Shown here: positions 1 through 64,000 of the stretch, one piece after another
Numbering within the stretch: position 1 is the first letter of the stretch
Layout of the letters: each line of letters begins with the position of its first letter
NCBI RefSeq assembly: GCF_030406325.1
Contig: NZ_JAUEQY010000012.1
Coordinates: 186,001-250,000, forward strand
Direction of reading: 5' to 3'
DNA: 64,000 nt
Source: Actinomadura sp. DC4
GTDB lineage: Bacteria; Actinomycetota; Actinomycetes; Streptosporangiales; Streptosporangiaceae
Translations under genes and position numbers: made by a program
The notes under the pieces: model-generated
What the model was told of the DNA's origin: nothing
The model's input: only the letters and a program-made list of their open reading frames with translations
Database searches by the model: none

Positions 1-1
1 G

Positions 2-913
2 AACGGCAAGTACCGCGACTCGATCCGCGACTTCTGGCGCGGGGAGCCGGTCCTGCCGGAGTTCGCCTCGCGCCTGACCGGCTCCAGCGACCTGTACGCC
101 GACGACGGCCGGCGTCCGCTCGCCTCGATCAACTTCGTGACCTGCCACGACGGCTTCAGCCTGCACGACCTCGTCTCCTACGACCACAAGCACAACGAGG
201 CCAACGGCGAGAACAACCGCGACGGAACCGACGACAACCGCTCCTGGAACCACGGCGCCGAGGGCGAGACCGACGACCCGGCGATCCAGGGGCTGCGCGT
301 ACGGCAGATGCGCAACTTCATCGCCACGCTGTTCCTGTCCCAGGGCGTGCCGATGCTGTCGCACGGCGACGAGCTCAGCCGCACCCAGCGGGGCAACAAC
401 AACGCCTACTGCCAGGACGGCGAGCTGGCCTGGATGTCCTGGGGCGACGACGGCGACCTCACCGCCTTCGTCCGCCGGGTCTCGGAGCTGCGCGGTGACC
501 ACCCGGTCTTCCGCCGCCGCCGGTTCTTCGAGGGCCGTACGCACGGCGGGCCGCTCGACGGCACGCGCGACATCGTCTGGCTGACACCGACGGGCACGGA
601 GATGACGGAGTCGGACTGGCACACCGGTTATGCCAAGGCCGTCGCGGTCTACCTCAACGGCGACGCGATCACCGAGCCGGACACCCGCGGCCAGCGCGTA
701 CGCGACGACTCCTTCCTGCTGCTCCTCAACGCCCACTCCGAGAGCATCACGTTCCGCCTGCCGGACGTGATCTACGGCGAGCGCTGGGAGGTCGCCCTCG
801 ACACGGCCGTCGCCGAGGCGCCGGCCGGCGGCGAGCCGGTCAAGGCGCACGACGAGGTCGAGGTGGTCGACCGCGGGCTCGTCCTGCTGCGGAGGCTCAG
901 CGACTCGCCGTGA
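2..913 (+). CDS. glgX: Glycogen debranching enzyme GlgX, C-terminal part (cut by window start)
   Basis: Isoamylase-type GH13 enzyme that hydrolyses alpha-1,6 branches in glycogen or limit dextrin. The frame is open from base 2, so this is the last ~303 codons of a protein usually near 700 residues. The region NFVTCHDGFSLHDLVSY is the GH13 region IV signature with its conserved His-Asp; it is followed by the GlgX-typical stretch NEANGENNRDGTDDNRSWN. The end is the C-terminal beta domain. The stop overlaps the convergent membrane-protein gene by 17 bases. The family call is firm; the N-terminal domains lie outside the window. Confidence 0.95.
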   Translation, partial: NGKYRDSIRDFWRGEPVLPEFASRLTGSSDLYADDGRRPLASINFVTCHDGFSLHDLVSYDHKHNEANGENNRDGTDDNRSWNHGAEGETDDPAIQGLRVRQMRNFIATLFLSQGVPMLSHGDELSRTQRGNNNAYCQDGELAWMSWGDDGDLTAFVRRVSELRGDHPVFRRRRFFEGRTHGGPLDGTRDIVWLTPTGTEMTESDWHTGYAKAVAVYLNGDAITEPDTRGQRVRDDSFLLLLNAHSESITFRLPDVIYGERWEVALDTAVAEAPAGGEPVKAHDEVEVVDRGLVLLRRLSDSP

Positions 914-1304
914 TGGCGGTGAGGAGCACGAGGACGAACGTCAGCGTGGCCACCGCGCCGTGGGCGACCACCGCCACGGCGGGAAAGCCCTGCTCGGCGC
1001 CGCGCGCGTGCTTGCCGCCCTCACCGGTCAGCCACCGGGTGAACATCACGAACCCCAGCAGCGTTACGAGCACGAGCGCGCCGAAGGCGCTCCAGGCGTA
1101 CACCGAGCGCTCGGTGAGCAGGAACATCACCCAGACCGCCAGGGCCAGCACGGCGAGCGTGGGGTGGCCGAGGACGAGTATGGCGGGATAGCGGGTGACC
1201 TTGGTGCCCTGGCGGCGCGGCCCGCCCTCGGCCAGCCAGCGTACGAGGAGGCGCAGGCCCGCACCGGCGGTCAGCACCCACATCACTAACGCGGCGATCT
1301 CCAA
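897..1304 (-). CDS. Small four-helix membrane protein, unknown function
   Basis: About 135 residues with four hydrophobic segments (roughly residues 2-18, 43-65, 68-90 and 112-133), so an integral membrane protein. I chose the TTG at 1304 because a strong ribosome site (GGAGGGGGAGACACG) sits directly before it; upstream in-frame starts would put that site inside the gene. It has short basic loops (RRQGTKVTR, GEGGKHARG). I do not recognise the family. It is convergent with glgX and overlaps its last 17 bases, so the two genes may share a termination zone. Confidence 0.7.
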   Translation of the reverse strand: MEIAALVMWVLTAGAGLRLLVRWLAEGGPRRQGTKVTRYPAILVLGHPTLAVLALAVWVMFLLTERSVYAWSAFGALVLVTLLGFVMFTRWLTGEGGKHARGAEQGFPAVAVVAHGAVATLTFVLVLLTAITASR

Positions 1305-1426
1305 CGTGTCTCCCCCTCCGCACTCGGCTGCCCTCCCCAAGTCTTCCTGGAAAACGGCGATTTGATAAGCCGAACGCAGCCAGCCAGTCGCAAGATGTGA
1401 CGGCGCCTTATGCCACTCTGGTTGCC

Positions 1427-2140
1427 ATGCGCATCTTCGAACCGGCCGGCGCCGCGGATCTCGCCGAGGCGTACGCCTATCCCGGAGACGGACCCTGGCT
1501 GCGGGCCAACATGGTGGCCTCCGCGGACGGCGCCGCGACCCACAGCGGCCTGACCGAGGGGCTCGGTGGCCCCGCCGACCGCCGGCTCCTGTCCGTCCTG
1601 CGGGCCCTGTCCGACGTGGTGGTCGTGGGCGCCGGCACGGTCCGCGCCGAGACGTACGGTCCGGTACGCCCCCGCGACTGGTGGGGCGACCTGCGCGAGG
1701 GCCGTACGCCCGCGCCGCCGCTGGCGGTCATCTCGCGCAGCCTCGACTTCGACCTCGACTCCCCGATGTTCACCGAGGCCCTCACCCCCACGATCGTGAT
1801 CACCTGTCCGTCCGCGCCCGTGGAGCGCCTGCGCGCCTGCGAGAAGCGCGCCGAGGTGATCACTCTGGACGGCGACCAGGTGGACGCCGGGGCCGCGCTG
1901 GACGCCCTCGCCGGGCGCGGCCTGGTCCGCCAGCTCACCGAGGGCGGCCCCCACCTGCTCGCCCAGATCGCGGCCGCCGGGCGCCTCGACGAGCTCTGCC
2001 TCACGATGAGCCCGCGGCTCACCGCGGGGAACGCGGCCCGCGTGGTGAACGGCCCGGCGCTGGAGCCGCCGACGTCGTTGCGGCTCGGCCACGTTCTGGA
2101 GGAGGACGACTTCGTCTTCCTCCGCTACGTGCGGAGATGA
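1427..2140 (+). CDS. RibD C-terminal-type pyrimidine reductase
   Basis: About 237 residues of the RibD_C/dihydrofolate-reductase-like fold. The family includes the NADPH-dependent reductase of 5-amino-6-ribosylaminouracil phosphate in riboflavin synthesis and many stand-alone homologues of unknown substrate. Visible marks are the N-terminal RANMVASADGAA and the nucleotide-binding VVVGAGTVRAETYGP, then a conserved tail with TEGGPHLLAQ. No deaminase domain is present and no other rib gene is near, so the riboflavin role is uncertain. I prefer the ATG at 1427 to the GTG at 1397 because family members begin just before the E-P block; neither start has a clear ribosome site, so a leaderless message is possible. 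Confidence 0.85.
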   Translation: MRIFEPAGAADLAEAYAYPGDGPWLRANMVASADGAATHSGLTEGLGGPADRRLLSVLRALSDVVVVGAGTVRAETYGPVRPRDWWGDLREGRTPAPPLAVISRSLDFDLDSPMFTEALTPTIVITCPSAPVERLRACEKRAEVITLDGDQVDAGAALDALAGRGLVRQLTEGGPHLLAQIAAAGRLDELCLTMSPRLTAGNAARVVNGPALEPPTSLRLGHVLEEDDFVFLRYVRR

Positions 2141-2249
2141 CCTCGCCGGTGCCGGGTGTCCCGGCGGGCTCTGCCTTACGATGAGCCCGCAGCTCACCGC
2201 CCTGGAACGCGGCCCGCGTTCCGCCTCCGACACGTAAGGAGATGAGCTC

Positions 2250-3308
2250 GTGGACCTGCCCGTGAGCCCACCCGTGGCGCCGATGCTCGCCAAGGCGGTC
2301 AAGGCGCTGCCGCGCGGCGACCTGCTGTACGAGCCCAAGTGGGACGGCTTCCGCGCCGTCGTGTTCCGCGACGGCGACGAGGTGGACATCCGGGGCCGCA
2401 ACGGCAAACCGCTCGGCCGCTACTTCCCCGAGCTGGTCGAGGGGTTCGCCCGCGAGCTGCCCGCGCGCTGCGTGCTCGACGGCGAGATCATCCTGCGCCA
2501 GGGCCAGGTGCTGGAGTTCGAGGTGCTCCAGCAGCGCATCCACCCGGCCGCATCCCGCGTCAAGCTGCTGGCCGAGCAGACCCCGGCCTCCTTCGTCGCC
2601 TTCGACCTCCTCGCGCTCGGCGACGAGTCGCTGATGGAGACGCCCTTCGGCGAGCGCCGGGCCAAGCTCACCGAGGCGCTCGCGAACGCCAAGGCGCCCG
2701 TCCACGTCACCCCGGCGACCGACGACTACGACGTGGGTCAGCGCTGGTTCTCCGAATTCGAGGGCGCGGGGCTCGACGGCGTGATCGCCAAACCGCTGGA
2801 CGGCCCGTACGAACCCGACAAGCGGGCGATGTTCAAGGTCAAGCCCGAGCGCACCGCCGACTGCGTGGTGGCCGGGTTCCGCTGGCACAAGTCCGGGCCG
2901 ATCGTCGGCTCGCTGCTGCTGGGCCTCTACGACGGCGACCGGCTGCAGCACGTGGGCGTCTCGGCCTCGTTCCCGATGGCGCGCCGCGCCGAGCTGGTGG
3001 ACGAGCTCGCGCCGTACCGGATGGAAGAGCTGGACGGCCACCCGTGGGCCGAGTGGGCCCGGCAGACCGACGCCACCCCCGACCGCATGCCCGGGGCGGT
3101 CACCCGCTGGAACGCCAAGAAGGACCTGTCGTGGGTCGCCCTGCGCCCGGAGCTGGTCTGCGAGGTCGCCTACGACCAGATGGAGGGCACGCGCTTCCGG
3201 CACACGGCGAGGTTCCGCCGCTGGCGCACGGACCGTACGCCCGAGTCGTGTGGCTATGACCAGCTCGAGGTGCCTGTGGCGTACGACCTGGACGACATCC
3301 TCGGCTGA
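2250..3308 (+). CDS. ATP-dependent DNA ligase (LigC/LigD-ligase type)
   Basis: 352 residues: nucleotidyltransferase domain (about 1-200) plus OB-fold domain, the minimal bacterial ATP-dependent ligase. The nucleophile is Lys30 in EPKWDGFR (motif I). Later motifs are DGEI, GLDGVIAKPLDG (motif IV) and FKVKPERTADCVV (motif V). It seals nicks in double-strand break repair by end joining or in alternative excision repair. The GTG start has a strong ribosome site (AAGGAGATGAGCTC). It converges on the LigD-type polymerase gene with one base between the stops, so the two LigD activities exist here as separate, oppositely transcribed genes. No Ku gene is visible. Confidence 0.93.
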   Translation: MDLPVSPPVAPMLAKAVKALPRGDLLYEPKWDGFRAVVFRDGDEVDIRGRNGKPLGRYFPELVEGFARELPARCVLDGEIILRQGQVLEFEVLQQRIHPAASRVKLLAEQTPASFVAFDLLALGDESLMETPFGERRAKLTEALANAKAPVHVTPATDDYDVGQRWFSEFEGAGLDGVIAKPLDGPYEPDKRAMFKVKPERTADCVVAGFRWHKSGPIVGSLLLGLYDGDRLQHVGVSASFPMARRAELVDELAPYRMEELDGHPWAEWARQTDATPDRMPGAVTRWNAKKDLSWVALRPELVCEVAYDQMEGTRFRHTARFRRWRTDRTPESCGYDQLEVPVAYDLDDILG

Positions 3309-3309
3309 T

Positions 3310-4359
3310 CTAGTCCTTGCGCGCCTTGCTCGGCTGGACGCGCTTGGGCTCGCCCTCCATCTTCGGATAGTTGGGCGGGTACGGCATGTCGCCCAGCCCG
3401 TGGTCCTTCTCGTCCCGGTCGGCCCACTCCAGCAGGGGTTCGAGCGTGAACGCCGCGTCGTCGATGTCCGCGTGCGGGTCGCCGATCTCGGCGAACCGCG
3501 CCGGCATCGTGGCGATGGTGAAGTCGTCGGTCTCCACGTCGGGCAGCTCGTCCCAGGTCACCGGCGCGGAAACGGGCGCGTACGGCTTGGGCCGCACGCT
3601 GTAGGCCGAGGCGATCGTCCGGTCGCGGGCGTTCTGGTTGAAGTCAATGAAGACCTTCTCGCCGCGCTCCTCCTTCCACCAGGCCGTGGTGACCAGGTCC
3701 GGCATCCGCCGCTCGATCTCGCGGGCGAAGGCCAGCGCCGACCGGCGTACCTCGGTGAAGGTCCAGCGCGGCTCGATCCGCAGGTAGACGTGCACGCCGC
3801 GGTTGCCGGAGGTCTTGGGGTGGCCGGTGAAGCCGAGCTCGGCGAGCATCTCCCGTACGGGCCCGAGCGCGACCTTCTTGGCGTCGGCGAAGTCGGTGCC
3901 GGGCTGCGGGTCGAGGTCGATGCGCAGCTCGTCGGGGTGATCGACGTCGCCGCGGCGTACGGGCCAGGGGTGGAAGGTCACCGTGCCGAGGTTGGCGGCC
4001 CACGCGACGTCGGCGAGCTCGACGGGACACAGCTCGTCGGCATGCCGTCCGCTGGGGAAGGCGATCCGCGCGGTCTCGATCCAGTCGGGGGTGTTCTTGG
4101 GGATGCGCTTCTGGAAGAACGCGTCCCCCCGGTTGTCGGCGCGGGTGGACAGCTTCGCGCCCTCGAACACCCCACCGGGCCAGCGCTCGAGGGTCGTCGG
4201 CCGCTCGCGGAGCGCGCGCAGGATCCCGTCGCCCACCGACAGGTAGTAGTTGACCAGATCCAGCTTGGTCTCCTGCCGAGCGGGGAAGTACACCTTGTCC
4301 GGGTTGGTGACCTTAACGACGCGGTCTCCGACCTGGATCTCCACGTAAGGGGACGCCAT
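3310..4359 (-). CDS. LigD-type polymerase/primase domain protein
   Basis: 349 residues of the archaeo-eukaryotic primase (AEP) fold as found in the LigD polymerase domain. Such proteins fill gaps at broken ends, preferring ribonucleotides. Catalytic marks are the acidic pair in LRIDLDPQPGTDF, the SGNRGVHVYLRI block, and the third acidic motif near FIDFNQNARDRTIASAYS. I chose the ATG at 4359 (MASPYVEIQVGDR); a longer open frame upstream has no coding character. No nuclease or ligase domain is fused, which matches the separate ligase gene next to it. The Ku partner must lie elsewhere or be absent. Confidence 0.92.
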   Translation of the reverse strand: MASPYVEIQVGDRVVKVTNPDKVYFPARQETKLDLVNYYLSVGDGILRALRERPTTLERWPGGVFEGAKLSTRADNRGDAFFQKRIPKNTPDWIETARIAFPSGRHADELCPVELADVAWAANLGTVTFHPWPVRRGDVDHPDELRIDLDPQPGTDFADAKKVALGPVREMLAELGFTGHPKTSGNRGVHVYLRIEPRWTFTEVRRSALAFAREIERRMPDLVTTAWWKEERGEKVFIDFNQNARDRTIASAYSVRPKPYAPVSAPVTWDELPDVETDDFTIATMPARFAEIGDPHADIDDAAFTLEPLLEWADRDEKDHGLGDMPYPPNYPKMEGEPKRVQPSKARKD

Positions 4360-4430
4360 AGGCGGCACGTTACCCCGCCGGGGCGACAGGCCAGCGGAAT
4401 GGCGGCCGTACGGCGACGGTTGACAAGGGC

Positions 4431-4844
4431 GTGACAGTGATACGCAAGAGCGACGACGAGTGGAAGGCCGAGCTTTCGCCCGAGGAGTACCACGTCCTCC
4501 GCGAGGCCGGCACCGAGGCCCCGTGGACCGGGGAGTACGTCTCCACCAAGACGGTGGGCGTCTACAACTGCCGCGCGTGCGGCGCCGAGCTGTTCCGCTC
4601 GGACACCAAGTTCGACTCCCACTGCGGCTGGCCGAGCTTCTACCAGCCGAGCGAGTCCGACGCGGTGACGCTGCTGGACGACAGCTCACTCGGAATGGTC
4701 CGTACGGAGGTCCGCTGCAAGAGCTGCGGCTCCCACCTGGGCCACGTCTTCGAGGGTGAGGGCTACCCCACCCCGACCGACCAGCGCTACTGCATCAACT
4801 CGGTGTCCCTGACCCTCGCCCCCGAGGAGCAGGACGCGAAGTAA
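4431..4844 (+). CDS. msrB: Peptide-methionine (R)-S-oxide reductase MsrB
   Basis: 137 residues. Reduces the R isomer of methionine sulfoxide in proteins. Both zinc CxxC pairs are present (YNCRACGAELF and RCKSCGSHLGH), as is the catalytic RYCINS with the resolving arrangement of the family, and CGWPSF. GTG at 4431 is the annotated start; GTG at 4437 is an equally good alternative, and neither has a strong ribosome site. It ends 14 bases before the convergent end of the HerA-type ATPase gene, which is where the accessory island begins. Confidence 0.95.
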   Translation: MTVIRKSDDEWKAELSPEEYHVLREAGTEAPWTGEYVSTKTVGVYNCRACGAELFRSDTKFDSHCGWPSFYQPSESDAVTLLDDSSLGMVRTEVRCKSCGSHLGHVFEGEGYPTPTDQRYCINSVSLTLAPEEQDAK

Positions 4845-4858
4845 TCGGCGGGGCGACG

Positions 4859-7714
4859 TCACTCGACGGGCTGGTAGAAGCGGAGCAGGCCGCCGATGTT
4901 GGTCAGCTCCGTGGTGGCCTCGGTGAGCAGCCGTGGCCAGTCGCCGTCGTCGCGGTCCGCGGCGACGGCGGTTTCGATGGCCGAGCGCGCCGCGGTGCCC
5001 CACAGCGTGGCGTGACGGGCGGCCTCGTCGCGCTGGCCGCGGTCCCACCACCGGGTCACGTGCTCCAGTTGCCCGGCGAGGTCGTTCCCGGGAATGGGGC
5101 GCCCGTACCGGCGCTCCCAGGTCGGGCTGTCGGGATGGCGGCCGGCGGCCGGGTCGCGGCGGTGGGCGGCCTGGAGCTCTTCCAGGACCAGGCACCACTC
5201 GTACGGGACGGTGAACCACTCGGGCTCCTCGCCCGTGCAGACGCCGCCTCCGCCGAGACGGCCGCGGAGGGCTCCGGCGAGGTGGTCGGCGAGCCGGCCT
5301 GGGTCGGTCCGGGCGGTGATCACCGACGCGCGGGCGTCGACGGCGGCGTCGACGGCGTGGGACAGGGCGCAGTCGAGGAGCCGGTCCGGGAGCGCGCGCA
5401 GCGTGTCCAGGATCGCCGGGCCGGGAACCGGCGCGCCCCAGCCGGACAGGTGCGCCGCGGTGGTGAGCTCGACCCACAGCACGACGGCCGGGTGGTCGGT
5501 GAGGACGCGCTGCGCGGTGCGCATGTCCCGCAGCGTGCACGGCGAGGTGTGGCAGTCGGTGCCGCACGTGCTGCTGCGGGAGCCGACGAGCACGCCGGGT
5601 GAGGCGAGCCGTACGGGCCGGGCCTCGGCGGCGGTGCCATCGGGCATGCGGGCCAGGTGAGGGTAGTCCATGCCGTCGGTGAAGACGGCGCCCTCGCCGG
5701 GGCGCAGGGTGACGAGGAACTGGGACTGGGCGTCGGTGATGTTCATGGTCGCGCCGACGGCGTCCCGGTCGTCCTTGGCGGGCAGCCGGTGCACGATCTT
5801 GACGGCGGTGTTCTTGATGACGTCGGGCACGAGCTTGGAGGGGATCTGCTCGGCGACGATCAGGCCCTCTCCGTACGCGCGGATCTCGGCGAGCAGCCCG
5901 GCGAACATCTCGACGGCGTGCGCGGCCGGCCCGGTGTCATCGCTCTTGCGCAGCAGCCGGTGGGCTTCCTCGAAGACGCTGAGATGCCGCAGGCCGGCCG
6001 GGGCGCCGCCCTCGGCGCGCTGGCGCATCCGCAGATGCTCCACCAGGCGGACCAGGACGGTGCCCATCAAGAACGCCTTGTCGCGGTCGTCGCCGACGTC
6101 CTCGATCTCGAACACCACGTTGCGTGCCAGCAGGCGTCCGAAGTCGATGGGGTGGCCGCCCTCGAAGAACCGGCCCGTCGTGCCGAGGCGGAGGCTGGAC
6201 AGCCGCACGCGGATGAATCCGCGAACGTTGTCGGTGATCTCCTTGCCGTACCCGATCTCCGTCACGACCTCCTCCGCCGCGGCCTGCAGATCGGCCAGGG
6301 TCGGGTAGCGGGGAGCGGTGCCGGGAGTACGGGGTTCGCCGAGGGCCAGGTCCCAGCCGAGCTGTTCGTAGCAGCGGGTCAGCGCCGCGGCCAGGACCTG
6401 GGGGAAGGGCTCGTCGGACTCGAACGCGGCCAGGAACAGCGCCCGCACCAGGTCCGCGTGGGTCTGCAGCGGGAACGCCCGCCCGTCGGCGTCCTTGGCG
6501 GGTTCGAGGGGGTTGATGCCCGCCGCGATGGCTTCGACGTCGCCGGGGCGGATCGCGACGACTTCGGCGTCGGGCAGGCGGGCGGCCATCAGCCGGTATT
6601 CGGCCTTGGCCGGCTCGACCACCAGCCACGGCAGCCCGGCGGCGGTCGCGGACGCCAGCAGCCCGCGTACCGTCTGGGACTTGCCGGCACCGGTCGCCCC
6701 GCAGACGAAGGTGTGCCGGTTGAGGCTGTCCAGCGGGACGGACAGGACTCCGACGTCGGTACGGTTGCGGTCCAGGACCTGCCCGAGCGGCACTCCGCCC
6801 GCACCCGGGGTGGTCTCGGGGGTGACGTCGAACTCGGGGCGGACGGCGAACCGCACCCCGGGCACCTCGCGTACCGGGGGCCGGGCGAGCGCGGCGACCA
6901 TCCGGGACCCGGCCTCGAACGGCCAGCCGGGCCCCGAGACGACGGGCTCGCCGGTGCCGGGCAGCGGCGCCAGCGCGTACGGCACCCCGTCCAGATCCGC
7001 CGAGGCGCACACCAGCGCCGCGACCCGGGCCGCGGCCTGCTCGCTCATGCCGCCGGCCAGCAGGCGCACCCGCCACAGGCCGCTCGAACCGCCCTGGCGC
7101 AGCTCCCGGTGCCGGCGTTCCAGCCGCAGCGCCCGCACCGCGTTCTCCGGGGAGCGTTCGGCCATCGACTGGGCGGTGTACGCGCGGTCGGCGACCTCGT
7201 CGGCGAGCCGGCCGCTCTCGCCGGGATCGATGGGTTCGGCGAGGAGCAGCCACGCGAACGGCTGCGTCCACACCGACAACAGGCAGTCCTCCAGCGAGGG
7301 CCGCACCATCTGCTGCCCGGGGTCGGTCCGTTCGTCGACGAGGAGACCGTCGGTGATCCCGCCGATCCGCGTCCAGCACGGCAGATCACCCATCGCGTCC
7401 GCCACCGCGCCCGGACGCAGCAGCCGGCCGCGCCCGCCCGCCGGCAGGCTCAACGCCGCCGCGCCGGCGTCGCCTTCGGTGATCAGTCCCTGGCCGCCGA
7501 CGAACACCTCCACCGGCCCGGCGGCCAGCGTCCGCCGCCACCCCACCAGCACCGGCCCGTCACCGTGGTACGCCGACACCAGCGCGGCGAGCCGCTGATC
7601 TCGCGACTCATCCCGGCCACCGGCCTCGCCCTCATCGGTGAGCCGGCGCCGCGGCACCTCCGTCAACCGGCACGCCGGGACGTCGCGGACCAGGTCCCAC
7701 ACCGATTCGGTCAC
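4859..7714 (-). CDS. HerA/FtsK-superfamily ATPase with C-terminal Cys motif
   Basis: 951 residues. The N-terminal third has no motif I recognise. The ATPase core carries Walker A GATGAGKS (about residues 339-346) and Walker B-like LSVFEEAHRLL (near 578), then the arginine-rich EQIPSKLVPDVIKNTAVKI stretch typical of HerA-like DUF87 proteins. About residue 718 is a CGTDCHTSPC cluster that could bind zinc. The C-terminal ~220 residues are unrecognised. HerA proteins form hexameric pumps working on DNA with a nuclease, or in export systems on proteins. The GTG start lies three bases after the stop of the exonuclease gene, so the two are translationally coupled. The exact role is unknown; ATPase activity is likely. 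Confidence 0.85.
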   Translation of the reverse strand: MTESVWDLVRDVPACRLTEVPRRRLTDEGEAGGRDESRDQRLAALVSAYHGDGPVLVGWRRTLAAGPVEVFVGGQGLITEGDAGAAALSLPAGGRGRLLRPGAVADAMGDLPCWTRIGGITDGLLVDERTDPGQQMVRPSLEDCLLSVWTQPFAWLLLAEPIDPGESGRLADEVADRAYTAQSMAERSPENAVRALRLERRHRELRQGGSSGLWRVRLLAGGMSEQAAARVAALVCASADLDGVPYALAPLPGTGEPVVSGPGWPFEAGSRMVAALARPPVREVPGVRFAVRPEFDVTPETTPGAGGVPLGQVLDRNRTDVGVLSVPLDSLNRHTFVCGATGAGKSQTVRGLLASATAAGLPWLVVEPAKAEYRLMAARLPDAEVVAIRPGDVEAIAAGINPLEPAKDADGRAFPLQTHADLVRALFLAAFESDEPFPQVLAAALTRCYEQLGWDLALGEPRTPGTAPRYPTLADLQAAAEEVVTEIGYGKEITDNVRGFIRVRLSSLRLGTTGRFFEGGHPIDFGRLLARNVVFEIEDVGDDRDKAFLMGTVLVRLVEHLRMRQRAEGGAPAGLRHLSVFEEAHRLLRKSDDTGPAAHAVEMFAGLLAEIRAYGEGLIVAEQIPSKLVPDVIKNTAVKIVHRLPAKDDRDAVGATMNITDAQSQFLVTLRPGEGAVFTDGMDYPHLARMPDGTAAEARPVRLASPGVLVGSRSSTCGTDCHTSPCTLRDMRTAQRVLTDHPAVVLWVELTTAAHLSGWGAPVPGPAILDTLRALPDRLLDCALSHAVDAAVDARASVITARTDPGRLADHLAGALRGRLGGGGVCTGEEPEWFTVPYEWCLVLEELQAAHRRDPAAGRHPDSPTWERRYGRPIPGNDLAGQLEHVTRWWDRGQRDEAARHATLWGTAARSAIETAVAADRDDGDWPRLLTEATTELTNIGGLLRFYQPVE

Positions 7715-7717
7715 CGC

Positions 7718-8296
7718 TCAGCCCTTCCGCGCCATCAGGTTCTGGAACAGCTCCGCCTGCTCGACCGCGTCATCCAGCGCGTTGTGCGTGTGCGGACGCC
7801 GGGACAGCAGGTCCGCGGGCATCTGGCTCTTCGTCGAACGGGAGATGAGCGTCCCGGCCTTGGCCGCGTACAGCGTCTTCATGTCCACATGCCGGGAGTG
7901 ACCGAACGGGGACCCCCTCTCCGCGAACCGCACGAAGTACCAATAGGCCCACATCCAGTCATAACCGAGTGGATAGGCGACGAAGACCGGCGTCGCGCCG
8001 GCCGCGATCTCCGCCACCCACGCGGACGCGGCGCTCATCGCCTCGCCCGGATCCCGGCCCTCGACCGCGAGCCGCTCCCGGTCCAGGCCGCTGACCGCCA
8101 GCGCATCGGGTACGAACGTGTCGCTGATCGGCTTCAGCTCCGCGTAGAACGTCCGCGCGGCCGGATCGCTCGCCGTGAAACCGGCGCCGTCGGCGGTGCC
8201 GCAGGCCGCCATACCGAGGCTGAGCAGGGAGTACGGGCCGGGAATCGGCCCGTCCGCCTCCACGTCCACCGACACGTACACCTCACGCCTGGCCAT
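7718..8296 (-). CDS. DEDDh-family 3'-5' exonuclease
   Basis: 192 residues, the size of a bare DnaQ/RNase T-like domain. Exo I is SVDVEADG (Asp11, Glu13); the middle acidic motif is probably in YPLGYDWMW; Exo III is HNALDDAVEQAELF near the C-terminus, with the His-x4-Asp spacing of the DEDDh class. It resembles the actinobacterial 3'-5' exoribonuclease-like group, so DNA or RNA could be the substrate. The ATG at 8296 is fixed by GGAAGGACACCC just upstream; the open frame extends 67 codons further but without coding sense. It lies directly upstream of and coupled to the HerA-type ATPase, recalling HerA-nuclease pairs. Confidence 0.85.
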   Translation of the reverse strand: MARREVYVSVDVEADGPIPGPYSLLSLGMAACGTADGAGFTASDPAARTFYAELKPISDTFVPDALAVSGLDRERLAVEGRDPGEAMSAASAWVAEIAAGATPVFVAYPLGYDWMWAYWYFVRFAERGSPFGHSRHVDMKTLYAAKAGTLISRSTKSQMPADLLSRRPHTHNALDDAVEQAELFQNLMARKG

Positions 8297-8340
8297 GGGT
8301 GTCCTTCCGATACTCATGACGGGCATGTCGGCTCGTGCCC

Positions 8341-8661
8341 TCACTCGGGCGGATTCTTCTCTTCCCATGCCTGGGAGATCTGCGGGAGCACGTGAAAGAG
8401 CCGTTCTCGGCACGCGGCCACCGCTGCATGGTCGTAGTCGGCTTCGCGGGTGGTCGCATCGAGCTGCCAGTCGTTCGGCTCGTTGCCCGGACGCCACAGG
8501 TGGATGTTGACGCCTGGTGCTATCTGTCCCTTGCCGGGCGTGTCTTTGGAGAGATCGTCGGTGTCACCGATCCGCATCCCGGTCGCCTCGCTCAGGAGCC
8601 GGCTGTGGTAGCCGTCGAGGTCGGCGGTGAAATGGAAGTCGAACAACGTCTTGATGCTCAT
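8341..8661 (-). CDS. Small hypothetical protein of the island
   Basis: 106 residues, acidic, with no membrane segment or signal. Begins MSIKTLFDFHFTADLDGYH and contains GVNIHLWRPGNEPNDWQLD. I do not recognise a family. Its ATG overlaps the stop of the long acidic gene upstream in an ATGA junction, so the two are translated together. By position directly behind a toxin-like gene it could be its immunity or chaperone protein, but nothing in the sequence proves that. Confidence 0.75.
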   Translation of the reverse strand: MSIKTLFDFHFTADLDGYHSRLLSEATGMRIGDTDDLSKDTPGKGQIAPGVNIHLWRPGNEPNDWQLDATTREADYDHAAVAACRERLFHVLPQISQAWEEKNPPE

Positions 8662-9974
8662 CGATTGGTCTGCTCCTCAAGTTCGATCACTTTCCAGTCG
8701 CTGTCGTGCAGTCCCGTGGCCGGTCCTCGGTGATCGAACGTGGCGATCGTGACGTCCCGTCCGAGAATGCCCTCCCAGCGTCCGGCCCAGTCATGGAGCG
8801 CCGGGGCGACACGTTCCAGATGCCGGTGTTTGTAGTGGCCGCCGTGTTCGGACCGCCACCCGGTCTTCGGATCGGCCTTCTCGAACTGCTGGAACCGGTC
8901 GGCCAGGCCGTCGCTGGCCACTTGAAAGTCGTAGTCGCTCGGCTCGTTGGTCGCGTCGAGTTCGTACATGCTGTCGAAGAACGGCGCGGCGGGTTTACCT
9001 CCATCCTCAGCGAAGCCCGCCTCTCGATACGTCGCGACGGCGTTGTCCGTCCGCCGCGTCCGTTCCTCCGGTGGTGCGTTGCGGTAATGGTCGGTGACCT
9101 TGGCGCGTAGTTCGTCCTCAGTCTGCGGGAACGACTTTTTCGGGTTCTCCGAGCAGAACCGGGCCGCGGAGCCCTTGAGGCGTACGTCGGCGTCAGTGAT
9201 GCCCTCGGTGGCGAGCGCCTCGTGCAGTTCCCCCGTGCACATGGCCCATTGTTCGGGCTGTGTCCCGAGAGGTGTGCGACGCTCGTGCATGTCCCAAGCC
9301 TGCTGTGGGGAGATTCCGGCGAAGGCGTACTCGCGATCAGTGAACGCGTAGTCCGACCGGTCGGTGACCTCCGGATACATGGGTCGTTCCGCGGCCGCGT
9401 CCGGTCGATCCCGCCGTTCGAGGGGCCCCGTGACCTCGGCCGTGGAGGGCGAGTCGGTGCTCTGGGCGGCGGATTTCCGGAATGCCGCCTCTGTGGATGG
9501 CCGGGTGTCCTGGGATCCCCAGATGACCGACGGACGGATCTCTGCCGCGATCCCGTCGGTGACGTCCGCGCGCGCACCCGACTCTTCGGCCTCGGGTCGT
9601 TCCTGCTCCTCGCCGACCACTTCATCGGGGAACGCACTGCGATCCTTACGCGTGCCCTCGACGGACGGCGCACTGTCGTCCGTGCCCGTGCCGACGGCGG
9701 CAGCGCTTTCGGGCGCGGCCACCGAACCGGCTGGTTCTGGCTCGGTGGTGGATCCCACGTCCTGCTGGGCGGCTTCCGGCTTGTCTTCGCCCGGCTCCTG
9801 ATCTGTGCGGCTGCTCGTGGTGTCGTTGGCGGCGGCCGCGCCCGCGCGGCTGTCCGCCCGGGATGGCGCGCCATCCGCGCCAGGGGCATCGGCTGGAGTA
9901 CGGCGCTCGGGGGCGGCAGGTTCCTCTGTCACCTCGGCGTCGGTGTCGCCGATGGTCGTGCGGTCAGCGGTCAC
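8658..9974 (-). CDS. Toxin-like protein: acidic leader plus conserved C-terminal domain
   Basis: 438 residues from the GTG at 9974. Residues 1 to ~200 are low-complexity, rich in Asp, Glu, Pro, Ala and Thr, and probably disordered. They carry GADGAPSRADSRAGAAAAN, which matches the N-terminus of the acidic protein at 12908-14044. The C-terminal ~200 residues are ordered: RLKGSAARFCSENPKKSF, then PSDYDFQVASDGLADR and GGHYKHRHLERVAP. The Gly-Ser and Asp-x-Asp-like marks recall nucleotidyltransferase-fold toxins but are more widely spaced than in that fold, so this is only a suggestion. The start was chosen because MTADRTTIGDTD aligns with MATDRASDGTDT of the other protein. It has the layout of a polymorphic-toxin substrate. 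Confidence 0.75.
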   Translation of the reverse strand: MTADRTTIGDTDAEVTEEPAAPERRTPADAPGADGAPSRADSRAGAAAANDTTSSRTDQEPGEDKPEAAQQDVGSTTEPEPAGSVAAPESAAAVGTGTDDSAPSVEGTRKDRSAFPDEVVGEEQERPEAEESGARADVTDGIAAEIRPSVIWGSQDTRPSTEAAFRKSAAQSTDSPSTAEVTGPLERRDRPDAAAERPMYPEVTDRSDYAFTDREYAFAGISPQQAWDMHERRTPLGTQPEQWAMCTGELHEALATEGITDADVRLKGSAARFCSENPKKSFPQTEDELRAKVTDHYRNAPPEERTRRTDNAVATYREAGFAEDGGKPAAPFFDSMYELDATNEPSDYDFQVASDGLADRFQQFEKADPKTGWRSEHGGHYKHRHLERVAPALHDWAGRWEGILGRDVTIATFDHRGPATGLHDSDWKVIELEEQTNR

Positions 9975-10013
9975 GACCAAGGCCCGCCTGAAGATCGAGG
10001 AAGTGGGCGCCCG

Positions 10014-10035
10014 GTGAGGTGAATGTGTACCTCAC
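10014..10035. promoter_or_regulatory. Inverted repeat in the divergent promoter of the island
   Basis: Perfect 7-base arms GTGAGGT and ACCTCAC separated by 8 bases, about 40 bases upstream of the toxin-like gene (minus strand) and 205 bases upstream of the VirD4-like gene (plus strand). The whole 9975-10240 stretch is the only non-coding gap between the two arms of the island, so it must contain both promoters. The repeat could be a regulator binding site; no regulator gene is next to it. I could not pick out convincing -10/-35 boxes. Confidence 0.4.
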
Positions 10036-10240
10036 AATCCGCTTCCTCCCCGTGTGTGCGGCCTTGTGACGCGTCTGCGGCCGAGGGGCCAGGTTATTGA
10101 GCGGGTCGCCCGATTGGAAGCGTTCGCCCCATACAGAAGTAGTGACAAGTCCGCTATGGCTCTGCTTGGGTTGTTAACCGGGGATGGTCAAAGGTGATTG
10201 TCAAGTACGTGCGCGGTGGGGGTACGGGGGTTTCGGAATC

Positions 10241-12454
10241 ATGACCGTCGAACCGGTCAGTCGTCAGTCGCTGCTGGAACGGCGGTCTCTGCTGTTCTCC
10301 CCGGATCCGCGGCTGGGCTGGGTCTTCCGTGATCGCTGGGCGTTCTACACGCCGTTCACCGATCCTCGGCCGCAGCCTCGGCGGCTGCCGGAATACCTGC
10401 ACCGGCAGGTCGTCCAGACCGAACAGGTGGCGCGGCGGCGCCTGACCCGAACTTTTCCGTTGAGTCTTACCGCATTCGCGGTCCTGGCGGCGTTCTCGGC
10501 GTACGCGGTCGGCGACCATTCGCTCGCAAAGGCATCGGTGCCGGTCGGGTCGATCCTTTTGGCGTTGATCTGTCTGGCGCCGGGCGCCGTGCTGACCGGG
10601 ATCGCGCTCCGCATGCGGCGTAACGCCCGCGCGGCGTACGAGCTCGCGCGTCGCCAGGCCGAGCAGGCGTACGAGGCCGAGCTGAGAAACTGGCAGGCGC
10701 GCCGGCACCACCACGAGGCGAACGAACGCGGCGCGGCGAGCGCGCGCCCGGAGTGGGGTACGGTTCCGCGTCCCCTCGCCAAGCGGCGCCTGGACGTGTT
10801 CGGCGGCACGCTCTTCGGCTGGGAAGCGCTGCTGAGCACCTATGGATCCTCGGCCTTGATCACCGGGCCGCTGCTGGTCATCGACCTGTCGCGGGAGCTG
10901 GTGTGCGGGGAGCTGGCGTCGCTGGCCCGGGCCGCGAACATCGAGGTCGACACCCAGCTCCTGCCGGCCCGGCTCGCCGCGTCCACCCTGCTGTCCGGGC
11001 TGGGCGCCCGGGAGCTGGTGGACGCGATCGTGGAGTCGATGTACGGCGGCTCGGCCGAGGCCGCGCGGGCCGAACGCAGCATGGACGACCGGATCTTGAC
11101 CAAGGTCTGCGACGCGCTCGGTGAGCACGTCTCCCTGGCACGGATCGGCGCGGCGCTGCGCGCTCTCATGGGCGAACCGGATGACTCACCGGTCCTGGAG
11201 CGCGACGAGCGCCGTCGTATCGGGAACGAGCTGTTCAGCGTGGAGTACCGGCGCCAGGCGCACGCGAACATCTCCCGGATCGAGTCCTACATCCACCCCA
11301 TCGAGGGTCTCGGCGCCGAACCCGAGGACCGTACTCCGGGGTTCCTGACGTGTATCGCGCTGGACAGCGAGGCCCGCAACGTACGGTCGGAGCTGTTGAC
11401 CGACCTGATCGTGCAGTGGGTCACCCATCGGGTCACGGCCTCTGCCGACCCCCGCCCGTCCGTGGTCGTCGCCGGCGCGAACGAGCTCGCTCGCCGTCAC
11501 CTCGAACGCCTCGCCGACGCCTGTGAACGCCGGGGCGTACCGCTGACGCTGTTGTTCCGGCGGTTGCGGGAGACCGGCGGGGAGATGCTCGGCGGAGGCG
11601 CGGTCGCGTTCATGCGGCTGGGCGGCCACGAGGACGCGGCCAAGGCCGCGGACTTCATCGGCCGGGACCACAAGTTCGTGCTGTCCCAGATCACCAAGAA
11701 CGTCGGCGGCAACGAATCCCACACCGACTCCGACACCGAAGGCGCCGGCGATTCGGACACGATCAGCACGTCACGTTCGCTCGGCACGTCGACGAACTGG
11801 GGCGACACCCGCTCCTCGGGCGTGACCCGCTCCGGAGGAGGCCCTGCCGGGTTCTTCACCGACCGCTCCACCAACACCGGTGACTCCCGTACCCGGGGCG
11901 GAGGGACGAGCGAGACGGACACCACCGGCGAGAGTCGATCGGTGTCGAGAAACTGGTCGAGTGCCTACTCGTACGCCGAAGGAACGAACTGGAGCGACGC
12001 CGACACCAGTCAGCGCGTCTATGAGTACGCCGTCGAACCGGTCACGCTGCAGCACCTCCCCGACCACGCCCTCCTGCTCGTCGAGACCCGCCCGGAAGGC
12101 GGCCGGAGACTCACCCCCGTCGAGTGCGACCCGGCCATCGTGACCTTGGACCGCGTCGCGACCACCCCGCTACCGGACCCGCCGCGGCACCGGGCCACGC
12201 AGCCCCCGCCGGTAACGTACGCGCCGCGATGGGCCGCACCACCACCGGTCGAACCACCGCGCACGCAGTTGCCGTACGCGCCCGGCCCGCCATCGGGACA
12301 CCAGGCCGGCCCCCGCCCAGCGCCACCGCAGCCCAAGGCCGGGAGGACCTGGCCCCGTACCCCACCCGGCACCACCCCGCCGCCGCGCCGCGCGCCACGA
12401 GACGACGACTCGCCGGGACCACCGCCGCTGTTCGGCCGCGACGGAAACCGGTGA
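10241..12454 (+). CDS. VirD4/TraG-like membrane protein with degenerate P-loop
   Basis: 737 residues. Two membrane helices near residues 65-85 and 90-115 are followed by a charged helical linker. The ATPase-like core has GGTLFGWEALLSTYGSS where a Walker A would be, without the GK[ST]. VVVAGANELARRHLERLAD stands in the Walker B position, without the DE pair. Then comes FIGRDHKFVLSQITKNVGG. A Ser/Thr/Gly-rich stretch (about 510-610) and a proline-rich tail follow. This is the shape of T4SS coupling-type proteins in actinobacteria, probably a docking rather than ATP-burning subunit. ATG at 10241 has GGAATC upstream and removes a 19-codon extension. It is the first gene of the right arm; its stop overlaps the next gene by GTGA. 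Confidence 0.7.
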   Translation: MTVEPVSRQSLLERRSLLFSPDPRLGWVFRDRWAFYTPFTDPRPQPRRLPEYLHRQVVQTEQVARRRLTRTFPLSLTAFAVLAAFSAYAVGDHSLAKASVPVGSILLALICLAPGAVLTGIALRMRRNARAAYELARRQAEQAYEAELRNWQARRHHHEANERGAASARPEWGTVPRPLAKRRLDVFGGTLFGWEALLSTYGSSALITGPLLVIDLSRELVCGELASLARAANIEVDTQLLPARLAASTLLSGLGARELVDAIVESMYGGSAEAARAERSMDDRILTKVCDALGEHVSLARIGAALRALMGEPDDSPVLERDERRRIGNELFSVEYRRQAHANISRIESYIHPIEGLGAEPEDRTPGFLTCIALDSEARNVRSELLTDLIVQWVTHRVTASADPRPSVVVAGANELARRHLERLADACERRGVPLTLLFRRLRETGGEMLGGGAVAFMRLGGHEDAAKAADFIGRDHKFVLSQITKNVGGNESHTDSDTEGAGDSDTISTSRSLGTSTNWGDTRSSGVTRSGGGPAGFFTDRSTNTGDSRTRGGGTSETDTTGESRSVSRNWSSAYSYAEGTNWSDADTSQRVYEYAVEPVTLQHLPDHALLLVETRPEGGRRLTPVECDPAIVTLDRVATTPLPDPPRHRATQPPPVTYAPRWAAPPPVEPPRTQLPYAPGPPSGHQAGPRPAPPQPKAGRTWPRTPPGTTPPPRRAPRDDDSPGPPPLFGRDGNR

Positions 12455-12918
12455 ACCCGATGTTCGCCGTGGAAGAGGCCATCGCACTGGCCCGGAAGGC
12501 ACATGCCGGCCAGACCGACAAGGCCGGCCGCCCTTATATCGACCATCCGCTCCGCGTCATGCACCGCCTTACCGGCGAACACGAGCGGATGGCCGCCATC
12601 CTGCACGACGTCCTGGAGGACACCCCGACCACCGCCGAGGACCTGCGTACGGCCGGCTGCCCAGAACCGGTCATAGCGGCCGTACGAGCCCTGACCAAGA
12701 ACCCCGGCGAGCCACTCGAGGACAGCATGGCGCGCGCCGCTGAGAACCCGATCGCCCGCGCCGTCAAACGCGCCGACATCGCGGACAACAGCGACCCGGC
12801 CCGCCTGGCCCTCCTGGACGAGCCGACCGCGAGGCGCCTACGCCACAAGTACGCCGAAAGCACCCGCCTCCTCAACCGCCACGCCAGAGCCGCAGGGGAG
12901 AACCCCGATGGCCACTGA
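12451..12918 (+). CDS. Small alarmone-hydrolase-like HD protein
   Basis: 155 residues matching the HD domain of RelA/SpoT and of single-domain hydrolases of (p)ppGpp (MESH1/SAH). Marks in order: AHAGQTDKAGRPYIDHP with His32, the His52-Asp53 pair in AAILHDVLEDTP, and VKRADIADN with the last metal ligand. All metal residues of an active hydrolase appear present. No synthetase, TGS or ACT domain exists. The GTG start overlaps the stop of the VirD4-like gene (GTGA); the ATG at 12460 is an alternative. Its place inside a conflict-type island suggests a role in neutralising a nucleotide signal or toxin product, but this is inference. Confidence 0.85.
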   Translation: MNPMFAVEEAIALARKAHAGQTDKAGRPYIDHPLRVMHRLTGEHERMAAILHDVLEDTPTTAEDLRTAGCPEPVIAAVRALTKNPGEPLEDSMARAAENPIARAVKRADIADNSDPARLALLDEPTARRLRHKYAESTRLLNRHARAAGENPDGH

Positions 12919-14044
12919 CCGCGCGAGCGACGGCACCGACACGAACGCCGAGACCACAGAGGCCCAACCCGACCGCCGCCCGCCACCACCGGCGGACCGG
13001 CCCGGAACCGACGGCTACCCTTCCCGCGCCGAAAGCCGCGACCGAGCAGCCGCCGCCAACGAGACCAGCACCCAGAACACCGAGAAACCGGCCGACGACA
13101 AAGCGGACACCTCGCACGCATCGCAGGAGACCTCCGGCGAACAAGGCTCCAATGCCACCGAGAAGCCTGAGCCGCCCGGCACACCGGAGTCCAACGAGGG
13201 AACCGGCAACGACGGTGCCGGCAAGCGGGACGACTACGGTCCCTCGCAGGAAAACACTGAGGCCCGGTCCGACACGGCACCGCCCTCGGACGGCGTCATC
13301 GGTTCGACGAAGGAGACCGATCGGCGCGAACAGCTACCCGATGGTCAGAGCGCTCCGGACGACGGCACCACCTCGCCCGAGACGGATAAACAGCCCGTAT
13401 CCGCGATCGCGACCGAACGACCTGAAGACGAGGACACAGGGAAGCCACTCGCCGACGACGACTCGACTCGGATGACAGATCGCTCCGTTGAGGCACTCGC
13501 GGACGAGGAAGCTGCTGCCGACACCGACGATGCCTCTAGCAGCGGTGCGAAGACGCTAGCCCGACGATTCGAATCACTCGATGAAGCAGACCCCGGAGCG
13601 ACCGACGAGCGTAGTGCGGACGTGAAGGGCACCACCGACGAGGGGACTGAGCTCACCCTCCAAGGTGATTCAACGAGCGAACGGACCGAACCAACTTGGG
13701 CCACCGGTGGACTGGATATCGCAGGAATCCTGCCGACCGGCGAAGAGCTGGTCAAGATGGAAAACGACAAGCAGTCCCGGGCGGAGAGAGCCCGTCGGAA
13801 GATGTATGAATCCGGCGAAGAGGTCCTCGACGACGTAGGGAAGGTCGTCAATCGGATCGACCAGATCTTCCAGCGTCCGCCGGCCGGCCATCCAGAGACG
13901 AGAACAGGCCCGGAAGCGGTCCCAGCACCGCATGATGGGATCAACGCAGCGGATACTGTAACCGCGCTGATCGCGGCGGGTGTCGTAGTCGGCGAGGTCT
14001 ACCGCAGAGGCCGTGAGAGGCTGAAACAAAAGAAAGGTGTTTGA
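12908..14044 (+). CDS. Long acidic protein sharing the toxin-like leader
   Basis: 378 residues. Residues 1 to ~270 are acidic, Thr/Ser/Pro-rich and probably disordered. GTDGYPSRAESRDRAAAAN near residue 37 matches the leader of the protein at 8658-9974 at most positions. The C-terminal ~110 residues look helical (EEVLDDVGKVVNRIDQIFQ) and end with one short hydrophobic stretch (ADTVTALIAAGVVVGEVY) plus a basic tail. No known domain was recognised. ATG at 12908 has an AGGGGAG site and overlaps the HD gene by 11 bases. Either a second exported effector or a structural/adaptor protein carrying the same sorting signal. Confidence 0.7.
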   Translation: MATDRASDGTDTNAETTEAQPDRRPPPPADRPGTDGYPSRAESRDRAAAANETSTQNTEKPADDKADTSHASQETSGEQGSNATEKPEPPGTPESNEGTGNDGAGKRDDYGPSQENTEARSDTAPPSDGVIGSTKETDRREQLPDGQSAPDDGTTSPETDKQPVSAIATERPEDEDTGKPLADDDSTRMTDRSVEALADEEAAADTDDASSSGAKTLARRFESLDEADPGATDERSADVKGTTDEGTELTLQGDSTSERTEPTWATGGLDIAGILPTGEELVKMENDKQSRAERARRKMYESGEEVLDDVGKVVNRIDQIFQRPPAGHPETRTGPEAVPAPHDGINAADTVTALIAAGVVVGEVYRRGRERLKQKKGV

Positions 14045-14046
14045 CG

Positions 14047-14484
14047 ATGCCGGTGACTGCTAATCAGGTAGCGGCCCTGAAGGCTTACCTGACGGGGGAC
14101 TTTGATAGCCACAAGCGGCTATTTGGACAGCTCGACCGGACCGCTGCCCAGACCGGTTACACGGCGCTTCTTACCGCCGCGTTCTTCGAAGCGGTTGATC
14201 GTAGATTCGCGCCGGACGGCAAAACCGCCGACGTGGTCGAGTTCGTCGCCGACGTACGGACCCGTCACCTCACGGACGCCGATGAGATCGACCCACGTGC
14301 TGCCGAACGTCTCATTCTCGCCATCTTCACCGATGAAGAAGTCGACGATATTGACACTGAGACCAAGGTCAGCACCCAAATCATCCTCTTGTACGCGCTG
14401 ATCGTCGATGCGCGACTCGACGATGCTCAACTCGATGGATTCTTGGTCGAAGCCAGCAAGCTGGCCGACGAATGGACCAGCTGA
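14047..14484 (+). CDS. Hypothetical helical protein, first of a tandem pair
   Basis: 145 residues, acidic, mostly helical by composition, no signal peptide. It aligns along its whole length with the next gene: VTANQVAALKAYL against VSGEQVAALRAFL, and AFFEAVDRRFAP against AFVSAVRRRFSP. The ATG at 14047 follows the stop of the acidic gene by two bases with a GAAAGG site. The gene uses more A/T-ending codons than the flanking core genes (35 of 60 bases are G or C in 14101-14160, my hand count), which suggests recent acquisition. Function unknown; a cytoplasmic immunity or adaptor protein would fit the position. Confidence 0.75.
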   Translation: MPVTANQVAALKAYLTGDFDSHKRLFGQLDRTAAQTGYTALLTAAFFEAVDRRFAPDGKTADVVEFVADVRTRHLTDADEIDPRAAERLILAIFTDEEVDDIDTETKVSTQIILLYALIVDARLDDAQLDGFLVEASKLADEWTS

Positions 14485-14504
14485 CGCGATCGGCGGAGCG
14501 CGGC

Positions 14505-14957
14505 ATGCTGGTGAGCGGCGAGCAGGTGGCGGCGCTGCGTGCCTTCCTGGCACTTGACCCCGACCAGGCTGGACGGTTGACCGAGCAACTTGTCGAGTCC
14601 GGTCGTGTGGAGGGGTACGGCGAGTTGGTATATGCCGCCTTCGTCAGCGCGGTTCGTCGCCGGTTCTCCCCGACATGGACGGTCGCTGACGTCATCCGGT
14701 TCGTGGCCGCTAAGCGCGCTGAGCTGCTTGAGGATGGCGCAGAGGTTGATCCTCTCACTGCGGAGATCTTGGTTAGGCGAGCACTCGGTGGTGGCATCGC
14801 AACCGAGCTGGACGAGAAGTCCAGAGCCCGCGCACAGATTCTTCTGCTTGGCGAGATAGTGGCCGATGCAGGGTTCGATGATGCAGGGCTTGATGATTTC
14901 CTCGCCCAGGTACGCTCATTGGCCGATCAGATGACCTTAGGTGATCTACCGGGCTGA
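14505..14957 (+). CDS. Hypothetical helical protein, second of a tandem pair
   Basis: 150 residues from the ATG at 14505, which has GGCGGAG seven bases upstream; an ATG at 14472 inside the previous gene is possible but less likely. Paralogue of the preceding protein, sharing the TVADVIRFVAAKRAELL block (TADVVEFVADVRTRHL there) and the FDDAGLDDFLAQVRSLADQ end (LDDAQLDGFLVEASKLADE). It closes the right arm of the island and is followed by an intrinsic terminator. Tandem divergence of this kind is common in immunity genes but is not proof. Confidence 0.75.
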   Translation: MLVSGEQVAALRAFLALDPDQAGRLTEQLVESGRVEGYGELVYAAFVSAVRRRFSPTWTVADVIRFVAAKRAELLEDGAEVDPLTAEILVRRALGGGIATELDEKSRARAQILLLGEIVADAGFDDAGLDDFLAQVRSLADQMTLGDLPG

Positions 14958-14988
14958 CACACCGACCGGTTAGCGTCTGTCCTTTATG

Positions 14989-15013
14989 GCCGTCTGTGCA
15001 GACGGCTGTTTTT
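14989..15013 (+). terminator. Intrinsic terminator ending the right arm of the island
   Basis: Perfect inverted repeat GCCGTCTG-TG-CAGACGGC (a six-pair stem with a six-base loop when folded realistically) followed at once by TGTTTTTG. It lies 32 bases after the second paralogue and marks the end of the plus-strand operon that begins at 10241. Confidence 0.8.
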
Positions 15014-15021
15014 GCCAACGA

Positions 15022-16170
15022 CTACTGTACGAATTTTCTGCGCAGACGCTGGGCACGGCGTACGTCAAGGGGCGGGAGGGCGAGCAGACGGCCGGTGCGG
15101 TCAGTGCCGATGATGCCTGCCTCAATGGTGATTTCCAAGGCTGAGAGTAGTTGCGGGCCCAAGCCGAGGCCAGCCACTGCGTGGTCGGCATTGAACTCGG
15201 TCCGGTCGGTGGAGAACCGGGACAGGGCCGCGCCGACGACGGCGACGCCGACCGGGATCACCAGGACCGCGAAAACGATGGCCACCGCGATGGCGAGCAG
15301 GAACGTCACCAGGAACCCGAACGGAGTATGCCACCGCACGGCCACCCGCCACATGCGCCGTACGGGATGCCAGATGCGGGTGAGCAGCCACCACAGCGCC
15401 CGGATCGGCAACGTCAGCTGCGTGTAGCAGAACACCGGCACGGCGTTCAGGCCGACGTGGTGGCTCAGCTCGTGGGCCAGCACCGCTTCGAGCTGGTCCG
15501 GTGGCAGCGACTCGGTCGCGTACGAGGTGAGGACGACGAGCTGTCCGGTCGTCGCGGGAGCGTTCAGCTCGCGTGATTTCACGATCATCAGCCGGACCCG
15601 CCCGGCGGACAGTCCGACGCGGTCCAGCGCGCGGCGGGCCGGCTCCTTGAGGCGGCGCAGCTCCTCCGTGGTCGGGTCACGGTAGCCGTACGCCTTCTGG
15701 AGGAACGTGGCCCGCCAGGACGCCAGCACCGCCCCGGCCGCCCAGACCACGATCGGCACGGCGGCGCCCCACAGCGGCCAGACCAGGTGCAGTCCGTAGG
15801 CGATCGGCGCCACGATGGTCAGCGCGCCGATCGCCGCCGGGATCAGCGTCGTCAGGGCGACGATGGTCGAGCCGAGCCCTGGCCCGGCCAAGGGGGGGCC
15901 GGTTATGGGCGTTCCGTCGAGCGGCGTCGCCGCGGCGTGGGGTACGGGCGAGGACGCATGCCGCGCCGGCACGGCCGGCGGTGGCGACAGGGGTCCGCGC
16001 GCGGTGCGGCCGGCGGGAAGCGACGCCAGGCCGGTCCGCGCCGGACCCGGCGCGGAGGGGGTCTGGGACGCGCCGCGGGTGGCGGCGGTCCACGCGCGGC
16101 CGTCCCAGTAACGCTGGAACGCCCGCTCGCGCGGGTCCGGATACCAGCCGGGAGGCGGTTGGCCGGTCAC
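15022..16170 (-). CDS. M48-family membrane metalloprotease with N-terminal DUF2510 domain
   Basis: 382 residues. Residues 1-30 are a DUF2510 module (GWYPDPRERAFQRYWDGRAW), common on actinobacterial membrane proteins. A Pro/Ala-rich linker leads to a pair of membrane helices (LGSTIVALTTLIPAAIGAL and following). The peptidase domain has VLAHELSHHVGLNAV (HExxH zinc site) and a downstream Glu ligand in RTEFNADHAV, the HtpX/Ste24 pattern; a further strong helix pair separates them. Likely degrades misfolded or toxic membrane proteins. The GTG at 16170 has AGAGG upstream. It converges on the island with the terminator in between, so membership of the island is uncertain. Confidence 0.88.
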   Translation of the reverse strand: MTGQPPPGWYPDPRERAFQRYWDGRAWTAATRGASQTPSAPGPARTGLASLPAGRTARGPLSPPPAVPARHASSPVPHAAATPLDGTPITGPPLAGPGLGSTIVALTTLIPAAIGALTIVAPIAYGLHLVWPLWGAAVPIVVWAAGAVLASWRATFLQKAYGYRDPTTEELRRLKEPARRALDRVGLSAGRVRLMIVKSRELNAPATTGQLVVLTSYATESLPPDQLEAVLAHELSHHVGLNAVPVFCYTQLTLPIRALWWLLTRIWHPVRRMWRVAVRWHTPFGFLVTFLLAIAVAIVFAVLVIPVGVAVVGAALSRFSTDRTEFNADHAVAGLGLGPQLLSALEITIEAGIIGTDRTGRLLALPPLDVRRAQRLRRKFVQ

Positions 16171-16242
16171 CAAACCTCTTCCTGTTCTCGGGCGGTACTT
16201 CAAGCCTGGAAGCACCATCCTCGCGTGCGATACCCGCACCTG

Positions 16243-17430
16243 TCACCCTCGGCGGACACCCGCCGAGTCCGGGAGGCGGCTCAGAACGGTGACGGCGAGG
16301 AGCACGGGGATCAGCGCGGACAGCGTCCAGGCCAGGCCCGCGAGTTCGGCGGTCCAGCCGATCACCGCGGGGCCGAGCAGGATGCCCGCGTACGTGAACG
16401 TCGTGAACCGGGACACGAGCACCGCCGCGTCCCCGCCCGCCCGGCCGGCCGCGCTGAAGGTCAGCGGGAGCAGGACCGACGTGCCGAGGCCCATCACGGC
16501 GAAGCCGGTGACCGCCGTCGACGGCTGGGGGATGAGCACGGCCATCGCGAGGCCGCAGGCCGCCACCAGGCCGCCCGTGCGGAAGACCGGTGAGGCGCCG
16601 AACCGCAGGGTCAGGCGGTCGCCGGCCAGCCGCCCGCCGGTCTGGCCGGCCGTGTAGGCCGTGACCGCGGTCGCGGCCAGGCCGAGCGACGCGCCCCTGC
16701 TCTCGTGCAGGAAGATCGCGCTCCAGCTCAGGGCGGCGCCCTCGCAGACCATCAGGGCAGTGCCGGTCAGGCCCAGGGCGATGATCGTACGGGTCCAGCC
16801 GCCTCGCCACCCGCGGCGCTCGCGTACGGCGGCGTCCGGTGGGGTGGACGGCAGCAGCGGTCCGATCAGGAGCCCGCCGGCGAGGAGTACGGCCGCGGCG
16901 GCCACGAGATGCGCGGTGGAACCCACACCGGCGTGGGCCAGGGCGGCCGCCGCCAGGGAGGCGACGACCGCGCTGACGCTCCAGGCGGCATGGCACCCGT
17001 TGAGGATCGGACGCCCGATGAGCCGCTCGACCGTGACCGCGTAGGCGTTCATGGCGGCGTCGGTGGCGCCGTGCACGGCACCGAGCGCCGTCGCGACCAG
17101 GGCGAACTCGACCGGACCACCGCCCACGCCCAGCAACGCCAGCAGGAACGGCATGGTCACGAGCGAGGCGCGAAGGACGGGCCGGCTCCCGACCCGGGCG
17201 ACCAGCGGCCCGACGAACTGCATGGACGCGAGCGCCGCCAGGCCGAAGAACACTCCGACGAGGCCGAGCCGGCCGTCCGTCAGACCGTACTCGGCCTTCA
17301 GCGACGGCAGCCGCACGATGTACGTCGACAGTGTGAGCCCGTTGAGGAAGAAGACGGCCGTGGCGGGCCACCGGCCACGGCCCTCACGCGTCGCCGGCCG
17401 AGCGGTCGTCGTCCGGTTCTGGATCTCCAT
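16243..17430 (-). CDS. MFS transporter
   Basis: 395 residues with about twelve hydrophobic segments, the major facilitator layout. The N-terminus after TTARPATREG enters the first helix at ATAVFFLNGLTLSTYIVRLP, a start seen in the FucP/YbjJ-like group of actinobacterial MFS proteins. The ATG at 17430 is fixed by GGAGGGCGCACACC. Substrate unknown. Downstream of a YciI-domain gene on the same strand. Confidence 0.88.
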   Translation of the reverse strand: MEIQNRTTTARPATREGRGRWPATAVFFLNGLTLSTYIVRLPSLKAEYGLTDGRLGLVGVFFGLAALASMQFVGPLVARVGSRPVLRASLVTMPFLLALLGVGGGPVEFALVATALGAVHGATDAAMNAYAVTVERLIGRPILNGCHAAWSVSAVVASLAAAALAHAGVGSTAHLVAAAAVLLAGGLLIGPLLPSTPPDAAVRERRGWRGGWTRTIIALGLTGTALMVCEGAALSWSAIFLHESRGASLGLAATAVTAYTAGQTGGRLAGDRLTLRFGASPVFRTGGLVAACGLAMAVLIPQPSTAVTGFAVMGLGTSVLLPLTFSAAGRAGGDAAVLVSRFTTFTYAGILLGPAVIGWTAELAGLAWTLSALIPVLLAVTVLSRLPDSAGVRRG

Positions 17431-17508
17431 GGTGTGCGCCCTCCGTCGTCGTCCGTACGAACCCGTGAAGACGACGAACGCGGACCGGCGCTCCACGACA
17501 CCGGAGCC

Positions 17509-17820
17509 TCACCAGAACGGGCGGAGCTCCAAGGTCCCGAAGGCCGCAGCCGGGTGCTTCGACGCCACCTCGATCGCCTCGTCGAGGTCGGCGCACTCCA
17601 GGATGTCGAAGCCGCCGACCTGCTCCTTGGTCTCGGCGAACGGCCCGTCCGCGACGAGCACCTCGCCGTCCCTGACCCGTACCGTCGTCGAGTCGCGGAC
17701 CGGGCGCAGCCGGTTGCCCGTACGCCGGACACCGCGGCCTTCCATCTCCTCGACCCAGGGCGTGGGGTCGTCGTTCGGTTCCACGTCCTCGTCGACGCAG
17801 ACGAGCATCAGATACTTCAC
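17509..17820 (-). CDS. YCII-related domain protein
   Basis: 103 residues of the YciI-like alpha+beta fold: MKYLMLVCVDE start, VADGPFAETKEQVGGFDILE with the conserved Asp-Gly-Pro-Phe and Lys-Glu, and a final ELRPFW. In actinomycetes such proteins are often found next to ECF sigma factors or regulators; the activity is unknown. The GTG start has an excellent site (AAGGAGGAGAC). Confidence 0.92.
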   Translation of the reverse strand: MKYLMLVCVDEDVEPNDDPTPWVEEMEGRGVRRTGNRLRPVRDSTTVRVRDGEVLVADGPFAETKEQVGGFDILECADLDEAIEVASKHPAAAFGTLELRPFW

Positions 17821-17880
17821 GTCTCCTCCTTGATGAGAGCGTCCAGCGGTACGACGAACGGCGACGGCCCATCACGACCG

Positions 17881-18837
17881 CTAGATCCAGCCACGGCGGG
17901 TGGCCTGGGCGCCGGCCTGGAAACGGTTGTCGGCTCCGAGCAGGTCCATCAGGTGCTTCATCCGCCGCCGCATGGTGCGGGTGCTCAAGCCGAGCTGGCG
18001 GGCGATCGCGTCGTCCTTGAGGCCGGCGAGCAGCAGAGTGAGCAGCCTGCGGTCCTCCTCGGCGAGCGGCGACTGCGGGTCCGCGCCGAGGGGAGAGGCC
18101 TGTTCCCACGTGAACTCGAAGAACTGGATGAGGGCGTCCAGCAACGCCGAGGAGTAGACGAGCGCGGCCTCCGTGGTGGCCTGCTCCAGGTGCACGGACA
18201 CCAGGGCGGCGTCGTGGTCGGCGATGGCCAGTTTGACCGGGATGCCGCCGGTCACCCGTGCCTGTTCTCCCAGCGCGGCCATCTTGTGGATGTCGTCCAG
18301 CGCGCCGGGCTGTTCGAGTGCCTCGGGCGCGTAGACGGCACGCCACCGTACGCCGCGCTGGAGCGCGCCGGGCTCGACCGGGTTGGTGGCGGCCAGGACG
18401 TAGGGCGGGCGGTCCAGCATCCGCATGTCCTCCCGTACCGCGTGCTGCAGGCGGAGGAACCGGCGGGCGACCTCGTCCCGTCCCGTGACGATCTCGACCG
18501 CGCCCGCCTGGCCGGCGCGTTCGCTGCGGAACAGCACTGTCATCTCGGCCGCCGCGGTACGCAGCCGGGCCAGCCCCTGCTCCCGGTCCCGGATCAGGGT
18601 CTCCAGCGCGACGTCCGGCTCGGCGGCGGCGTAACGCCTCGGCCGGCCGGAGAGCCGGCTCACCAGACCGCGGGCGCGCAACCGGTCCAGCGCCCCGACC
18701 AGCCGGGCCAGCCCGCAGCCGAGGCGGGACGCCAGCTCTCGCGCGGTGGCCTCCGAGACGGACAGCAACTCCCGGTACACCTTCTCGTCGAAGGCGGTCA
18801 CGTCGAGCGGAGCCAGAATCCGGCCGTCCTGAAGCAT
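17881..18837 (-). CDS. LuxR-type regulator with TrmB-like N-terminal domain
   Basis: 318 residues. The N-terminal ~80 residues look like a winged helix of the TrmB kind (YRELLSVSEATARELASRLG). The middle is an unknown sensor domain. The C-terminus is a LuxR/GerE helix-turn-helix (LLLAGLKDDAIARQLGLSTRTMRRRMKHLMDLLG). I use the ATG at 18837 (MLQDGRILAPLD); an earlier in-frame start at 18909 would run into the divergent protease promoter. It lies back to back with the large secreted subtilase (89 bases between starts), making that gene a likely target. Confidence 0.85.
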   Translation of the reverse strand: MLQDGRILAPLDVTAFDEKVYRELLSVSEATARELASRLGCGLARLVGALDRLRARGLVSRLSGRPRRYAAAEPDVALETLIRDREQGLARLRTAAAEMTVLFRSERAGQAGAVEIVTGRDEVARRFLRLQHAVREDMRMLDRPPYVLAATNPVEPGALQRGVRWRAVYAPEALEQPGALDDIHKMAALGEQARVTGGIPVKLAIADHDAALVSVHLEQATTEAALVYSSALLDALIQFFEFTWEQASPLGADPQSPLAEEDRRLLTLLLAGLKDDAIARQLGLSTRTMRRRMKHLMDLLGADNRFQAGAQATRRGWI

Positions 18838-18926
18838 GTCCGCATCGTGTCCGGTATGTGCCAACGTCCGCAATGAGCCACACATAACAATTGTCCGGCC
18901 TTGTACCAAAAGGTCATTGTGGGCCG

Positions 18927-21900
18927 GTGATCAAGAAACCAGGGCTGCGGCCCGTCCTGGCCGTGGCCCTGCTGGCCACGGTCATCCCCGCCGCAGCCGG
19001 CGGCGGAACCGCCGGCGCCGAGACAGGGGCGAGCGAGCGGGTCATCATCCAGCTCGACACCGCGCCCGGAGCGCGGCAGGAGAGCCTGCGTGACCAGGCC
19101 GGCCGGGCCGGTGTCACCCTGCGTCCCTCGCGGGAGTTCTCCCGGCTCGTCAACGCGGTCGCTGCGACCGTCCCCGCCGATCGGCTGGGCGCCGTACGGG
19201 CACTGCCCGGTGTGAAGGCCGTCTATCCGGACCTGCCGATGAAGGCCGCCGCCGACGCGAACATCGGTCTCATCGGCGCGCCCGATCTCTGGAAGCGCGA
19301 GGACCGGACGGGCCGTCACGTCACCGGTTCCGGCGTCACCGTCGCGGTCATCGACAGCGGTGTCGACGCCACCCACCCCGACCTGGCGGGGAAGGTCGTC
19401 GGAGGGCACGACTTCGTCAACGACGACGACGATCCCGCCGACGACAACGCGCACGGTACCCACGTCGCCGGCATCATCGCGCAGACCGCGCCCGGCGTCT
19501 CGCTGACCGCCTACAAGGTGCTCAACGCCGACGGCGCCGGCTACGAGTCGGACATCATCGCGGGCCTGGAGGCCGCCGTCGACCCGGCCAACCCGCACCG
19601 CGCCCAGGTCGTCAACATGAGCCTCGGCGGCCCGGGCGACGGCACCGACCCGCTCGGGCAGGCCGCCACCCATGCCGCGCGGTCCGGCGTGGTCGTCGTC
19701 GCGGCGGCCGGCAACGACGGCCCGGGGGCGTCGACCATCGGCACGCCCGCCGCCGCGGACGGGGTGGTGGCCGTCGGGGCCTCGTTCAGCGGAGTGCGGA
19801 TGCCCGCCGCCCGGCTGACCCGGACCGGCGAGGAGCTGCAGACGACCCGCGCCGGATACTCGGCCAACCCACCGGTCAAGCCCGTCACCGGCACCCTCGT
19901 CGACCTCGGTCAGGGAGAGCCCGCCGACTTCGCCAGGGCCGGTGACCTCCACGGCAAGATCGTCGCCTACTCCGCACAGGCCGGCACCACCGACCTCGCC
20001 CGGGAGGCCGAGGACCGCGGCGCGATCGCCGCTCTCCTGTACTCCGGCGGGGACGCCGGCCCGCAGCGCACCGGCGTGCGACCGGCCACGCCTCACACCC
20101 TTGCATCGGGCGACGACCTGCGCATGGACAAGATCGTCGTGATGGGCGTGGACGAGACCCAGTGGGCCGAGCTGGGCCGGCTGAGCGCGCGGGGCAAGGT
20201 CCAGATCACGATCAGCGGTGAGGACGTCACCGACCAGATCGCCGACTTCAGCTCACGCGGCCCGACCACCCGCTACACGCTCAAGCCGGATCTGGTCGCA
20301 CCGGGCGTCGAGATCCGGTCGAGCGTGCCGAAGGACCTGTGGCCCTCCGGGGAGTACCGCATGTCCGGCACCAGCATGGCGTCCCCGCACGTGGCGGGCG
20401 CCGCCGCACTGCTGTCCCAGCTCGGCACCCCGCACGTCGCCGCCACGCTCATCGGTGCCGCGAAGCCGCTGGCCGGCACCGGTCCGACGACCCAGGGCAG
20501 CGGCCGGCTCGACGTCGCCGCCGCGGCGGACGCGACCGTCACCGCTCAGCCTCCGGCCGTCTCGTTCGGCCTGGCCGATCTGCGTGACCGTACGACGAAG
20601 GCCAGGGCCACGGTCACGCTCACCAATGAGGGACGTTCCACCGTCAGGACGCGTCTCGGCGTCTCCGCGGCCCCGGGCAGCGCGGGCCGGGTCCAGGTCA
20701 CCCCGTCGAGCGTGACGATCCCGGCCGGCCGGAGTGTCACGGTCACCGTCGGCGCCACCGCGGACCGCGCCGCCACCGACACCGACGTGAGCGGCTGGGT
20801 GACGGTGGGGGACCGGCTCCGCGTGCCGTACCTGCTCGCGCTGCGGCCGCTGCTGCTGAGGACCACGCCCGACCCGAGCGACGGGCACTCGGAGGTGTTC
20901 GCCTACGCCCCGGCGGACCTGGCCACGCCCCCGGTGGTGACGGTGACGGCCCCGGACGGGAAGCGCACGGACGTGACCACCACCCTCGACCACGACCGCT
21001 GGTACCGCGCCCCGGTGACCGGGCCGAAGGCCGGCACGTACACGCTGGAGGCACGGGCCACCACGGCCGGCGGCCAGGTGCTGTGGGGCCAGGGCACGTT
21101 CGAGGTGGTCGCGGCCGCGACCGGCGACCACCGCTGGGAGCCGATCGGGCCGAACGGCCAGGCCGGGCGGCTGGCGACCTCACCCGCGGCCCCCGGCCAG
21201 CTCGTCCTCGCCCAGCCCGGCAAGGCGGGGCTCTGGCTCACCACCGACCGCGGCCGGAAGTGGCGGCAGCTCGACCGGCTGCCGGTGGCCGGCGGCACCG
21301 GCACCGTCGTGGTCGACCCGAAGGACCCGAAACGGATGTGGTACGCGGTGAACGGCCGGGCCGACGCCGACTCCGTCGTCGCCTTCGACCCGACGTACGA
21401 GGGAAAGGTGCTGTCCACCGGCGACGCCGGGCGGACCTGGCAGACCCTCGCCTTCCCCGACACCCACGTGAACGCGCTGCTGTCGGAGGACCGGACGCTG
21501 GTCGCGGTGACGGCGGACGGCATCGTCAGCAGCGACGATGGGGGAGCGCACTGGACCACGCACGCGACGACGCTCCCCGCCGGTGTCCGGGGTGCGGCCC
21601 TGACCGGCGGCGACCTGTACGTGAGCGCGAGCGGCGGGGTCTGGGCCGTACGCGACGCGGTGGGGGACGATCTCGCCCCCGCGCGGCAGGTCCTCACGAC
21701 CACCGGCGGGGCCACTCCGGTCGGCGTCGCGGCGGACGCGCGACTTGTCGTCACCGCGACCGCGGACGGCGTGGTCCGCGGCTCACGTGACGGCGGCCGT
21801 ACGTGGAGCGTGCTCCACGACACCGGGCCGGACGGCGGGTACGCCGTCTCGGTGCGGATGGTCGGCGGGACCGTGTACGTCGGCGACACCGAGCAGGACT

Positions 21901-23000
21901 TCGCCGGCCGCGACCACGGCGCCATCTGGAAGGCGTCGCCCAAGCCCGCGAGAGGCCCGGTCGACGGCGACTTCGGCACGCTCGGGAACGACACGCTGGT
22001 GTCGGCCGAGAGCGGCGGCCTGTACTCCACGGGTGACGGCGGCGGCCACTACACCCGGATCGGCGTGCAGGGCACCTCGGTGCACGCGCTGGCGCTCGGC
22101 GAGCGGACCGACGGCACGACCGCGCTCGTCGCCGGCACCGACACCGGGACCACCGCCGCCGCGCTGCCGACCGGCCGGCGCGTGAACCCCGAGTGGGGCG
22201 CCAACGGCGAGGAAGGGACCGTCGGCACGACGATCGGCCAGCTCGCCGCCTCACCGTCGGACCCTCGCGTGCTCTGGAAGGTACGCACCGACGCGTTCCG
22301 CGGCTTCTGGCTGTCGCGTTCCGCCGACGGCGGCGTGACCTGGTCCGACGTCACCCACCAGGGTGAGACGCCGACCGCCCTGCTGGTCCACCCGGCCGAC
22401 TCCCGTGAGGTCGCGGTCGGCTTCACCAGCCTGGCCGGCGACGGTCTCTACGTCACCCGCGACGGCGGGGAGACCTGGCGCAAGTACGTCCTGGGACACC
22501 GGGTCGACGCGGTGGCCGGTGACCCGGTCACCCCCGGCCGGCTGTGGATCGGCACGCCCGACGGCCTCTACCGCTCCGATGACGGCGGCGCGCACGTCAC
22601 CAAGGCCGCCGACGGTGCGGTGTCGGCGATCGGCGTCGACCGCAGGAGGCCGCAGCGGATCGTCGCCGGCGGTGCCGCACTGCGGGTGAGCACCGACGGC
22701 GGCCGCACCTTCCGTACCGGAGACGCGGGTCCGCTGGCGATGCGGGTGTCGTCCCTGGTGATGTCGCCGCGCGACCCGGACGTGCTGTACGCGGGCACCG
22801 CGTCGTACTCCCAGAACGGGCTGCTCGCCGGCGGCCGGGGCGTGCTGCGCTCGGCCGACGGGGGGCTCACCTGGCAGAACGTCTCCGCGGGGCTGCAGAA
22901 CACCGCCGTGCTCGGCCTGGCCGTCAGCCCCGACGGCGGGTGGCTGTACGCCGGTACCGAGCAGGGCGGGGTGCATCGCCTCCGCCTGCTGGACAGGTAG
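18927..23000 (+). CDS. Secreted subtilisin-like (S8) protease with PA insert and BNR propeller
   Basis: 1357 residues. GTG at 18927 gives a clean signal peptide (basic IKKPGLRP, then a hydrophobic core ending near AGGGTAGA). An I9-like propeptide (about 30-100) precedes the S8 domain with Asp143 (AVIDSGVD), His176 (HGTHVAG) and Ser483 (SGTSMASPHVAG). A protease-associated domain is inserted between His and Ser (GDLHGKIVAYSAQAG). After beta-sandwich regions, the last ~600 residues hold at least seven BNR-like repeats (S-x-D-G-G-x-T-W types such as RDGGRTWSV, ADGGVTWSD, TRDGGETWRK), predicting one or two propellers. An extracellular protease, probably with a binding propeller for polymer or surface. 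The propeller makes it much longer than standard subtilases. Confidence 0.93.
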   Translation: MIKKPGLRPVLAVALLATVIPAAAGGGTAGAETGASERVIIQLDTAPGARQESLRDQAGRAGVTLRPSREFSRLVNAVAATVPADRLGAVRALPGVKAVYPDLPMKAAADANIGLIGAPDLWKREDRTGRHVTGSGVTVAVIDSGVDATHPDLAGKVVGGHDFVNDDDDPADDNAHGTHVAGIIAQTAPGVSLTAYKVLNADGAGYESDIIAGLEAAVDPANPHRAQVVNMSLGGPGDGTDPLGQAATHAARSGVVVVAAAGNDGPGASTIGTPAAADGVVAVGASFSGVRMPAARLTRTGEELQTTRAGYSANPPVKPVTGTLVDLGQGEPADFARAGDLHGKIVAYSAQAGTTDLAREAEDRGAIAALLYSGGDAGPQRTGVRPATPHTLASGDDLRMDKIVVMGVDETQWAELGRLSARGKVQITISGEDVTDQIADFSSRGPTTRYTLKPDLVAPGVEIRSSVPKDLWPSGEYRMSGTSMASPHVAGAAALLSQLGTPHVAATLIGAAKPLAGTGPTTQGSGRLDVAAAADATVTAQPPAVSFGLADLRDRTTKARATVTLTNEGRSTVRTRLGVSAAPGSAGRVQVTPSSVTIPAGRSVTVTVGATADRAATDTDVSGWVTVGDRLRVPYLLALRPLLLRTTPDPSDGHSEVFAYAPADLATPPVVTVTAPDGKRTDVTTTLDHDRWYRAPVTGPKAGTYTLEARATTAGGQVLWGQGTFEVVAAATGDHRWEPIGPNGQAGRLATSPAAPGQLVLAQPGKAGLWLTTDRGRKWRQLDRLPVAGGTGTVVVDPKDPKRMWYAVNGRADADSVVAFDPTYEGKVLSTGDAGRTWQTLAFPDTHVNALLSEDRTLVAVTADGIVSSDDGGAHWTTHATTLPAGVRGAALTGGDLYVSASGGVWAVRDAVGDDLAPARQVLTTTGGATPVGVAADARLVVTATADGVVRGSRDGGRTWSVLHDTGPDGGYAVSVRMVGGTVYVGDTEQDFAGRDHGAIWKASPKPARGPVDGDFGTLGNDTLVSAESGGLYSTGDGGGHYTRIGVQGTSVHALALGERTDGTTALVAGTDTGTTAAALPTGRRVNPEWGANGEEGTVGTTIGQLAASPSDPRVLWKVRTDAFRGFWLSRSADGGVTWSDVTHQGETPTALLVHPADSREVAVGFTSLAGDGLYVTRDGGETWRKYVLGHRVDAVAGDPVTPGRLWIGTPDGLYRSDDGGAHVTKAADGAVSAIGVDRRRPQRIVAGGAALRVSTDGGRTFRTGDAGPLAMRVSSLVMSPRDPDVLYAGTASYSQNGLLAGGRGVLRSADGGLTWQNVSAGLQNTAVLGLAVSPDGGWLYAGTEQGGVHRLRLLDR

Positions 23001-23006
23001 GCCCGG

Positions 23007-23043
23007 CCGCTGCCGTCACCGGGCGAACCGGTGACGGCAGCGG
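23007..23043. terminator. Perfect 16-bp bidirectional terminator hairpin
   Basis: CCGCTGCCGTCACCGG, a GCGAA loop, then the exact complement. It sits between the stops of the subtilase gene (plus) and the hypothetical gene (minus), so it can end both transcripts. No U-run follows, as is usual in high-GC actinomycetes. Confidence 0.8.
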
Positions 23044-23065
23044 ACGCGTCAGGCCGGCAGGTCTG

Positions 23066-23560
23066 TCAGGCCGACTCGTCGAGCAGGTGCGCGTTCCAGA
23101 CGGCCGCCGCCTGCTCGTGGGAGTCGACCCCGGCGAAGAAGGAGTCGGCCATCGCGGGGTAGTCCGGCTCGTCGATGCCGGTCTCCTCGATGAACTTGGG
23201 CCGGTACACGGCGAAGCCCTGCGGGCTCGATCCCGGCCGGTAGGGCACCGCTATCTTGACCGACCGCCGGACCGGGACGTACTCGGCGGCGTCGATGACC
23301 AGCGCGTCGACCCGTCCCGACTCGAGCTGGAGGTACGCGTCGGCGACGAGCACCGCGCGGACCCGGTCCTCCCAGCCCGTCTCCAGCGCCTCCCGCCCGG
23401 CTCTGGCGGCCTCGGCGAAGTCGTCGTACATGAGACGGTCCATGCCGTGGCTGCCGTCCGGACGCTCGTAGCCCAGCAGGGGGATCAGGGTCTCGCCGTC
23501 GGCGACACTCCAGATGCCGTGGGCGGCGAAGAACCCGGCGATCCGGGTGATCTCGTACAT
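23066..23560 (-). CDS. Hypothetical protein
   Basis: 164 residues from the ATG at 23560 (MYEITRIAGFFAAHGIWSV), with GGCGGA in front. Soluble, mixed alpha/beta composition, no signal peptide. Contains YERPDGSHGMDRL and YRPKFIEETGIDEPDY. I do not recognise the family, but codon bias and the bounded frame make it a real gene. It is divergent from the SPFH gene, with 114 bases between starts. Confidence 0.75.
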   Translation of the reverse strand: MYEITRIAGFFAAHGIWSVADGETLIPLLGYERPDGSHGMDRLMYDDFAEAARAGREALETGWEDRVRAVLVADAYLQLESGRVDALVIDAAEYVPVRRSVKIAVPYRPGSSPQGFAVYRPKFIEETGIDEPDYPAMADSFFAGVDSHEQAAAVWNAHLLDESA

Positions 23561-23674
23561 GGTCCGCCAGAGTAGCCAAGGCATGTGACGCCGGAACCAG
23601 GCGTACAAGATCCGCGTCGTACGGCTGACCCCCCTGCGACGATGGGGCGAGATCGTGGGAAATTGGAGACTTTC

Positions 23675-25081
23675 ATGGCTTCTGCGGGTGAGGACGGCGG
23701 CAACACCTATCTCGACCAGGTCGTCGCACAGCAGGCGATGCTCGAGGGCGATCTGCGGTCGAGGCGTGCGCCCGCCGCGCCCAGCGCTCCGGCGCCCGCG
23801 GCCGCGGCGTCCCCGCTCGCCAAGCGGGAACGCGCCGCACGAGGTGGCGGCGCCGCCCCCGCGGCCCCGGCGACCGGTCCGGTCGACGTACGGATCAGCG
23901 GGATGTGGCGGTGGAAGACCGTCATCGTGCCGCCGAACGCCTTCGTGGTCCACACCCGGCGGGGCAGGTCGGAGCCGTTGCACGTCGGGCTGGGCGTCTC
24001 GTTCCGCTACAACCCGGCCACCGACTCGTTCCTCGTGGTGCCCGGCGCGACCCAGACGATCCTGATCAACGCGTACTGCATCTGCCAGGAACTGCAGGGC
24101 GTGCTCGTCCAGGGCTATGTCCAGTGGATCATCCAGGATTTCGGCACCGCGTACCGCAAGCTGGACTTCAGCGACCTCGAGGACCCGATGCGGCTGGTCA
24201 ACCTCCAGCTCAAGGAGCAGGCCGAGGCGGCCATCAAGGACAAGGTGTCCACCATGGCCGTACGGGACGTGCTGAGCGACAAGCAGCCGATCATCGAGGA
24301 GCTGACGGCCCGGCTGCGGGCGGTCGCCGAGGGCGAGGACAACAGCGACCAGGGGCTCGGGCTGCGCATCGTGACCGTGCAGATCAAGGAGGCCGTGGTC
24401 AGCTCGTCACGGCTGTGGGAGAACCTCCAGAAGCCGTACCGCTCCGAGCAGTCCCGGATCGCCCGCCTGGCCGAGCTGCAGACGGAGGAGGCGATCTCCG
24501 AGCGCGAGATGGCGGCGGCCCGGCAGAAGGAGACCCGGCGCATCGAGAACGAGGAGGAACTCGCCGAACTCCGCGCCCGCAACGAGGCCCGCCGGTTCGA
24601 CGCCGAGACGACCGAACGGCTCCGGCGTACGAAGCGCGAGCACGATGACGCCCGCGACCTGGCCGAGCTGGAGAAGGAGACCACGCTGCACGCCCTCCGC
24701 CTGGAGCGCGAGCGCAACGCCGAGGAGGCGGAGACCGGCCGGCTGCGGATCGGTACGGAGCAGGAGCTGACGCGGCTGAAGGCCGACGGCGAACTCGCGC
24801 TGGCCGCCGCCGAAGGACGGTCCAAGCACGACCTGGACCTGCTGGAGCTGGAGAGGGAACGGCTCCGCGCGGCGATGACGAACGAGCAGACCCCGGCCAG
24901 CATCCAGGCCCAGCTGGTCACCTCCCTGCCGGAGATCGTCGAACGCCTGCCCAAGCCCGACGAGCTGCGGTCGGTCACGATCGGCGGCAACAACGCGACG
25001 ACGGTCGCGGGCCTTCTCGCCGAGCTGTCCGGCATCCTCGGCGCCCTGAAGTCCGCCGCCGGAGACGACCGTCCCGCCTGA
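23675..25081 (+). CDS. SPFH/Band 7 domain protein (flotillin-like)
   Basis: 468 residues. A Pro/Ala-rich N-terminus is followed by an SPFH domain (about 70-250; VIVPPNAFVVHTRRGRSEPL, YVQWIIQDF, LRIVTVQIKEAVV). A long charged coiled coil follows (about 265-420, e.g. RIENEEELAELRARNEARR), then a short C-terminal segment. SPFH proteins form large oligomers at membranes and organise microdomains. No obvious N-terminal membrane helix is present, so attachment may be peripheral. ATG at 23675 has TTGGAGACTTTC upstream. Confidence 0.9.
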   Translation: MASAGEDGGNTYLDQVVAQQAMLEGDLRSRRAPAAPSAPAPAAAASPLAKRERAARGGGAAPAAPATGPVDVRISGMWRWKTVIVPPNAFVVHTRRGRSEPLHVGLGVSFRYNPATDSFLVVPGATQTILINAYCICQELQGVLVQGYVQWIIQDFGTAYRKLDFSDLEDPMRLVNLQLKEQAEAAIKDKVSTMAVRDVLSDKQPIIEELTARLRAVAEGEDNSDQGLGLRIVTVQIKEAVVSSSRLWENLQKPYRSEQSRIARLAELQTEEAISEREMAAARQKETRRIENEEELAELRARNEARRFDAETTERLRRTKREHDDARDLAELEKETTLHALRLERERNAEEAETGRLRIGTEQELTRLKADGELALAAAEGRSKHDLDLLELERERLRAAMTNEQTPASIQAQLVTSLPEIVERLPKPDELRSVTIGGNNATTVAGLLAELSGILGALKSAAGDDRPA

Positions 25082-25176
25082 CGCGCGTCACTCGCGGGGC
25101 TCGCCGATCCGGTCGAGCGCCCTCCTGACCCGGGTCCGCCCCCTCGTGACCACGTGAGAGGGCGGACCAAGGGCCC

Positions 25177-27471
25177 TCAGGACCAGTCGACCTTGAACAC
25201 CCAGGCGTACTGACCGGTCCGCCGGGCGGCAGGCGGGACGTCGATGGTCAGCGTGCCGTTGCTCGCGGTCCACTTCAGCGGCTTGCCGTCGGACCCGAGC
25301 AGCGTGATCCGCTGGCCCGCGCGTACGGGCACCGGCGCGTTCACCGTCACCTGGCCGCCGGGGCGGGCGAACGACGTGATGTAGAACGCCTTGTTCGGCG
25401 CGACCGTGAAGCGGATGTCGTCGCCGGCCGACGCCTCACGCGACCAGTAGCTCGTCCCGTACACCGACTCCCCGTTGACCTTCAGCCACGCGCCGATGGC
25501 GCGCAGCCGGTCCTGCATCACCTGCGGGATCGTGCCGTCGGCGCGCGGGCCGATGTCGAGCAGGAAGTTGCCGTTCTTGCTGACGATGTCGACCAGGTCC
25601 TGGACCGCGTCCTCGGCGGTCATGTACGCGCTGTCGGGCGTCGCGGCGTTGTAGCCGTACGAGAACGGGTCCAGGCCGCGGCTCGCCTCCCACTTGGCCA
25701 CGACCGTGTCGCCGTACTTGGCGTACTCCGGCGTCGTGTAGTCGTGCGTCGGTATGCCGCACCGGTCGTCGTAGGTCACCTGGTGGCCCTCCGACGCCGC
25801 GTGGTTGAGGTAGTCCGCGAAGACCGAGCGCGGGGCGGCCGGCGTGCCGATGTCGCACCACATGACGTCCGGGCTGTACTTGTGGATCAGCTCCTCCATC
25901 TGCGGCGCCTGGAGGTCGGCGACGTAGTCCTGCACCGGCTTGTAGCCCGTGTACGGCTCCGGCTCCCCGGTGTAGGGGTTCTGCGGGCCGTGGCCCTGCC
26001 AGGGAAGCGCGGGGTCGTACCACTCGGGCAGTGAGTAGTAGACCCCGGGATGGACGCCGGGCGTGTACTTACGCGCCGCCGCGAACAGCGAGCCGACCAG
26101 GTCCTTGTGCGGGCCCATCTTCACCGAGTTCCGGTCGCTCACCGCCGTGTCGAACAGCGAGAATCCCTCGTGGTGCTTGGAGGTCAGCACGAAGTACTTC
26201 GCCCCCGCGTCCTGGAACAGCCGCACCCACGCCTGCGGGTCGAACTTCGCGGCCGTGAACCGCGGGATGAACGAGTCGTAGGAGAAGTCCTTGCCGTACG
26301 TCTCCGCGTGGTGGGCGTACGTCGGGTCGTTCGGGTCGTTCATGTGCTGCCAGTACCACTCGGCGTACTCCTGGCCGACCGGCGCCCACGCGGGCACGGA
26401 GTACACGCCCCAGTGGATGAAGATCCCGAACTTCGCGTCGGAGAACCAGTCCGGCGCCTGGTGCGTGCCGAGCGAGGCGTCGCTGGCCTCGTACGCCGGG
26501 ACGCCCACGTGCAGGGTGAGGTCCTGGGCGGCGGACGGGCCGCCGGCGACGCGTGCCGTGACCTGCCCGGGTACGGCGGTGCCGGCGGCCGTCGGACGCG
26601 TCGGCGCGATCGCCACCTCGACCCGCTGCGAGTCGCCGGGGGCGAGCCGGTCGACCGTCGCCGGGGCCGTGGTCTGGACGCCCGGGGCGGTCACGGTGAC
26701 CGTCGCGCGGTGGTCCGGGCTGAGCCACTGGTCGCCGAGGTTGGCCACCGTGGCCTCCACGATCTGCCGCCCAGCGGCCGTCGTCTTCGTGGTCGAGGCC
26801 GCGTCCCCCACCCGTACGGCATAGCCGTGCACGGCCGGCTGGAGGGACAGTGCGAAGACGTGCAGGCTGGAGGTTCCGGCGGCCGGGCTCGCCGTCGTGG
26901 GCAGGGTGATCGAGGTCGCCTCGCGGGCCGGGTCGAGCCACACCGAGAGCGGGAAGATCGCGACCGGGTGGGCGTCGGTGTCGGTCGGGCTGTACCGGTA
27001 GGCGGCATTGACCGCGCCGGTGCCCCCGGAGTACCAGTCCGGCGCGCTCAGCGCCGCCTGCGTCGTGCCGCCGTCGGCGTAGTGCACGGTCGCCGTCCCG
27101 CCGGTCTGGCCGTAGCTGGAGGAACCCAGCACGTACGCCGTGACGTAGTGGCCGCGGGGAAGCGCGACGTCCTGGCCGAGTGCGACCACGTTGTCGTCGC
27201 CGTCCGCGCCAGGGAAGGCGTACGGCACGCCGCCCAGCGTCACCGCGCCGGCGGCGGGCACCTGGTCGGCGGGGTAGGAGTAGTGGCTCCCGTCGAAGTC
27301 GGCCTGGCCGGGACTCCCGCCGATGCCGTCGTCGTTCACCAGGCCGGTCAGGGGTACGGGGACGGGAGCGGTGCCGGATGGGGCCGGGGTGGCCGCGGCG
27401 GCCGTCGCGGGGACGGCCGGGCCGCAGAGGAGAACGACGGCCAGGATGAGCCGGCTCACGCGCCTTCGCAT
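25177..27471 (-). CDS. Secreted alpha-L-fucosidase (GH29)
   Basis: 764 residues. Signal peptide (MRRRVSRLILAVVLLCGP, AxA cleavage region after ATAAAA). An N-terminal ~330 residues of beta-sandwich/CARDB-like domains (VEATVANLGDQWLSPDHRAT) precede the GH29 catalytic barrel, which begins near DWFSDAKFGIFIHWGVYSVP. The nucleophile Asp lies in SPDVMWCDIG; SKHHEGFSLFD is also typical. A short C-terminal beta domain completes it. Removes fucose from glycans outside the cell. ATG at 27471 is fixed by GGAGGTCCC. Longer in-frame extension rejected because it precedes the signal peptide. Confidence 0.93.
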   Translation of the reverse strand: MRRRVSRLILAVVLLCGPAVPATAAAATPAPSGTAPVPVPLTGLVNDDGIGGSPGQADFDGSHYSYPADQVPAAGAVTLGGVPYAFPGADGDDNVVALGQDVALPRGHYVTAYVLGSSSYGQTGGTATVHYADGGTTQAALSAPDWYSGGTGAVNAAYRYSPTDTDAHPVAIFPLSVWLDPAREATSITLPTTASPAAGTSSLHVFALSLQPAVHGYAVRVGDAASTTKTTAAGRQIVEATVANLGDQWLSPDHRATVTVTAPGVQTTAPATVDRLAPGDSQRVEVAIAPTRPTAAGTAVPGQVTARVAGGPSAAQDLTLHVGVPAYEASDASLGTHQAPDWFSDAKFGIFIHWGVYSVPAWAPVGQEYAEWYWQHMNDPNDPTYAHHAETYGKDFSYDSFIPRFTAAKFDPQAWVRLFQDAGAKYFVLTSKHHEGFSLFDTAVSDRNSVKMGPHKDLVGSLFAAARKYTPGVHPGVYYSLPEWYDPALPWQGHGPQNPYTGEPEPYTGYKPVQDYVADLQAPQMEELIHKYSPDVMWCDIGTPAAPRSVFADYLNHAASEGHQVTYDDRCGIPTHDYTTPEYAKYGDTVVAKWEASRGLDPFSYGYNAATPDSAYMTAEDAVQDLVDIVSKNGNFLLDIGPRADGTIPQVMQDRLRAIGAWLKVNGESVYGTSYWSREASAGDDIRFTVAPNKAFYITSFARPGGQVTVNAPVPVRAGQRITLLGSDGKPLKWTASNGTLTIDVPPAARRTGQYAWVFKVDWS

Positions 27472-27571
27472 GGGACCTCCAGCTGGTGCGGACGCAAAGA
27501 CATCCGACCATGAGGTGCGACGAATGGCGGATCGGTCCGATGTGGCCCGCCATTCATCGTCGATAGATCCG

Positions 27572-28342
27572 ATGTCTGACCGGATCTTGCGTTTTTGTGC
27601 AGGCGCTGTCAAGGCCCTTGGAGGGCATTCGCGGAGCGGAGTCCGCCGTCGTCGTCAAGGTCGTCCGCGCCCGCCGGAGACCGAAGGGCTGCGTGAGCGC
27701 AAGAAGCGCCTGACGCGTCAGCGGCTGACCGACACGGCGACGCAGATGTTCATGGATCGCGGCTTCGACGCCGTACGCGTGGCGGAGATCGCCGAGGCGT
27801 GCGGAGTGTCGGAGAAGACGGTCTTCAACTATTTCCCGGCCAAGGAGCCGCTGATCCTGGACCGGCTGGAGTCCACGATCGCCGCGCTGCGTACGGGCCT
27901 GGCCGCTCCGGAACCGCCGCCGGTGGAGGCCGCCCTGCGGATCCTGGACGACGAGCTGAACGCCCTGACGTCCTGGCTCGGCGCCCAGGACGATCCGGCC
28001 GCGGCGGCCGCCGCGAGCCGGCGCTTCGGCGAGCTGATCGACGACACGCCCTCCCTGCGGGCGTACCAGAGCCAGATGATGGACCGGTTCACCACGGTGG
28101 CGGCCACGATCCTGGCCGCGCGCGCCGGGATGACCCCGGACGACCCGGAGCCGCAGATCGCCGCCACCGCGCTGCTCGGCCTGTGGCGCGTACAGGCCCG
28201 TGCCCTGTCGAAGTCCCTGTCCGGCACCGCCGACCACGCCCGGGTCCACCGGGAGGTGACCGCGGACGTCCACCGCGCCGCGCGGCTCATCACCGATGGG
28301 CTGAGCACCTTCGCGCCCGGGAATGTCGGCACCGTCGCCTAG
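27572..28342 (+). CDS. TetR-family regulator
   Basis: About 256 residues from the ATG at 27572; the start is uncertain because the conserved part begins ~45 residues later at RERKKRLTRQRLTDTATQMF and no nearer good start codon exists. Helix-turn-helix: AVRVAEIAEACGVSEKTVFNYFPAKEPLIL. The ligand domain resembles actinomycete TetR proteins of the MftR-like C-terminal type. It lies 27 bases upstream of the hydrolase-methyltransferase gene, on the same strand, and is divergent from the fucosidase gene. Confidence 0.85.
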   Translation: MSDRILRFCAGAVKALGGHSRSGVRRRRQGRPRPPETEGLRERKKRLTRQRLTDTATQMFMDRGFDAVRVAEIAEACGVSEKTVFNYFPAKEPLILDRLESTIAALRTGLAAPEPPPVEAALRILDDELNALTSWLGAQDDPAAAAAASRRFGELIDDTPSLRAYQSQMMDRFTTVAATILAARAGMTPDDPEPQIAATALLGLWRVQARALSKSLSGTADHARVHREVTADVHRAARLITDGLSTFAPGNVGTVA

Positions 28343-28369
28343 CCTCGGCACGAACCGGAAGGGGCAGAG

Positions 28370-29779
28370 GTGGCCACATTCGTTCTGATCCACGGTGCGG
28401 GCGACGTCGGCTGGTACTGGCACCTGGTGGAGGCCGAGCTCCGTGCGCGCGGCCATGACACCGTCGCGCCGGACCTTCCCTGCGAGGACGACGCCGCGGG
28501 CCTGCCCGAGTACGCGGACACCGTGGTCGACGCGATCGGCGACCGTACCGACCTCGTCGTCGTCGCGCAGTCGTCGGGGGGCTTCACCGCCCCGCTCGTC
28601 TGCGACCGGGTGGCGGTGAAACTGCTCGTCCTGGTCGCGCCCCTGATCCCCGCGCCGGGCGAGGCGCCCGCCGACCACTGGTCCCATACGCGCTACTTCG
28701 ACGAGGAGCGTGGCGACTACGACGACGTGACCGCCCTGTTCTACCAGGACGTCCCGCCGGAGCTGGCCGCCGAGGCGCTGAAGCGGGGGCGCCCTCAGTC
28801 CGAGGCCCGGATGGAGGAGCCCTCGCCGCTCAAGGCCTGGCCCGACGTCCCCACGCGGGTGCTGATCGGCCGCGACGACCGCCTGCTCCCCGCCGCTTTC
28901 CTCCGCCGCGTCGCCCGGGAGCGCCTGGGCGTCACCCCCGATGAGATGGACGGCGGGCACACCCTGGCGCTGAGCCACCCGCGCGAGCTGGCCGACCGCC
29001 TGGAGACCTACGCCGCCGAGCGGACCGGCGGCTACGACGCCGAGCTCCGGCGGCACGACGAGGTGCTGCGCCGCGCGGCCGCCGTCGGGCCGCACGACCA
29101 CGTCCTCGACATCGGCTGTGGTGCCGGGCAGACGACCCGGCACGCCGCGCGCACGGCACGGGAGGGCGGCGCACTCGGGATCGACGTGTCGGCACCCGCG
29201 ATCGAACGCGCCCGCGAGCTGGCCCGTGCGGAAGGCCCCGGCAACGTCGCCTTCGAGCACGCCGACGCGCAGGTCCACCCCTTTCCGCCGGAGCGCTTCG
29301 ACCTGGCGCTGAGCCGGTTCGGCACGATGTTCTTCGCCGACCCCGTCGCGGCGTTCGCCAACATCGGGCGGTCGCTCCGCCCGGGCGGGCGCCTGGTGAT
29401 GATGGTCTGGCAGGCCCCCGAGCACAACGAGTGGGACGTCGCCGTCCGCCGAGCCCTGGGTGCGGCGGGTGCTCCCGGGGGACCGGATCCGTTCTCGCTC
29501 GCCGACCCGCCGGCCGTGCGGGAGATCCTGCGGGCCGCGGGCTTCGCCGGCGTCGCCTTCACCGACGTCGACGAACCGGTCCACTACGGCCCGGACGTGG
29601 CCGCCGCCCTTGAGTGGGTCCGCGGCTTCACCCGCACCCGCGAGGTCCTGGGCAGCCTGACCCCGGCCGACGCGTCCCGCGCGGAGGAGCGGCTACGCCA
29701 GGAGCTCGCCGAGCACCTGACCGACGACGGCGTCCGGTTCGACTCCCGCGCCTGGATCGTCACCGCCCACCGCGCCTGA
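28370..29779 (+). CDS. Alpha/beta hydrolase - SAM methyltransferase fusion protein
   Basis: 469 residues with two complete enzymes. Residues 1 to ~222 are an alpha/beta hydrolase: FVLIHGAGDVGWYW (oxyanion region), nucleophile elbow VVAQSSGGF, acid in LIGRDDRLLP and base in GGHTLALSHP. From ~225 a class I methyltransferase follows: VLDIGCGAGQTTRHAAR (motif I), FDLALSRFGTMFFADP, LRPGGRLVMMVWQ, ending ARAWIVTAHRA-like. No stop, frameshift or long linker lies between them, so the fusion is real in this sequence. The GTG start has GGAAGGGGCAGAG. Substrates unknown; the TetR gene just upstream probably controls it. Confidence 0.9.
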   Translation: MATFVLIHGAGDVGWYWHLVEAELRARGHDTVAPDLPCEDDAAGLPEYADTVVDAIGDRTDLVVVAQSSGGFTAPLVCDRVAVKLLVLVAPLIPAPGEAPADHWSHTRYFDEERGDYDDVTALFYQDVPPELAAEALKRGRPQSEARMEEPSPLKAWPDVPTRVLIGRDDRLLPAAFLRRVARERLGVTPDEMDGGHTLALSHPRELADRLETYAAERTGGYDAELRRHDEVLRRAAAVGPHDHVLDIGCGAGQTTRHAARTAREGGALGIDVSAPAIERARELARAEGPGNVAFEHADAQVHPFPPERFDLALSRFGTMFFADPVAAFANIGRSLRPGGRLVMMVWQAPEHNEWDVAVRRALGAAGAPGGPDPFSLADPPAVREILRAAGFAGVAFTDVDEPVHYGPDVAAALEWVRGFTRTREVLGSLTPADASRAEERLRQELAEHLTDDGVRFDSRAWIVTAHRA

Positions 29780-29918
29780 GCCCGCCTGGTCAGGTCGACG
29801 GCTCCTCTGTCAGGCCGCTGAGTCCTCAAAGATCTACAACTTCGAGTCGCTCTTGATCGGTGGCATCTGCCAAACCGAGGCCTATGAGACGAACCCGAAC
29901 GCCCCCCTGCAGACCCCG

Positions 29919-29941
29919 GCCCGTGGGGGGCGCCCCCGGGC
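29919..29941. terminator. GC-rich terminator-like hairpin between convergent genes
   Basis: Nested inverted repeats: GCCCG and CGGGC arms around GGGGGC-GCCCCC. It sits between the end of the fusion-protein gene and the end of the broken MFS gene, whose stops face each other across 29780-29950. Nothing else of note is visible in that gap. Confidence 0.5.
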
Positions 29942-29950
29942 AGGCACAGC

Positions 29951-31011
29951 TCAGGTCGAGGAGCCGAGTTCCTCCGCCACGGCCTCTTCTTCCTCATGCT
30001 CCTCGGCGTTCTCGGCCGCCTGGGCGCGTTCGGCGTCGTTCAACAGGCCGTGGCCCGTCGCCAGGACGACGATGCCGAGCGCGATCGCCGCGGATCCGAT
30101 GTAGAACGGCACGTGCACGTTCGAGTGTTCGGCGATCTTGCCGGCCGCGAACGGCGCCAGGCCGCCGCCGATGAAGCGGACGAAGCCGTACGACGCCGAG
30201 GCCACCGGGCGTTCGACCGGGGAGACGGTCATGACGGCCTGGGTCGTGATGGTGTTGTTCACGCCGATGAAGATCCCGGCCACGATGACCGCGACGATCA
30301 GGACCGTACGCGAGTCGGTGAAGATCGCGATGGCGAGGACGTCCACGGCGAACAGGGCGAGGTTGAGGTACAGGGCGCGGGCGATGCCGAGGCGGGCCTG
30401 CAGCCGGGGCGCCCCGAAGATGGCGAAGACCGCGACGAGCACGCCCCAGCCGGTGAAGACGTAGCCGAGCTCGTGCGCGCCCAGTTTCATCGGGAACGGC
30501 GCGTACCCGAGGACCGTGAAGAAGCCCCAGTTGTAGCAGAGGGCGGTGAGGCCCATCGTGAGCAGGCCGCGGTGGCGCAGGGCCTTGATCGGGGCCGCGA
30601 TGGACTGGCCGAGCTGACGATCACCGCCAGGGACGTGGCGATGAACAGCGCGTTGCCCAGCCCCCAGCCGGCGCGGAACCCGACGATGCCCGAGATCGAG
30701 CCGGCCGAGCCCGCCAGCGCGCTGAACACGACGATCAGGATCAGCCCGGCGACGAGGGTGCGCTTGGCGCCGATGCGGCTGGAGACGAAACCGGTGACGA
30801 GCATGGCGACCGCGGTGACGACCAGGTAGCTGGTGAAGAGGAGCTCGACCTGACTCGGGCCGGCGTGCAGCTTCGTGGACAGCGCGGGCAGGATCGGGTC
30901 GACCAGCCCGATCCCCATGAAGGAGATGACGCAGGCGAACGCCACGGCCCATACGGCGCGGGGCTGCCGGAACGGATTCGTCGTCCTGGCCGACATGGAG
31001 GGATCGTTCAC
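29951..31011 (-). pseudogene. MFS transporter, broken by internal deletion and frameshift
   Basis: The N-terminal part (start GTG 31011, MSARTTNPFRQPRAVWAVAF) reads well through four membrane helices to FIATSLAVIV near 30612. The frame then fails. The C-terminal half resumes in another frame at GQSIAAPIKALRHRGLLTMG and runs six helices to the acidic tail (EEHEEEEAVAEELGSST). Intact relatives have two further helices and a loop between these blocks, which are missing here, so bases were lost at about 30600-30615. A single sequencing error would not explain missing helices. Five bases behind a MarR gene, it was probably the MarR-controlled exporter. Probably inactive. Confidence 0.8.
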
Positions 31012-31016
31012 GGTGC

Positions 31017-31484
31017 TCAGCGGTCCTGTCCTGAAGCGATGGGCTGTGGTGCGGTGTCGGTGAGCCGGCGGATGACGGGGAGGGCGGCGAGTACGGCCGC
31101 GGCGAGCGCCGCCTCCTCGTCGGGGGGAAGGGCGGCGAGCAGGTCTGCCATCTCCTGAGCGCGGCGCGCCCGGCGTTCGGCGAGCAGCAGCCGGCCGGCC
31201 TCGGTGATCCCGACCCAGACCACGCGCTTGTCGCCGGGGTCGCGCTCGCGCTCGACGTACCCCTGCCGTTCCAGGCGCTGTACGAGCTGGGTCATCGAGG
31301 GCTGGGCGACGCCCTCGTCGGCGGCGAGTGAGGTGAGCCGGCGGGGTCCTTCGTGGTGGAGGCGGGAGAGCGTGGAGGCGGTGGTGAAGCTGATGTCCCG
31401 CGGGGCCCCGCCCCGCCGCATGCCGAGCCGGGTGAGCTCGTCCAGCGCGGCCGCCACCGTCGACCTCGTGTCGTCATCACTCAT
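31017..31484 (-). CDS. MarR-family regulator
   Basis: 155 residues with the winged-helix MarR core: DISFTTASTLSRLHHEGP, recognition helix region AQPSMTQLVQRLERQGYVERE, wing DPGDKRVVWVGIT. Typical length. It is the first gene of a unit with the (broken) MFS transporter, the standard drug-efflux arrangement. A palindrome lies 14 bases upstream of its start and probably serves autoregulation. Confidence 0.93.
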   Translation of the reverse strand: MSDDDTRSTVAAALDELTRLGMRRGGAPRDISFTTASTLSRLHHEGPRRLTSLAADEGVAQPSMTQLVQRLERQGYVERERDPGDKRVVWVGITEAGRLLLAERRARRAQEMADLLAALPPDEEAALAAAVLAALPVIRRLTDTAPQPIASGQDR

Positions 31485-31497
31485 GACGGGAAAAATA

Positions 31498-31517
31498 TCA
31501 CATGCCTATATAGGTGA
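31498..31517. promoter_or_regulatory. Candidate MarR operator
   Basis: The ten-base perfect palindrome CCTATATAGG (31505-31514) is flanked by TCAC on the left and GTGA on the right, in an AT-rich patch unusual for this genome. It lies between the MarR start (31484) and the divergent hypothetical gene (31573). MarR proteins usually bind palindromes of this size over their own promoter; the TATATA core may double as a -10 box. Confidence 0.55.
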
Positions 31518-31572
31518 CCTATGGAGCTATCTGACCGTTGCATCCGGCCTTCTCCGCGCGCATGCTCGGGCC

Positions 31573-32484
31573 ATGGGCGCGTTTGACGGAGTGGGAGGCT
31601 CCCCCGACCGAGCCGGCGACGGCGCGATGGAGAACGGCCCCGGGCCCGACGGCCTGCCGGCCGGGCGGCTACCGCCGGCGAGCGGCCTCGCGGAGCTCTT
31701 CGCCGAGGACGAGAACGTCTCGCGCGGGCAGGGCGACGGCGTGTCGGCCGAGGACGACGCCGCCCCGGCGGGCGTCCCGGCGTCCTTCGGCGTACGCGTG
31801 GTGTTCCCGCTGGAGTCGGCGGGAACGCACGAGAGACACACGGGCCAGGGTGCCGCCGGTTCGCCCGAGGAGCTGACCTGGTCGAACACCCCCAGGCTCC
31901 GCGAGCTGCTGCTGGAGGCCCGCGAGCTCGGCGTCCTCGGCCTCGGCCGATCCCCGCACGAGGTCATCGTCGAGAACATGTGGACCGGGCGGGCGCGCGC
32001 CCTGGGGTGGGAGACGCCGTCCTGGTCGCTGATCGAGGACCGCGGCCTGCGGGCGTACGAGGGCGTGCGCGATGTCGTGGCCGCCGAGCCCACGGGCGAC
32101 GGGATGGCGCTGCTGTGGAGCAGGCTCCAGCCCGACAGCGACGACGCCACCTACGTCCACCGGTTCGGGCACGTGCTCGCCGGGCTGCACGACGGCGACG
32201 CGCTCAGCCCGCTCGTCGACCTCGCCGTCCAGGGCGCCGCGACCGGCGCCGGGGTGCCGGTGCCCGGCGCGGCGCTGTTCGGCCGGATCGTCGGGCAGCT
32301 CCTCTGGCACCGCGGCGACCGCGAGGCGATCACCCGCCGGCGGCTCGCCGAGGCGGTCTCCGCCGCCGACGTCCTGCTCTGCGCCCACCACGGCGCCCTC
32401 CGGGGCTGCCCGGGCCTGTGGTCACTCGCACGGTCCCGTACGGACCGTCAGCTCGGCGCCCTGCTCCAGCGGTACGGGCCCTAG
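31573..32484 (+). CDS. Hypothetical protein
   Basis: 303 residues from the ATG at 31573; no clear ribosome site, so the start is tentative. The first ~100 residues are acidic and low in order (LAELFAEDENVSRGQGDG). The rest is compact and helical, with WSLIEDRGLRAYEGVRDVV and ADVLLCAHHGALRGCPGLW. I do not recognise the family. Coding bias supports the plus strand. Its last four bases overlap the convergent thioesterase gene. Confidence 0.65.
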   Translation: MGAFDGVGGSPDRAGDGAMENGPGPDGLPAGRLPPASGLAELFAEDENVSRGQGDGVSAEDDAAPAGVPASFGVRVVFPLESAGTHERHTGQGAAGSPEELTWSNTPRLRELLLEARELGVLGLGRSPHEVIVENMWTGRARALGWETPSWSLIEDRGLRAYEGVRDVVAAEPTGDGMALLWSRLQPDSDDATYVHRFGHVLAGLHDGDALSPLVDLAVQGAATGAGVPVPGAALFGRIVGQLLWHRGDREAITRRRLAEAVSAADVLLCAHHGALRGCPGLWSLARSRTDRQLGALLQRYGP

Positions 32485-32897
32485 AGATTCAAGATCGACG
32501 GGTCGTCGGCGAGGCTGCGCAGGTGGCCGCCCGGGTCCGGGATCATGCGGCGTTTTTCCAGGTCGAGCATGCCGCCGACCCCGGTCAGCGACGCGCAGAC
32601 CGTGCCGTCCGAGCGTACGTACTCCTGGTTGATGCGGAACGTCTTTCCCGGCCCCCACACGAACGCGCACGACACGTCGACCTCGTCGCCTCCGCGCAGC
32701 TCGTGGAAGAACTTGATCGTCGCCTCGAGCTGCACCGGGCCCGTGCCGGCCGCCAGCAGCTTGTCCGTCGGGATGCCGGCCGCGCGCAGGCACTCCCACC
32801 GGGCGTGCTCGCCGTACTGATGGTAGACGGCGGAGTTGAGGTGGCCCTGGACGTCGAGCTCGTAACCACGGACGACGATGCGCACGGTGAACGTCAT
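32481..32897 (-). CDS. Acyl-CoA thioesterase, 4HBT hotdog fold
   Basis: 138 residues. Single hotdog domain with the 4-hydroxybenzoyl-CoA thioesterase signature ELDVQGHLNSAVYHQYGEHAR (shown in part: D-x-x-G-H-x-N). Such enzymes hydrolyse acyl-CoA or aryl-CoA thioesters as tetramers. Nine bases lie between the stop of the DUF574 gene and its start, so the two are probably cotranscribed. Confidence 0.88.
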   Translation of the reverse strand: MTFTVRIVVRGYELDVQGHLNSAVYHQYGEHARWECLRAAGIPTDKLLAAGTGPVQLEATIKFFHELRGGDEVDVSCAFVWGPGKTFRINQEYVRSDGTVCASLTGVGGMLDLEKRRMIPDPGGHLRSLADDPSILNL

Positions 32898-32906
32898 CGA
32901 AAAACC

Positions 32907-33731
32907 CTACGACACGGCCTTGCGGCCGACGCCCGCGATCACCCAGACCGACTCCGGGTCGACGCTCGGCTCGCCCGGGTCCGGCCGCCACGCCGGCAGG
33001 CGTACGACACCCGGCTCGGCCAGCTCCAGCCCCTCGAAGTACGGCTCGACGTCGGCACGCCGGCGGATGTCGTTCCGCCGCCGTGAGCCGGTGACGATCT
33101 GCGTGTCCTGGAACAGCGAGGCGAGCTTCTCGGTGGCCGCGGCGCGGTCGTCGGAGATCGGGTGGGAGATCGCCATCCAGCTGCCCGGGACGATGGCCTC
33201 GCGCAGCCGGTCGACGATGTCCTGCGCCACCTCGTCCTCGGGGATGGCGCTGAACGCCGACATCAGCAGGACCGCGACGGGCTGGTCGAGGTCGATGAGC
33301 CGGCGCAGGTCGGGGTGGGCGAGGATCACCTCGGGCTCGCGCATGTCGGCCTGGATCACTCCCGTACGGGCGCGCTCGGCCAGGATCGCGCGGGCGTGGG
33401 TGACCACGACCGGGTCGTAGTCGACGTAGAGCACGCGCGCGTCCTCCGCCGCGGCCTGGGCGACCTCGTGCGCGTTGTTCTGGGTCGGCAGGCCGCACCC
33501 GATGTCGATGAACTGCCGGATGCCCTGGTCGATCAGGAAGCGCACGGCCCGGCCGAGGAACTTGCGGCCCTCGATGGCCATCATCGGCAGCTCGGGGGCG
33601 ACGGCGATGGCCTCCTCGGCGGCCTGGCGGTCGGCGGCGAAGTTGTCCTTGCCGCCCAGCAGATAGTCGAGCACGCGCGCCTCATTCGGTGTCTGCGGGT
33701 GGAATTCCGCAGAGGCACGAGCGTCCGACAT
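32907..33731 (-). CDS. DUF574 SAM-dependent methyltransferase (copy 1)
   Basis: 274 residues of the actinomycete-specific DUF574 (PF04672) family. ARVLDYLLGGKDNFAADR is the diagnostic N-terminal block. FIDIGCGLPTQNN is the SAM-binding loop, followed by VLYVDYDPVVVTHARAIL with the ribose-binding acid. Targets unknown in most cases. ATG at 33731 lies behind a GGAGAGG site that overlaps an inverted repeat. A related copy lies at 41193-42008. Confidence 0.93.
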   Translation of the reverse strand: MSDARASAEFHPQTPNEARVLDYLLGGKDNFAADRQAAEEAIAVAPELPMMAIEGRKFLGRAVRFLIDQGIRQFIDIGCGLPTQNNAHEVAQAAAEDARVLYVDYDPVVVTHARAILAERARTGVIQADMREPEVILAHPDLRRLIDLDQPVAVLLMSAFSAIPEDEVAQDIVDRLREAIVPGSWMAISHPISDDRAAATEKLASLFQDTQIVTGSRRRNDIRRRADVEPYFEGLELAEPGVVRLPAWRPDPGEPSVDPESVWVIAGVGRKAVS

Positions 33732-33746
33732 TTTGCTGTCACCTCT

Positions 33747-33774
33747 CCAGGAGAGTCTGTAAGCGCTCTCCTGG
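33747..33774 (-). promoter_or_regulatory. Inverted repeat overlapping the ribosome site of the DUF574 gene
   Basis: On the minus strand CCAGGAGA and TCTCCTGG form eight-base perfect arms around a 12-base loop. The second arm runs directly into the GGAGAGG ribosome site, and CTCTCC/GGAGAG can also pair locally. The fold could hide the site, or the repeat could be an operator; the sequence alone does not decide. Confidence 0.4.
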
Positions 33775-33879
33775 GGTCGAAGAGTAGCGGTCAAACTCCC
33801 GCCTTACGTGCAGATCACCAATGCCCGTCGAAAGAACCGACGTGTCGCGTTCCGGACCCGCCGACGCCCGTTCCTCTCG

Positions 33880-33896
33880 GCCGAATCACGTTCGGC
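33880..33896 (-). terminator. Short hairpin after the citryl-CoA-lyase-like gene
   Basis: GCCGAA-TCACG-TTCGGC, six pairs with a five-base loop, 26 bases beyond the stop of the minus-strand CoA-transferase/lyase operon. No U-run; a weak terminator or processing stem. Confidence 0.4.
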
Positions 33897-33921
33897 GCGA
33901 TGACATCGGAGTACGGACGAA

Positions 33922-34722
33922 TCAGGACGCCGGACCCTCTGGACCGTCAAAAGGGACGTATTCGGCGTTGCGGTCGACGGCCTCGTAGATCGCGCCGGCC
34001 ACCGGGCGGCGTACCTCTTCGGCGATGTGGCCGAGCAGACCGGCGCAGCGGGCGAGGAGGGCCACGCCGCGGAGCAGCTCGACCGGCAGGCCGAGGTCGG
34101 CGAGGGCGGCGCCGCTGACGCCGGCGCCGTTGAGGGGCAGCGTCCGGCCGAGGACGCGCGGGTGGACGCGGCCGATCGCCTCGAACAGCGCGAGGTGCGG
34201 GCCGTACACGCCCTCCTCATGGGCGATGCGGACGATGACCGGCGTACGCGGATCGCCGGTCTTGTGCACCGGGTGGCCCAGGCCGGGGACGAACCGGCCC
34301 GCGTCCTTCTGGCGCGCGACCGCGCTCTCGGCCAGCGCGTCCCAGCCCGCCTCGTCGTCCGGCGTCTCGTCCACTCCGGCCAGGACGTCCGCGAGGAAAC
34401 GGCCCGTGTCCTCGGTGACGCCCAGGTAGCGGGACCCGCCGCCCAGCAGCCCCGCGGCCAGCGCGCCCTGGATGGCGTCGGGGGCGCTGAGGTACGTCAG
34501 GCGCGCGGCGATCGCGGTCGGCGTGAAGCCGTGGTCGGCCAGGGCGAGCAGCACCGTCTCGAACATCCGCGACTCCTGCGGAGTCGGCCGGCGCTGGGTG
34601 AGCAGCCAGTACGCCAGCTCGCCGAAGCCCACCCGGCCCATCAGCTCGCCGGCGAGGTCGTGGCCGAGCAGGGAGATGGCGTCCGGGTCCGAGGTGCCGA
34701 TCGAGGTCGGGAAAGCGGTCAC
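33922..34722 (-). CDS. Citryl-CoA lyase-like protein (citrate synthase superfamily)
   Basis: 266 residues, short for citrate synthase and typical of the citryl-CoA lyase-like group. GLGHPVHKTGDPRTPV is the active-site block of the superfamily; HDLAGELMGRVGFGELAYWLL is the N-terminal signature. Members make or break C-C bonds between an acyl-CoA and a keto acid. The ATG overlaps the stop of the CaiB-type gene by four bases, so the pair works together: CoA transfer onto an acid, then cleavage. See the pathway proposal in the findings. Confidence 0.88.
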   Translation of the reverse strand: MTAFPTSIGTSDPDAISLLGHDLAGELMGRVGFGELAYWLLTQRRPTPQESRMFETVLLALADHGFTPTAIAARLTYLSAPDAIQGALAAGLLGGGSRYLGVTEDTGRFLADVLAGVDETPDDEAGWDALAESAVARQKDAGRFVPGLGHPVHKTGDPRTPVIVRIAHEEGVYGPHLALFEAIGRVHPRVLGRTLPLNGAGVSGAALADLGLPVELLRGVALLARCAGLLGHIAEEVRRPVAGAIYEAVDRNAEYVPFDGPEGPAS

Positions 34723-35885
34723 GCGGAGGGTCCTTCCGTACGGGGAGACAGGCCGAGCCAGGCGCGTACGTCGTCACCGTCGGCGTCGAGGGCCGGCGGG
34801 GCGAGGTCGTAGCGCGGGGGAGTGGCGGACATGCGGATCGGGTTGCGTACGGTCGGGACGTCTCCGGCCCGTACGACCGGCTCCAGGCCGAGTTCGCCGG
34901 CGAGCTCGACCCCGCCGCGCACGTCGTTGATCGGCCCGCACGGGATGCCCGCGGCGGACAGCACGCCGAACCACTCCTGCGCCGACCGGGTGGCCAGCCG
35001 TTCGAGCAGCAGCGGGCGCAGCTCCTCGCGGTTGTCGTTGCGGGCGCCGACGGTCGCGAACCGTTCGTCATCGGCCACGCCGGGGATCTCCAGGGCGGCG
35101 CAGAGCCGCCGGAACTGCCCGTCGTTGCCCGCCACCACGATCAGCTCACCGTCGCCGGTGGCCAGCGGCTCGTACGGGAAGAGGCTGAGGTGCGCGTTGC
35201 CCATCCGCCGGGGCACGACGTCGCCGGCGACGTAGGCCGACACCTGGTTGACCATGGTCGACAGCGCCGTGGACAGCAGGTTCGTCTCGATGTGCTGGCC
35301 CTCGCCGGTGACATCGCGGTGGTGCAGGGCGGCGAGGACGCCGATCGCGGAGTGCAGGCCGGTCATGACGTCGAAGACCGAGATGCCCGAGCGGTACGGC
35401 GGGCCGTCCGGGCCGCCGGTCAGGCTCATCAGCCCGGACATGCCCTGGACGAGCAGGTCGTAGCCGGGCAGCTTCGAGTCGGAGCCGAAGCCGCTGATCG
35501 AGCAGTAGATGACGTGCGGGTTGCGGGCGGAGACCGCGTCGTGGTCGAGGCCGAACCTGCTGAGCCCGCCCGGCTTGAAGTTGTGGATGAACACGTCGGC
35601 CCGCGCGGACAGGGCGTGCGCGACCTCGGCGTCGGAGGGGTCGGCCAGGTCGAGCACGATGGAGCGCTTGTTGCGGTTGACCGCGAGGTAGTAGGTGCCC
35701 ACGCCGTCGCGCCGGGGCGGCACCCAGTGCCGCGTGTCGTCGCCGGCCGGGCCCTCGACCTTGATCACCTCGGCGCCCAGATCGGCGAGCAGCATCGTGC
35801 AGTACGGGCCGGCGAGCACGCGGGAGAAGTCGGCCACCACAATGCCCGACAGTGGCCCGGAGTTCGCTGAGTCTAGTGCTGGCAT
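34719..35885 (-). CDS. CaiB/BaiF-type (family III) CoA-transferase
   Basis: 388 residues. Start MPALDSANSGPLSGIVVADF, then SRVLAGPYCTMLLADLGAEVIKVE, the family III fingerprint. The catalytic Asp is in ISVFDVMTGLHSAIGVLAAL. Moves CoA between carboxylic acids by an anhydride mechanism. First gene of a two-gene operon with the lyase-like gene, downstream of the IclR gene and with its own operator-like repeat at 35902-35919. Confidence 0.93.
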   Translation of the reverse strand: MPALDSANSGPLSGIVVADFSRVLAGPYCTMLLADLGAEVIKVEGPAGDDTRHWVPPRRDGVGTYYLAVNRNKRSIVLDLADPSDAEVAHALSARADVFIHNFKPGGLSRFGLDHDAVSARNPHVIYCSISGFGSDSKLPGYDLLVQGMSGLMSLTGGPDGPPYRSGISVFDVMTGLHSAIGVLAALHHRDVTGEGQHIETNLLSTALSTMVNQVSAYVAGDVVPRRMGNAHLSLFPYEPLATGDGELIVVAGNDGQFRRLCAALEIPGVADDERFATVGARNDNREELRPLLLERLATRSAQEWFGVLSAAGIPCGPINDVRGGVELAGELGLEPVVRAGDVPTVRNPIRMSATPPRYDLAPPALDADGDDVRAWLGLSPRTEGPSA

Positions 35886-35901
35886 GACCTTCCAACCGCT
35901 A

Positions 35902-35919
35902 TACGGACGACTGTCCGTA
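35902..35919. promoter_or_regulatory. Candidate IclR operator, site 1
   Basis: TACGGAC-GACT-GTCCGTA, perfect seven-base arms with a four-base spacer, 17 bases upstream of the CoA-transferase start. The core CGGAC-N4-GTCCG is identical in layout to site 2 at 36894-36909 on the other side of the IclR gene. Confidence 0.7.
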
Positions 35920-35945
35920 ACTGTCGCCGCGCCGGGCGCCTTCTG

Positions 35946-36776
35946 TCAAACCTCGCCCGCCGAGGCGCCCCGGTCCACGGCGACCTCGGCGTGCGGGCGC
36001 GACTGCCACAGCGCCCACTCCGCCGAGACCTCCCCGGCGGTGCGCAGAAGCCGCGGCAGGTGCTCGCCGAGGAGGACGTCGACGCTGGTCTCGGCCGCGT
36101 GCACGGTGACGTTCATCGCCGCGCGGACCGCGCCGGACCCGTCGCGTACGGGGGCCGCGACCGAGCGGATGCCCGGCGCCAGCTCCTCGTCCGCGAGGGC
36201 CCACCCCCGCGCCCGTACGGCGAGCAGCTCCTCCTCGACCCGCGCGTGGTCGCGGGGCAGGAACGGCGGCAGTCCCGAGCGGCTCGGCTCGGCGAGCACG
36301 CGGCGCAGCGACTCGGGGTCGAGCGCGCCCAGCAGGACCTTGCCCTGTGAGGTGGGCAGCGCCGGGAACCGCGTGCCGATCTCCACCCGCAGCGTGATGA
36401 TCTTCGGCACCGAGACGCGGGCCACGTAGACGATGTCGGAGCCGTCGAGCTGCGACATCGAGGAGGACTCGCCGGTCCGCGCGACCAGGTCCTCCAGGTG
36501 CGGCCGGGCGATGTCCCACAGCCCGAGCGCGCCGACGTAGGACATGCCCAGGCGGAGCACCTGGGGCGTGAGCGCGAACAGGCCGTCGTCGGCGCGTATG
36601 TAGCCCAGCTCCTGCAGGGTGAGCAGGAGCCGGCGCGCGGTCGGGCGGGCCAGGCCCGCCGCCGCGGCGACCTCGGTCAGCGTCATCCTGCGGCGCCTCT
36701 CGTCGAAGCAGGACAGGACGTCCAGCCCGCGCGCGAGTGCCTCCACGAAGTCGGGACCGGTACCCCGCCCAGCCAT
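35946..36776 (-). CDS. IclR-family regulator
   Basis: 276 residues: winged helix-turn-helix (MTLTEVAAAAGLARPTARRL) and the effector domain (GKVLLGALDPESLRRVL, GIRSVAAPVRDGSGAVRAAM), close to PcaR/PobR-type activators of aromatic catabolism. ATG at 36776 is fixed by AGGAGGTGTGCG; the longer frame lacks coding sense. Sits between the CoA-transferase/lyase operon and the dioxygenase operon and very likely controls both, since both promoters carry the same inverted repeat. Confidence 0.93.
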   Translation of the reverse strand: MAGRGTGPDFVEALARGLDVLSCFDERRRRMTLTEVAAAAGLARPTARRLLLTLQELGYIRADDGLFALTPQVLRLGMSYVGALGLWDIARPHLEDLVARTGESSSMSQLDGSDIVYVARVSVPKIITLRVEIGTRFPALPTSQGKVLLGALDPESLRRVLAEPSRSGLPPFLPRDHARVEEELLAVRARGWALADEELAPGIRSVAAPVRDGSGAVRAAMNVTVHAAETSVDVLLGEHLPRLLRTAGEVSAEWALWQSRPHAEVAVDRGASAGEV

Positions 36777-36866
36777 CGCACACCTCCTGTGGAGCGGCCG
36801 GCGGCTGACCGCCCGCGCCGCCGTTGAGAACATCGGCCCGAGCCCTTGACAGAGGCCCAATATAGA

Positions 36867-36909
36867 CGACATCTTTCCGATAAGCGCCGCCTAGCGGACA
36901 GATGTCCGC
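36867..36909. promoter_or_regulatory. Candidate IclR operator, site 2 plus degenerate neighbour
   Basis: GCGGACA-GA-TGTCCGC (36894-36909) contains CGGAC-N4-GTCCG, as at site 1. A degenerate copy on the other strand, CGGAA-AGAT-GTCGT (36866-36879), lies 14 bases away, one side of a turn or so of DNA. Together they occupy the intergenic region between the IclR start (36776) and the dioxygenase start (36937), so they can serve both promoters. Confidence 0.65.
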
Positions 36910-36936
36910 ACTGGGCGAGAAGAAGGGATCGTCACG

Positions 36937-37797
36937 ATGGCGAAGCTCGTCGCGATTCTGGCTACGACGCATCATCCGTTCTACTACCGCACGAGCAAGC
37001 TGCCCGCCGAAGAGGCGCCGCCGTTCGCCGCGGAGTGGATACGCAAGGTCGCGGCCTACCGGGAGACGCTGACGCGGGCCCGGCCGGACGTCCTGGTCAT
37101 GGTCGGGTCGGACCACTTCCACCAGCTCTGGCTGGACAACATGCCGCAGTTCCTGGTGGGCAAGGCGCCGTTCTACGACGCGAACTACTACAACGAGGAG
37201 CGAGAGTTCGGCCTGCCGAAACTGCTGCTCAAGGGGCACGAGGAGCTGTCGGCGTACATCCTGCGCGAGGGCATCGACGCCGGCTTCGACCTGGCGTTCA
37301 GCAACGAGCTGCGGGTGGACCACTCCATCACGTGCCCGATCTTCACCGTACGGCCGGACAACGACCTGCCGATCGTGCCGATCTACACCAACATCTTCGC
37401 GCCGCCGCTGCCGCGCCCGGAGCGGTTCGTCCAGCTCGGCCGTACGATCCGGGACCTGGTCGAGTCGTGGCCCAGCGACCTGCGCGTCGCGGTGATCGGC
37501 ACCGGGCACCTGTCGCTGGAGCTCGGCGGCCCCCGGCAGTTCGGGCCGCACGGTCCCGACCCGGAGTTCGACGCGAAGGCGGTCGAGTGGATCGCCTCGG
37601 GCGACATCGAGGGCTGCCTCTCGGAGGTGACGCTCGACAGCCTGCACGCGCCCGGCAACGCCACGCACGGCTTCATGGACTTCATGCTGATGATGGGCCT
37701 GGCCGGCGGGCAGAAGGCCGACTACGCCGACAACCTGGACCTGTTCCACACCATGGAGGCGTACTTCACCTGGTACCCGAACGGGGTGGACGCGTGA
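36937..37797 (+). CDS. Class III extradiol dioxygenase, LigB-type catalytic subunit
   Basis: 286 residues. LigB superfamily (PF02900): non-haem iron ring cleavage of protocatechuate, gallate or a related catechol. Metal-binding and catalytic histidines are in LATTHHPFYY (His12/His13), VGSDHFHQLWLDN, and VIGTGHLSLELGG. ATG at 36937 has AAGGGATCGTCACG. It overlaps the LigA-type gene by GTGA. The substrate cannot be read from the sequence. Confidence 0.9.
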   Translation: MAKLVAILATTHHPFYYRTSKLPAEEAPPFAAEWIRKVAAYRETLTRARPDVLVMVGSDHFHQLWLDNMPQFLVGKAPFYDANYYNEEREFGLPKLLLKGHEELSAYILREGIDAGFDLAFSNELRVDHSITCPIFTVRPDNDLPIVPIYTNIFAPPLPRPERFVQLGRTIRDLVESWPSDLRVAVIGTGHLSLELGGPRQFGPHGPDPEFDAKAVEWIASGDIEGCLSEVTLDSLHAPGNATHGFMDFMLMMGLAGGQKADYADNLDLFHTMEAYFTWYPNGVDA

Positions 37798-38156
37798 GCA
37801 AGTATCTGATCAACAAGTTTCTCTACACGATCGACCGCGATCCCGCCCTCGTCGAGCGCTACCGGGAGGACCCGGCCGGCACCGTCGCCTGGTGGGAGGC
37901 CGAAAAGGCAGGGGAGATCCTCAACCTGCCGAGCGGCGAGCACACCACCTGGCTGTCCTTCACCGATGAGGAGCGGGAGGCGCTCCGCACGCACGACCAC
38001 GTCGCGCTGTTCGCGATGGGCGCGCACTGCTTCCTCACCCTGACCCTCTGGATCGCGATGTTCGAACGTGACTTCACCGAACCCCTCGGCATGCAACTCG
38101 ACTACGCCGCCAAGCTCGCGCATATGAGCCTGCCCTACCCGGACATCACGACGTGA
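37794..38156 (+). CDS. LigA-type small subunit of extradiol dioxygenase
   Basis: 120 residues, helical, PF07746-like: SKYLINKFLYTIDRDPALVER and EREALRTHDHVALFAMGAH. In LigAB enzymes this alpha subunit forms a lid over the catalytic subunit. The GTG start overlaps the LigB stop (GTGA), and its own stop overlaps the next gene in the same way, so three genes are translationally coupled. Confidence 0.9.
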   Translation: MSKYLINKFLYTIDRDPALVERYREDPAGTVAWWEAEKAGEILNLPSGEHTTWLSFTDEEREALRTHDHVALFAMGAHCFLTLTLWIAMFERDFTEPLGMQLDYAAKLAHMSLPYPDITT

Positions 38157-39619
38157 ACGGCGACCAGATCGCCGAGGTCGACGGCGGCCGGCCCGTCGTG
38201 TTCCGCGGCGCCACCTTGGTCACCATGGACGACGCCGGCGTCATCGACGGCGGCGACGTGCTCGTCATCGGCGACACCATCGCCGAGGTCGGACGCGGCC
38301 TGGCCGTACCGGACGACGCCGTGGAGGTCGACGCGTCCGGCGGCATCCTGATGCCCGGCATGGTCGACACCCACCGGCACATGTGGCAGACGGCGCTGCG
38401 CGGGTACGGCGCGGACTGGACGCTCACCCAGTACTTCGTCTTCTACTACCTGAACTGGGGAAAGATCTTCCGCCCGGAGGACGTCCACGCCGGCAACGTG
38501 CTGTCCGCCATCGAGGCGGTCGACGCCGGTGTCACCACGACGCTCGACTGGTCGCACGGCCTGCGCACCGTCGAGCACGGCGACGCCGCCCTCGACGCGC
38601 TGCGCTCGTCGCCCGGCCGCTTCGTCCTCGCGTACGGCAACATCTTCGCCGGCCCGTGGGAGTGGACGGCCACCCCGGAGTTCCGCGCCTTCGTCGAGCG
38701 CTTCGGCGCGTCCGACGACATGCTCGGCCTGCAGCTCGCCTTCGACGTCACCGGCGACCCGGAGTTCCCGGAGCGCGCGGCCTTCGAGGCCGCACGTGAC
38801 CTCGGCCTGCGGGTCACCACCCACGCCGGCGTGTGGGGCGCGACGAACGATCAGAGCATCGCGCTGATGTGGGACAACGGCTTCATGACGCCGGACGTCA
38901 CCTACGTCCACGCGGCCACCCTGAGCGAGGACTCCTACCAGCGCATCGCGGCCAGCGGCGGCACGGCGTCGGTCTCGACCGAGAGCGAGCAGAGTGCCGG
39001 CCAGGGCTACCCGCCCACCTGGGAACTTCGCCGGCACGGCATCCCGGTGTCCCTGTCGATGGACACCAGCGTGTGGTGGAGCGCGGACCTGTTCTCGGCG
39101 ATGCGCGCGACGTTGTCCGCCGACCGCTCCCGCGAGCATCTGGAGGCCCACGTCCGCGGCGAGACCGTCGTGCACAACCGGCTCCGCGCCGAGGACGTGG
39201 TCCGCTGGGCCACGATCGGCGGTGCCACGGCGCTGGGTCTGGACGCGGTGACCGGCAGCCTGACGCCGGGGAAGAAGGCCGACCTCGTCCTCATCAAGAA
39301 CGAGGAGTCCCCGGCGATGTACCCGCTGCTGCATCCGTACGGCAGCGTGGTCTACCAGGCGGGCCGGGCCGACGTGCACACGGTGCTGGTCAACGGCCGC
39401 GTGGCCAAACACGACCACCGCCTGACCGGCGTCGACCTGGCGGCGGCGAAGGCGGCCGTGGGCCGCACGGTCGACTACGCCCGGACGACGATGGGCGAGG
39501 AGGCCTGGCGCGAGGGCATGACCCCGGAACTCCCCCCGGCCGAGCGCATCCCGAACCCCTACACCTACACGGACTACGACGGCGGCGAGGACCGCCACCG
39601 CGCAGCCCGGGAGGACTGA
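38153..39619 (+). CDS. Amidohydrolase of the ATZ/TRZ (COG0402) family
   Basis: 488 residues. Metal-dependent hydrolase: MVDTHRHMWQTALRGYG (HxH), VTTHAGVWG and TYVHAATL (His ligands), VSLSMDTSVWWSADLF (Asp). Family members deaminate or dechlorinate heterocycles (atrazine/TrzN type, guanine or SAH deaminases). In this operon a ring-opening or deamination step before the dioxygenase, or hydrolysis of a lactone product, is conceivable. It is not the LigI lactonase family by its motifs. GTG start coupled to the LigA-type gene. Confidence 0.88.
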   Translation: MNGDQIAEVDGGRPVVFRGATLVTMDDAGVIDGGDVLVIGDTIAEVGRGLAVPDDAVEVDASGGILMPGMVDTHRHMWQTALRGYGADWTLTQYFVFYYLNWGKIFRPEDVHAGNVLSAIEAVDAGVTTTLDWSHGLRTVEHGDAALDALRSSPGRFVLAYGNIFAGPWEWTATPEFRAFVERFGASDDMLGLQLAFDVTGDPEFPERAAFEAARDLGLRVTTHAGVWGATNDQSIALMWDNGFMTPDVTYVHAATLSEDSYQRIAASGGTASVSTESEQSAGQGYPPTWELRRHGIPVSLSMDTSVWWSADLFSAMRATLSADRSREHLEAHVRGETVVHNRLRAEDVVRWATIGGATALGLDAVTGSLTPGKKADLVLIKNEESPAMYPLLHPYGSVVYQAGRADVHTVLVNGRVAKHDHRLTGVDLAAAKAAVGRTVDYARTTMGEEAWREGMTPELPPAERIPNPYTYTDYDGGEDRHRAARED

Positions 39620-39632
39620 GCCCAGAGAGGCC

Positions 39633-39669
39633 CCGGACGTCCGCGCATACGACTAACGCGGACGTCCGG
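39633..39669 (+). terminator. Perfect 13-bp hairpin after the dioxygenase operon
   Basis: CCGGACGTCCGCG, 11-base loop, CGCGGACGTCCGG, starting 14 bases after the amidohydrolase stop. Position says terminator. Each arm also contains CGGACGTCCG, a compact version of the IclR half-site pair with no spacer. Confidence 0.7.
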
Positions 39670-40227
39670 ACTGACCGCGGCCGAGCGCGAACTGTCATTG
39701 ATCATCACTCCCGACGCGCCGCTTCCGGATGTAGGCGTGCTGATCGATCTCGAACGGGCCCTGCCACCCGGTACGAGGCCCGAGGTGAGTATTCCGACTC
39801 GTCGCGACAAGGTGAGCCGGCGCTTGCCGCGCCACAGGCCGGCGCCGGAGTGGCGCGGTCCGTCCGAGGACGAGGTGGGACCACCGAGTGGACGCCGTCG
39901 CAGCCGATCACCCCGTCGGCGACGGCGACGTCCATGCTCTGCGGCCTCTTCGTCCGGCTGGACGGGCACAGCACCCCCGAAGTGCCCGTTTCCCGCCGGA
40001 AATCGTTGTTGGGGCATTGGCCCCCCCTCTTGGTCAATGCCCCATTCGTGACGCTATCGGCGATGCCCTGCCAGGGGCGTCCGTCGATCGATCGATCTTT
40101 GGTGGCCTCGGCGTACAACAAAGTAGTACGTGGTTCAACGGAATCGCTTGTCGGTCAAGGGCTGAGTCGGGATCATTGACACGACTCCCCACCGCCGCCC
40201 CGGCCAGGAATGGCTTTACCGAGAGTG
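39670..40227. other. Intergenic region without intact genes
   Basis: Apart from the FAD-monooxygenase remnant (39826-39935) I see no gene here. The open frames lack coding bias and known motifs. The last ~200 bases, more AT-rich (CGATCGATCGATCTTTGG near 40085), probably contain the promoter of the GAF-LuxR regulator. Confidence 0.5.
39826..39935 (-). pseudogene. Remnant of a FAD-dependent monooxygenase
   Basis: On the minus strand one frame reads VADGVIGCDGVHSVV, the second FAD-binding signature of aromatic-ring hydroxylases. After a one-base shift the adjacent frame continues SSSDGPRHSGAGLWRG, which is the block that normally follows (P-R-x-x-G-x-x-W-R-G). Nothing convincing exists upstream or downstream, so only a scrap of the gene is left. 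It fits the aromatic-catabolism neighbourhood. Confidence 0.45.
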
Positions 40228-41187
40228 ATGATGTCCGAATTCGTATTTTCGGCTAAGACCGCGGCCGTCCTGCGGGATGCCGACCGGAAGATCAGAGCCC
40301 GTGTCGGGGGCAGCCACCACGCGCTGTACAGCTACTGGCGCGTGACGATGGCCAAGATCTGCCCGGTCGACTCCTTTTATGTCGGCTTCTACAAGGAGAA
40401 TCGCACGATCGTCTTCCCGTACAACTTCGACGGCCACGAATACGTCTATCCGGACATGCACACCTACGGTGAGAACACCCTCGCCACCTACATCCTCACC
40501 CAGAAACGCCCCTACCGGTACGCCGACGACCAGGGCGAGCTCCTCCACCGGGGCGTGTCGTACGGGGACGAGACCAGCATCTCCGCCGACAGCGTCGCGG
40601 TGCCGATCCTGCAGGACGGCGAGGTCGTCGGGCTCGCGTCCATCCAGAGCTACGCGGCCGGCACCTACCAGGACGAGCACGTACGGGCCTTCGAGTGGAC
40701 CGCCAGGTCGATCGCGACCGTGCTGGCCCGTGAGTACGAGGACGACGCCAACCGCGAGGGCCTCGGAGGAAACCTGGACGGAAATCTGGAAACGCCCGCG
40801 ACGATCGCCGAGATGATCGACACCATTTCGATGCGGCTGAGGTCGTTGAAGAAGGGCATCGACGCGGTCAGAGAGGTGATGCCGGAGGAGGCCACCGCGG
40901 CCGAGGAACGCATGGCGCTGCTCGAGCACGAGTGTGAGGAGATCCAGACGGAGGTCATGGAAATGCTGACCCGACCGGCCGTGGACGGCAACGACCTGCT
41001 GCGCAAACTCACGCATCGCGAACGGGAGATCGCCCTGCTCATGGCAGAGGGAATGAGCAACACCGAGATCGCCGGTCAGCTGCACATCACCGAATTGACG
41101 GTGAAGACGCACGTCTCACGAATCCTCGCGAAATTCGGCGTCAAGCAGCGGTCCGCCGTGGCGGCGAAACTACGCCCGCTGCGCTGA
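40228..41187 (+). CDS. GAF-LuxR two-domain regulator
   Basis: About 319 residues. N-terminal GAF-like sensor (CPVDSFYVGFYKENRTIVFPY, SVAVPILQDGEVVGLASIQS). A helical linker (ISMRLRSLKKGIDAVRE) leads to the C-terminal LuxR helix-turn-helix (LTHREREIALLMAEGMSNTE, ITELTVKTHVSRILAKFGV). Binds a small ligand and activates or represses transcription. Start uncertain among ATG 40210, 40228 and 40231; I prefer the later ones because 40210 has AGGA too close. Its stop is five bases from the convergent DUF574 gene. Target unknown. Confidence 0.88.
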   Translation: MMSEFVFSAKTAAVLRDADRKIRARVGGSHHALYSYWRVTMAKICPVDSFYVGFYKENRTIVFPYNFDGHEYVYPDMHTYGENTLATYILTQKRPYRYADDQGELLHRGVSYGDETSISADSVAVPILQDGEVVGLASIQSYAAGTYQDEHVRAFEWTARSIATVLAREYEDDANREGLGGNLDGNLETPATIAEMIDTISMRLRSLKKGIDAVREVMPEEATAAEERMALLEHECEEIQTEVMEMLTRPAVDGNDLLRKLTHREREIALLMAEGMSNTEIAGQLHITELTVKTHVSRILAKFGVKQRSAVAAKLRPLR

Positions 41188-41192
41188 GCGGG

Positions 41193-42008
41193 TCACGGCT
41201 TGCGGCCGACGCCGCCCGCCATCCAGATCCCGTCCCGTGCGCGCGTGCCGATCGGCCCGTCCGGACGCCAGTCGCGGATGTGCACCAGCCCCGGCTCGAC
41301 GAGCTCGAAGCCGTCGAAGAAGGGGAGCACCTGGTCGCGCGTCCGCGCGGCGTGTTCGCCGGGGCGGTCGAGCATCGCCCGGTAGATGTCCTCGATCGGG
41401 TCGATGGTGTCGGGGCGGTCGTCGAAGACGACGTGGGACAGCCCGAGGTAACTGCCGCTCGGCAGGGCGTCCCGCAGGCAGGCGATGCTCTTGAAAGGGT
41501 CGTCGGAGTGCGGGATGAACTGCAGCGCCGCGAAGATCACGACGGCGATCGGGCGGTCGAAGTCGAGCCAGCCGTTCGCCTTGCACTCCTCGACGATGTG
41601 CTCGGGATGCAGGATGTCGCCGTCGAGCACGGCCGTCGCCGGGCTGTCGACGAGGATGGCCCGCGCGTGTGACAGCACGACGGGGTCGCTGTCGACGTAG
41701 ACGACGTGGGCGTCGGCGACCTGGGAGCGGGCGACCTCGTGGGTGTTGCGCTGGGTCGGCAGCCCGGCGGCGACGTCGATGAACTGACGGACGCCCTGTT
41801 CGCCCAGGTAGCGCACCACGCGGCCAAGGAAGCCGCGGTTCTCCACGGCCATCTTCTTGACCTCGGGCGCGATGGCGAGCAGCGCCTCGGCGGCCTCACG
41901 GTCGGCGGCGAAGTTGTCCTTGCCGCCGAGGAGGTAGTCGTTCATGCGCGCGATGTTGGGCACGCTCAGGTCGACGGCGCTGGGACGCTCATCTGGATGG
42001 TCGGCCAT
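41193..42008 (-). CDS. DUF574 SAM-dependent methyltransferase (copy 2)
   Basis: 271 residues, same family as the gene at 32907-33731 with the diagnostic MNDYLLGGKDNFAADREAA. The SAM loop is FIDVAAGLPTQRN, where copy 1 has FIDIGCGLPTQNN, so the first glycine of the usual G-x-G is lost; activity may be altered. The ribose acid motif VVYVDSDPVVLSHARAIL is intact. ATG at 42008 with AGGAAGGGGTGTGC. Confidence 0.92.
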   Translation of the reverse strand: MADHPDERPSAVDLSVPNIARMNDYLLGGKDNFAADREAAEALLAIAPEVKKMAVENRGFLGRVVRYLGEQGVRQFIDVAAGLPTQRNTHEVARSQVADAHVVYVDSDPVVLSHARAILVDSPATAVLDGDILHPEHIVEECKANGWLDFDRPIAVVIFAALQFIPHSDDPFKSIACLRDALPSGSYLGLSHVVFDDRPDTIDPIEDIYRAMLDRPGEHAARTRDQVLPFFDGFELVEPGLVHIRDWRPDGPIGTRARDGIWMAGGVGRKP

Positions 42009-42082
42009 GCACACCCCTTCCTGACGCGTTCTGGTGATCTTAGCGACCGAACGGTGACACTCCGGCAAAAATCAACGTGAGA

Positions 42083-44359
42083 TCAGTGCCACCAACGCGT
42101 ACGGCGGCGTTGGGCGATCAGATCGGCGGGCCCGGCCAGACCGTCCATGTACGGCACGATGTGCCCGAGATGCTGTTCGACCCACAGCGTGCAGGCGAGA
42201 TTCTCGCTGGAGGCGTCGAGCGCGGACCTGGCCAGTTCGAGGGACTGCGGCGAGGGGGCGTGGAGCGGGGTGAACGCCGTGCCGTCCGGCGGCCCCACGT
42301 GGTCCGCGACCTCGTCGAACCAGCCGGTCAGCCGTTCGGCCTGGGCGCTGAGCGCCCGGCTGGCCGGATCGGGCTCGGCATCGGGGCTGGGCAGCCCCGC
42401 GAGGGAGACGCCGGTCAGACGCAGACGGATCGTCCCCGCGACCAGCCGCCACAGGTCCTCCTTCGGGACCGACTTGGTGCCCTGTTCGGCCAGGAACCCG
42501 CGCAGCGCGTCGTCCAGCCGCAGCCCTGCCGTGGCGGCCGGCGCCGCGTCCGGCGGGGAGTCGCGTACGCCGAGCGCCCAGGCGACCGACTGGCCCAGGT
42601 AGGCGCCGCCCCGCCGGAACGCGTCCGCGAGCGCGTCGCCGACCACCGCGCTGGCGCCGCGCGGCCACAGCAGGACGCCGACCACCAGGCTCACCGCGCA
42701 GCCGATCGCCACGTCCTCGATGCGCACCGCGCCGACCCGCCAGCCGGCGGGCGCGAGCAGGTTGTACAGCACCGACACCGTGACGGTGAACGCCGCCTGC
42801 CCGACCGCGAACGGTGCCGTCCCCGGCGCGTACGACGCCACGAGGACGGCGACGGGCAGTGCGACCCACAGCGCCGCCGGGCCGGTGCCGATCGTCAGCA
42901 GGAGCAGCGCGCCGATCACGAACCCGGCGACCGTGCCGGCCAGCGCTCGCAGCGCCGTCGCGCCGGTCGAGGCCGCGCTCGTACGGAGCACCGACAGCGT
43001 CCCGAGCACGACCCAGAACCCGTGCTGCACACCCGTCACGTCGGCCACCGCGATCGCCGCGGCGAGGGCGACCGCCCCGCGTACGCTGCCGAGGAACGAC
43101 GCCGACCGCACGCTGACGTGCCGCAGCGTGACCTTGGCCGCGGCGGTCAGGGCGGCCGTGCGCGGCTCGGTCGGCGACGGGTCACCGCCCAGCCCGTACC
43201 ACCGCCGGCGCCGTCCCACGATCACGTCCGGATCGGCCCGCCGCATCGCGATCAGCGCGTCCTCCGCGGCCTGGTGCGTCGCGAGCGCGAGCGTACGGGC
43301 GTGGAAGGACAGGTGGACGGCGTCGCGGTACCGGTCCTCGACCACGCCCAGTCCGCGCAGGTGCGCGACGCTGTCGCCGAGGCGGCACCGGAGATCCTTT
43401 AGGTCCGGAGCGGCCTTCTCCCCGGCCAGTACGGCGGCGAGCGCCCGCAGCGTGCGGGCGGTGGCGGTGAGCAGGTCGCGCTCGACCTGCGGGATCGTGC
43501 TCAGGTCGCGGTACTCCGCGAGGCTCTCGCAGACCACCGCGGTGCACCACTCCAGCAGCCCGACCAGGTTGTCGAGCGCCTGGTCGTTCGTCGCGAGGCC
43601 GGTGGGGCGGTAGGGGGTGGAGGTGAACTCCGAGAGCAGGTCCCGCTTCGCCCGGACCGACGCCTCGCCGTACGCCGGGGTGAGCTCGCCGTGCAACGCC
43701 GCGTCGAGCTGGTCCGCGAGCGCGTCCCCGCAGGTCGCGGCGGCGGCGCGGAGCCGGTCGCCCGGCGGGCGGGGCGACAGCAGGAGCACGGCGGCGGTGC
43801 CGACGGCGGAGGCCAGCCACCAGCCGGCCAGCCGGGAGGGGATCATGTCGATCGTGCCGGGCGTCGCCGCGGGCAGCACGTACGCCAGTAGCGCGGCGGT
43901 GGTCCCCGACGCGGCGTTCGGCCCGGCGACCCCGGCGAAGATCACCGCGAAGACCGCCGGCAGGGTGACGATCACGGTGAGCACGGCGGACGAGCTGACG
44001 GCGGTCCCGAGCGTGAGCAGGACGCTGCCGGCGACCGCCAGCCCGAGATGGGCGACCAGCTTGTCGCGCCGCGTCCCGCCGAACGCGGCCATGACGAGCG
44101 TGGCGAACCCCCCGAAGGCGGCGAACGTCGCCATCTGCAGGTCGCCGATCACCTTGTAGGTGAGCGCGAACAGCCCGGGGACGACCAGCGTCGTCCGCAC
44201 GGCCCGGAAGGCGGCCGCGGCCGACCACACGGGCATCCACGCAGGTCGTACGCCCCGTGCCGGGAACACGTGCGATCGCAGGCCGAGCGAGACCGCCCTC
44301 AGTACGTCGGACACCCCGCCAGGCTTGCGGTATTTGCCCTGCTTGTCGAGTGGCAGCAC
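42083..44359 (-). CDS. FUSC-family inner-membrane protein (aromatic acid exporter-like)
   Basis: 758 residues with two similar halves, each a bundle of about five to six hydrophobic segments (e.g. GDLQMATFAAFGGFATLVMAA and GVQHGFWVVLGTLSVLRTS) joined by soluble helical regions. This is the FUSC/YccS/AaeB layout; such proteins export aromatic acids or fusaric acid-like compounds. Last gene of the response regulator-kinase-lipoprotein unit: its GTG begins one base after the stop of the GerMN gene, with AGGAG inside that gene. Confidence 0.88.
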   Translation of the reverse strand: MLPLDKQGKYRKPGGVSDVLRAVSLGLRSHVFPARGVRPAWMPVWSAAAAFRAVRTTLVVPGLFALTYKVIGDLQMATFAAFGGFATLVMAAFGGTRRDKLVAHLGLAVAGSVLLTLGTAVSSSAVLTVIVTLPAVFAVIFAGVAGPNAASGTTAALLAYVLPAATPGTIDMIPSRLAGWWLASAVGTAAVLLLSPRPPGDRLRAAAATCGDALADQLDAALHGELTPAYGEASVRAKRDLLSEFTSTPYRPTGLATNDQALDNLVGLLEWCTAVVCESLAEYRDLSTIPQVERDLLTATARTLRALAAVLAGEKAAPDLKDLRCRLGDSVAHLRGLGVVEDRYRDAVHLSFHARTLALATHQAAEDALIAMRRADPDVIVGRRRRWYGLGGDPSPTEPRTAALTAAAKVTLRHVSVRSASFLGSVRGAVALAAAIAVADVTGVQHGFWVVLGTLSVLRTSAASTGATALRALAGTVAGFVIGALLLLTIGTGPAALWVALPVAVLVASYAPGTAPFAVGQAAFTVTVSVLYNLLAPAGWRVGAVRIEDVAIGCAVSLVVGVLLWPRGASAVVGDALADAFRRGGAYLGQSVAWALGVRDSPPDAAPAATAGLRLDDALRGFLAEQGTKSVPKEDLWRLVAGTIRLRLTGVSLAGLPSPDAEPDPASRALSAQAERLTGWFDEVADHVGPPDGTAFTPLHAPSPQSLELARSALDASSENLACTLWVEQHLGHIVPYMDGLAGPADLIAQRRRTRWWH

Positions 44360-44360
44360 G

Positions 44361-44909
44361 TCAGGGGCTCCTGAGAGGTCCCCCGGGCTTGCCGCGCGCC
44401 GGGGTGGCCGTGGGTACGGCCTCGCTGGGAGGCACGATCGGTTTCGTGCCCGTGCAGTCGGCCGGGGCGTACGCGGGTGTGCCGGTGTCCAGATAGGAGA
44501 TCTTCAGCGCGGTCTGGCCGGACAGCAGGAGGCCGGTGCAGTAGATCTGCGCGAACGCCTCCGGGAGCAGCTTCGGGGCCGGGGGAGAGGTCTCGATGAG
44601 GAGTGCCCGTCCGTCGAGCTCGTGGACCGTGATGTATTGGATCTCGCCCAGCTCCGTGGTCAGCCCCTTGGCGCGCTCCTCCCGCGTCGGGCCGTCCAGC
44701 AGCGCGTCGAACACCAGCTGCGGGTCGGCCGGTCCCGCGGTGCGCTGCACGGGTGTCGGCACCCCGTTCAGCAGGAAGAACACCTGAGACTGCGGCGACG
44801 CCGTGGCGGTCGCGACCGGAGGGTCGCCCGCGTACACCACGCCGGTCGGGCGGACCCCGCACCCGCAGAGCAGCAGGAGCGCGAGTACGAGCGCGACGGC
44901 GCGGATCAC
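44361..44909 (-). CDS. GerMN-domain lipoprotein
   Basis: 182 residues. Lipoprotein signal peptide with lipobox LLLCGC, then a single GerMN domain (VFFLLNGVPTPVQRTAGP, DALLDGPTREERAKGL, LTTELGEIQYITV), ending in a short Pro-rich tail. GerMN proteins such as LpqB accompany MtrB-like kinases and modulate their signalling or cell-wall processes. The GTG at 44909 overlaps the kinase stop (GTGA). Confidence 0.88.
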   Translation of the reverse strand: MIRAVALVLALLLLCGCGVRPTGVVYAGDPPVATATASPQSQVFFLLNGVPTPVQRTAGPADPQLVFDALLDGPTREERAKGLTTELGEIQYITVHELDGRALLIETSPPAPKLLPEAFAQIYCTGLLLSGQTALKISYLDTGTPAYAPADCTGTKPIVPPSEAVPTATPARGKPGGPLRSP

Positions 44910-46270
44910 GCGGGGATCCGTACGGTGAAGACGGCCCCGCCGCCGGGAGCGTTGGCGACCGAGATCCGGCCGCCGTGCAGCTCCGCGTTGGCCTGGGCGA
45001 TGGCGAGCCCGAGGCCGCTGCCCTGCCCCGCCGGGCGGGAGGGATCGGCCTTGAAGAACCGGTCGAACACCTGTGGCAGCAGCTCGTCCGGGATCCCCGG
45101 CCCCTGGTCGATCACGCGTACCTCCAGTCCCGGCCGGCCCGTGACCCGGACCGGCGGCGCGCCGTGGAGCAGCGCGTTGCCCACCAGGTTGGCGATGATG
45201 AGGTCGAACCGCCGCGGGTCCAGCCGGACCCGCAGGCCCGGCGGCACCTCGACGACGACGTGGTCCGCCCAGCCGCGCGTCGTCACGCACTCTCGTACGA
45301 GGTCGGCGAGCGGCACCTCGTCCAGGATGAGATCGGCGGTTCCGGCGTCCATCCGGCTGATCTCCAGCAGGTCCTCGACCAGGGTGTTCAGCCGCCGCGT
45401 CTGGCCGGCGATGAGCCGCGCGGCCGTCCCTGTGTCGGCCGGCAGCCCGGCGGAGTCCTCCTCCAGCACGTCCGTGACGGCGGTCATCGCCGCGATCGGG
45501 GTGCGCAGCTCGTGCGACACGTCGGCGGCGAACCGCCGCGCGTTGGCCTCCATCCGGCGCAGCTCGCGCACGGTGTACTCCAGGGAGGCGGCGCTCTCGT
45601 TGAACGCGCGGGCGACGTCGGCGAGCTCGTCCCGGCCGCGGACGTCGACCCGCGCGCCGAGGTCGCCGGCGCCGAGTGAGCGGGCGGCCCGGCCGAGGCG
45701 GCGCAGCGGCCGGAGCACGCTGCGCCCCAGGAGGAACGCGAGGACGAAGGCCAGCAGGAGCGTCAGGCCGCCCGCGCGGACGAGCGCGCGCTCGATGCCG
45801 TCGAGGTCGGTGCGCTCCTTCGCCAGCGAGGCGAACACGTACACGCTCAGCGACGTCTCCTCCTCGCCGGTACTCACGCGGGTGGCCGCCACCAGCCACG
45901 GCTCGCCGTTCAGGACGACGCGCTGGAAGAACAGCCCGTCCGGCGCGCGGGCGGCCAGCCCGGTCGGCACGTCGGAGATCCCGAAGCCGCCGGTGCTGAC
46001 CGTGGTGGTCCCGTCCGTGACCACCACGACGCGGTCGGGCCGGGCGAGCGAGCGCGCCACGTCGTTCAGGGTCGACTCGGGCACGGGCCCGCTCAGTGTG
46101 CCGGGCACGACGCGGGCCAGCGTGTCCCGGGTCTCGACGAGCACCGAGTCCTGGGCGCGCTGAAGGACGGCCCGGCGTACCAGGACGTATCCGATGCCGG
46201 CCACCAGGGCGGTCGAGGCGAGACACGCGACGATGAACGAGGCGAACATCCGCCCGCGCAGCCCGATCAC
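44906..46270 (-). CDS. Sensor histidine kinase (MtrB/CseC-like)
   Basis: 454 residues. Membrane helix 1 (about 8-32), extracellular domain of ~130 residues, helix 2 (about 165-187), HAMP, then H-box FAADVSHELRTPIAAM with the phospho-His, N-box IANLVGNALLHG, G1 VRVIDQGPGIPDE, G2 GSGLGLAIAQA. All catalytic motifs intact. Its ATG overlaps the response regulator stop (ATGA). Senses an envelope signal and phosphorylates the upstream-encoded regulator. Confidence 0.93.
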   Translation of the reverse strand: MIGLRGRMFASFIVACLASTALVAGIGYVLVRRAVLQRAQDSVLVETRDTLARVVPGTLSGPVPESTLNDVARSLARPDRVVVVTDGTTTVSTGGFGISDVPTGLAARAPDGLFFQRVVLNGEPWLVAATRVSTGEEETSLSVYVFASLAKERTDLDGIERALVRAGGLTLLLAFVLAFLLGRSVLRPLRRLGRAARSLGAGDLGARVDVRGRDELADVARAFNESAASLEYTVRELRRMEANARRFAADVSHELRTPIAAMTAVTDVLEEDSAGLPADTGTAARLIAGQTRRLNTLVEDLLEISRMDAGTADLILDEVPLADLVRECVTTRGWADHVVVEVPPGLRVRLDPRRFDLIIANLVGNALLHGAPPVRVTGRPGLEVRVIDQGPGIPDELLPQVFDRFFKADPSRPAGQGSGLGLAIAQANAELHGGRISVANAPGGGAVFTVRIPA

Positions 46271-46941
46271 GGGGCCGCGAAACGGTAGCCGAAGCCGCGT
46301 ACGGTCTGGATCAGCGTGGGCGCCGAGGCGTCCGGCTCGACCTTGGCCCGCAGCCGCTGCACCGAGGCGTCGACCAGCCGGGAGTCGCCGGCGTAGCCGT
46401 GGTCCCAGACCGCGCGCAGCAGGTGGCTGCGGCTGAGCACCTGCCCGGGATGGCGGGTGAGCTCCAGCAGCAGCCGCAGCTCGGTCGGGGTCAGGTGGAC
46501 GTCGGTGCCGGCCCTGATGACGCGCAGCGCGCCGCGGTCGATGACGAGGTCGCCGTAGGTCGAGCGGTTCGCCTGGCCCTTGTCGACCCGGCGCAGCACC
46601 GCGCGGATCCGGGCGTCCAGGACGGCCGGTTCGACCGGTTTAATCACATAGTCGTCCGCGCCGGCCTCCAGGCCGATGACCACGTCCAGGTTCTCGCTGC
46701 GAGCGGTCAGCAGGATGATCGGCATCTGGTCGGTCCGCCGGACGCGACGGCAGACCTCGAACCCGTCGATGCCGGGCAGCATCACGTCCAGGATGACGAT
46801 CTCCGGCCGCCGGCTGCGTACGTGCTCCAGCCCGTCCTCGCCGGTCGCGCACGCGGTGACGGAGTGTCCCTGGCGGGTGAGCGCGAGGTCCAGGCCCGTA
46901 CGGACAGAGGGATCGTCCTCGACGAGCAGAATCGCGACCAT
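46267..46941 (-). CDS. OmpR/PhoB-family response regulator
   Basis: 224 residues. Receiver domain with acidic pocket (LLVEDDPSVRTG), phospho-Asp in VILDVMLPGIDGFEVC, Lys in YVIKPVEP, then a winged helix (LTPTELRLLLELTRHPGQVLS... HGYAGDSRLVDASVQRLRAK). First gene of the four-gene signalling unit and divergent from the PBP gene, with 121 bases between starts. A GTTACA (46982-46987) in that gap could be a half-site, but no paired copy was found. Confidence 0.93.
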   Translation of the reverse strand: MVAILLVEDDPSVRTGLDLALTRQGHSVTACATGEDGLEHVRSRRPEIVILDVMLPGIDGFEVCRRVRRTDQMPIILLTARSENLDVVIGLEAGADDYVIKPVEPAVLDARIRAVLRRVDKGQANRSTYGDLVIDRGALRVIRAGTDVHLTPTELRLLLELTRHPGQVLSRSHLLRAVWDHGYAGDSRLVDASVQRLRAKVEPDASAPTLIQTVRGFGYRFAAP

Positions 46942-47062
46942 CGCCCCATTATCGAGCGGTCGCCTGCGCTCCGGGATCTCCGTTACAGAACCCGGACATT
47001 TTCCGCGAAGTGTGACGCGGTCCCGACGCCAGCGGAACCTGCCCCGCCGAGGCTTGACCGAC

Positions 47063-49018
47063 ATGGACGGACACCGGAAGAGGCGATGGCGGATCATCCG
47101 GCGCGTGCTGTACGGCCTCGGCATCGCCGTCGTGGGCCTGTGCGTCGCGGTGGGCGTCATGTACGAGCGGACCGAGGTGCCGCCGGTCAACGCCGCCGCG
47201 CGGGCCCAGGCGAGCACGTTCACCTACCGCGACGGCAGCACGCTGGCCCAGGTCGGGCGGCTGAACCGCGTCGCCGTACGGCTGGGAGACGTGCCCGCGC
47301 CGGTACGCGGAGCGGTGCTCGCCGCCGAGGACCGGGGGTTCTACCACGACCCCGTGGTCTCGCCGGCCGGGCTGGCGCGCGCGAGCTGGGCCGCGGTGTC
47401 CGGGGGAGCCCGCCAGGGCGGCTCGGGCATCGCCCAGCAGTACGTCAAGGTCGCCTACCTCAGCCCCGAGCAGACCATGTCCCGCAAGGTCAAGGAGCTG
47501 TTCATCGCGGTCAAGCTGAGCCGTTCGCGCCCCAAGGACTGGATCTTCGAGCAGTACCTCAACACCGTCTACTTCGGCCGCGGCGCGTACGGCATCCAGG
47601 CCGCGGCGCAGGCGTACTTCCGTAAGGACGTCGGCGCGCTCACCCCGTCGGAGGGCGCGCTGCTGGCCGGGGTGATCCAGGCGCCCTCCTACCTCGACCC
47701 CGCGATGGGCCACACCGCGCAGACCCGGGCCCGCTGGACGTACGTGATCAACGGGATGAGGAGCACCGGCGCGCTGGGCGGGGGAGCGCTCCCGGAGTTC
47801 CCCGCGGTCGCGCCCGCCCACACCGAGCCGACGTACGCCGGGCAGCGGGGCTACCTCATCGAGCGCGTCACCGCCGAACTGCACGCCCACGGGTTCGACG
47901 ACGACCAGATCTACCGGCGCGGCCTGCGGGTGACCAGCACGATCGACCCGCGGATGCAGGCGGCGGCGCCGGAGGCGGTACGGCACGCGACCGGCCACGA
48001 CAAGGACATCGAGGCCGGCCTGGCCGCCGTACGGCCCGGCACCGGTGAGATCCTCGCCTCGTACGGGGGCAGGAACTACCTGACCCACCAGTACGACAAC
48101 GCCCTCCTCGCGGCGCTGCCGCCGGGCTCGTCTTTCGACCCGTTCGTGCTGGCCACGGCGCTGCGCGACGGGATCGGGCTGCGGAGCACCTTCGACGCGT
48201 CGCCGTTCGGCAAGGTGGTCAACGACGACGACGCCGAGGCCGCCTCATCCGACCTGTTCACCGCGACCGCCAGCTCGTACAACACGGTGTTCGCGCGGCT
48301 CGGCGCGAAGGTCGGCGCGTCCGCGGCCTCGCGAGCGGGCCTTCCCGGAGGACTTCCGCCGAAGAACGTACGGGTGGTCGACGAGGCGGCGGCGTACGCG
48401 GCCCTCGCCGACGGCAGGTACGCGGCGCCGCACATCCTCGCCAAGGTGACGGACCGGTCGGGCAACGTGCTGTACACCGCCCGGCCCAAGACCCGCGACG
48501 CGTTCTCCCCGGCGGTACGGGCGGACGTCACCTTCGCGCTCCAGGGCGCGATGAGGAGAGGAGCCGGCCGGCGCGCCGCCCTCCCGGACCGGCCTGCGGC
48601 GGGCAAGATCGGCACCACGGGGCACAACGAGGCGGGCTGGTTCAGCGGCTACACGCCGTCGCTCGCCACGGCGGTCGTGGTGTACCGGCCGAGCAACCGG
48701 CCGCTGGTCAACATCGGGGACGCCCCGCACAAGAAGAGCGCGGCCGTACCGGCCGCCGTGTGGCGGGAGTTCATGACGAGCGCCGAGTCGGGCCGGCCAC
48801 CCGAACCGTTCCCGGCGCCGGTCCTGGCCGGCGCGGTGAAGGACTTCGCCCCGACCCCGCCCGCGGAGTCGCCCGCCGTTCCCCCTTCGGCCCCGCCGAT
48901 CCCGGTGAAGGAACCGTCGGTGACGAACTCGCCGAAGCCCACACGCCGCGCCGCCCTGCGGAAGCCCACCCCGACGCCCACGGACCCGGTGAAGGGCGGA
49001 AAACCAGGCGAAGGCTAG
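47063..49018 (+). CDS. Class A PBP-like protein: intact GT51, degenerate transpeptidase
   Basis: 651 residues. Cytoplasmic basic tail, one membrane helix (about 12-35), GT51 glycosyltransferase with catalytic Glu89 (AAEDRGFYHDP), GSGIAQQYVKVAYL and YLNTVYFGRGAYGIQAAA. The transpeptidase domain keeps the nucleophile Ser356 and Ser405-Tyr-Asn407. But the SxxK motif reads S-S-F-D (Asp359 instead of Lys) and the KTG triad reads K-I-G (515-517). These are not sequencing slips: the frame is clean. Likely a monofunctional glycan polymerase with a dead penicillin-binding domain. A Pro-rich tail ends the protein. ATG at 47063; TTG at 47054 is possible. Confidence 0.9.
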   Translation: MDGHRKRRWRIIRRVLYGLGIAVVGLCVAVGVMYERTEVPPVNAAARAQASTFTYRDGSTLAQVGRLNRVAVRLGDVPAPVRGAVLAAEDRGFYHDPVVSPAGLARASWAAVSGGARQGGSGIAQQYVKVAYLSPEQTMSRKVKELFIAVKLSRSRPKDWIFEQYLNTVYFGRGAYGIQAAAQAYFRKDVGALTPSEGALLAGVIQAPSYLDPAMGHTAQTRARWTYVINGMRSTGALGGGALPEFPAVAPAHTEPTYAGQRGYLIERVTAELHAHGFDDDQIYRRGLRVTSTIDPRMQAAAPEAVRHATGHDKDIEAGLAAVRPGTGEILASYGGRNYLTHQYDNALLAALPPGSSFDPFVLATALRDGIGLRSTFDASPFGKVVNDDDAEAASSDLFTATASSYNTVFARLGAKVGASAASRAGLPGGLPPKNVRVVDEAAAYAALADGRYAAPHILAKVTDRSGNVLYTARPKTRDAFSPAVRADVTFALQGAMRRGAGRRAALPDRPAAGKIGTTGHNEAGWFSGYTPSLATAVVVYRPSNRPLVNIGDAPHKKSAAVPAAVWREFMTSAESGRPPEPFPAPVLAGAVKDFAPTPPAESPAVPPSAPPIPVKEPSVTNSPKPTRRAALRKPTPTPTDPVKGGKPGEG

Positions 49019-49024
49019 AACGCG

Positions 49025-50272
49025 TCAGCTGTCCTCGGCCTGTTCGGGGTCGATCGGAATGGTCGGCAGGTGGTCCAGGGCACGTTCTTTCGCCGTGGCG
49101 GCCGAGGCGGTGGCGAGCTGGTCGTCGAAGTTCGCCAGGTAGGCGTCGTAGGCGCTCGAACCGGTGAGCTTCATGTCCGTCTCGTCATTGTGGTAAAGCG
49201 CGTTGGCGGTGTAATTCGCCGAGCCGGTCATCACGATCTTCTGGCCGCTCGCGCCGTTGTACCGGCCGTTGATGAGCAGATATTTGTCGTGCGTGTAGTA
49301 CGCCGCGTACCCGTCGGCGGTCGTCCCGTGGGTCGAGTCGCGGACGTCGATCTTCGAGCCGGCCAGCGTCGTCCGCACGCCCGAGGAGACCTCGTCCTTG
49401 GTGTAGATCACCGTGATCTTGCACCCTTTGGAGGCCATGGTCTTGAGCCGCTTGGCGAGCGTGAGCCGGTTGTCGCTCCACTGGTACATCGCGATGCGCA
49501 CCTGGGTCGGATAGGCCGTCGAGCAGGTGATCAGCTTCAGCATGCCGTCGATCGTGTCGCTCGCGCCCGAGGCCTTCGGCCAGTAGTACGCCTTCGGGTT
49601 CGACCCGTACGTCCAGTAGTAACCGGCCTTGTGCGTGCCGGCCGCGCCCTTGGACATGTCGGTGAAGTGCTTCACGTACGCGTTGTACAGGCCGCTGTTG
49701 CCGACGACGGTGTAGCTGTTGTTCCAGGTCACCTCGGCCTGGACGGCGGTGGGATTGGCGCTGGTCAGGGTCACCGTCGGCTTTCCGCCGCCGGAGAAGA
49801 GGTAGTACTTCGCGTGCAGCCACGCCGCCGGCGCGCCGCCGGAGTAGTGGTGGGCCACGCATCCGCCGTAACACAGGACGGCGTAGCTGCTCGCGCTCTT
49901 GGTGCTGACCTTGCCACCGAGTTCGGCCACCAGGCGGTGCCACAGGTCGTTCTCGGCATGCTGGTCCATCAGCACCTTGACGTACACCCCGCGCCGGTGG
50001 GCGGCGATCAGCGCGTCGGCGACGGCGTCCAGGTCCATGCTGTAGACCGCGACGCGGATCACCGACCCCTTGGGCGCGGCGGCGATGTTGTCCTCGATCT
50101 GCTGCACGATCGCGTACTGGCGGCTGTGGGTGCTCTCGGGGTCGTTGAAAAGCGGCCCTGACCGGGGCGCGAACGCCGCACTGGCCTCGCCGGTGCCCAG
50201 ATGGCCGACTCCCGCGCCGAGCAGGCTGGTAGTGGCCATTAGTACGGTTCCGCGCCTTCGCCAATCAGCCAT
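49025..50272 (-). CDS. Secreted phospholipase D-like protein
   Basis: 415 residues. Signal peptide (MADWRRRGTVLMATTSLLGAG... ending near GEASAA). Two PLD-like halves: WLHAKYYLFSGGG with TSANPT downstream, and YTHDKYLLINGRYNG with GSANYT. The His and Lys of each HxKxxxxD are present, but the Asp positions read Ser and Asn. This pattern is seen in other secreted actinomycete members. Could be a phospholipase or nuclease outside the cell. ATG at 50272 has GAGGGGAAATTA. Convergent with the PBP gene (six bases apart). Confidence 0.85.
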   Translation of the reverse strand: MADWRRRGTVLMATTSLLGAGVGHLGTGEASAAFAPRSGPLFNDPESTHSRQYAIVQQIEDNIAAAPKGSVIRVAVYSMDLDAVADALIAAHRRGVYVKVLMDQHAENDLWHRLVAELGGKVSTKSASSYAVLCYGGCVAHHYSGGAPAAWLHAKYYLFSGGGKPTVTLTSANPTAVQAEVTWNNSYTVVGNSGLYNAYVKHFTDMSKGAAGTHKAGYYWTYGSNPKAYYWPKASGASDTIDGMLKLITCSTAYPTQVRIAMYQWSDNRLTLAKRLKTMASKGCKITVIYTKDEVSSGVRTTLAGSKIDVRDSTHGTTADGYAAYYTHDKYLLINGRYNGASGQKIVMTGSANYTANALYHNDETDMKLTGSSAYDAYLANFDDQLATASAATAKERALDHLPTIPIDPEQAEDS

Positions 50273-50389
50273 TAATTTCCCCTCAGTGCCAATATTCATG
50301 GCAGAAGGTACCAAATTGGCGCGAAGGGTTCCAAAAGACTTAAATGCGCTATCCAGGTGTATTAACAGTATCCGTCGGAATCGGTAAAC

Positions 50390-51586
50390 CTAGGTGAAGT
50401 CCTCCTGAGTGGCGGCGCGCAGCGCGGCGATCCTGGGCCTGCGGGACTTGGGGGAGTCGAGGCTCATGGCGCGGGCGTCGCCGAGCTGGTCCCGTACGAA
50501 GGTCTCGGTGCGCTCGACCGCGGACCGCAGGCCTGGGTCGGCCGCGGCGCCGGCGTCGAAGACCCACCACACGATCCGCTCGGTCTCCACGTCGTACTCC
50601 CACAGCCCGATCAGCCGGCCGCGATCGACGATCGCGTGGCCGGGCAGGTCGGGAAGGTCGGCGAGGTTCTTTCCGGCCCGGTGGCCGGGTACGGGACGGC
50701 TCGGATCGGCGCCGGTGAGCAGGCTCGGCACGTCGCGCCGTAGGAGGACGAGCGCGTCGATCCCGGCGAGCAGGGCGTACGCGGGCGCGGCGGGCGGCTC
50801 GTAGCCGGCCAGGGCTTCGGCGTCCGGCCGCAGCGCCAGCCGCCCGCCGCCGATCTCGGTCAGGTCGAGCCCGGCGACGGCGGCCTTGGCGTCCCGCGCG
50901 GAGAACGCGGTGAACCACCGCAGCTCGGCGAGTGACGCACCGCCGGTCCAGCCGAAGTAGCGCCGGGCCAGCTCGGCGCGGGCCTCGTCGTCCGTCAGCC
51001 GGGTGCGCGGCGGTGTCCAGCGGGCGTAGGCGAAGCGCTGCTGGTCCAGCCGCCCGTTCGCCGGGATCCGGCGTATCTCGCCGGCGCCCTGCAACAGCCC
51101 GAGCGCGACCGGCAGGGTCGTCGTCAGGCCTTTCTTGCGGCCCGCCTCGCCGAGGTTGCGCACGGCCGGGCCGAGCCGGGCCTTGAGCCCGGCCGGGTCC
51201 AGCGGCCCGCCGTCGAGCGCGCCCAGGACCGCGTCGCAGAGGTCGTCGATCTCCTGGCGGGGCACGCCGAGCCGGTGCGCGGTGGCCGCCTCGGCCTCCG
51301 CGGCATGCCGCCCGACCTGCAGCGCGAGCGCGAAGTCGGCCGCCGGAACGACGTAGGTGCAGCCGCGTGCGGCGGGCAGCTCGCAGATCTCCAGCCCGGC
51401 CACCGCCGCGTCGGCCACCGCCCGCGTGGTGCCGGCCCGGGAGAACAGCGTCAGGTAGGGGTTCGCGCCACCGACCGAACGCGCCCATCCGGCCGTGGCC
51501 AGCACCGCCGCCGGATCGGCGCCGTCCAGCGTCCCGTCCAGCCCCTGCCGGTGCCACCACCAGGCCCGCGTCATGCCAGTGCTCAT
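50390..51586 (-). CDS. AlkZ-like winged-helix DNA glycosylase family protein (HTH_42)
   Basis: 398 residues. The family of tandem winged helices includes AlkZ and YcaQ glycosylases acting on interstrand crosslinks or bulky adducts. Typical blocks: LGLLQGAGEIRRIPANGRLD, YARWTPP, ELARRYFGWTGGASLAELRW, AIVDRGRLIGLWEYD. The N-terminal segment has VGGANPYLTLFSR where many members have a Q-x-Q/Q-x-D catalytic motif, so I cannot confirm glycosylase activity. Start ATG 51586 tentative; ATG 51574 is also possible. Confidence 0.82.
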   Translation of the reverse strand: MSTGMTRAWWWHRQGLDGTLDGADPAAVLATAGWARSVGGANPYLTLFSRAGTTRAVADAAVAGLEICELPAARGCTYVVPAADFALALQVGRHAAEAEAATAHRLGVPRQEIDDLCDAVLGALDGGPLDPAGLKARLGPAVRNLGEAGRKKGLTTTLPVALGLLQGAGEIRRIPANGRLDQQRFAYARWTPPRTRLTDDEARAELARRYFGWTGGASLAELRWFTAFSARDAKAAVAGLDLTEIGGGRLALRPDAEALAGYEPPAAPAYALLAGIDALVLLRRDVPSLLTGADPSRPVPGHRAGKNLADLPDLPGHAIVDRGRLIGLWEYDVETERIVWWVFDAGAAADPGLRSAVERTETFVRDQLGDARAMSLDSPKSRRPRIAALRAATQEDFT

Positions 51587-51758
51587 CGGGGAGACGACCC
51601 CCCGAGCCCCCCGATGTGGGCGGCTCCGCCCCCCACGGCCCCCGCACGGGCCGGGGTCGGCCGGCCGGCCTTCGGTATCTCGTACCCGAACACGTCGCTT
51701 CCTCCAGATCGGTGGGTTCGTCTAGTCGGCGTCGGCGGCGACGCGTCCACGGCGGGGC

Positions 51759-52220
51759 TCAGGTTCGCTCCTTGGCCCAGGCGTCGCCGCGCTCTTGGAG
51801 TTCGGAGACGGAGAGGTCGTCCTTCGGCGTGGCGATCGACCAGTGGTGGCCGTACGGGTCGCGCACGATCGCGTAGCGGTCACCCCAGAAGGCGTCGTGC
51901 GGCGCCATGAGGGAGGTCGCGCCGGCGCCGGTCGCCCGTTCGTGCACGGCGTCGACGTCGGGAACGTAGAGGTGCAGCCGTACGGTGCTGCCGCCCAGCG
52001 CCTGGGGCGAGCGGATGGGATCGTCGTCGAAGTCGTCGACGACGAGGATGCGTCCGCCGAACATCAGCAGCTCACAATGCATGACCCGGCCGTCGGGCGC
52101 GTGGTTGCGCACGAGCTCGTCGGCGGCGAAGGCCGTGTCGTAGAAACGGACGGCCGCATCCGCGTCGTGCACGACGATCTGCGGTGTAGGGCCGGGAAAC
52201 TCGGTCGGCAAATCGGTCAC
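51759..52220 (-). CDS. VOC-family (glyoxalase/bleomycin resistance-like) protein
   Basis: 153 residues, two beta-alpha-beta-beta-beta units. PQIVVHDADAAVRFYDTAF opens it; VRLHLYVPDVDAVHERAT and FWGDRYAIVRDPYGHHWSIA follow, PhnB-like. Substrate unknown. GTG at 52220 has a GAGAGGGATGAG site. Four bases behind a PadR gene, so the two form an operon and the protein is probably induced with it. Confidence 0.9.
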   Translation of the reverse strand: MTDLPTEFPGPTPQIVVHDADAAVRFYDTAFAADELVRNHAPDGRVMHCELLMFGGRILVVDDFDDDPIRSPQALGGSTVRLHLYVPDVDAVHERATGAGATSLMAPHDAFWGDRYAIVRDPYGHHWSIATPKDDLSVSELQERGDAWAKERT

Positions 52221-52224
52221 GGTC

Positions 52225-52587
52225 TCATCCCTCTCGTTCGTTGAGCACGCCGAGGCCGGCCGCCGCCTCGACCAGCCGGGCCAGCCGCCGGGCCTCGGCC
52301 CGCGCGGAGGCCCGGCCCGCCGGAGTGATCCGGTAGGACCGGCGCCGCTCCGCCCGCCGATCGGCACGGGCGGCCTCGGCCCTGCCGTCGTCCAGCTCCT
52401 CGACGAGCCCGTCGACGCGCATGCGCTGCAGGGAGCGGTAGAGCGTCGCGGGCCCGAGGACGATGGACCCCCCGGTCAGCTCGCTGACGTCGCCCATCAG
52501 GGCGTAGCCGTGCCGCTCCCCGGCGTGCAGCGCGAGGAGCAACGCGAAGACCGCGGGAGTCAGCGGGTGCTCGGTGTCGGCAGTCAT
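52225..52587 (-). CDS. PadR-family regulator
   Basis: 120 residues: winged helix (HGYALMGDVSELTGGSIVLGP, TLYRSLQRMRVDGLVEEL) and a short C-terminal dimer helix. PadR repressors respond to phenolics or drugs. A large palindrome lies 12 bases upstream of its ATG (52599-52632), and the VOC gene follows it in the same unit. Confidence 0.92.
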   Translation of the reverse strand: MTADTEHPLTPAVFALLLALHAGERHGYALMGDVSELTGGSIVLGPATLYRSLQRMRVDGLVEELDDGRAEAARADRRAERRRSYRITPAGRASARAEARRLARLVEAAAGLGVLNEREG

Positions 52588-52598
52588 CTCGTCGCTTT

Positions 52599-52632
52599 TA
52601 GTCTCACAGTGGATATATCCAGAGTGAGACTA
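52599..52632. promoter_or_regulatory. Candidate PadR operator
   Basis: Nine-base perfect arms TAGTCTCAC and GTGAGACTA enclose a second perfect palindrome, GGATATATCC (52611-52620), giving a nearly symmetric 34-base site directly before the PadR start. Only the two three-base spacers break the symmetry. The AT-rich centre may be the -10 region, so binding would block the promoter. Confidence 0.75.
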
Positions 52633-52644
52633 ACATGGCCGGGT

Positions 52645-53208
52645 TCAGTGCTGCGGGCTCAGTCCAGTAACGGCCAGGCGGAACAGGTGGGCCGACGCGG
52701 CGGCCGGGTCCGGGTGGTGTTCCGTCGCGAGGACGATGCCGACGATCAGGGTGATCAGGTCGATCATGGTGACGCCTTCGGCCACCGTGCCGTCCCGTAC
52801 GGCGCGGTGCAGCAGCGGGTCTCCCGCCTCTTCCAGCAGTGCCGCGCAGCTGTTGTCGTGCACCGGGTCGGGTTCGGCCCCGTCGTAGACCAGCGCGGCG
52901 GCCAGGCCCCGGGCGGAGGCGCAGTAGGCGACGACGTCGTCCAGCCACTCCAGCAGCGCGCCCTCGCCGGTCAGCTCTTCGGCCCGGGCGCGCAGGGCCG
53001 CGATCCGCTTGTGGGACACCGCCTCCAGCAGGGCGCGGCGGGTGGGGAAGTGCCGGCGTACGGTCGCCGAGCCGACCCCCGTGACGCGGGCGATCTGTTC
53101 CAGGGAGGCGTCGGCGCCGTGCGCGGCGACCTCCTCCTCGGCCACGGCCAGGATGCGCGCGTAGTTGCGCCGGGCGTCCGCGCGGCGGTGGTCGGGCATG
53201 GCGGTCAT
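52645..53208 (-). CDS. TetR-family regulator
   Basis: 187 residues. Helix-turn-helix SLEQIARVTGVGSATVRRHFPTR at residues ~35-58; helical ligand domain with the SBP/TetR_C-like end (LIVGIVLATEHHPDPAAASAHLF). Divergent from the NmrA-type gene, with a repeated GC-rich element between them, so it probably controls that gene. Start ATG 53208 or 53199. Confidence 0.9.
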   Translation of the reverse strand: MTAMPDHRRADARRNYARILAVAEEEVAAHGADASLEQIARVTGVGSATVRRHFPTRRALLEAVSHKRIAALRARAEELTGEGALLEWLDDVVAYCASARGLAAALVYDGAEPDPVHDNSCAALLEEAGDPLLHRAVRDGTVAEGVTMIDLITLIVGIVLATEHHPDPAAASAHLFRLAVTGLSPQH

Positions 53209-53225
53209 CTCCGAGGTTGTTAAGT

Positions 53226-53274
53226 GGCGGGCCCCGCCGTATCGTATCGCGGAGAAAGCGGCGGGCCCCGCCGT
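53226..53274. repeat. Direct repeat of a near-palindrome between TetR and NmrA-type genes
   Basis: GGCGGGCCCCGCCGT occurs at 53226-53240 and again at 53260-53274, 34 bases apart, close to three helical turns. Each copy is nearly symmetric (GGCGGG/CCCGCC). Two identical sites in a divergent promoter are a good candidate for TetR binding. Confidence 0.6.
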
Positions 53275-53295
53275 TTATTGTCCTGGAGGAGCACC

Positions 53296-54207
53296 ATGCC
53301 CACAGAGCCCGCGCCCGTCCTGGTCACCGGCGCCACCGGCAGGCAGGGCGGCGCCACCGCCCGAGCCCTGCTCGCGGCGGGCGTCCCCGTACGCGTCCTG
53401 GTACGCGACCCGGACAGGGCCAAGGCGGTCGAGGCGCTAGGAGCCGAGATCGTGGCCGGCGACCTACTCGACCGCGACTCCGTGACCCGGGCCGCCGAGG
53501 GCGCCCGCGCGGTGTTCTCCGTGCAGATGCCGGCCCTGAAGGGGGACACCTTCGACTTCGCGGGCGAGGTGACCCAGGGCACCAACCTCGTCGAGGGCGC
53601 GAGGGCCGCCGGAGTGCCGCAGTTCGTGCACACCTCGGTCACCGGCGCGGGCGAGCACACCGAGGCTCCTGGCTGGTCCGAGGGCCGCTGGGCCTCGATG
53701 GAGCCGACTCTGGGCGCGAAGAGCGAGATTCAGGACCGGGTACGCGAGGCAGGCTTCGAGCGCTGGACGATCCTCAAGCCGGGCTTCTTCATGGAGAACT
53801 TCCTCCCGTCCATGGCGTTCCTGTTCCCGCGCGGCGTGGAGGGCGGCCTGGTGAGCGTCCTGAATCCCGGGACCCGGCTCTCTCTGGTCGCGGTCGAGGA
53901 CATCGGCCGGGCGGCCGCCGCCGCCATCGCCGACCCCGAGCGGTTCGACGGGGTCGAGCTGGAACTGGCGAGCGACCACCTGTCGATGACGGAGATCGCC
54001 GAGGTCCTCTCCCAGGCTTTGGGCGTACGGCTACCCGCCCCGGACATGACGGTGGAGGAGGCCCTGGCGGCCGGAATGCCGCCGATGGGCGCCTCCCACG
54101 AGTGGCTGAACGCGGTCGCCCAACCGGCCCGCCCGGAGTACGCACGAGCTCTCGGCATCCCCCTCACGACCTTCGGCGAATGGGCGCAGGAGCACCTGCC
54201 CGCCTGA
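53296..54207 (+). CDS. NmrA/SDR-a-family NAD(P)-binding protein
   Basis: 303 residues. Atypical short-chain dehydrogenase: VLVTGATGRQGGATARALL is the Rossmann loop, VRVLVRDPDRAKAVEALGAE follows, then FVHTSVTGAGEHTEAPGW and ILKPGFFMENFLP, typical of NmrA-like redox sensors and quinone-reductase-like QorB proteins. ATG at 53296 with GGAGGAGCACC. Probably responds to NADPH state or reduces a quinone; controlled by the divergent TetR. Confidence 0.9.
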   Translation: MPTEPAPVLVTGATGRQGGATARALLAAGVPVRVLVRDPDRAKAVEALGAEIVAGDLLDRDSVTRAAEGARAVFSVQMPALKGDTFDFAGEVTQGTNLVEGARAAGVPQFVHTSVTGAGEHTEAPGWSEGRWASMEPTLGAKSEIQDRVREAGFERWTILKPGFFMENFLPSMAFLFPRGVEGGLVSVLNPGTRLSLVAVEDIGRAAAAAIADPERFDGVELELASDHLSMTEIAEVLSQALGVRLPAPDMTVEEALAAGMPPMGASHEWLNAVAQPARPEYARALGIPLTTFGEWAQEHLPA

Positions 54208-54249
54208 CCGCGTCGAGCGTGCGACGCTGACCGGCGGCCTGCGCCTGAC

Positions 54250-54616
54250 AGGGAACCGCATCAGCCGTCGGACTGGTTCTCGCCATCGGAGGCCTCTCCT
54301 CGGCGGCGGTGGCCCGCCGACGTCTCTGGACGGTACCTGGGCCTGCTCGGTGCCGGCCGGCTACACCTTCGACGCCGTCACCACCAGCTCCGCCTGCGCC
54401 ACCAGCGGCGTCGGCACGCAGTATCACCTGCGGCTGCCCGTGGACAACCTCAACGCCTGCACCAGGCCGGCCGGTTTCACCTACGACGACGTCACCGTCA
54501 CGTCCGCCTGCGCCAAGAGCGGTGTCGCCACGATGTTCCACCTCAGGGCCCCGGCGGACGACATCAACGCCTGCACCACCAGCGGCGTCGCCACCATGTA
54601 CCTGCTCGTCGGCTGA
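54250..54616 (+). pseudogene. Decayed secreted Cys-repeat protein
   Basis: Readable remains of a small actinomycete exported protein made of ~35-residue repeats: WACSVPAGYTFDAVTTSSAC, NACTRPAGFTYDDVTVTSAC, then a shortened third repeat NACTTSGVATMYLLVG that lacks its PAGFTY part. The hydrophobic signal-like segment LVLAIGGLSSAAVA (about 54276-54317) lies in a different frame, and no start codon precedes it in that frame after the TGA at 54246. So the gene has lost its start, its frame and part of a repeat. Intact relatives are secreted; their role is unknown. Confidence 0.55.
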
Positions 54617-55011
54617 GTCGCCACCGCAGCCGCGGACGGAGATCACGCGGAAGTCGAGGACCCGCGCGGCGATCGCGCGGGCCTTCGCACAACCGACAAG
54701 CCGGCCGAGCGATTGTCAGTGACCTGATCGCGCCGTTATCCCGTCGGTCTTCGGGAGTCTTCCGAGGCGGAGGCCGAGTTCACGGTGTGGGCCCGTCGGT
54801 GCCTTCGGGGCGGAATCTGGAGACGGCGCGGGCGGAAGAGATCTCGGGTGTGGGGCTGGGCACGGTGGACCTGCCGCCCGAGGGGCCACCGTGGCGGCTG
54901 GTGGACGATCTGGCCGCTATGGCGGTTCAGGTCAGTGCGGTCGTGACGTAACGGGGTCGTCGCGGCGTCTGGGGAGTAGAGAAGACCGCCGGACGACGCT
55001 GGGAAGGCCCG
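54617..55011. other. Region before the ECF sigma factor gene
   Basis: No convincing gene. A short plus-strand frame from GTG 54787 to the TAA at 54949-54951 (LETARAEEISGVGLGTVDLP and onward, 54 codons) has fair coding bias and may be the tail of a lost gene. The end (54952-55011) must contain the sigma-factor promoter; I could not assign -35/-10 boxes. Confidence 0.35.
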
Positions 55012-55509
55012 ATGGCCAAAGATCCGAATGGGTTTCAGGAGTTCGCTGCCGCGCGCAGCGCCTCGTTGTTTCGCACCGCCCGCCTGTTGTGCGACGACTG
55101 GCATCTGGCCGAGGACCTGGTGCAGACGACGCTGGGCAAGTTGTACGTGTCCTGGCGGCGGGTCCAGCGGGCGGACAACCCGGGAGCGTACGCCCGCACC
55201 GTGCTGATGCGGACGTACCTGTCCCACGTGCGGAAACACAGCAGCGGAGAGTCGTCCAGAGGGGAACTGCCGGAGACCGCGGCCGACGAGTCCGATCAGG
55301 CACTTCGGATGACGTTGTTGAACGCCTTGGCGGAACTGTCCGCCCAGGACCGTGCCGTGTTGGTCCTGCGGTACTGGGAGGACCAAAGCGTCGAGGACGT
55401 CGCTGCGGCTTTGCGGCTGAGCCGCGGAGCGGTGCGTAACCGGAGCATGCGCGCTTTGGGCCGGCTCCGCGAAGCGCTCGGTGACGAGCTCCAGGCCCTG
55501 ATCCCGTGA
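55012..55509 (+). CDS. SigE-family ECF RNA polymerase sigma factor
   Basis: 165 residues. Region 2 (FRTARLLCDDWHLAEDLVQTTL, YVSWRRV) and region 4 (AQDRAVLVLRYWEDQSVEDVAAALRLSRGAVRNR) with the short linker of the actinobacterial SigE-like ECF group. ATG 55012 with GGGAAGGCCCG. Followed at once by its membrane partner, with which it probably forms a sigma/anti-sigma-like pair. Confidence 0.93.
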   Translation: MAKDPNGFQEFAAARSASLFRTARLLCDDWHLAEDLVQTTLGKLYVSWRRVQRADNPGAYARTVLMRTYLSHVRKHSSGESSRGELPETAADESDQALRMTLLNALAELSAQDRAVLVLRYWEDQSVEDVAAALRLSRGAVRNRSMRALGRLREALGDELQALIP

Positions 55510-55532
55510 CACGAAACCGAGGGAAGGCGACG

Positions 55533-56471
55533 ATGAGCGTGGAAGACCAGCTGGCTGAGGCGATGCGCCGTACGGCCGGAACGATCGAGCCTCGGGTCAC
55601 CGAGTTGGTGAGCGGAGGCATCGCGCGGGGACGCCGGCGGCGCTTGCGTAATCGCGTGGGCGCCGCTTCGGCGGTCGCCGCGGTCGCCGCGGCCGCCGTC
55701 ACCGCGAGTGTGATCACCGTGGGTGGCGGTGCGGTCACGTCGCGGCCGCCCGTCGTGCGCCTGGTGAGTGCGGCGGAAGTACTGAACAAGGCCGCGCAGG
55801 CCACGGCCTCGCGCCGGTGGACCGAACCCCGCCCGAACCAGTGGGTGTACACGAAGGCGGTCGGCGATGGTGCCGCGGGCGGCCGTCCCACCTCGGATGA
55901 GTCCTGGATTCGCGTCGACAGGTCGCAGGACGCCTGGTTTCAGAACGGGAAGCTGATGATCCGCCGTAGCCCGGATGGGGGCCGCGGAGGCCAGAAGGTC
56001 ACCAAGGCGATCCTTTCACTGCCGCGGGACCCTCAGTCCGTGCGAACGCAGGTTTACAAGATCATTGATGCTGAGCCGCGCAGTGACTGGGAGGGCCGTA
56101 CCCGCGAATCCCAGGCGTTCCACACGATCGTGGAGTGGATGTGGAGCAACCCCGTCACCATTCCGCCCACGTTGCAGGCCACCTTGTACCGCGCGCTGGC
56201 CACGATTCCCCACATCGCCGTTGACCAGAACGCCAAGGACGGTCTCGGCCGTCCCGCCATCGCGGTGCACTGGGGTGGTTTCGGCGATCAATTCCTCATC
56301 ACCCCGGCCACCTACCAGATGGTCGCGCAGCGAGGAATGTACGACCGCCACAATGCGCCGATCTCGAAGACCAAGGGAATGGACCCAAGGTTCAACGTTG
56401 ACAAGGGCGTCTTCGCCGACACCCTCACCTACGTCGTCGCCAAGGTCGTCGACAAGCCAGGCCAACGGTGA
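55533..56471 (+). CDS. CU044_5270-type membrane protein, partner of the ECF sigma factor
   Basis: 312 residues from the ATG at 55533, which has GAGGGAAGGCGACG; the GTG at 55506 overlapping the sigma stop is an alternative. A cytoplasmic N-terminus of ~45 residues (SVEDQLAEAMRRTAGTIEPR, then RGRRRRLRNR) precedes one membrane helix (AASAVAAVAAAAVTASVITV). An extracytoplasmic domain with a WVYTKAV block and a C-terminal TYVVAKVVDKP is seen in proteins annotated CU044_5270. They sit next to SigE-type factors and may restrain them. Confidence 0.85.
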   Translation: MSVEDQLAEAMRRTAGTIEPRVTELVSGGIARGRRRRLRNRVGAASAVAAVAAAAVTASVITVGGGAVTSRPPVVRLVSAAEVLNKAAQATASRRWTEPRPNQWVYTKAVGDGAAGGRPTSDESWIRVDRSQDAWFQNGKLMIRRSPDGGRGGQKVTKAILSLPRDPQSVRTQVYKIIDAEPRSDWEGRTRESQAFHTIVEWMWSNPVTIPPTLQATLYRALATIPHIAVDQNAKDGLGRPAIAVHWGGFGDQFLITPATYQMVAQRGMYDRHNAPISKTKGMDPRFNVDKGVFADTLTYVVAKVVDKPGQR

Positions 56472-56573
56472 ACCACCGCCCCGATTGAGACCCTCCGGCC
56501 GCCTCAGCCCCCTTTCCGGCTGAGGCAGCCGGCGGCAGGCATGACGATGATCTATTCGACAAGGAGCTCTTCT

Positions 56574-57413
56574 GTGCGTTCATCTCGGCGAACCCGCCGT
56601 TTCGTCATCACCCTCGCCGCCGCGACCTCGCTCGCGTGCGGTGCCCTGACCGCGGGTGCGGCCTCGGCGGCCACCCCCACGCCCGGCGGCGGTCTCACCC
56701 ACCCAGACCAGGACCACGCCGGGTCGGCGGCCGCGCGGCGCACGGAGCCGGCCCGTCCGGCGTCCGCCCCGGCCGGGATCCAGGGCCTGGATGTCAGCGG
56801 TTGGCAGGGCGACGTCGACTGGGACTCGGTCAAGGCCGACGGCGCGAAGTTCGCCTACGTGAAGGCGACCGAGAGCACGACGTACCACAGCTCGTTCTTC
56901 CCCCAGCAGTTCAACGGAGCCCACGACGTGGGCATCGTGCGCGGCGCCTACCACTACGCCGTCCCCAACAAGGCGAGCGGCGCCGCCCAGGCCGACTACT
57001 TCGTCGACAACGGTGGCGGGCAGACCGGCGACGGCCAGACGCTGCCCGGCGTCCTCGACATCGAAGACGACCCCTACACGGCGACCGACGGCACGGACGA
57101 GTGCTACGGCCTCGCGCCCGCCCAGATGGTGAACTGGATCAGCGACTTCCTCAGCGAGTACCACGCGCGTACGGGCTGGAACGCGGTCATCAACACCTTC
57201 ACCCAATGGTGGAACGACTGCACCGGCGGCTCCACCGAGTTCGCCGCCCACCACCCGCTGTGGATCAACAACCACGGCGACACACCCGGCCCGATGCCGG
57301 CGGGCTGGCGCACGTACGCCATCTGGCAGTGGTCCGACACCGGCGTGTTCCCCGGCGACCAGGACGTCCTGAACGACGACCTGTACACGAAACTCCTCGC
57401 GCACGAACGCTGA
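56574..57413 (+). CDS. Secreted GH25 lysozyme
   Basis: 279 residues. GTG at 56574 follows AAGGAGCTCTTCT. Signal peptide FVITLAAATSLACGALTAGA ending at AASA. Short linker, then a GH25 muramidase: GLDVSGWQGDVDWDSVKADG (catalytic Asp), KFAYVKATEST, GAYHYAVPN, LDIEDDPY (catalytic Glu), IWQWSDTG near the end. Cleaves between MurNAc and GlcNAc. Single domain without wall-binding repeats. Its transcript ends at a 12-bp hairpin. Confidence 0.94.
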   Translation: MRSSRRTRRFVITLAAATSLACGALTAGAASAATPTPGGGLTHPDQDHAGSAAARRTEPARPASAPAGIQGLDVSGWQGDVDWDSVKADGAKFAYVKATESTTYHSSFFPQQFNGAHDVGIVRGAYHYAVPNKASGAAQADYFVDNGGGQTGDGQTLPGVLDIEDDPYTATDGTDECYGLAPAQMVNWISDFLSEYHARTGWNAVINTFTQWWNDCTGGSTEFAAHHPLWINNHGDTPGPMPAGWRTYAIWQWSDTGVFPGDQDVLNDDLYTKLLAHER

Positions 57414-57423
57414 GCGGTTCGCG

Positions 57424-57453
57424 TGGCCGCTCCACCACTACGTGGAGCGGCCA
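57424..57453. terminator. Bidirectional 12-bp terminator hairpin
   Basis: TGGCCGCTCCAC, six-base loop, GTGGAGCGGCCA; perfect pairing. It lies between the convergent stops of the lysozyme gene and the acyl-CoA dehydrogenase gene and can serve both. Confidence 0.8.
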
Positions 57454-57459
57454 GGCGGT

Positions 57460-59067
57460 CTAGTCGGTCTTCGGCGTCGCGCGAGAAATGATGGAGCCGA
57501 AGTCCACGCCCGACGGCAGCGTGCCGAAGGCCTGGCCCCAGTCGCGGTCCAGACGTGAGGCGCAGAAGGCGTCCGCGACGGCCGGATGACCGTACCTGAC
57601 CAGCAAGGATCCCTGGAGTACGAGCGCGAGCCGCTCCACGATCCGGCGGGCGCGGAGTTCGATCGTCGCGGTGTCGGCGAGTGAGTCCTTGACCTGCTGG
57701 ACGGCCGCGTCCAGCCGGGTGTCCGCGCCCGAGGCCGACTCCACCTCGGCGAAGAACACCTCCAGGGTCTCCGGCTCCTTCAGCATGGCGCGCAGCACGT
57801 CGAGCGCGGCGACGTTTCCCGAGCCCTCCCAGATCGAGTTCAGCGGGGACTCCCGGAACAGCCGGGGCATGCCCGACTCCTCCACGTATCCGTTGCCGCC
57901 CAGGCATTCGAGGGCCTCGGCGCTGTGCGACGGCCAGCGCTTGGACACCCAGTACTTGCTGACCGCCAGGCCGAGCCGCTTGAAGGCGGTCTCGCCCCGG
58001 TCCGTCGCGCCGGCCAGGCGCAGCATCAGTACCGTCGCGGCCTCCGACTCGACGGCCAGGTCCGCCAGCACGTTGCGCATCAGGGGCTGGTCGATGAGGT
58101 ACGTGCCGAACGCCTGCCGGTGGGCGGCGTGGTGGGCCGCCTGGATGAGGCCCTGGCGCATGCCCGCGGCGCCGCCGATGACGCAGTCCAGCCGCGTCAT
58201 GTTGACCATCTCGATGATCGTACGGACGCCGCGGCCCTCGTCGCCGACGCGCCAGGCCACCGCCTGCTCGTACTCCACCTCGGCCGAGGCGTTGGAGTGG
58301 TTGCCGAGCTTGTCCTTCAGACGCTGCAGGCGCATGGCGTTCAGCGTGCCGTCCGGCAGGACGCGGGGGAGCAGGAAGCAGGTCAGGCCCTCCGGCGCCT
58401 GGGCCAGCACCAGGAAGACGTCGCACATCGGCGCGCTGGTGAACCACTTGTGCCCGGTCAGCAGGTACGTCCCGTCGGGCCGCGGCACGGCGCGCGTCGT
58501 GTTGGCGCGGACGTCGGAGCCGCCCTGCTTCTCCGTCATCGACATGCCGGCCAGGATGCCGCCCTTGGACAGCGGCGGGCGGAGACCGAAGTCGTACGTG
58601 TCGGAGGTCAGCAGTGGTTCATACTGCCGGGCCAGGTCGGGGGCGTGCCGCAGCGCCGGCACGGCCGCGTACGTCATCGAGATCGGGCAGCCGTGCCCGG
58701 CGTCGGGCCGCCAGACGTAGAACTTGGCGGCGCGGGCCACGTGTGTGCCCGTCCGCTCGGTCCACGCGCGGGCGTGCAGGCCGTGGCCCACGGCGACGCG
58801 CATCAGGTCGTGCCACGCCGGGTGGAACTCCACCTCGTCGACGCGGTGGCCGTACCGGTCGTGGGTGCGCAGCACCGGGCGGTTCTCGTTGGCGAGCCGG
58901 CCCCACTCCTGCGCCTCCTCCGAGCCGCTCATCCGGCCGAGCTCGTGGATCTCCTCGGCCGCCCAGCCGCCGCCCTCGCGGAACAGGCCGTCCAGCAGCG
59001 CCGGGTCGTCGGCCGTGTCGTGGCCGACGAGCGGGGGGACCTGGTTGAACACGTCATGCGTCGTCAT
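57460..59067 (-). CDS. AidB-like acyl-CoA dehydrogenase
   Basis: 535 residues. Acyl-CoA dehydrogenase fold in the AidB branch: GHGCPISMTYAAVPALRH, GMSMTEKQGGSDVRANTTRA (FAD contact), YLLTGHKWFTSAPMCDVFLV, ECLGGNGYVEESGMPRLFRE with the conserved Glu region, WEGSGNVAALDVLRA. AidB protects DNA against alkylation; relatives may oxidise isovaleryl-CoA-like substrates. ATG 59067 overlaps the TetR stop (ATGA), so it is cotranscribed with its regulator. Confidence 0.93.
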   Translation of the reverse strand: MTTHDVFNQVPPLVGHDTADDPALLDGLFREGGGWAAEEIHELGRMSGSEEAQEWGRLANENRPVLRTHDRYGHRVDEVEFHPAWHDLMRVAVGHGLHARAWTERTGTHVARAAKFYVWRPDAGHGCPISMTYAAVPALRHAPDLARQYEPLLTSDTYDFGLRPPLSKGGILAGMSMTEKQGGSDVRANTTRAVPRPDGTYLLTGHKWFTSAPMCDVFLVLAQAPEGLTCFLLPRVLPDGTLNAMRLQRLKDKLGNHSNASAEVEYEQAVAWRVGDEGRGVRTIIEMVNMTRLDCVIGGAAGMRQGLIQAAHHAAHRQAFGTYLIDQPLMRNVLADLAVESEAATVLMLRLAGATDRGETAFKRLGLAVSKYWVSKRWPSHSAEALECLGGNGYVEESGMPRLFRESPLNSIWEGSGNVAALDVLRAMLKEPETLEVFFAEVESASGADTRLDAAVQQVKDSLADTATIELRARRIVERLALVLQGSLLVRYGHPAVADAFCASRLDRDWGQAFGTLPSGVDFGSIISRATPKTD

Positions 59068-59660
59068 GTGACCGCTCCGATGCTGCGCTGGGCGAAGGTG
59101 ATGAGGTCGGGGGTGGCGTCGTGTGCCGTGCCGTCGGCGAGCTGCCCGACCAGGGCCTCGCCGATGGCCCCGACGAGAGCGGCGGCGCTGACCTCGACGT
59201 TTTGGTCGGGCAGCTCGCCGGTGGCGATGCCCCGCCTGACGAGGCCCGCGATGGCCTCGGCGTACGCGCGGCGGAAGACCAGGCGTTCGGCGTCGACGGC
59301 CGGGTCGACCGGCTCGGCGAGCAGCGCGTACGCCATCCGGGGCGAGCGCAGCGCGCGGCCCGTGAACGTCTCGATCACCGCGGCGACCGCCTCGGCCGGC
59401 GTCAGCTCCAGGGAGGCCGCTCGCGCCACGGCGTCCACCTCGCGCTGTGAGGCCGTACGGAACACCTCGGCGACCAGGTCGGCCTTTGCCGGGAAATGGC
59501 GGTAGACGCTGCCGGTGGCGACTCCGGCCCGCCGGGCGACGGCGGCCACGGAGCAGCCCGCGTAGCCGTGCTCGGCGACGATCGCCAGCGCGGCGGACAG
59601 GATGCGCTCCCGCGAGGCGCTGAGACGCGCCTCGACCCGGGGCGTACGGCGGTACGGCAC
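59064..59660 (-). CDS. TetR-family regulator of the AidB-like gene
   Basis: 198 residues from the GTG at 59660 (VPYRRTPRVEARLSASRERI), with GAGG ten bases before it. Helix-turn-helix CSVAAVARRAGVATGSVYRHFP. The C-terminal domain is of the kind found with fatty-acid or amino-acid catabolic genes. A 12-base inverted repeat begins two bases upstream of the start, a clear autoregulatory site. Confidence 0.92.
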   Translation of the reverse strand: MPYRRTPRVEARLSASRERILSAALAIVAEHGYAGCSVAAVARRAGVATGSVYRHFPAKADLVAEVFRTASQREVDAVARAASLELTPAEAVAAVIETFTGRALRSPRMAYALLAEPVDPAVDAERLVFRRAYAEAIAGLVRRGIATGELPDQNVEVSAAALVGAIGEALVGQLADGTAHDATPDLITFAQRSIGAVT

Positions 59661-59661
59661 A

Positions 59662-59689
59662 CAAGAATTGAACCTCAGTTCACTTCTTG
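59662..59689. promoter_or_regulatory. Candidate TetR operator before the TetR-AidB operon
   Basis: CAAGAATTGAAC-CTCA-GTTCACTTCTTG: 12-base arms with 11 matching positions and a four-base centre. It lies two bases from the start codon, overlaps the ribosome site, and is the only AT-rich patch in the area. TetR dimers bind sites of this form. Confidence 0.75.
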
Positions 59690-59707
59690 CGCGCAACCCC
59701 GGACATG

Positions 59708-59742
59708 GTTCGGGGCCCCTCGGCGAGCGAGGGGCCCCGAAC
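59708..59742. terminator. Perfect 15-bp hairpin after the RlpA-like gene
   Basis: GTTCGGGGCCCCTCG, loop GCGAG, then the exact complement. On the minus strand it follows the RlpA-like gene (stop at 59797) and precedes the TetR promoter, so it probably ends the riboswitch-controlled operon. Similar in design to the hairpin at 23007-23043. Confidence 0.75.
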
Positions 59743-59796
59743 GCCCCCCAGGGGGGAAGGGGGGCGGAGGTAAGGCCGGGGGACTACTTCTCGGGT

Positions 59797-60396
59797 CTAC
59801 TTCTCAGAGGCTCCGGTGGCCATGTCATAGCCGGTGCCGTCGTGGCGGTACACCGGGCCGTGACCCATCTGGAGCACCTGGAATTTGATCGGCACCGAGT
59901 TGGACCGGGTGCCGGTGAGGTACTGCATCATCTCCTCGGAGAGGTCGATGATCGCCGGCGGGTTGTGCTGTGCGACCGCCCACTCGGCCGGGCCGAAGTC
60001 CTCGACCACGCCGACGGCGCTCTTCTTGCCGATCGTGACCTTGACCTTGGTGCCCAGCGGCCAGTACGGGCTGGCCAGCGTGTGGTACGACATCGGCTTG
60101 CCGGACGCGGTCTGCGCGTCCCAGAACGAGGTTCCGGTGGAGACGCCGCCCGGCAGGACGGCCTTCTTCTCCGCGGCCTGCATACGCTGCGGCAGCTTGG
60201 CCGCGTGCGCCTCTTCGCCCGGCGCCATGCCGGACTCTTGCTGGGCGACCTGCACGGTGGTGTCGCGGGCCGCTCCGGCCTGGGGTGCCTCGACATGGGC
60301 GAGGGCGACCGTGAATCCGGCTCCCACTACGGCGACACCCGTGAGAATCGCCTTCGTGGAGAACCGGTCAAGGTAGTCACTGCGAAATCGGATCAT
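59797..60396 (-). CDS. RlpA-like double-psi beta-barrel secreted protein
   Basis: 199 residues. N-terminal membrane/signal segment AILTGVAVVGAGFTVALAHV; region ~85-165 is a DPBB domain (TGTSFWDAQTASGKPMSYHT, LGTKVKVTIGKKSAVGVVED, FGPAEWAVAQHNPPAIIDLS). DPBB proteins of this type bind or cleave glycan strands or assist at the septum. It lies 88 bases behind the CHAP gene on the same strand and is probably in the same transcript, under c-di-AMP control. Start ATG 60396 has a weak ribosome site. Confidence 0.85.
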   Translation of the reverse strand: MIRFRSDYLDRFSTKAILTGVAVVGAGFTVALAHVEAPQAGAARDTTVQVAQQESGMAPGEEAHAAKLPQRMQAAEKKAVLPGGVSTGTSFWDAQTASGKPMSYHTLASPYWPLGTKVKVTIGKKSAVGVVEDFGPAEWAVAQHNPPAIIDLSEEMMQYLTGTRSNSVPIKFQVLQMGHGPVYRHDGTGYDMATGASEK

Positions 60397-60484
60397 GCGG
60401 GGGAATGCCTCTCAGCACAGGGGAAGGGAAAAGCACGCAGGGTTGACCGCCGCGGCCGCTGATGGGGCCATGGGGAGGCGGAGG

Positions 60485-61255
60485 TCAGGCGGTGTCGGGG
60501 CCGTACTCGGGGTAGCCGTAGCCGACCACCGACGAAACATCCCGCGTGCGGACCTTGACGGCGTTATCCGTGTTGCCCTCAATGGTCTGGATGGTGCCGT
60601 TGTGGTTGTCCTTGATGACCATGCCGACGTGGTCGATGTCGCCGATCGACTTGCTCCCGCTCCAGGAGTAGAAGACGACGGCGCCGGGCTTAGGGGTGTC
60701 GCCCCAGCGGCCCTGGTCCTTGAACCACTCGGCGTGTGTACGGGTGAAGGCGTCCGCTCCCATGCCCTTGACGCCCAGCTGGGCGCCGACCCAGGACACG
60801 AACATGTCGCACCAGTTGGCGTTGGCGTAGTCCGAGACCGAACCGCCGTCGCGCTGGACGCCGCGCTCGGCCCAGGGGGAGGAGACGAACCACTTCTGGA
60901 ATTTGGTGCCGCCGCCGGCGGAGTCCTCGGTGACGCCCACCTGGGCTTCGGCGAGCTTGAGAGCGTCGCTCGCGGTGGGCAGCCAGGTACGGCTGTTCTT
61001 GTTGGCGTCCGCAATACCCTTACCGGGCAGAGGTATCGCGGCGAGAGGGTGAGCCGCTTCCTTCTGCACTGCCGCCGCGCGGGGCGCCGCGGCGAGTGCT
61101 CCGGCCGAAATGGCGTTGACCTTCTGGGACGAGCTGGCGGGACCGGCTGCGATCAGGCTGACCGCGGTCGCTCCGGCCACCGCGACGCCGGCGAGGGCGC
61201 CGCCGAGCTTCGCACTGTGAAGAACTCGGCATGTCTTCGTGTGTCGACCTGACAC
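60485..61255 (-). CDS. Secreted CHAP-domain peptidoglycan hydrolase
   Basis: 256 residues. Signal segment (GALAGVAVAGATAVSLIAAGP), Ala-rich linker, CHAP domain from about 95: catalytic Cys in ANWCDMFVSWVGAQLG, His in IGDIDHVGMVI, Asn/Glu in IEGNTDNAVKV. Likely an amidase or endopeptidase on peptide bridges. GTG at 61255 with GAAGGAGTATCGATC, which is the end of the downstream riboswitch element. The 5' leader is about 590 bases and carries two ydaO-type elements. Confidence 0.92.
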   Translation of the reverse strand: MSGRHTKTCRVLHSAKLGGALAGVAVAGATAVSLIAAGPASSSQKVNAISAGALAAAPRAAAVQKEAAHPLAAIPLPGKGIADANKNSRTWLPTASDALKLAEAQVGVTEDSAGGGTKFQKWFVSSPWAERGVQRDGGSVSDYANANWCDMFVSWVGAQLGVKGMGADAFTRTHAEWFKDQGRWGDTPKPGAVVFYSWSGSKSIGDIDHVGMVIKDNHNGTIQTIEGNTDNAVKVRTRDVSSVVGYGYPEYGPDTA

Positions 61256-61269
61256 GATCGATACTCCTT

Positions 61270-61395
61270 CGCTTCCATGCCGCTTACCGGGTTAGCTGAC
61301 GGGTTCGGGCGTGGAAGCTGCCCTACGACGCATTTGGGGATACGTCGATTCACCCCAGTGGTGCGGTGGGTCCCCGGTTCCGCGATGACGCGGAT
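61270..61395 (-). ncRNA. c-di-AMP riboswitch (ydaO/yuaA type), gene-proximal copy
   Basis: On the minus strand the leader reads, in order, CGGAACCGGGGACCCACCGC, GGGGTGAATCG, a variable hairpin, GTAGGGC, CGCCCGAACCCGTCAGCTA, ACCCGGTAAGCGGCATGGAA. These are the conserved blocks of the actinobacterial ydaO riboswitch, which in Streptomyces and relatives lies before resuscitation and cell-wall hydrolase genes and turns them off when c-di-AMP binds. It ends at the ribosome site of the CHAP gene. Boundaries are approximate. Confidence 0.88.
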
Positions 61396-61402
61396 TCAGC
61401 GG

Positions 61403-61427
61403 GAGCCGTCCGGGACTCGGACGGCTC
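61403..61427 (-). terminator. Perfect 10-bp hairpin between the two riboswitch elements
   Basis: GAGCCGTCCG, five-base loop, CGGACGGCTC. It lies after the distal element and before the proximal one in the direction of transcription. It may be the expression platform (terminator without U-run) of the distal element or a structural spacer. Confidence 0.5.
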
Positions 61428-61504
61428 TAAGAGACAGGGGGGATGGTGGGCCGCACGTGGCGGCCGTTATTCAGGTCTAGGGGAAATCCGGACTGGTCTG
61501 GTTG

Positions 61505-61640
61505 CACTCCCTGGATTCAGGCGCCTACCGGGACGGCTGGCGGGTTCGGGCGGGAAAATCGCCCTACGGGCACGCTGGGGGCGTGCCGATTCACCTCAGG
61601 AGACACAGGAGGGTCCCGGTCCCGTCGCGTCGGACGGGTT
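61505..61640 (-). ncRNA. c-di-AMP riboswitch-like element, distal copy
   Basis: The same block order as in the proximal copy, ~235 bases upstream on the minus strand: GACGGGACCGGGACCC, GAGGTGAATCGGC, hairpin GGCACGC/GCGTGCC, GTAGGGC, CGCCCGAACCCGCCAGC, CCCGGTAGGCGCCTGAATCC. One normally conserved stretch differs (CAGCCGTCCCGG here, CAGCTAACCCGG in the proximal copy), so ligand binding may be changed. Boundaries are approximate. Confidence 0.7.
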
Positions 61641-61849
61641 CGGCGTGCCACCCCGGCATCGGATGCGATCCTTCAGGGGGGATCCCAAGAGATGCGCGGG
61701 AGCGGCGCTTGCCTTGGTTATGAACCGTCGCGGCCCGAAAAGGGGGGCCCTTGTCACGCTTCGTCGCGTGCCGCACGTCTCGCGTGCTGGTGGGCAGGCC
61801 CTGGCCGGCGGATGAAGGTCGGCGCATGGGGGGCGCCGCCGGTCAACCG

Positions 61850-61878
61850 AACATAGCAAACATATATCCGGTCGTAAA
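61850..61878 (-). promoter_or_regulatory. Candidate promoter of the riboswitch-CHAP-RlpA transcript
   Basis: Minus strand: TTTACG (61878-61873), 17-base spacer, TATGTT (61855-61850), in an AT-rich stretch (GGATATATGTTTGC). Start would be near 61843, giving a leader of ~590 bases. Between here and the distal riboswitch (61641-61840) I see GC-rich sequence without a gene. Confidence 0.5.
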
Positions 61879-61968
61879 GCCTGAATTCGGACATGCACCG
61901 CCTCTGACCTGCAAGAAGATCGCCCGTGCGGCGTCCGAGTGGTGGAATCCCCGGCGGGTAAAGGGGTT

Positions 61969-62721
61969 TCAGCCGACCTGGGCTTGATCACCGAGCGTGA
62001 TGATCTCGGTGTAACGCTCCGTGATGATCTCCGCCAGCTCGGGTGCGGCGCCCAGCGCCGGCGAGACGGCCACGGCGCCCGCCGCGAGCGACTCCTCGCG
62101 GACCTTGTCGGCGAAGTACCCCGGCGCGAGGAAGTAGGAGGCGACCGCGACCCTCGGCGCCCCGGCCGCGCGCAGCGCGCGTACGGCCTCGGCCGGGGTG
62201 GGCCGCGCCGCGGAGGCGTAGGCGGGGACGACGCGCCGCCAGCCGCGCCAGCGCCGCGCCATGGCGCTGATCGTCGCGTTCGCGGCGGGGTCGCTGGAGC
62301 CGGCCGCGGCCAGCACGACGGCGGTGTCCGGGTCGGGCGTCACGCCCGCCTCGGCCAGCCGGCGCTCCAGCGCCGCCGTCATCAGCGGGTGCGGGCCGAG
62401 CGTGGCGCCGTATCGCAGCCGCAGCCGGGGGTGCGCCCGGCGCGCGTCGGCGAGCGCGCCGGGGATGTCGGTCTTGCTGTGGTACGCCGCGGTGAGCAGG
62501 AGGGGGAGGACGACCGCGGACGTGATCTCCTCACCGGTGAGCGCGCCGAACGCCTGGGCGGGCGTCGGCGCGGCGTGGTCGAGGTAGGACGTCACGACCC
62601 GCAGCCCGGACCGGCGGCGTACGAGGTCGAGAAGGTCCTCGACCGTCGCCGCCGCGCGGGGGTCCCGGCTGCCGTGCGCCACCGCGACCAGCGGGACGCC
62701 GGTCAGATGTTGATGCCGCAT
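61969..62721 (-). CDS. CbiX/SirB-type sirohydrochlorin chelatase
   Basis: 250 residues with two similar chelatase halves: LVAVAHGSRDPRAAATVEDL (metal His) and the second half from AVVLAAAGSSDPAANATISA. VVLPLLLTAAYHSKTDIPGAL carries the second active-site His. Inserts iron (or cobalt) into sirohydrochlorin; in this operon it supplies sirohaem to the sulfite reductase. ATG 62721 overlaps the CysH stop by 19 bases; no later start fits. Last gene of the sulfate-assimilation operon. Confidence 0.9.
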   Translation of the reverse strand: MRHQHLTGVPLVAVAHGSRDPRAAATVEDLLDLVRRRSGLRVVTSYLDHAAPTPAQAFGALTGEEITSAVVLPLLLTAAYHSKTDIPGALADARRAHPRLRLRYGATLGPHPLMTAALERRLAEAGVTPDPDTAVVLAAAGSSDPAANATISAMARRWRGWRRVVPAYASAARPTPAEAVRALRAAGAPRVAVASYFLAPGYFADKVREESLAAGAVAVSPALGAAPELAEIITERYTEIITLGDQAQVG

Positions 62722-63416
62722 TCGGACTTTCCAGTGCCGGCCCACCGCCCGCTGCGAGGGTCCTCGCCGGGCGCGACCCGCTGAGTGCACGGCTCGCAGC
62801 CGATCGAGGGGTACCCGTCGTACTGCAGCGGGTTCACGAGGATGCCGTTGTCCTCGATGTAGGTCAGGAGCTGCTCGTGGGTCCACCGGGCCAGCGGGTT
62901 GACCTTGACCTTTCCGCGAGCGGCGTTCCACTCCACGACCCGCGCGCCGCGCCGGTGTGAGGTCTCCTCACGCCGGATGCCGGTGATCCACGCGAGGTAC
63001 GGCCCGAGTGCGCGGTTCAGCGGCTCGACCTTGCGCAGGTAGCAGCAGAGGTCCGGGTTACGGCCGTTGAGCCGGGGCCCCAGGTCGCGCTCCTGCTCGG
63101 CGACCGTACGCGAGGCCGTGACGTTCACGACGTTGATCGGGTAGACGGTCTCGACCGCGTCGCGCGTGCCGATGGTCTCGGCGAAGTGGTAGCCGGTGTC
63201 GACGAAGAGCACGTCGATGCCGGGCCGGATCTTGGCGGCGATGTCGACCAGCACGGCGTCCTTCATCGAGGACGTCACGCAGATGCGGTCGCCGAAGGTC
63301 GCGATGGCCCAGCGGATGATCTCCTCGGCCGGTGCCTCCTCAAGGGCGTCGGCGGCCGATTCGACGATGTCGGTGAGGTCGAGCGCGGCGGTCTCACGTT
63401 CGAAGACGAGGGTCAT
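62703..63416 (-). CDS. cysH: Adenylyl-/phosphoadenylyl-sulfate reductase CysH
   Basis: 237 residues. PP-loop fold (VTSSMKDAVLVDIAAKIRPG), FVDTGYHFAETIGTRD, TGIRREETSHR, C-terminal KSECGINI with the catalytic Cys. The iron-sulfur cysteines CC (DLCCYLRKVEPLNR) and CxxC (IGCEPCTQRV) are all present, so it is the 4Fe-4S type that normally uses APS. Reduces activated sulfate to sulfite. ATG 63416 has GGAGTCCTCGAG and overlaps the zinc-ribbon gene (ATGA). Confidence 0.95.
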   Translation of the reverse strand: MTLVFERETAALDLTDIVESAADALEEAPAEEIIRWAIATFGDRICVTSSMKDAVLVDIAAKIRPGIDVLFVDTGYHFAETIGTRDAVETVYPINVVNVTASRTVAEQERDLGPRLNGRNPDLCCYLRKVEPLNRALGPYLAWITGIRREETSHRRGARVVEWNAARGKVKVNPLARWTHEQLLTYIEDNGILVNPLQYDGYPSIGCEPCTQRVAPGEDPRSGRWAGTGKSECGINI

Positions 63417-63607
63417 CTCGAGGACTCCTTCCGCGCGGCGGGAGGCGGGCCGGGATCGGCGGCCGCGCTCAGCGCGCCCATCCCGACGTACCGGAGCCGG
63501 AAGGCCCGGGTACAGGCGCGGCAGTGCCATCCGCCGTCGGTCTCGTACGGCTCAAGGTCCTCGTCCCCGCAGTACGGGCAGTAGAAGGGGACGGCTCGCT
63601 CGCTCAC
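63413..63607 (-). CDS. Small zinc-ribbon protein of the sulfate-assimilation operon
   Basis: 64 residues with two CxxC pairs (FYCPYCGDEDLEP and WHCRACTRAFRLR), a rubredoxin/zinc-ribbon knuckle. Proteins like this are regularly found between sulfite reductase and cysH in actinomycetes; the role is unknown, perhaps electron or sulfur handling. Overlaps both neighbours by four bases. Confidence 0.88.
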   Translation of the reverse strand: MSERAVPFYCPYCGDEDLEPYETDGGWHCRACTRAFRLRYVGMGALSAAADPGPPPAARKESSR

Positions 63608-64000
63608 GTGAGGTCCTCCTGCTCGGCGCGCTGCACCCAGCCGGCGAAGGACTCATCGTCATTCTTCTGCTTCTGGAACCTCCGCAGCACCCGCTCGACA
63701 TAGTCGGGCAGGTCGTCGGCGGTGGTCTTCAACCCGCGGACCTTCTTGCCGAAGGCGCCGCCGATCGAGCCGCCGAGGTGGATCTGGAAGCCCTCCACCT
63801 GGTTGCCGTCGGCGTCCGTGACGAGCTGGCCCTTCAGCCCGATGTCGGCGACCTGGATGCGCGCGCAGGAGTTCGGGCAGCCGTTGATGTTGATCGTCAG
63901 CGGCTCCTCGAAGTCCGGGAGGCGCTCCTCCAGCTCGGCGATCAGGTCCATGCCGCGCTGCTTGGTCTCGACGATCGCCAGCTTGCAGTATTCGATGCCG
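63604..64000 (-). CDS. Ferredoxin-dependent sulfite (nitrite/sulfite) reductase, C-terminal part (cut by window end)
   Basis: About 132 codons are visible; the 5' part lies beyond base 64000. The frame opens GIEYCKLAIVETKQRGMDL and carries NINGCPNSCARIQVADIGL, the second cysteine pair that binds the 4Fe-4S cluster bridged to sirohaem. GFQIHLGGSIGGAFGKKVRG is also typical. Makes sulfide from sulfite. First visible gene of the operon followed by the zinc ribbon, CysH and the chelatase. Confidence 0.95.
   Translation of the reverse strand, partial: GIEYCKLAIVETKQRGMDLIAELEERLPDFEEPLTININGCPNSCARIQVADIGLKGQLVTDADGNQVEGFQIHLGGSIGGAFGKKVRGLKTTADDLPDYVERVLRRFQKQKNDDESFAGWVQRAEQEDLT

Follow-up and report, generated by a model that had tools for sequence, protein, structure and literature searches.

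A probable polymorphic-toxin locus built around a conserved pair of VirD4/VirB4-fold proteins in an actinomycete

The island described here lies at positions 4859-14957 of the window, by which we mean the whole 64,000-nucleotide stretch of Actinomadura sp. DC4 DNA that was analysed. A sequence-only reading had recognised in it nine genes in two tight divergent arms, and all nine are present and backed by codon bias. Neighbouring genes within each arm overlap or stand 2-20 bp apart, and the arms are separated by 260 bp, or by 266 bp if TOX4 starts at the gene caller's 9974. The features, with the labels used below, are:

4859-7714, minus strand: ATP, a HerA/VirB4-like ATPase of 951 aa (Pfam HerA_C/DUF87; PADLOC HerA and mad8; PDB HerA/VirB4)
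7718-8326, minus strand: EXO, a DEDDh-type 3'-5' exonuclease (PDB 7t2s, E 4e-27; PADLOC exonuclease effector, E 2e-44)
8341-8661, minus strand: SM, a 106-aa protein directly behind TOX4, which it overlaps by 4 nt
8658-9980 (caller start 9974), minus strand: TOX4, a putative effector with an acidic disordered leader and a C-terminal domain (residues 194-440)
9825-9896, minus strand: core of the shared leader in TOX4, PADAPGADGAPSRADSRAGAAAAN, with DNA matches in genes of sister loci
9981-10240, no strand: divergent promoter gap containing a genus-conserved block (alignment and blastn)
10241-12454, plus strand: MEM, a membrane protein with a VirD4/VirB4-fold domain and no Walker motif
12451-12918, plus strand: HD, a small alarmone hydrolase relative with an HDxxED motif (PDB 7smg)
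12908-14044, plus strand: TOX7, the second leader-bearing acidic protein
14047-14484, plus strand: PA, a small paralogue (family and alignment A7)
14505-14957, plus strand: PB, the second paralogue, related to PA
15022-16170, minus strand: M48, a membrane metallopeptidase (HELSH motif, Pfam M48), convergent behind PB and beyond the range first described

The block in the promoter gap is conserved in the four Actinoallomurus loci that were aligned (the window, L005, L006 and L022), with blastn identities of 77-80% from about position 10077 onward, or from about 10142 in L022, a locus that lacks the toxin gene and has ATP directly behind the block. A sigma-70 promoter scan gave no match. The terminator proposed behind 14957 was not borne out: none was listed at that position, and the four hits that the scan gave elsewhere are no more than chance would give. 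LigD-type and MsrB-type genes flank the island in the window.

Conservation was followed in 84 actinomycete loci, namely the best 80 of 367 relatives plus four plasmid loci (L001-L004); L104, L105 and L106 are wider contig stretches of L022, L006 and L005 and were counted once. In 66 of the 84 the flanking sequence fetched around ATP contained MEM, mostly in tandem or divergent arrangement. ATP stood at a contig end in six of the 18 loci that lacked MEM, and in the remaining 12 no MEM was found in the fetched flank though ATP was not at that contig end. These counts support the earlier view that the two arms belong together. The further proposal of a single nine-gene machine is best narrowed to a conserved MEM/ATP pair with varying cargo: in the same 84 loci the TOX4 C-terminus was found in six, EXO in seven and PA/PB relatives in nine.

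ATP carries a Walker A motif, GATGAGKSQT, at about 6671-6700 and EEAH at about 5960-5971, and both Walker A and EEAHR are intact in all 33 rows of alignment A4 (every other one of 64 ATP genes and the window, plasmid loci L001-L004 excluded). With these motifs and its PDB matches to VirB4 and HerA, it has the features of a VirB4-class ATPase of type IV secretion systems (T4SS). MEM is built of two N-terminal hydrophobic helices, a VirD4/VirB4-fold domain and a Pro-rich tail, with a Ser-rich disordered insert at about 11702-11998. The motif GxxxxGK[ST] is absent from 52 and present in one of the 53 rows of alignment A3 (the window and the 52 complete MEM genes that encode 540-800 aa, the same plasmid loci excluded). 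MEM thus has the fold of a VirD4-class coupling ATPase without its active site, as the sequence-only reading had suspected. Compared as profiles, MEM and ATP did not match (hhalign probability 0.3), so that they are kin by fold only and not as sequence-detectable homologues. We also rejected two candidate fusions of the pair. For NF033849, the MEM profile gave only weak matches in nine more distant ATP relatives, most of which have a Ser-rich insert ahead of the motor, and both of the alignments inspected lay in Ser-rich stretches; a 1452-aa fusion in L039 was a gene-caller artefact, MEM being antisense there.

VirD4/VirB4-fold proteins are likewise described in the available portions of three T4SS sources (PMC12857230, PMC6759196, PMC11253643), according to which a Stenotrophomonas T4SS kills other bacteria. 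The island differs in that its VirD4-like member has no ATPase motif and in that no further T4SS part is conserved beside MEM/ATP, clustering of the 1353 called proteins having revealed no channel or mating-pair components beside the ATPases. One could regard MEM and ATP as leftover conjugation ATPases of a T4SS, lying beside toxin genes by chance; the fold would suit such a remnant of DNA transfer, as would the plasmid location of some relatives and a relaxase gene near the distant ATP relative L149. We consider this very unlikely, given that the ATP motifs are intact in every aligned row, that no other neighbour family is as widespread as MEM, the next being a peptidase, and that LigD-type and MsrB-type genes adjoin the island in the window.

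This peptidase, M48, is a recurrent, clade-limited neighbour of MEM and a tenth gene outside the original range. Neighbour clustering ranked it directly after MEM among the families near ATP (24 rows), and by profile its relatives occur in 24 of the 84 loci (best 80 of 367 plus four plasmid loci), five of them checked with Pfam, in addition to the window. It abuts MEM in most Actinomadura cases, lies just upstream of MEM on the same strand in seven Streptomyces loci, and stands between MEM and ATP in L071; a search of the genes called in outgroup loci L088, L097-L103 and L117-L143 did not find it. The all-against-all comparison of the 1353 called proteins, which small divergent membrane proteins could escape, showed no channel-like family spread over the loci, and no outer channel component was identified beside MEM/ATP in them.

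The two arms also share a leader, in agreement with the first description: residues 1-65 of TOX4 and TOX7 share 54% identity, against 28% for the remainder, and within the own genome no other protein matched significantly. A regular expression for the leader matched 10 of the 1353 called proteins, all of them no more than two genes from MEM or ATP. At the DNA level the leader core is matched within the L005 and L006 effectors and within the TOX7-like gene at L022, and identities in the leader and in the rest of the protein are 60 and 23% with L005, and 55 and 28% with L006. In the sister species L005 the whole segment from the leader DNA to the 3' end of the exonuclease gene is replaced, and the DNA match resumes at that 3' end, the far border of the swapped segment.

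Across the loci, acidic proteins with disordered leaders adjoin the MEM/ATP pair and their C-termini differ, the kinds including zeta kinase, alarmone synthetase, ADP-ribosyltransferase, calpain, deaminase, CdiA_C, glutamine deamidase and Rhs. Calpain, papain-like, CdiA_C and Rhs domains are usual polymorphic-toxin cargo. Thirty effector candidates were chosen by eye, and not at random, mainly from a longer list; 14 of these have a C-terminal domain above the Pfam cut-off (Zeta_toxin in two, ADPrib_exo_Tox in two, Scabin-like, Peptidase_C2 in four, XOO_2897-deam, PI3_PI4_kinase, CdiA_C, Gln_amidase and RHS), 14 have no Pfam match at 0.01, and two more (L001, L052) match below the cut-off only. 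Leader proteins of sister loci bear toxin domains, such as the alarmone synthetase domain of the L006 effector (8vx3, E 1.3e-20), which agrees with the toxin-like character first ascribed to the leader-tagged effectors. Furthermore, the first same-strand gene behind ATP encodes an N-terminus richer in D/E/P/G/A/S/T (median 0.68 in 39 proteins vs 0.51 in 1059, p 3e-20) and more negatively charged (same proteins, p 1e-11), Actinomadura loci being excluded from the first group yet kept in the comparison group and proteins shorter than 90 aa excluded from both. In many Actinomadura loci ATP is followed by a polytopic membrane protein about 220 aa long. Immunity-like genes are adjacent to the toxins, small or hydrolase genes following many effectors.

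A constant N-terminal region followed by variable C-terminal toxin domains, seen here in the identities, the DNA breakpoints and the Pfam matches, is the hallmark of polymorphic toxins. The available portion of a 2012 account of these (PMC3482391) describes, as in the island, a constant N-terminal trafficking part, a variable C-terminal toxin, adjacent immunity genes and an overlapping toxin repertoire; unlike the island, none of the trafficking modes in that portion combines a VirD4-like dead ATPase with a VirB4/HerA pump.

As for the left-arm cargo, the C-terminal domain of TOX4 may be nucleotidyltransferase-like; the match is weak, the GS and DxD motifs are decayed in most Actinomadura relatives, and a Foldseek search gave nothing below 0.001. 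SM, for which searches that included Pfam and PADLOC gave no family match, is a candidate cognate immunity protein of TOX4 by its position and 4-nt overlap. EXO is an optional, occasional accessory, of which L005 retains a remnant. It had been taken for a core part on the model of HerA-nuclease anti-phage systems, which PADLOC models as a HerA-type ATPase with a nearby nuclease, as in the window; with its presence in only seven of the 84 loci neither that role nor the parallel is supported, and the cargo here consists of swappable toxins. A related alternative, in which ATPase, exonuclease and toxins would act inside the cell on phage or plasmids, draws on the PADLOC HerA, mad8 and exonuclease-effector models that match ATP and EXO. 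We judge it very unlikely, as EXO was not found in 77 of the 84 loci and as variable toxins behind a constant leader, with immunity-like genes adjacent, are typical of delivered toxins.

It could also be asked, compatibly with delivery, whether EXO and SM together form the TOX4 antidote, TOX4 adding nucleotides to RNA 3' ends and EXO trimming them. The weak nucleotidyltransferase likeness would fit, and EXO directly follows TOX4 in L011, L019 and L026, and SM in the window; however, TOX4 occurs without EXO in L007, L010 and L017, and EXO without TOX4 in L012, L029, L033 and L063, so we find this unlikely.

In the right arm, HD is alarmone-hydrolase-like, as had been proposed, its closest solved structure being the (p)ppApp hydrolase 7smg (E 8.1e-30), and it has the HDxxED motif. 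In L001 a RelA/SpoT-type effector has an HD relative two genes behind it, and HD itself probably serves as an orphan antidote against a toxin of the alarmone-synthetase type. TOX7 has a hydrophobic segment near its C-terminus and no toxin domain recognisable by Pfam; its relatives lie upstream of PA, which links it to PA/PB. The latter are tandem paralogues as described, 41% identical in alignment A7, and their family numbers 17 called proteins in 10 loci, window included.

Toxins of this kind might instead leave through ESX/T7SS, with MEM and ATP as feeder or accessory ATPases. The systems are alike in their FtsK/HerA-class motor, EccC being an FtsK-class motor with a DUF87/HerA match, and in a locus protease (mycosin there, M48 here); moreover, seven of eight Actinoallomurus genomes have a second MEM-family locus with ESX genes. 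EccB/C/D, WXG100 or mycosin were found only at that paralogous locus and not at the toxin loci, where the own-genome ESX proteins (phmmer) matched only one of the genes called in the 84 loci, a subtilase in L060. The outgroup MEM has no ESX match in 27 loci of the order, and no WXG/LXG-type Pfam match was obtained in the scanned effectors. Export through ESX/T7SS is, in our estimation, quite unlikely.

We therefore favour, as the probable reading, a polymorphic-toxin locus in which two core proteins are constant and the cargo is exchangeable, and whose leader-tagged effectors would be exported by MEM/ATP. MEM would be a catalytically dead VirD4/VirB4 relative seated in the cytoplasmic membrane, with ATP acting on it as the active motor; the pair would recognise the acidic, Pro-rich disordered leader of TOX4, and perhaps of TOX7, and push the effectors out toward related competitors. 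The toxin domain behind the leader and its immunity gene would be exchanged as one cassette. SM would neutralise TOX4, and HD would break down the alarmones that a rival's synthetase toxin produces, L006 having a toxin of this type at the corresponding site. In some families the M48 peptidase would associate with the two proteins, where it may trim cargo or maintain the complex.

To our knowledge, antibacterial protein delivery by monoderm actinomycetes is poorly known outside T7SS and contractile systems. On sequence grounds, the MEM/ATP toxin locus looks like an apparently undescribed route for delivering toxins into rivals: a literature search, with subscription journals mostly outside it, found no description of the system beyond one passage of PMC12691689, the available part of PMC7159879 also holding none. 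That passage places a Streptomyces albireticuli alarmone synthetase gene beside TrwB-, TrwK- and TrwI-like genes, possibly a locus of the same kind, and the L006 effector matches a solved Streptomyces synthetase (8vx3). The available part of PMC12691689 treats one locus and describes neither a system nor a leader nor further toxins; our reading may explain this association of an exported synthetase with conjugation-type genes. If the reading is correct, a core of two proteins combined with many interchangeable toxin domains would offer a compact, testable export model, and the locus could serve as a finder for new toxin-immunity pairs because the gene behind ATP is often cargo.

More tentatively, and as something possible rather than probable, MEM/ATP may be an undescribed minimal protein-translocation machine of one dead and one live VirD4/VirB4/HerA member, joined by M48 in some families, spread over many large-genome actinomycete families, weaponised with polymorphic toxins in one clade and drawn into ESX loci in another, with distant ATPase forms exporting HNH toxins with SUKH-type immunity from Gram-negative, spirochaete and Bacillota plasmids. 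Two observations count against the probable reading. MEM/ATP pairs with no visible toxin occur, and in the outgroup the arms do come apart, as the first description had named for a refuting result: among 31 genomes from the order, 14 contain a weaker relative of MEM (E 1e-3) and no ATP at E 1e-30. MEM was found in none of 40 other genomes drawn evenly across the phylum, and its prevalence is consequently lineage-bound. A phage origin was rejected, with only two weak matches in 50,697 phage records. At the three outgroup MEM loci inspected, MurT/GatD-type genes adjoin MEM, and on plasmids of Treponema, E. coli and Lactococcus an HNH nuclease gene comes after the more distant ATP relative, as does an SMI1/KNR4 gene in Treponema and E. 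coli.

All nine genes that the sequence-only reading had placed in the island at 4859-14957 were recovered by a codon-bias gene caller, which on two plasmid loci also finds the genes known from annotation. The left arm runs in the order TOX4 (a protein with an acidic disordered leader), SM (a 106-aa candidate immunity protein), EXO (a DEDDh exonuclease) and ATP, and the right arm in the order MEM, HD (alarmone-hydrolase-like), TOX7 (which also carries the leader), and the small paralogues PA and PB. The 260-bp gap between the arms contains a block conserved across four aligned Actinoallomurus loci. The genome comprises 10.67 Mb in 101 contigs, and its ATP shares 82-84% identity with sequences from Actinoallomurus, so that the source is probably a member of this genus.

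4859-7714, minus strand: ATP, a HerA/VirB4-like ATPase
10241-12454, plus strand: MEM, a membrane protein with a VirD4/VirB4 fold lacking the Walker motif
14047-14957: PA and PB

The PA/PB family, also seen in L007, L008, L022, L027, L050, L057 and L070, accompanies a TOX7-like protein bearing a hydrophobic C-terminal segment.

Comparison with sister loci of Actinoallomurus shows that the pair stays in place while the effector beside it is exchanged. Over leader residues 1-65, the same-site effectors of the window and of L005 and L006 are 60% and 55% identical, respectively, and beyond the leader 23% and 28%. At the DNA level, the window and L005 match across the promoter and the start of MEM (79.6% over 226 bp) and in the leader (87.8% over 41 bp), with no further match until the 3' end of the exonuclease gene (86.3% over 102 bp), whose C-terminus is kept as a remnant in L005 behind a zeta-type effector. 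This pattern is the mark left by replacing a cassette whose borders are conserved. L022 lacks the swapped segment, and 192 bases separate its MEM from the start of ATP.

The cargo is diverse. Tandem plasmid loci have the order MEM, ATP, effector and then small genes. In L001 the effector is of RelA/SpoT type and is accompanied by an HD gene, and L002 encodes an ADP-ribosyltransferase; the L003 effector, which gave no Pfam match, has a GHSLG motif that may be lipase-like and is followed by an ankyrin protein. Of thirty effector candidates selected by eye for a Pfam scan (E 0.01), 14 exceeded a family's curated cut-off.

Effector families above the curated Pfam cut-off
Zeta_toxin: L005, L025
ADPrib_exo_Tox: L002, L031
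Scabin-like: L035
Peptidase_C2: L029, L034, L036, L039
XOO_2897-deam and PI3_PI4_kinase: two L040 proteins
CdiA_C: L077
Gln_amidase: L083
RHS repeats: L072, 13024-17481, the gene behind ATP

L001 (RelA_SpoT) and L052 (Peptidase_C70) gave matches below the cut-off only, and the other 14 of the 30 had no match at E 0.01; among these, the L006 effector matches a solved Streptomyces alarmone synthetase (8vx3, 1.3e-20). The 39 proteins encoded first after ATP on its strand differ from 1059 others in D/E/P/G/A/S/T content (p 3e-20) and in charge (p 1e-11); the lowest scorers of the 39 overlap the background, and one of these, from L004, is encoded by a MurT-type gene belonging to the outgroup clade. 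In 15 Actinomadura loci (L009, L013, L020 and 12 more) the gene immediately after ATP encodes a conserved, polytopic membrane protein of roughly 220 aa.

MEM relatives occurred in 28 and ATP relatives, counted at E 1e-30, in 15 of 31 genomes drawn evenly from the order: 14 had both, 14 MEM only and one ATP only. MEM was found in none of 40 other genomes in an even phylum-wide draw. ATP adjoins MEM in 12 of the 27 order-wide loci (L117-L143), and their ATP clade is separate from that of the toxin loci (SH-aLRT 100, midpoint root). In L118, L131 and L136 the outgroup MEM neighbours are MurT/GatD-type and rhodanese genes, and no toxin was recognised there. A second MEM-family locus with ESX (type VII secretion) genes is present in seven of eight Actinoallomurus genomes (L088/L089, on contig C57 of G000; L097-L101; L103), ATP being seen beside it in six of the eight; an ESX match was found in none of the 27 order-wide MEM loci. 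Export of the effectors by ESX explains fewer observations than export by MEM and ATP.

In the latter, favoured reading, MEM would be a membrane scaffold recognising the disordered leaders and ATP a motor acting on it, the two together moving effectors across the membrane. The pair, the leader and the swapping we observe; that leaders are recognised, that effectors leave the cell, pass the wall and act as toxins, and that there is immunity to them, we infer.

When all 1353 called proteins were clustered, an M48 peptidase family came next after MEM in spread, with 24 rows including the window, eight of them outside the Actinomadura/Actinoallomurus set. The window member (15022-16170) is convergent, behind PB and beyond the range of the sequence-only reading. 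A profile search found relatives in the window and in 24 of 84 loci (the best 80 of 367 relatives plus four plasmid loci), five being confirmed as Pfam M48, and HExxH is present in 23 of these 25 rows, the exceptions being L008, where the locus ends within the match, and L038, where the motif is absent. The distance to MEM is 1-11 bp in nine Actinomadura loci; in seven Streptomyces loci the peptidase gene immediately precedes MEM in the same orientation (0-78 bp), and in L071 it stands between MEM and ATP. Since that search did not find it in most tandem loci, it is a clade-limited part; as a guess, it might trim cargo.

Ten regions with more distant, plasmid-borne ATP relatives were read. In Treponema (L146), E. 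coli (L147) and Lactococcus (L148), Ser-rich HerA-like relatives precede an HNH nuclease and have two dynamin-family genes upstream, with a SMI1/KNR4 gene accompanying the nuclease in the first two; no such annotated pair was seen in the remaining seven. An intracellular defence system, as an account of the island, leaves more of the observations unexplained than export does.

In the available portion of Zhang et al. 2012 (PMC3482391), classical polymorphic toxins apparently do not rely on type IV secretion and no trafficking mode like MEM/ATP is among those described, and the accessible part of a type IV secretion review (PMC12857230) contains nothing of this kind. The portion available of PMC12691689 describes one Streptomyces synthetase gene adjoining TrwB/TrwK/TrwI-like genes, a locus that may be of the same kind. 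A remnant of conjugation machinery likewise accounts for less than the export reading does. Because of these comparisons with partial texts, we regard the locus as polymorphic toxins of known kind with a candidate new export core.

Elsewhere in the window, 18927-23000 encodes a 1357-aa subtilase with a sortilin-type match, and tandem c-di-AMP (ydaO) riboswitch aptamers lie on the minus strand at 61265-61411 and 61506-61655, both above the Rfam gathering score.
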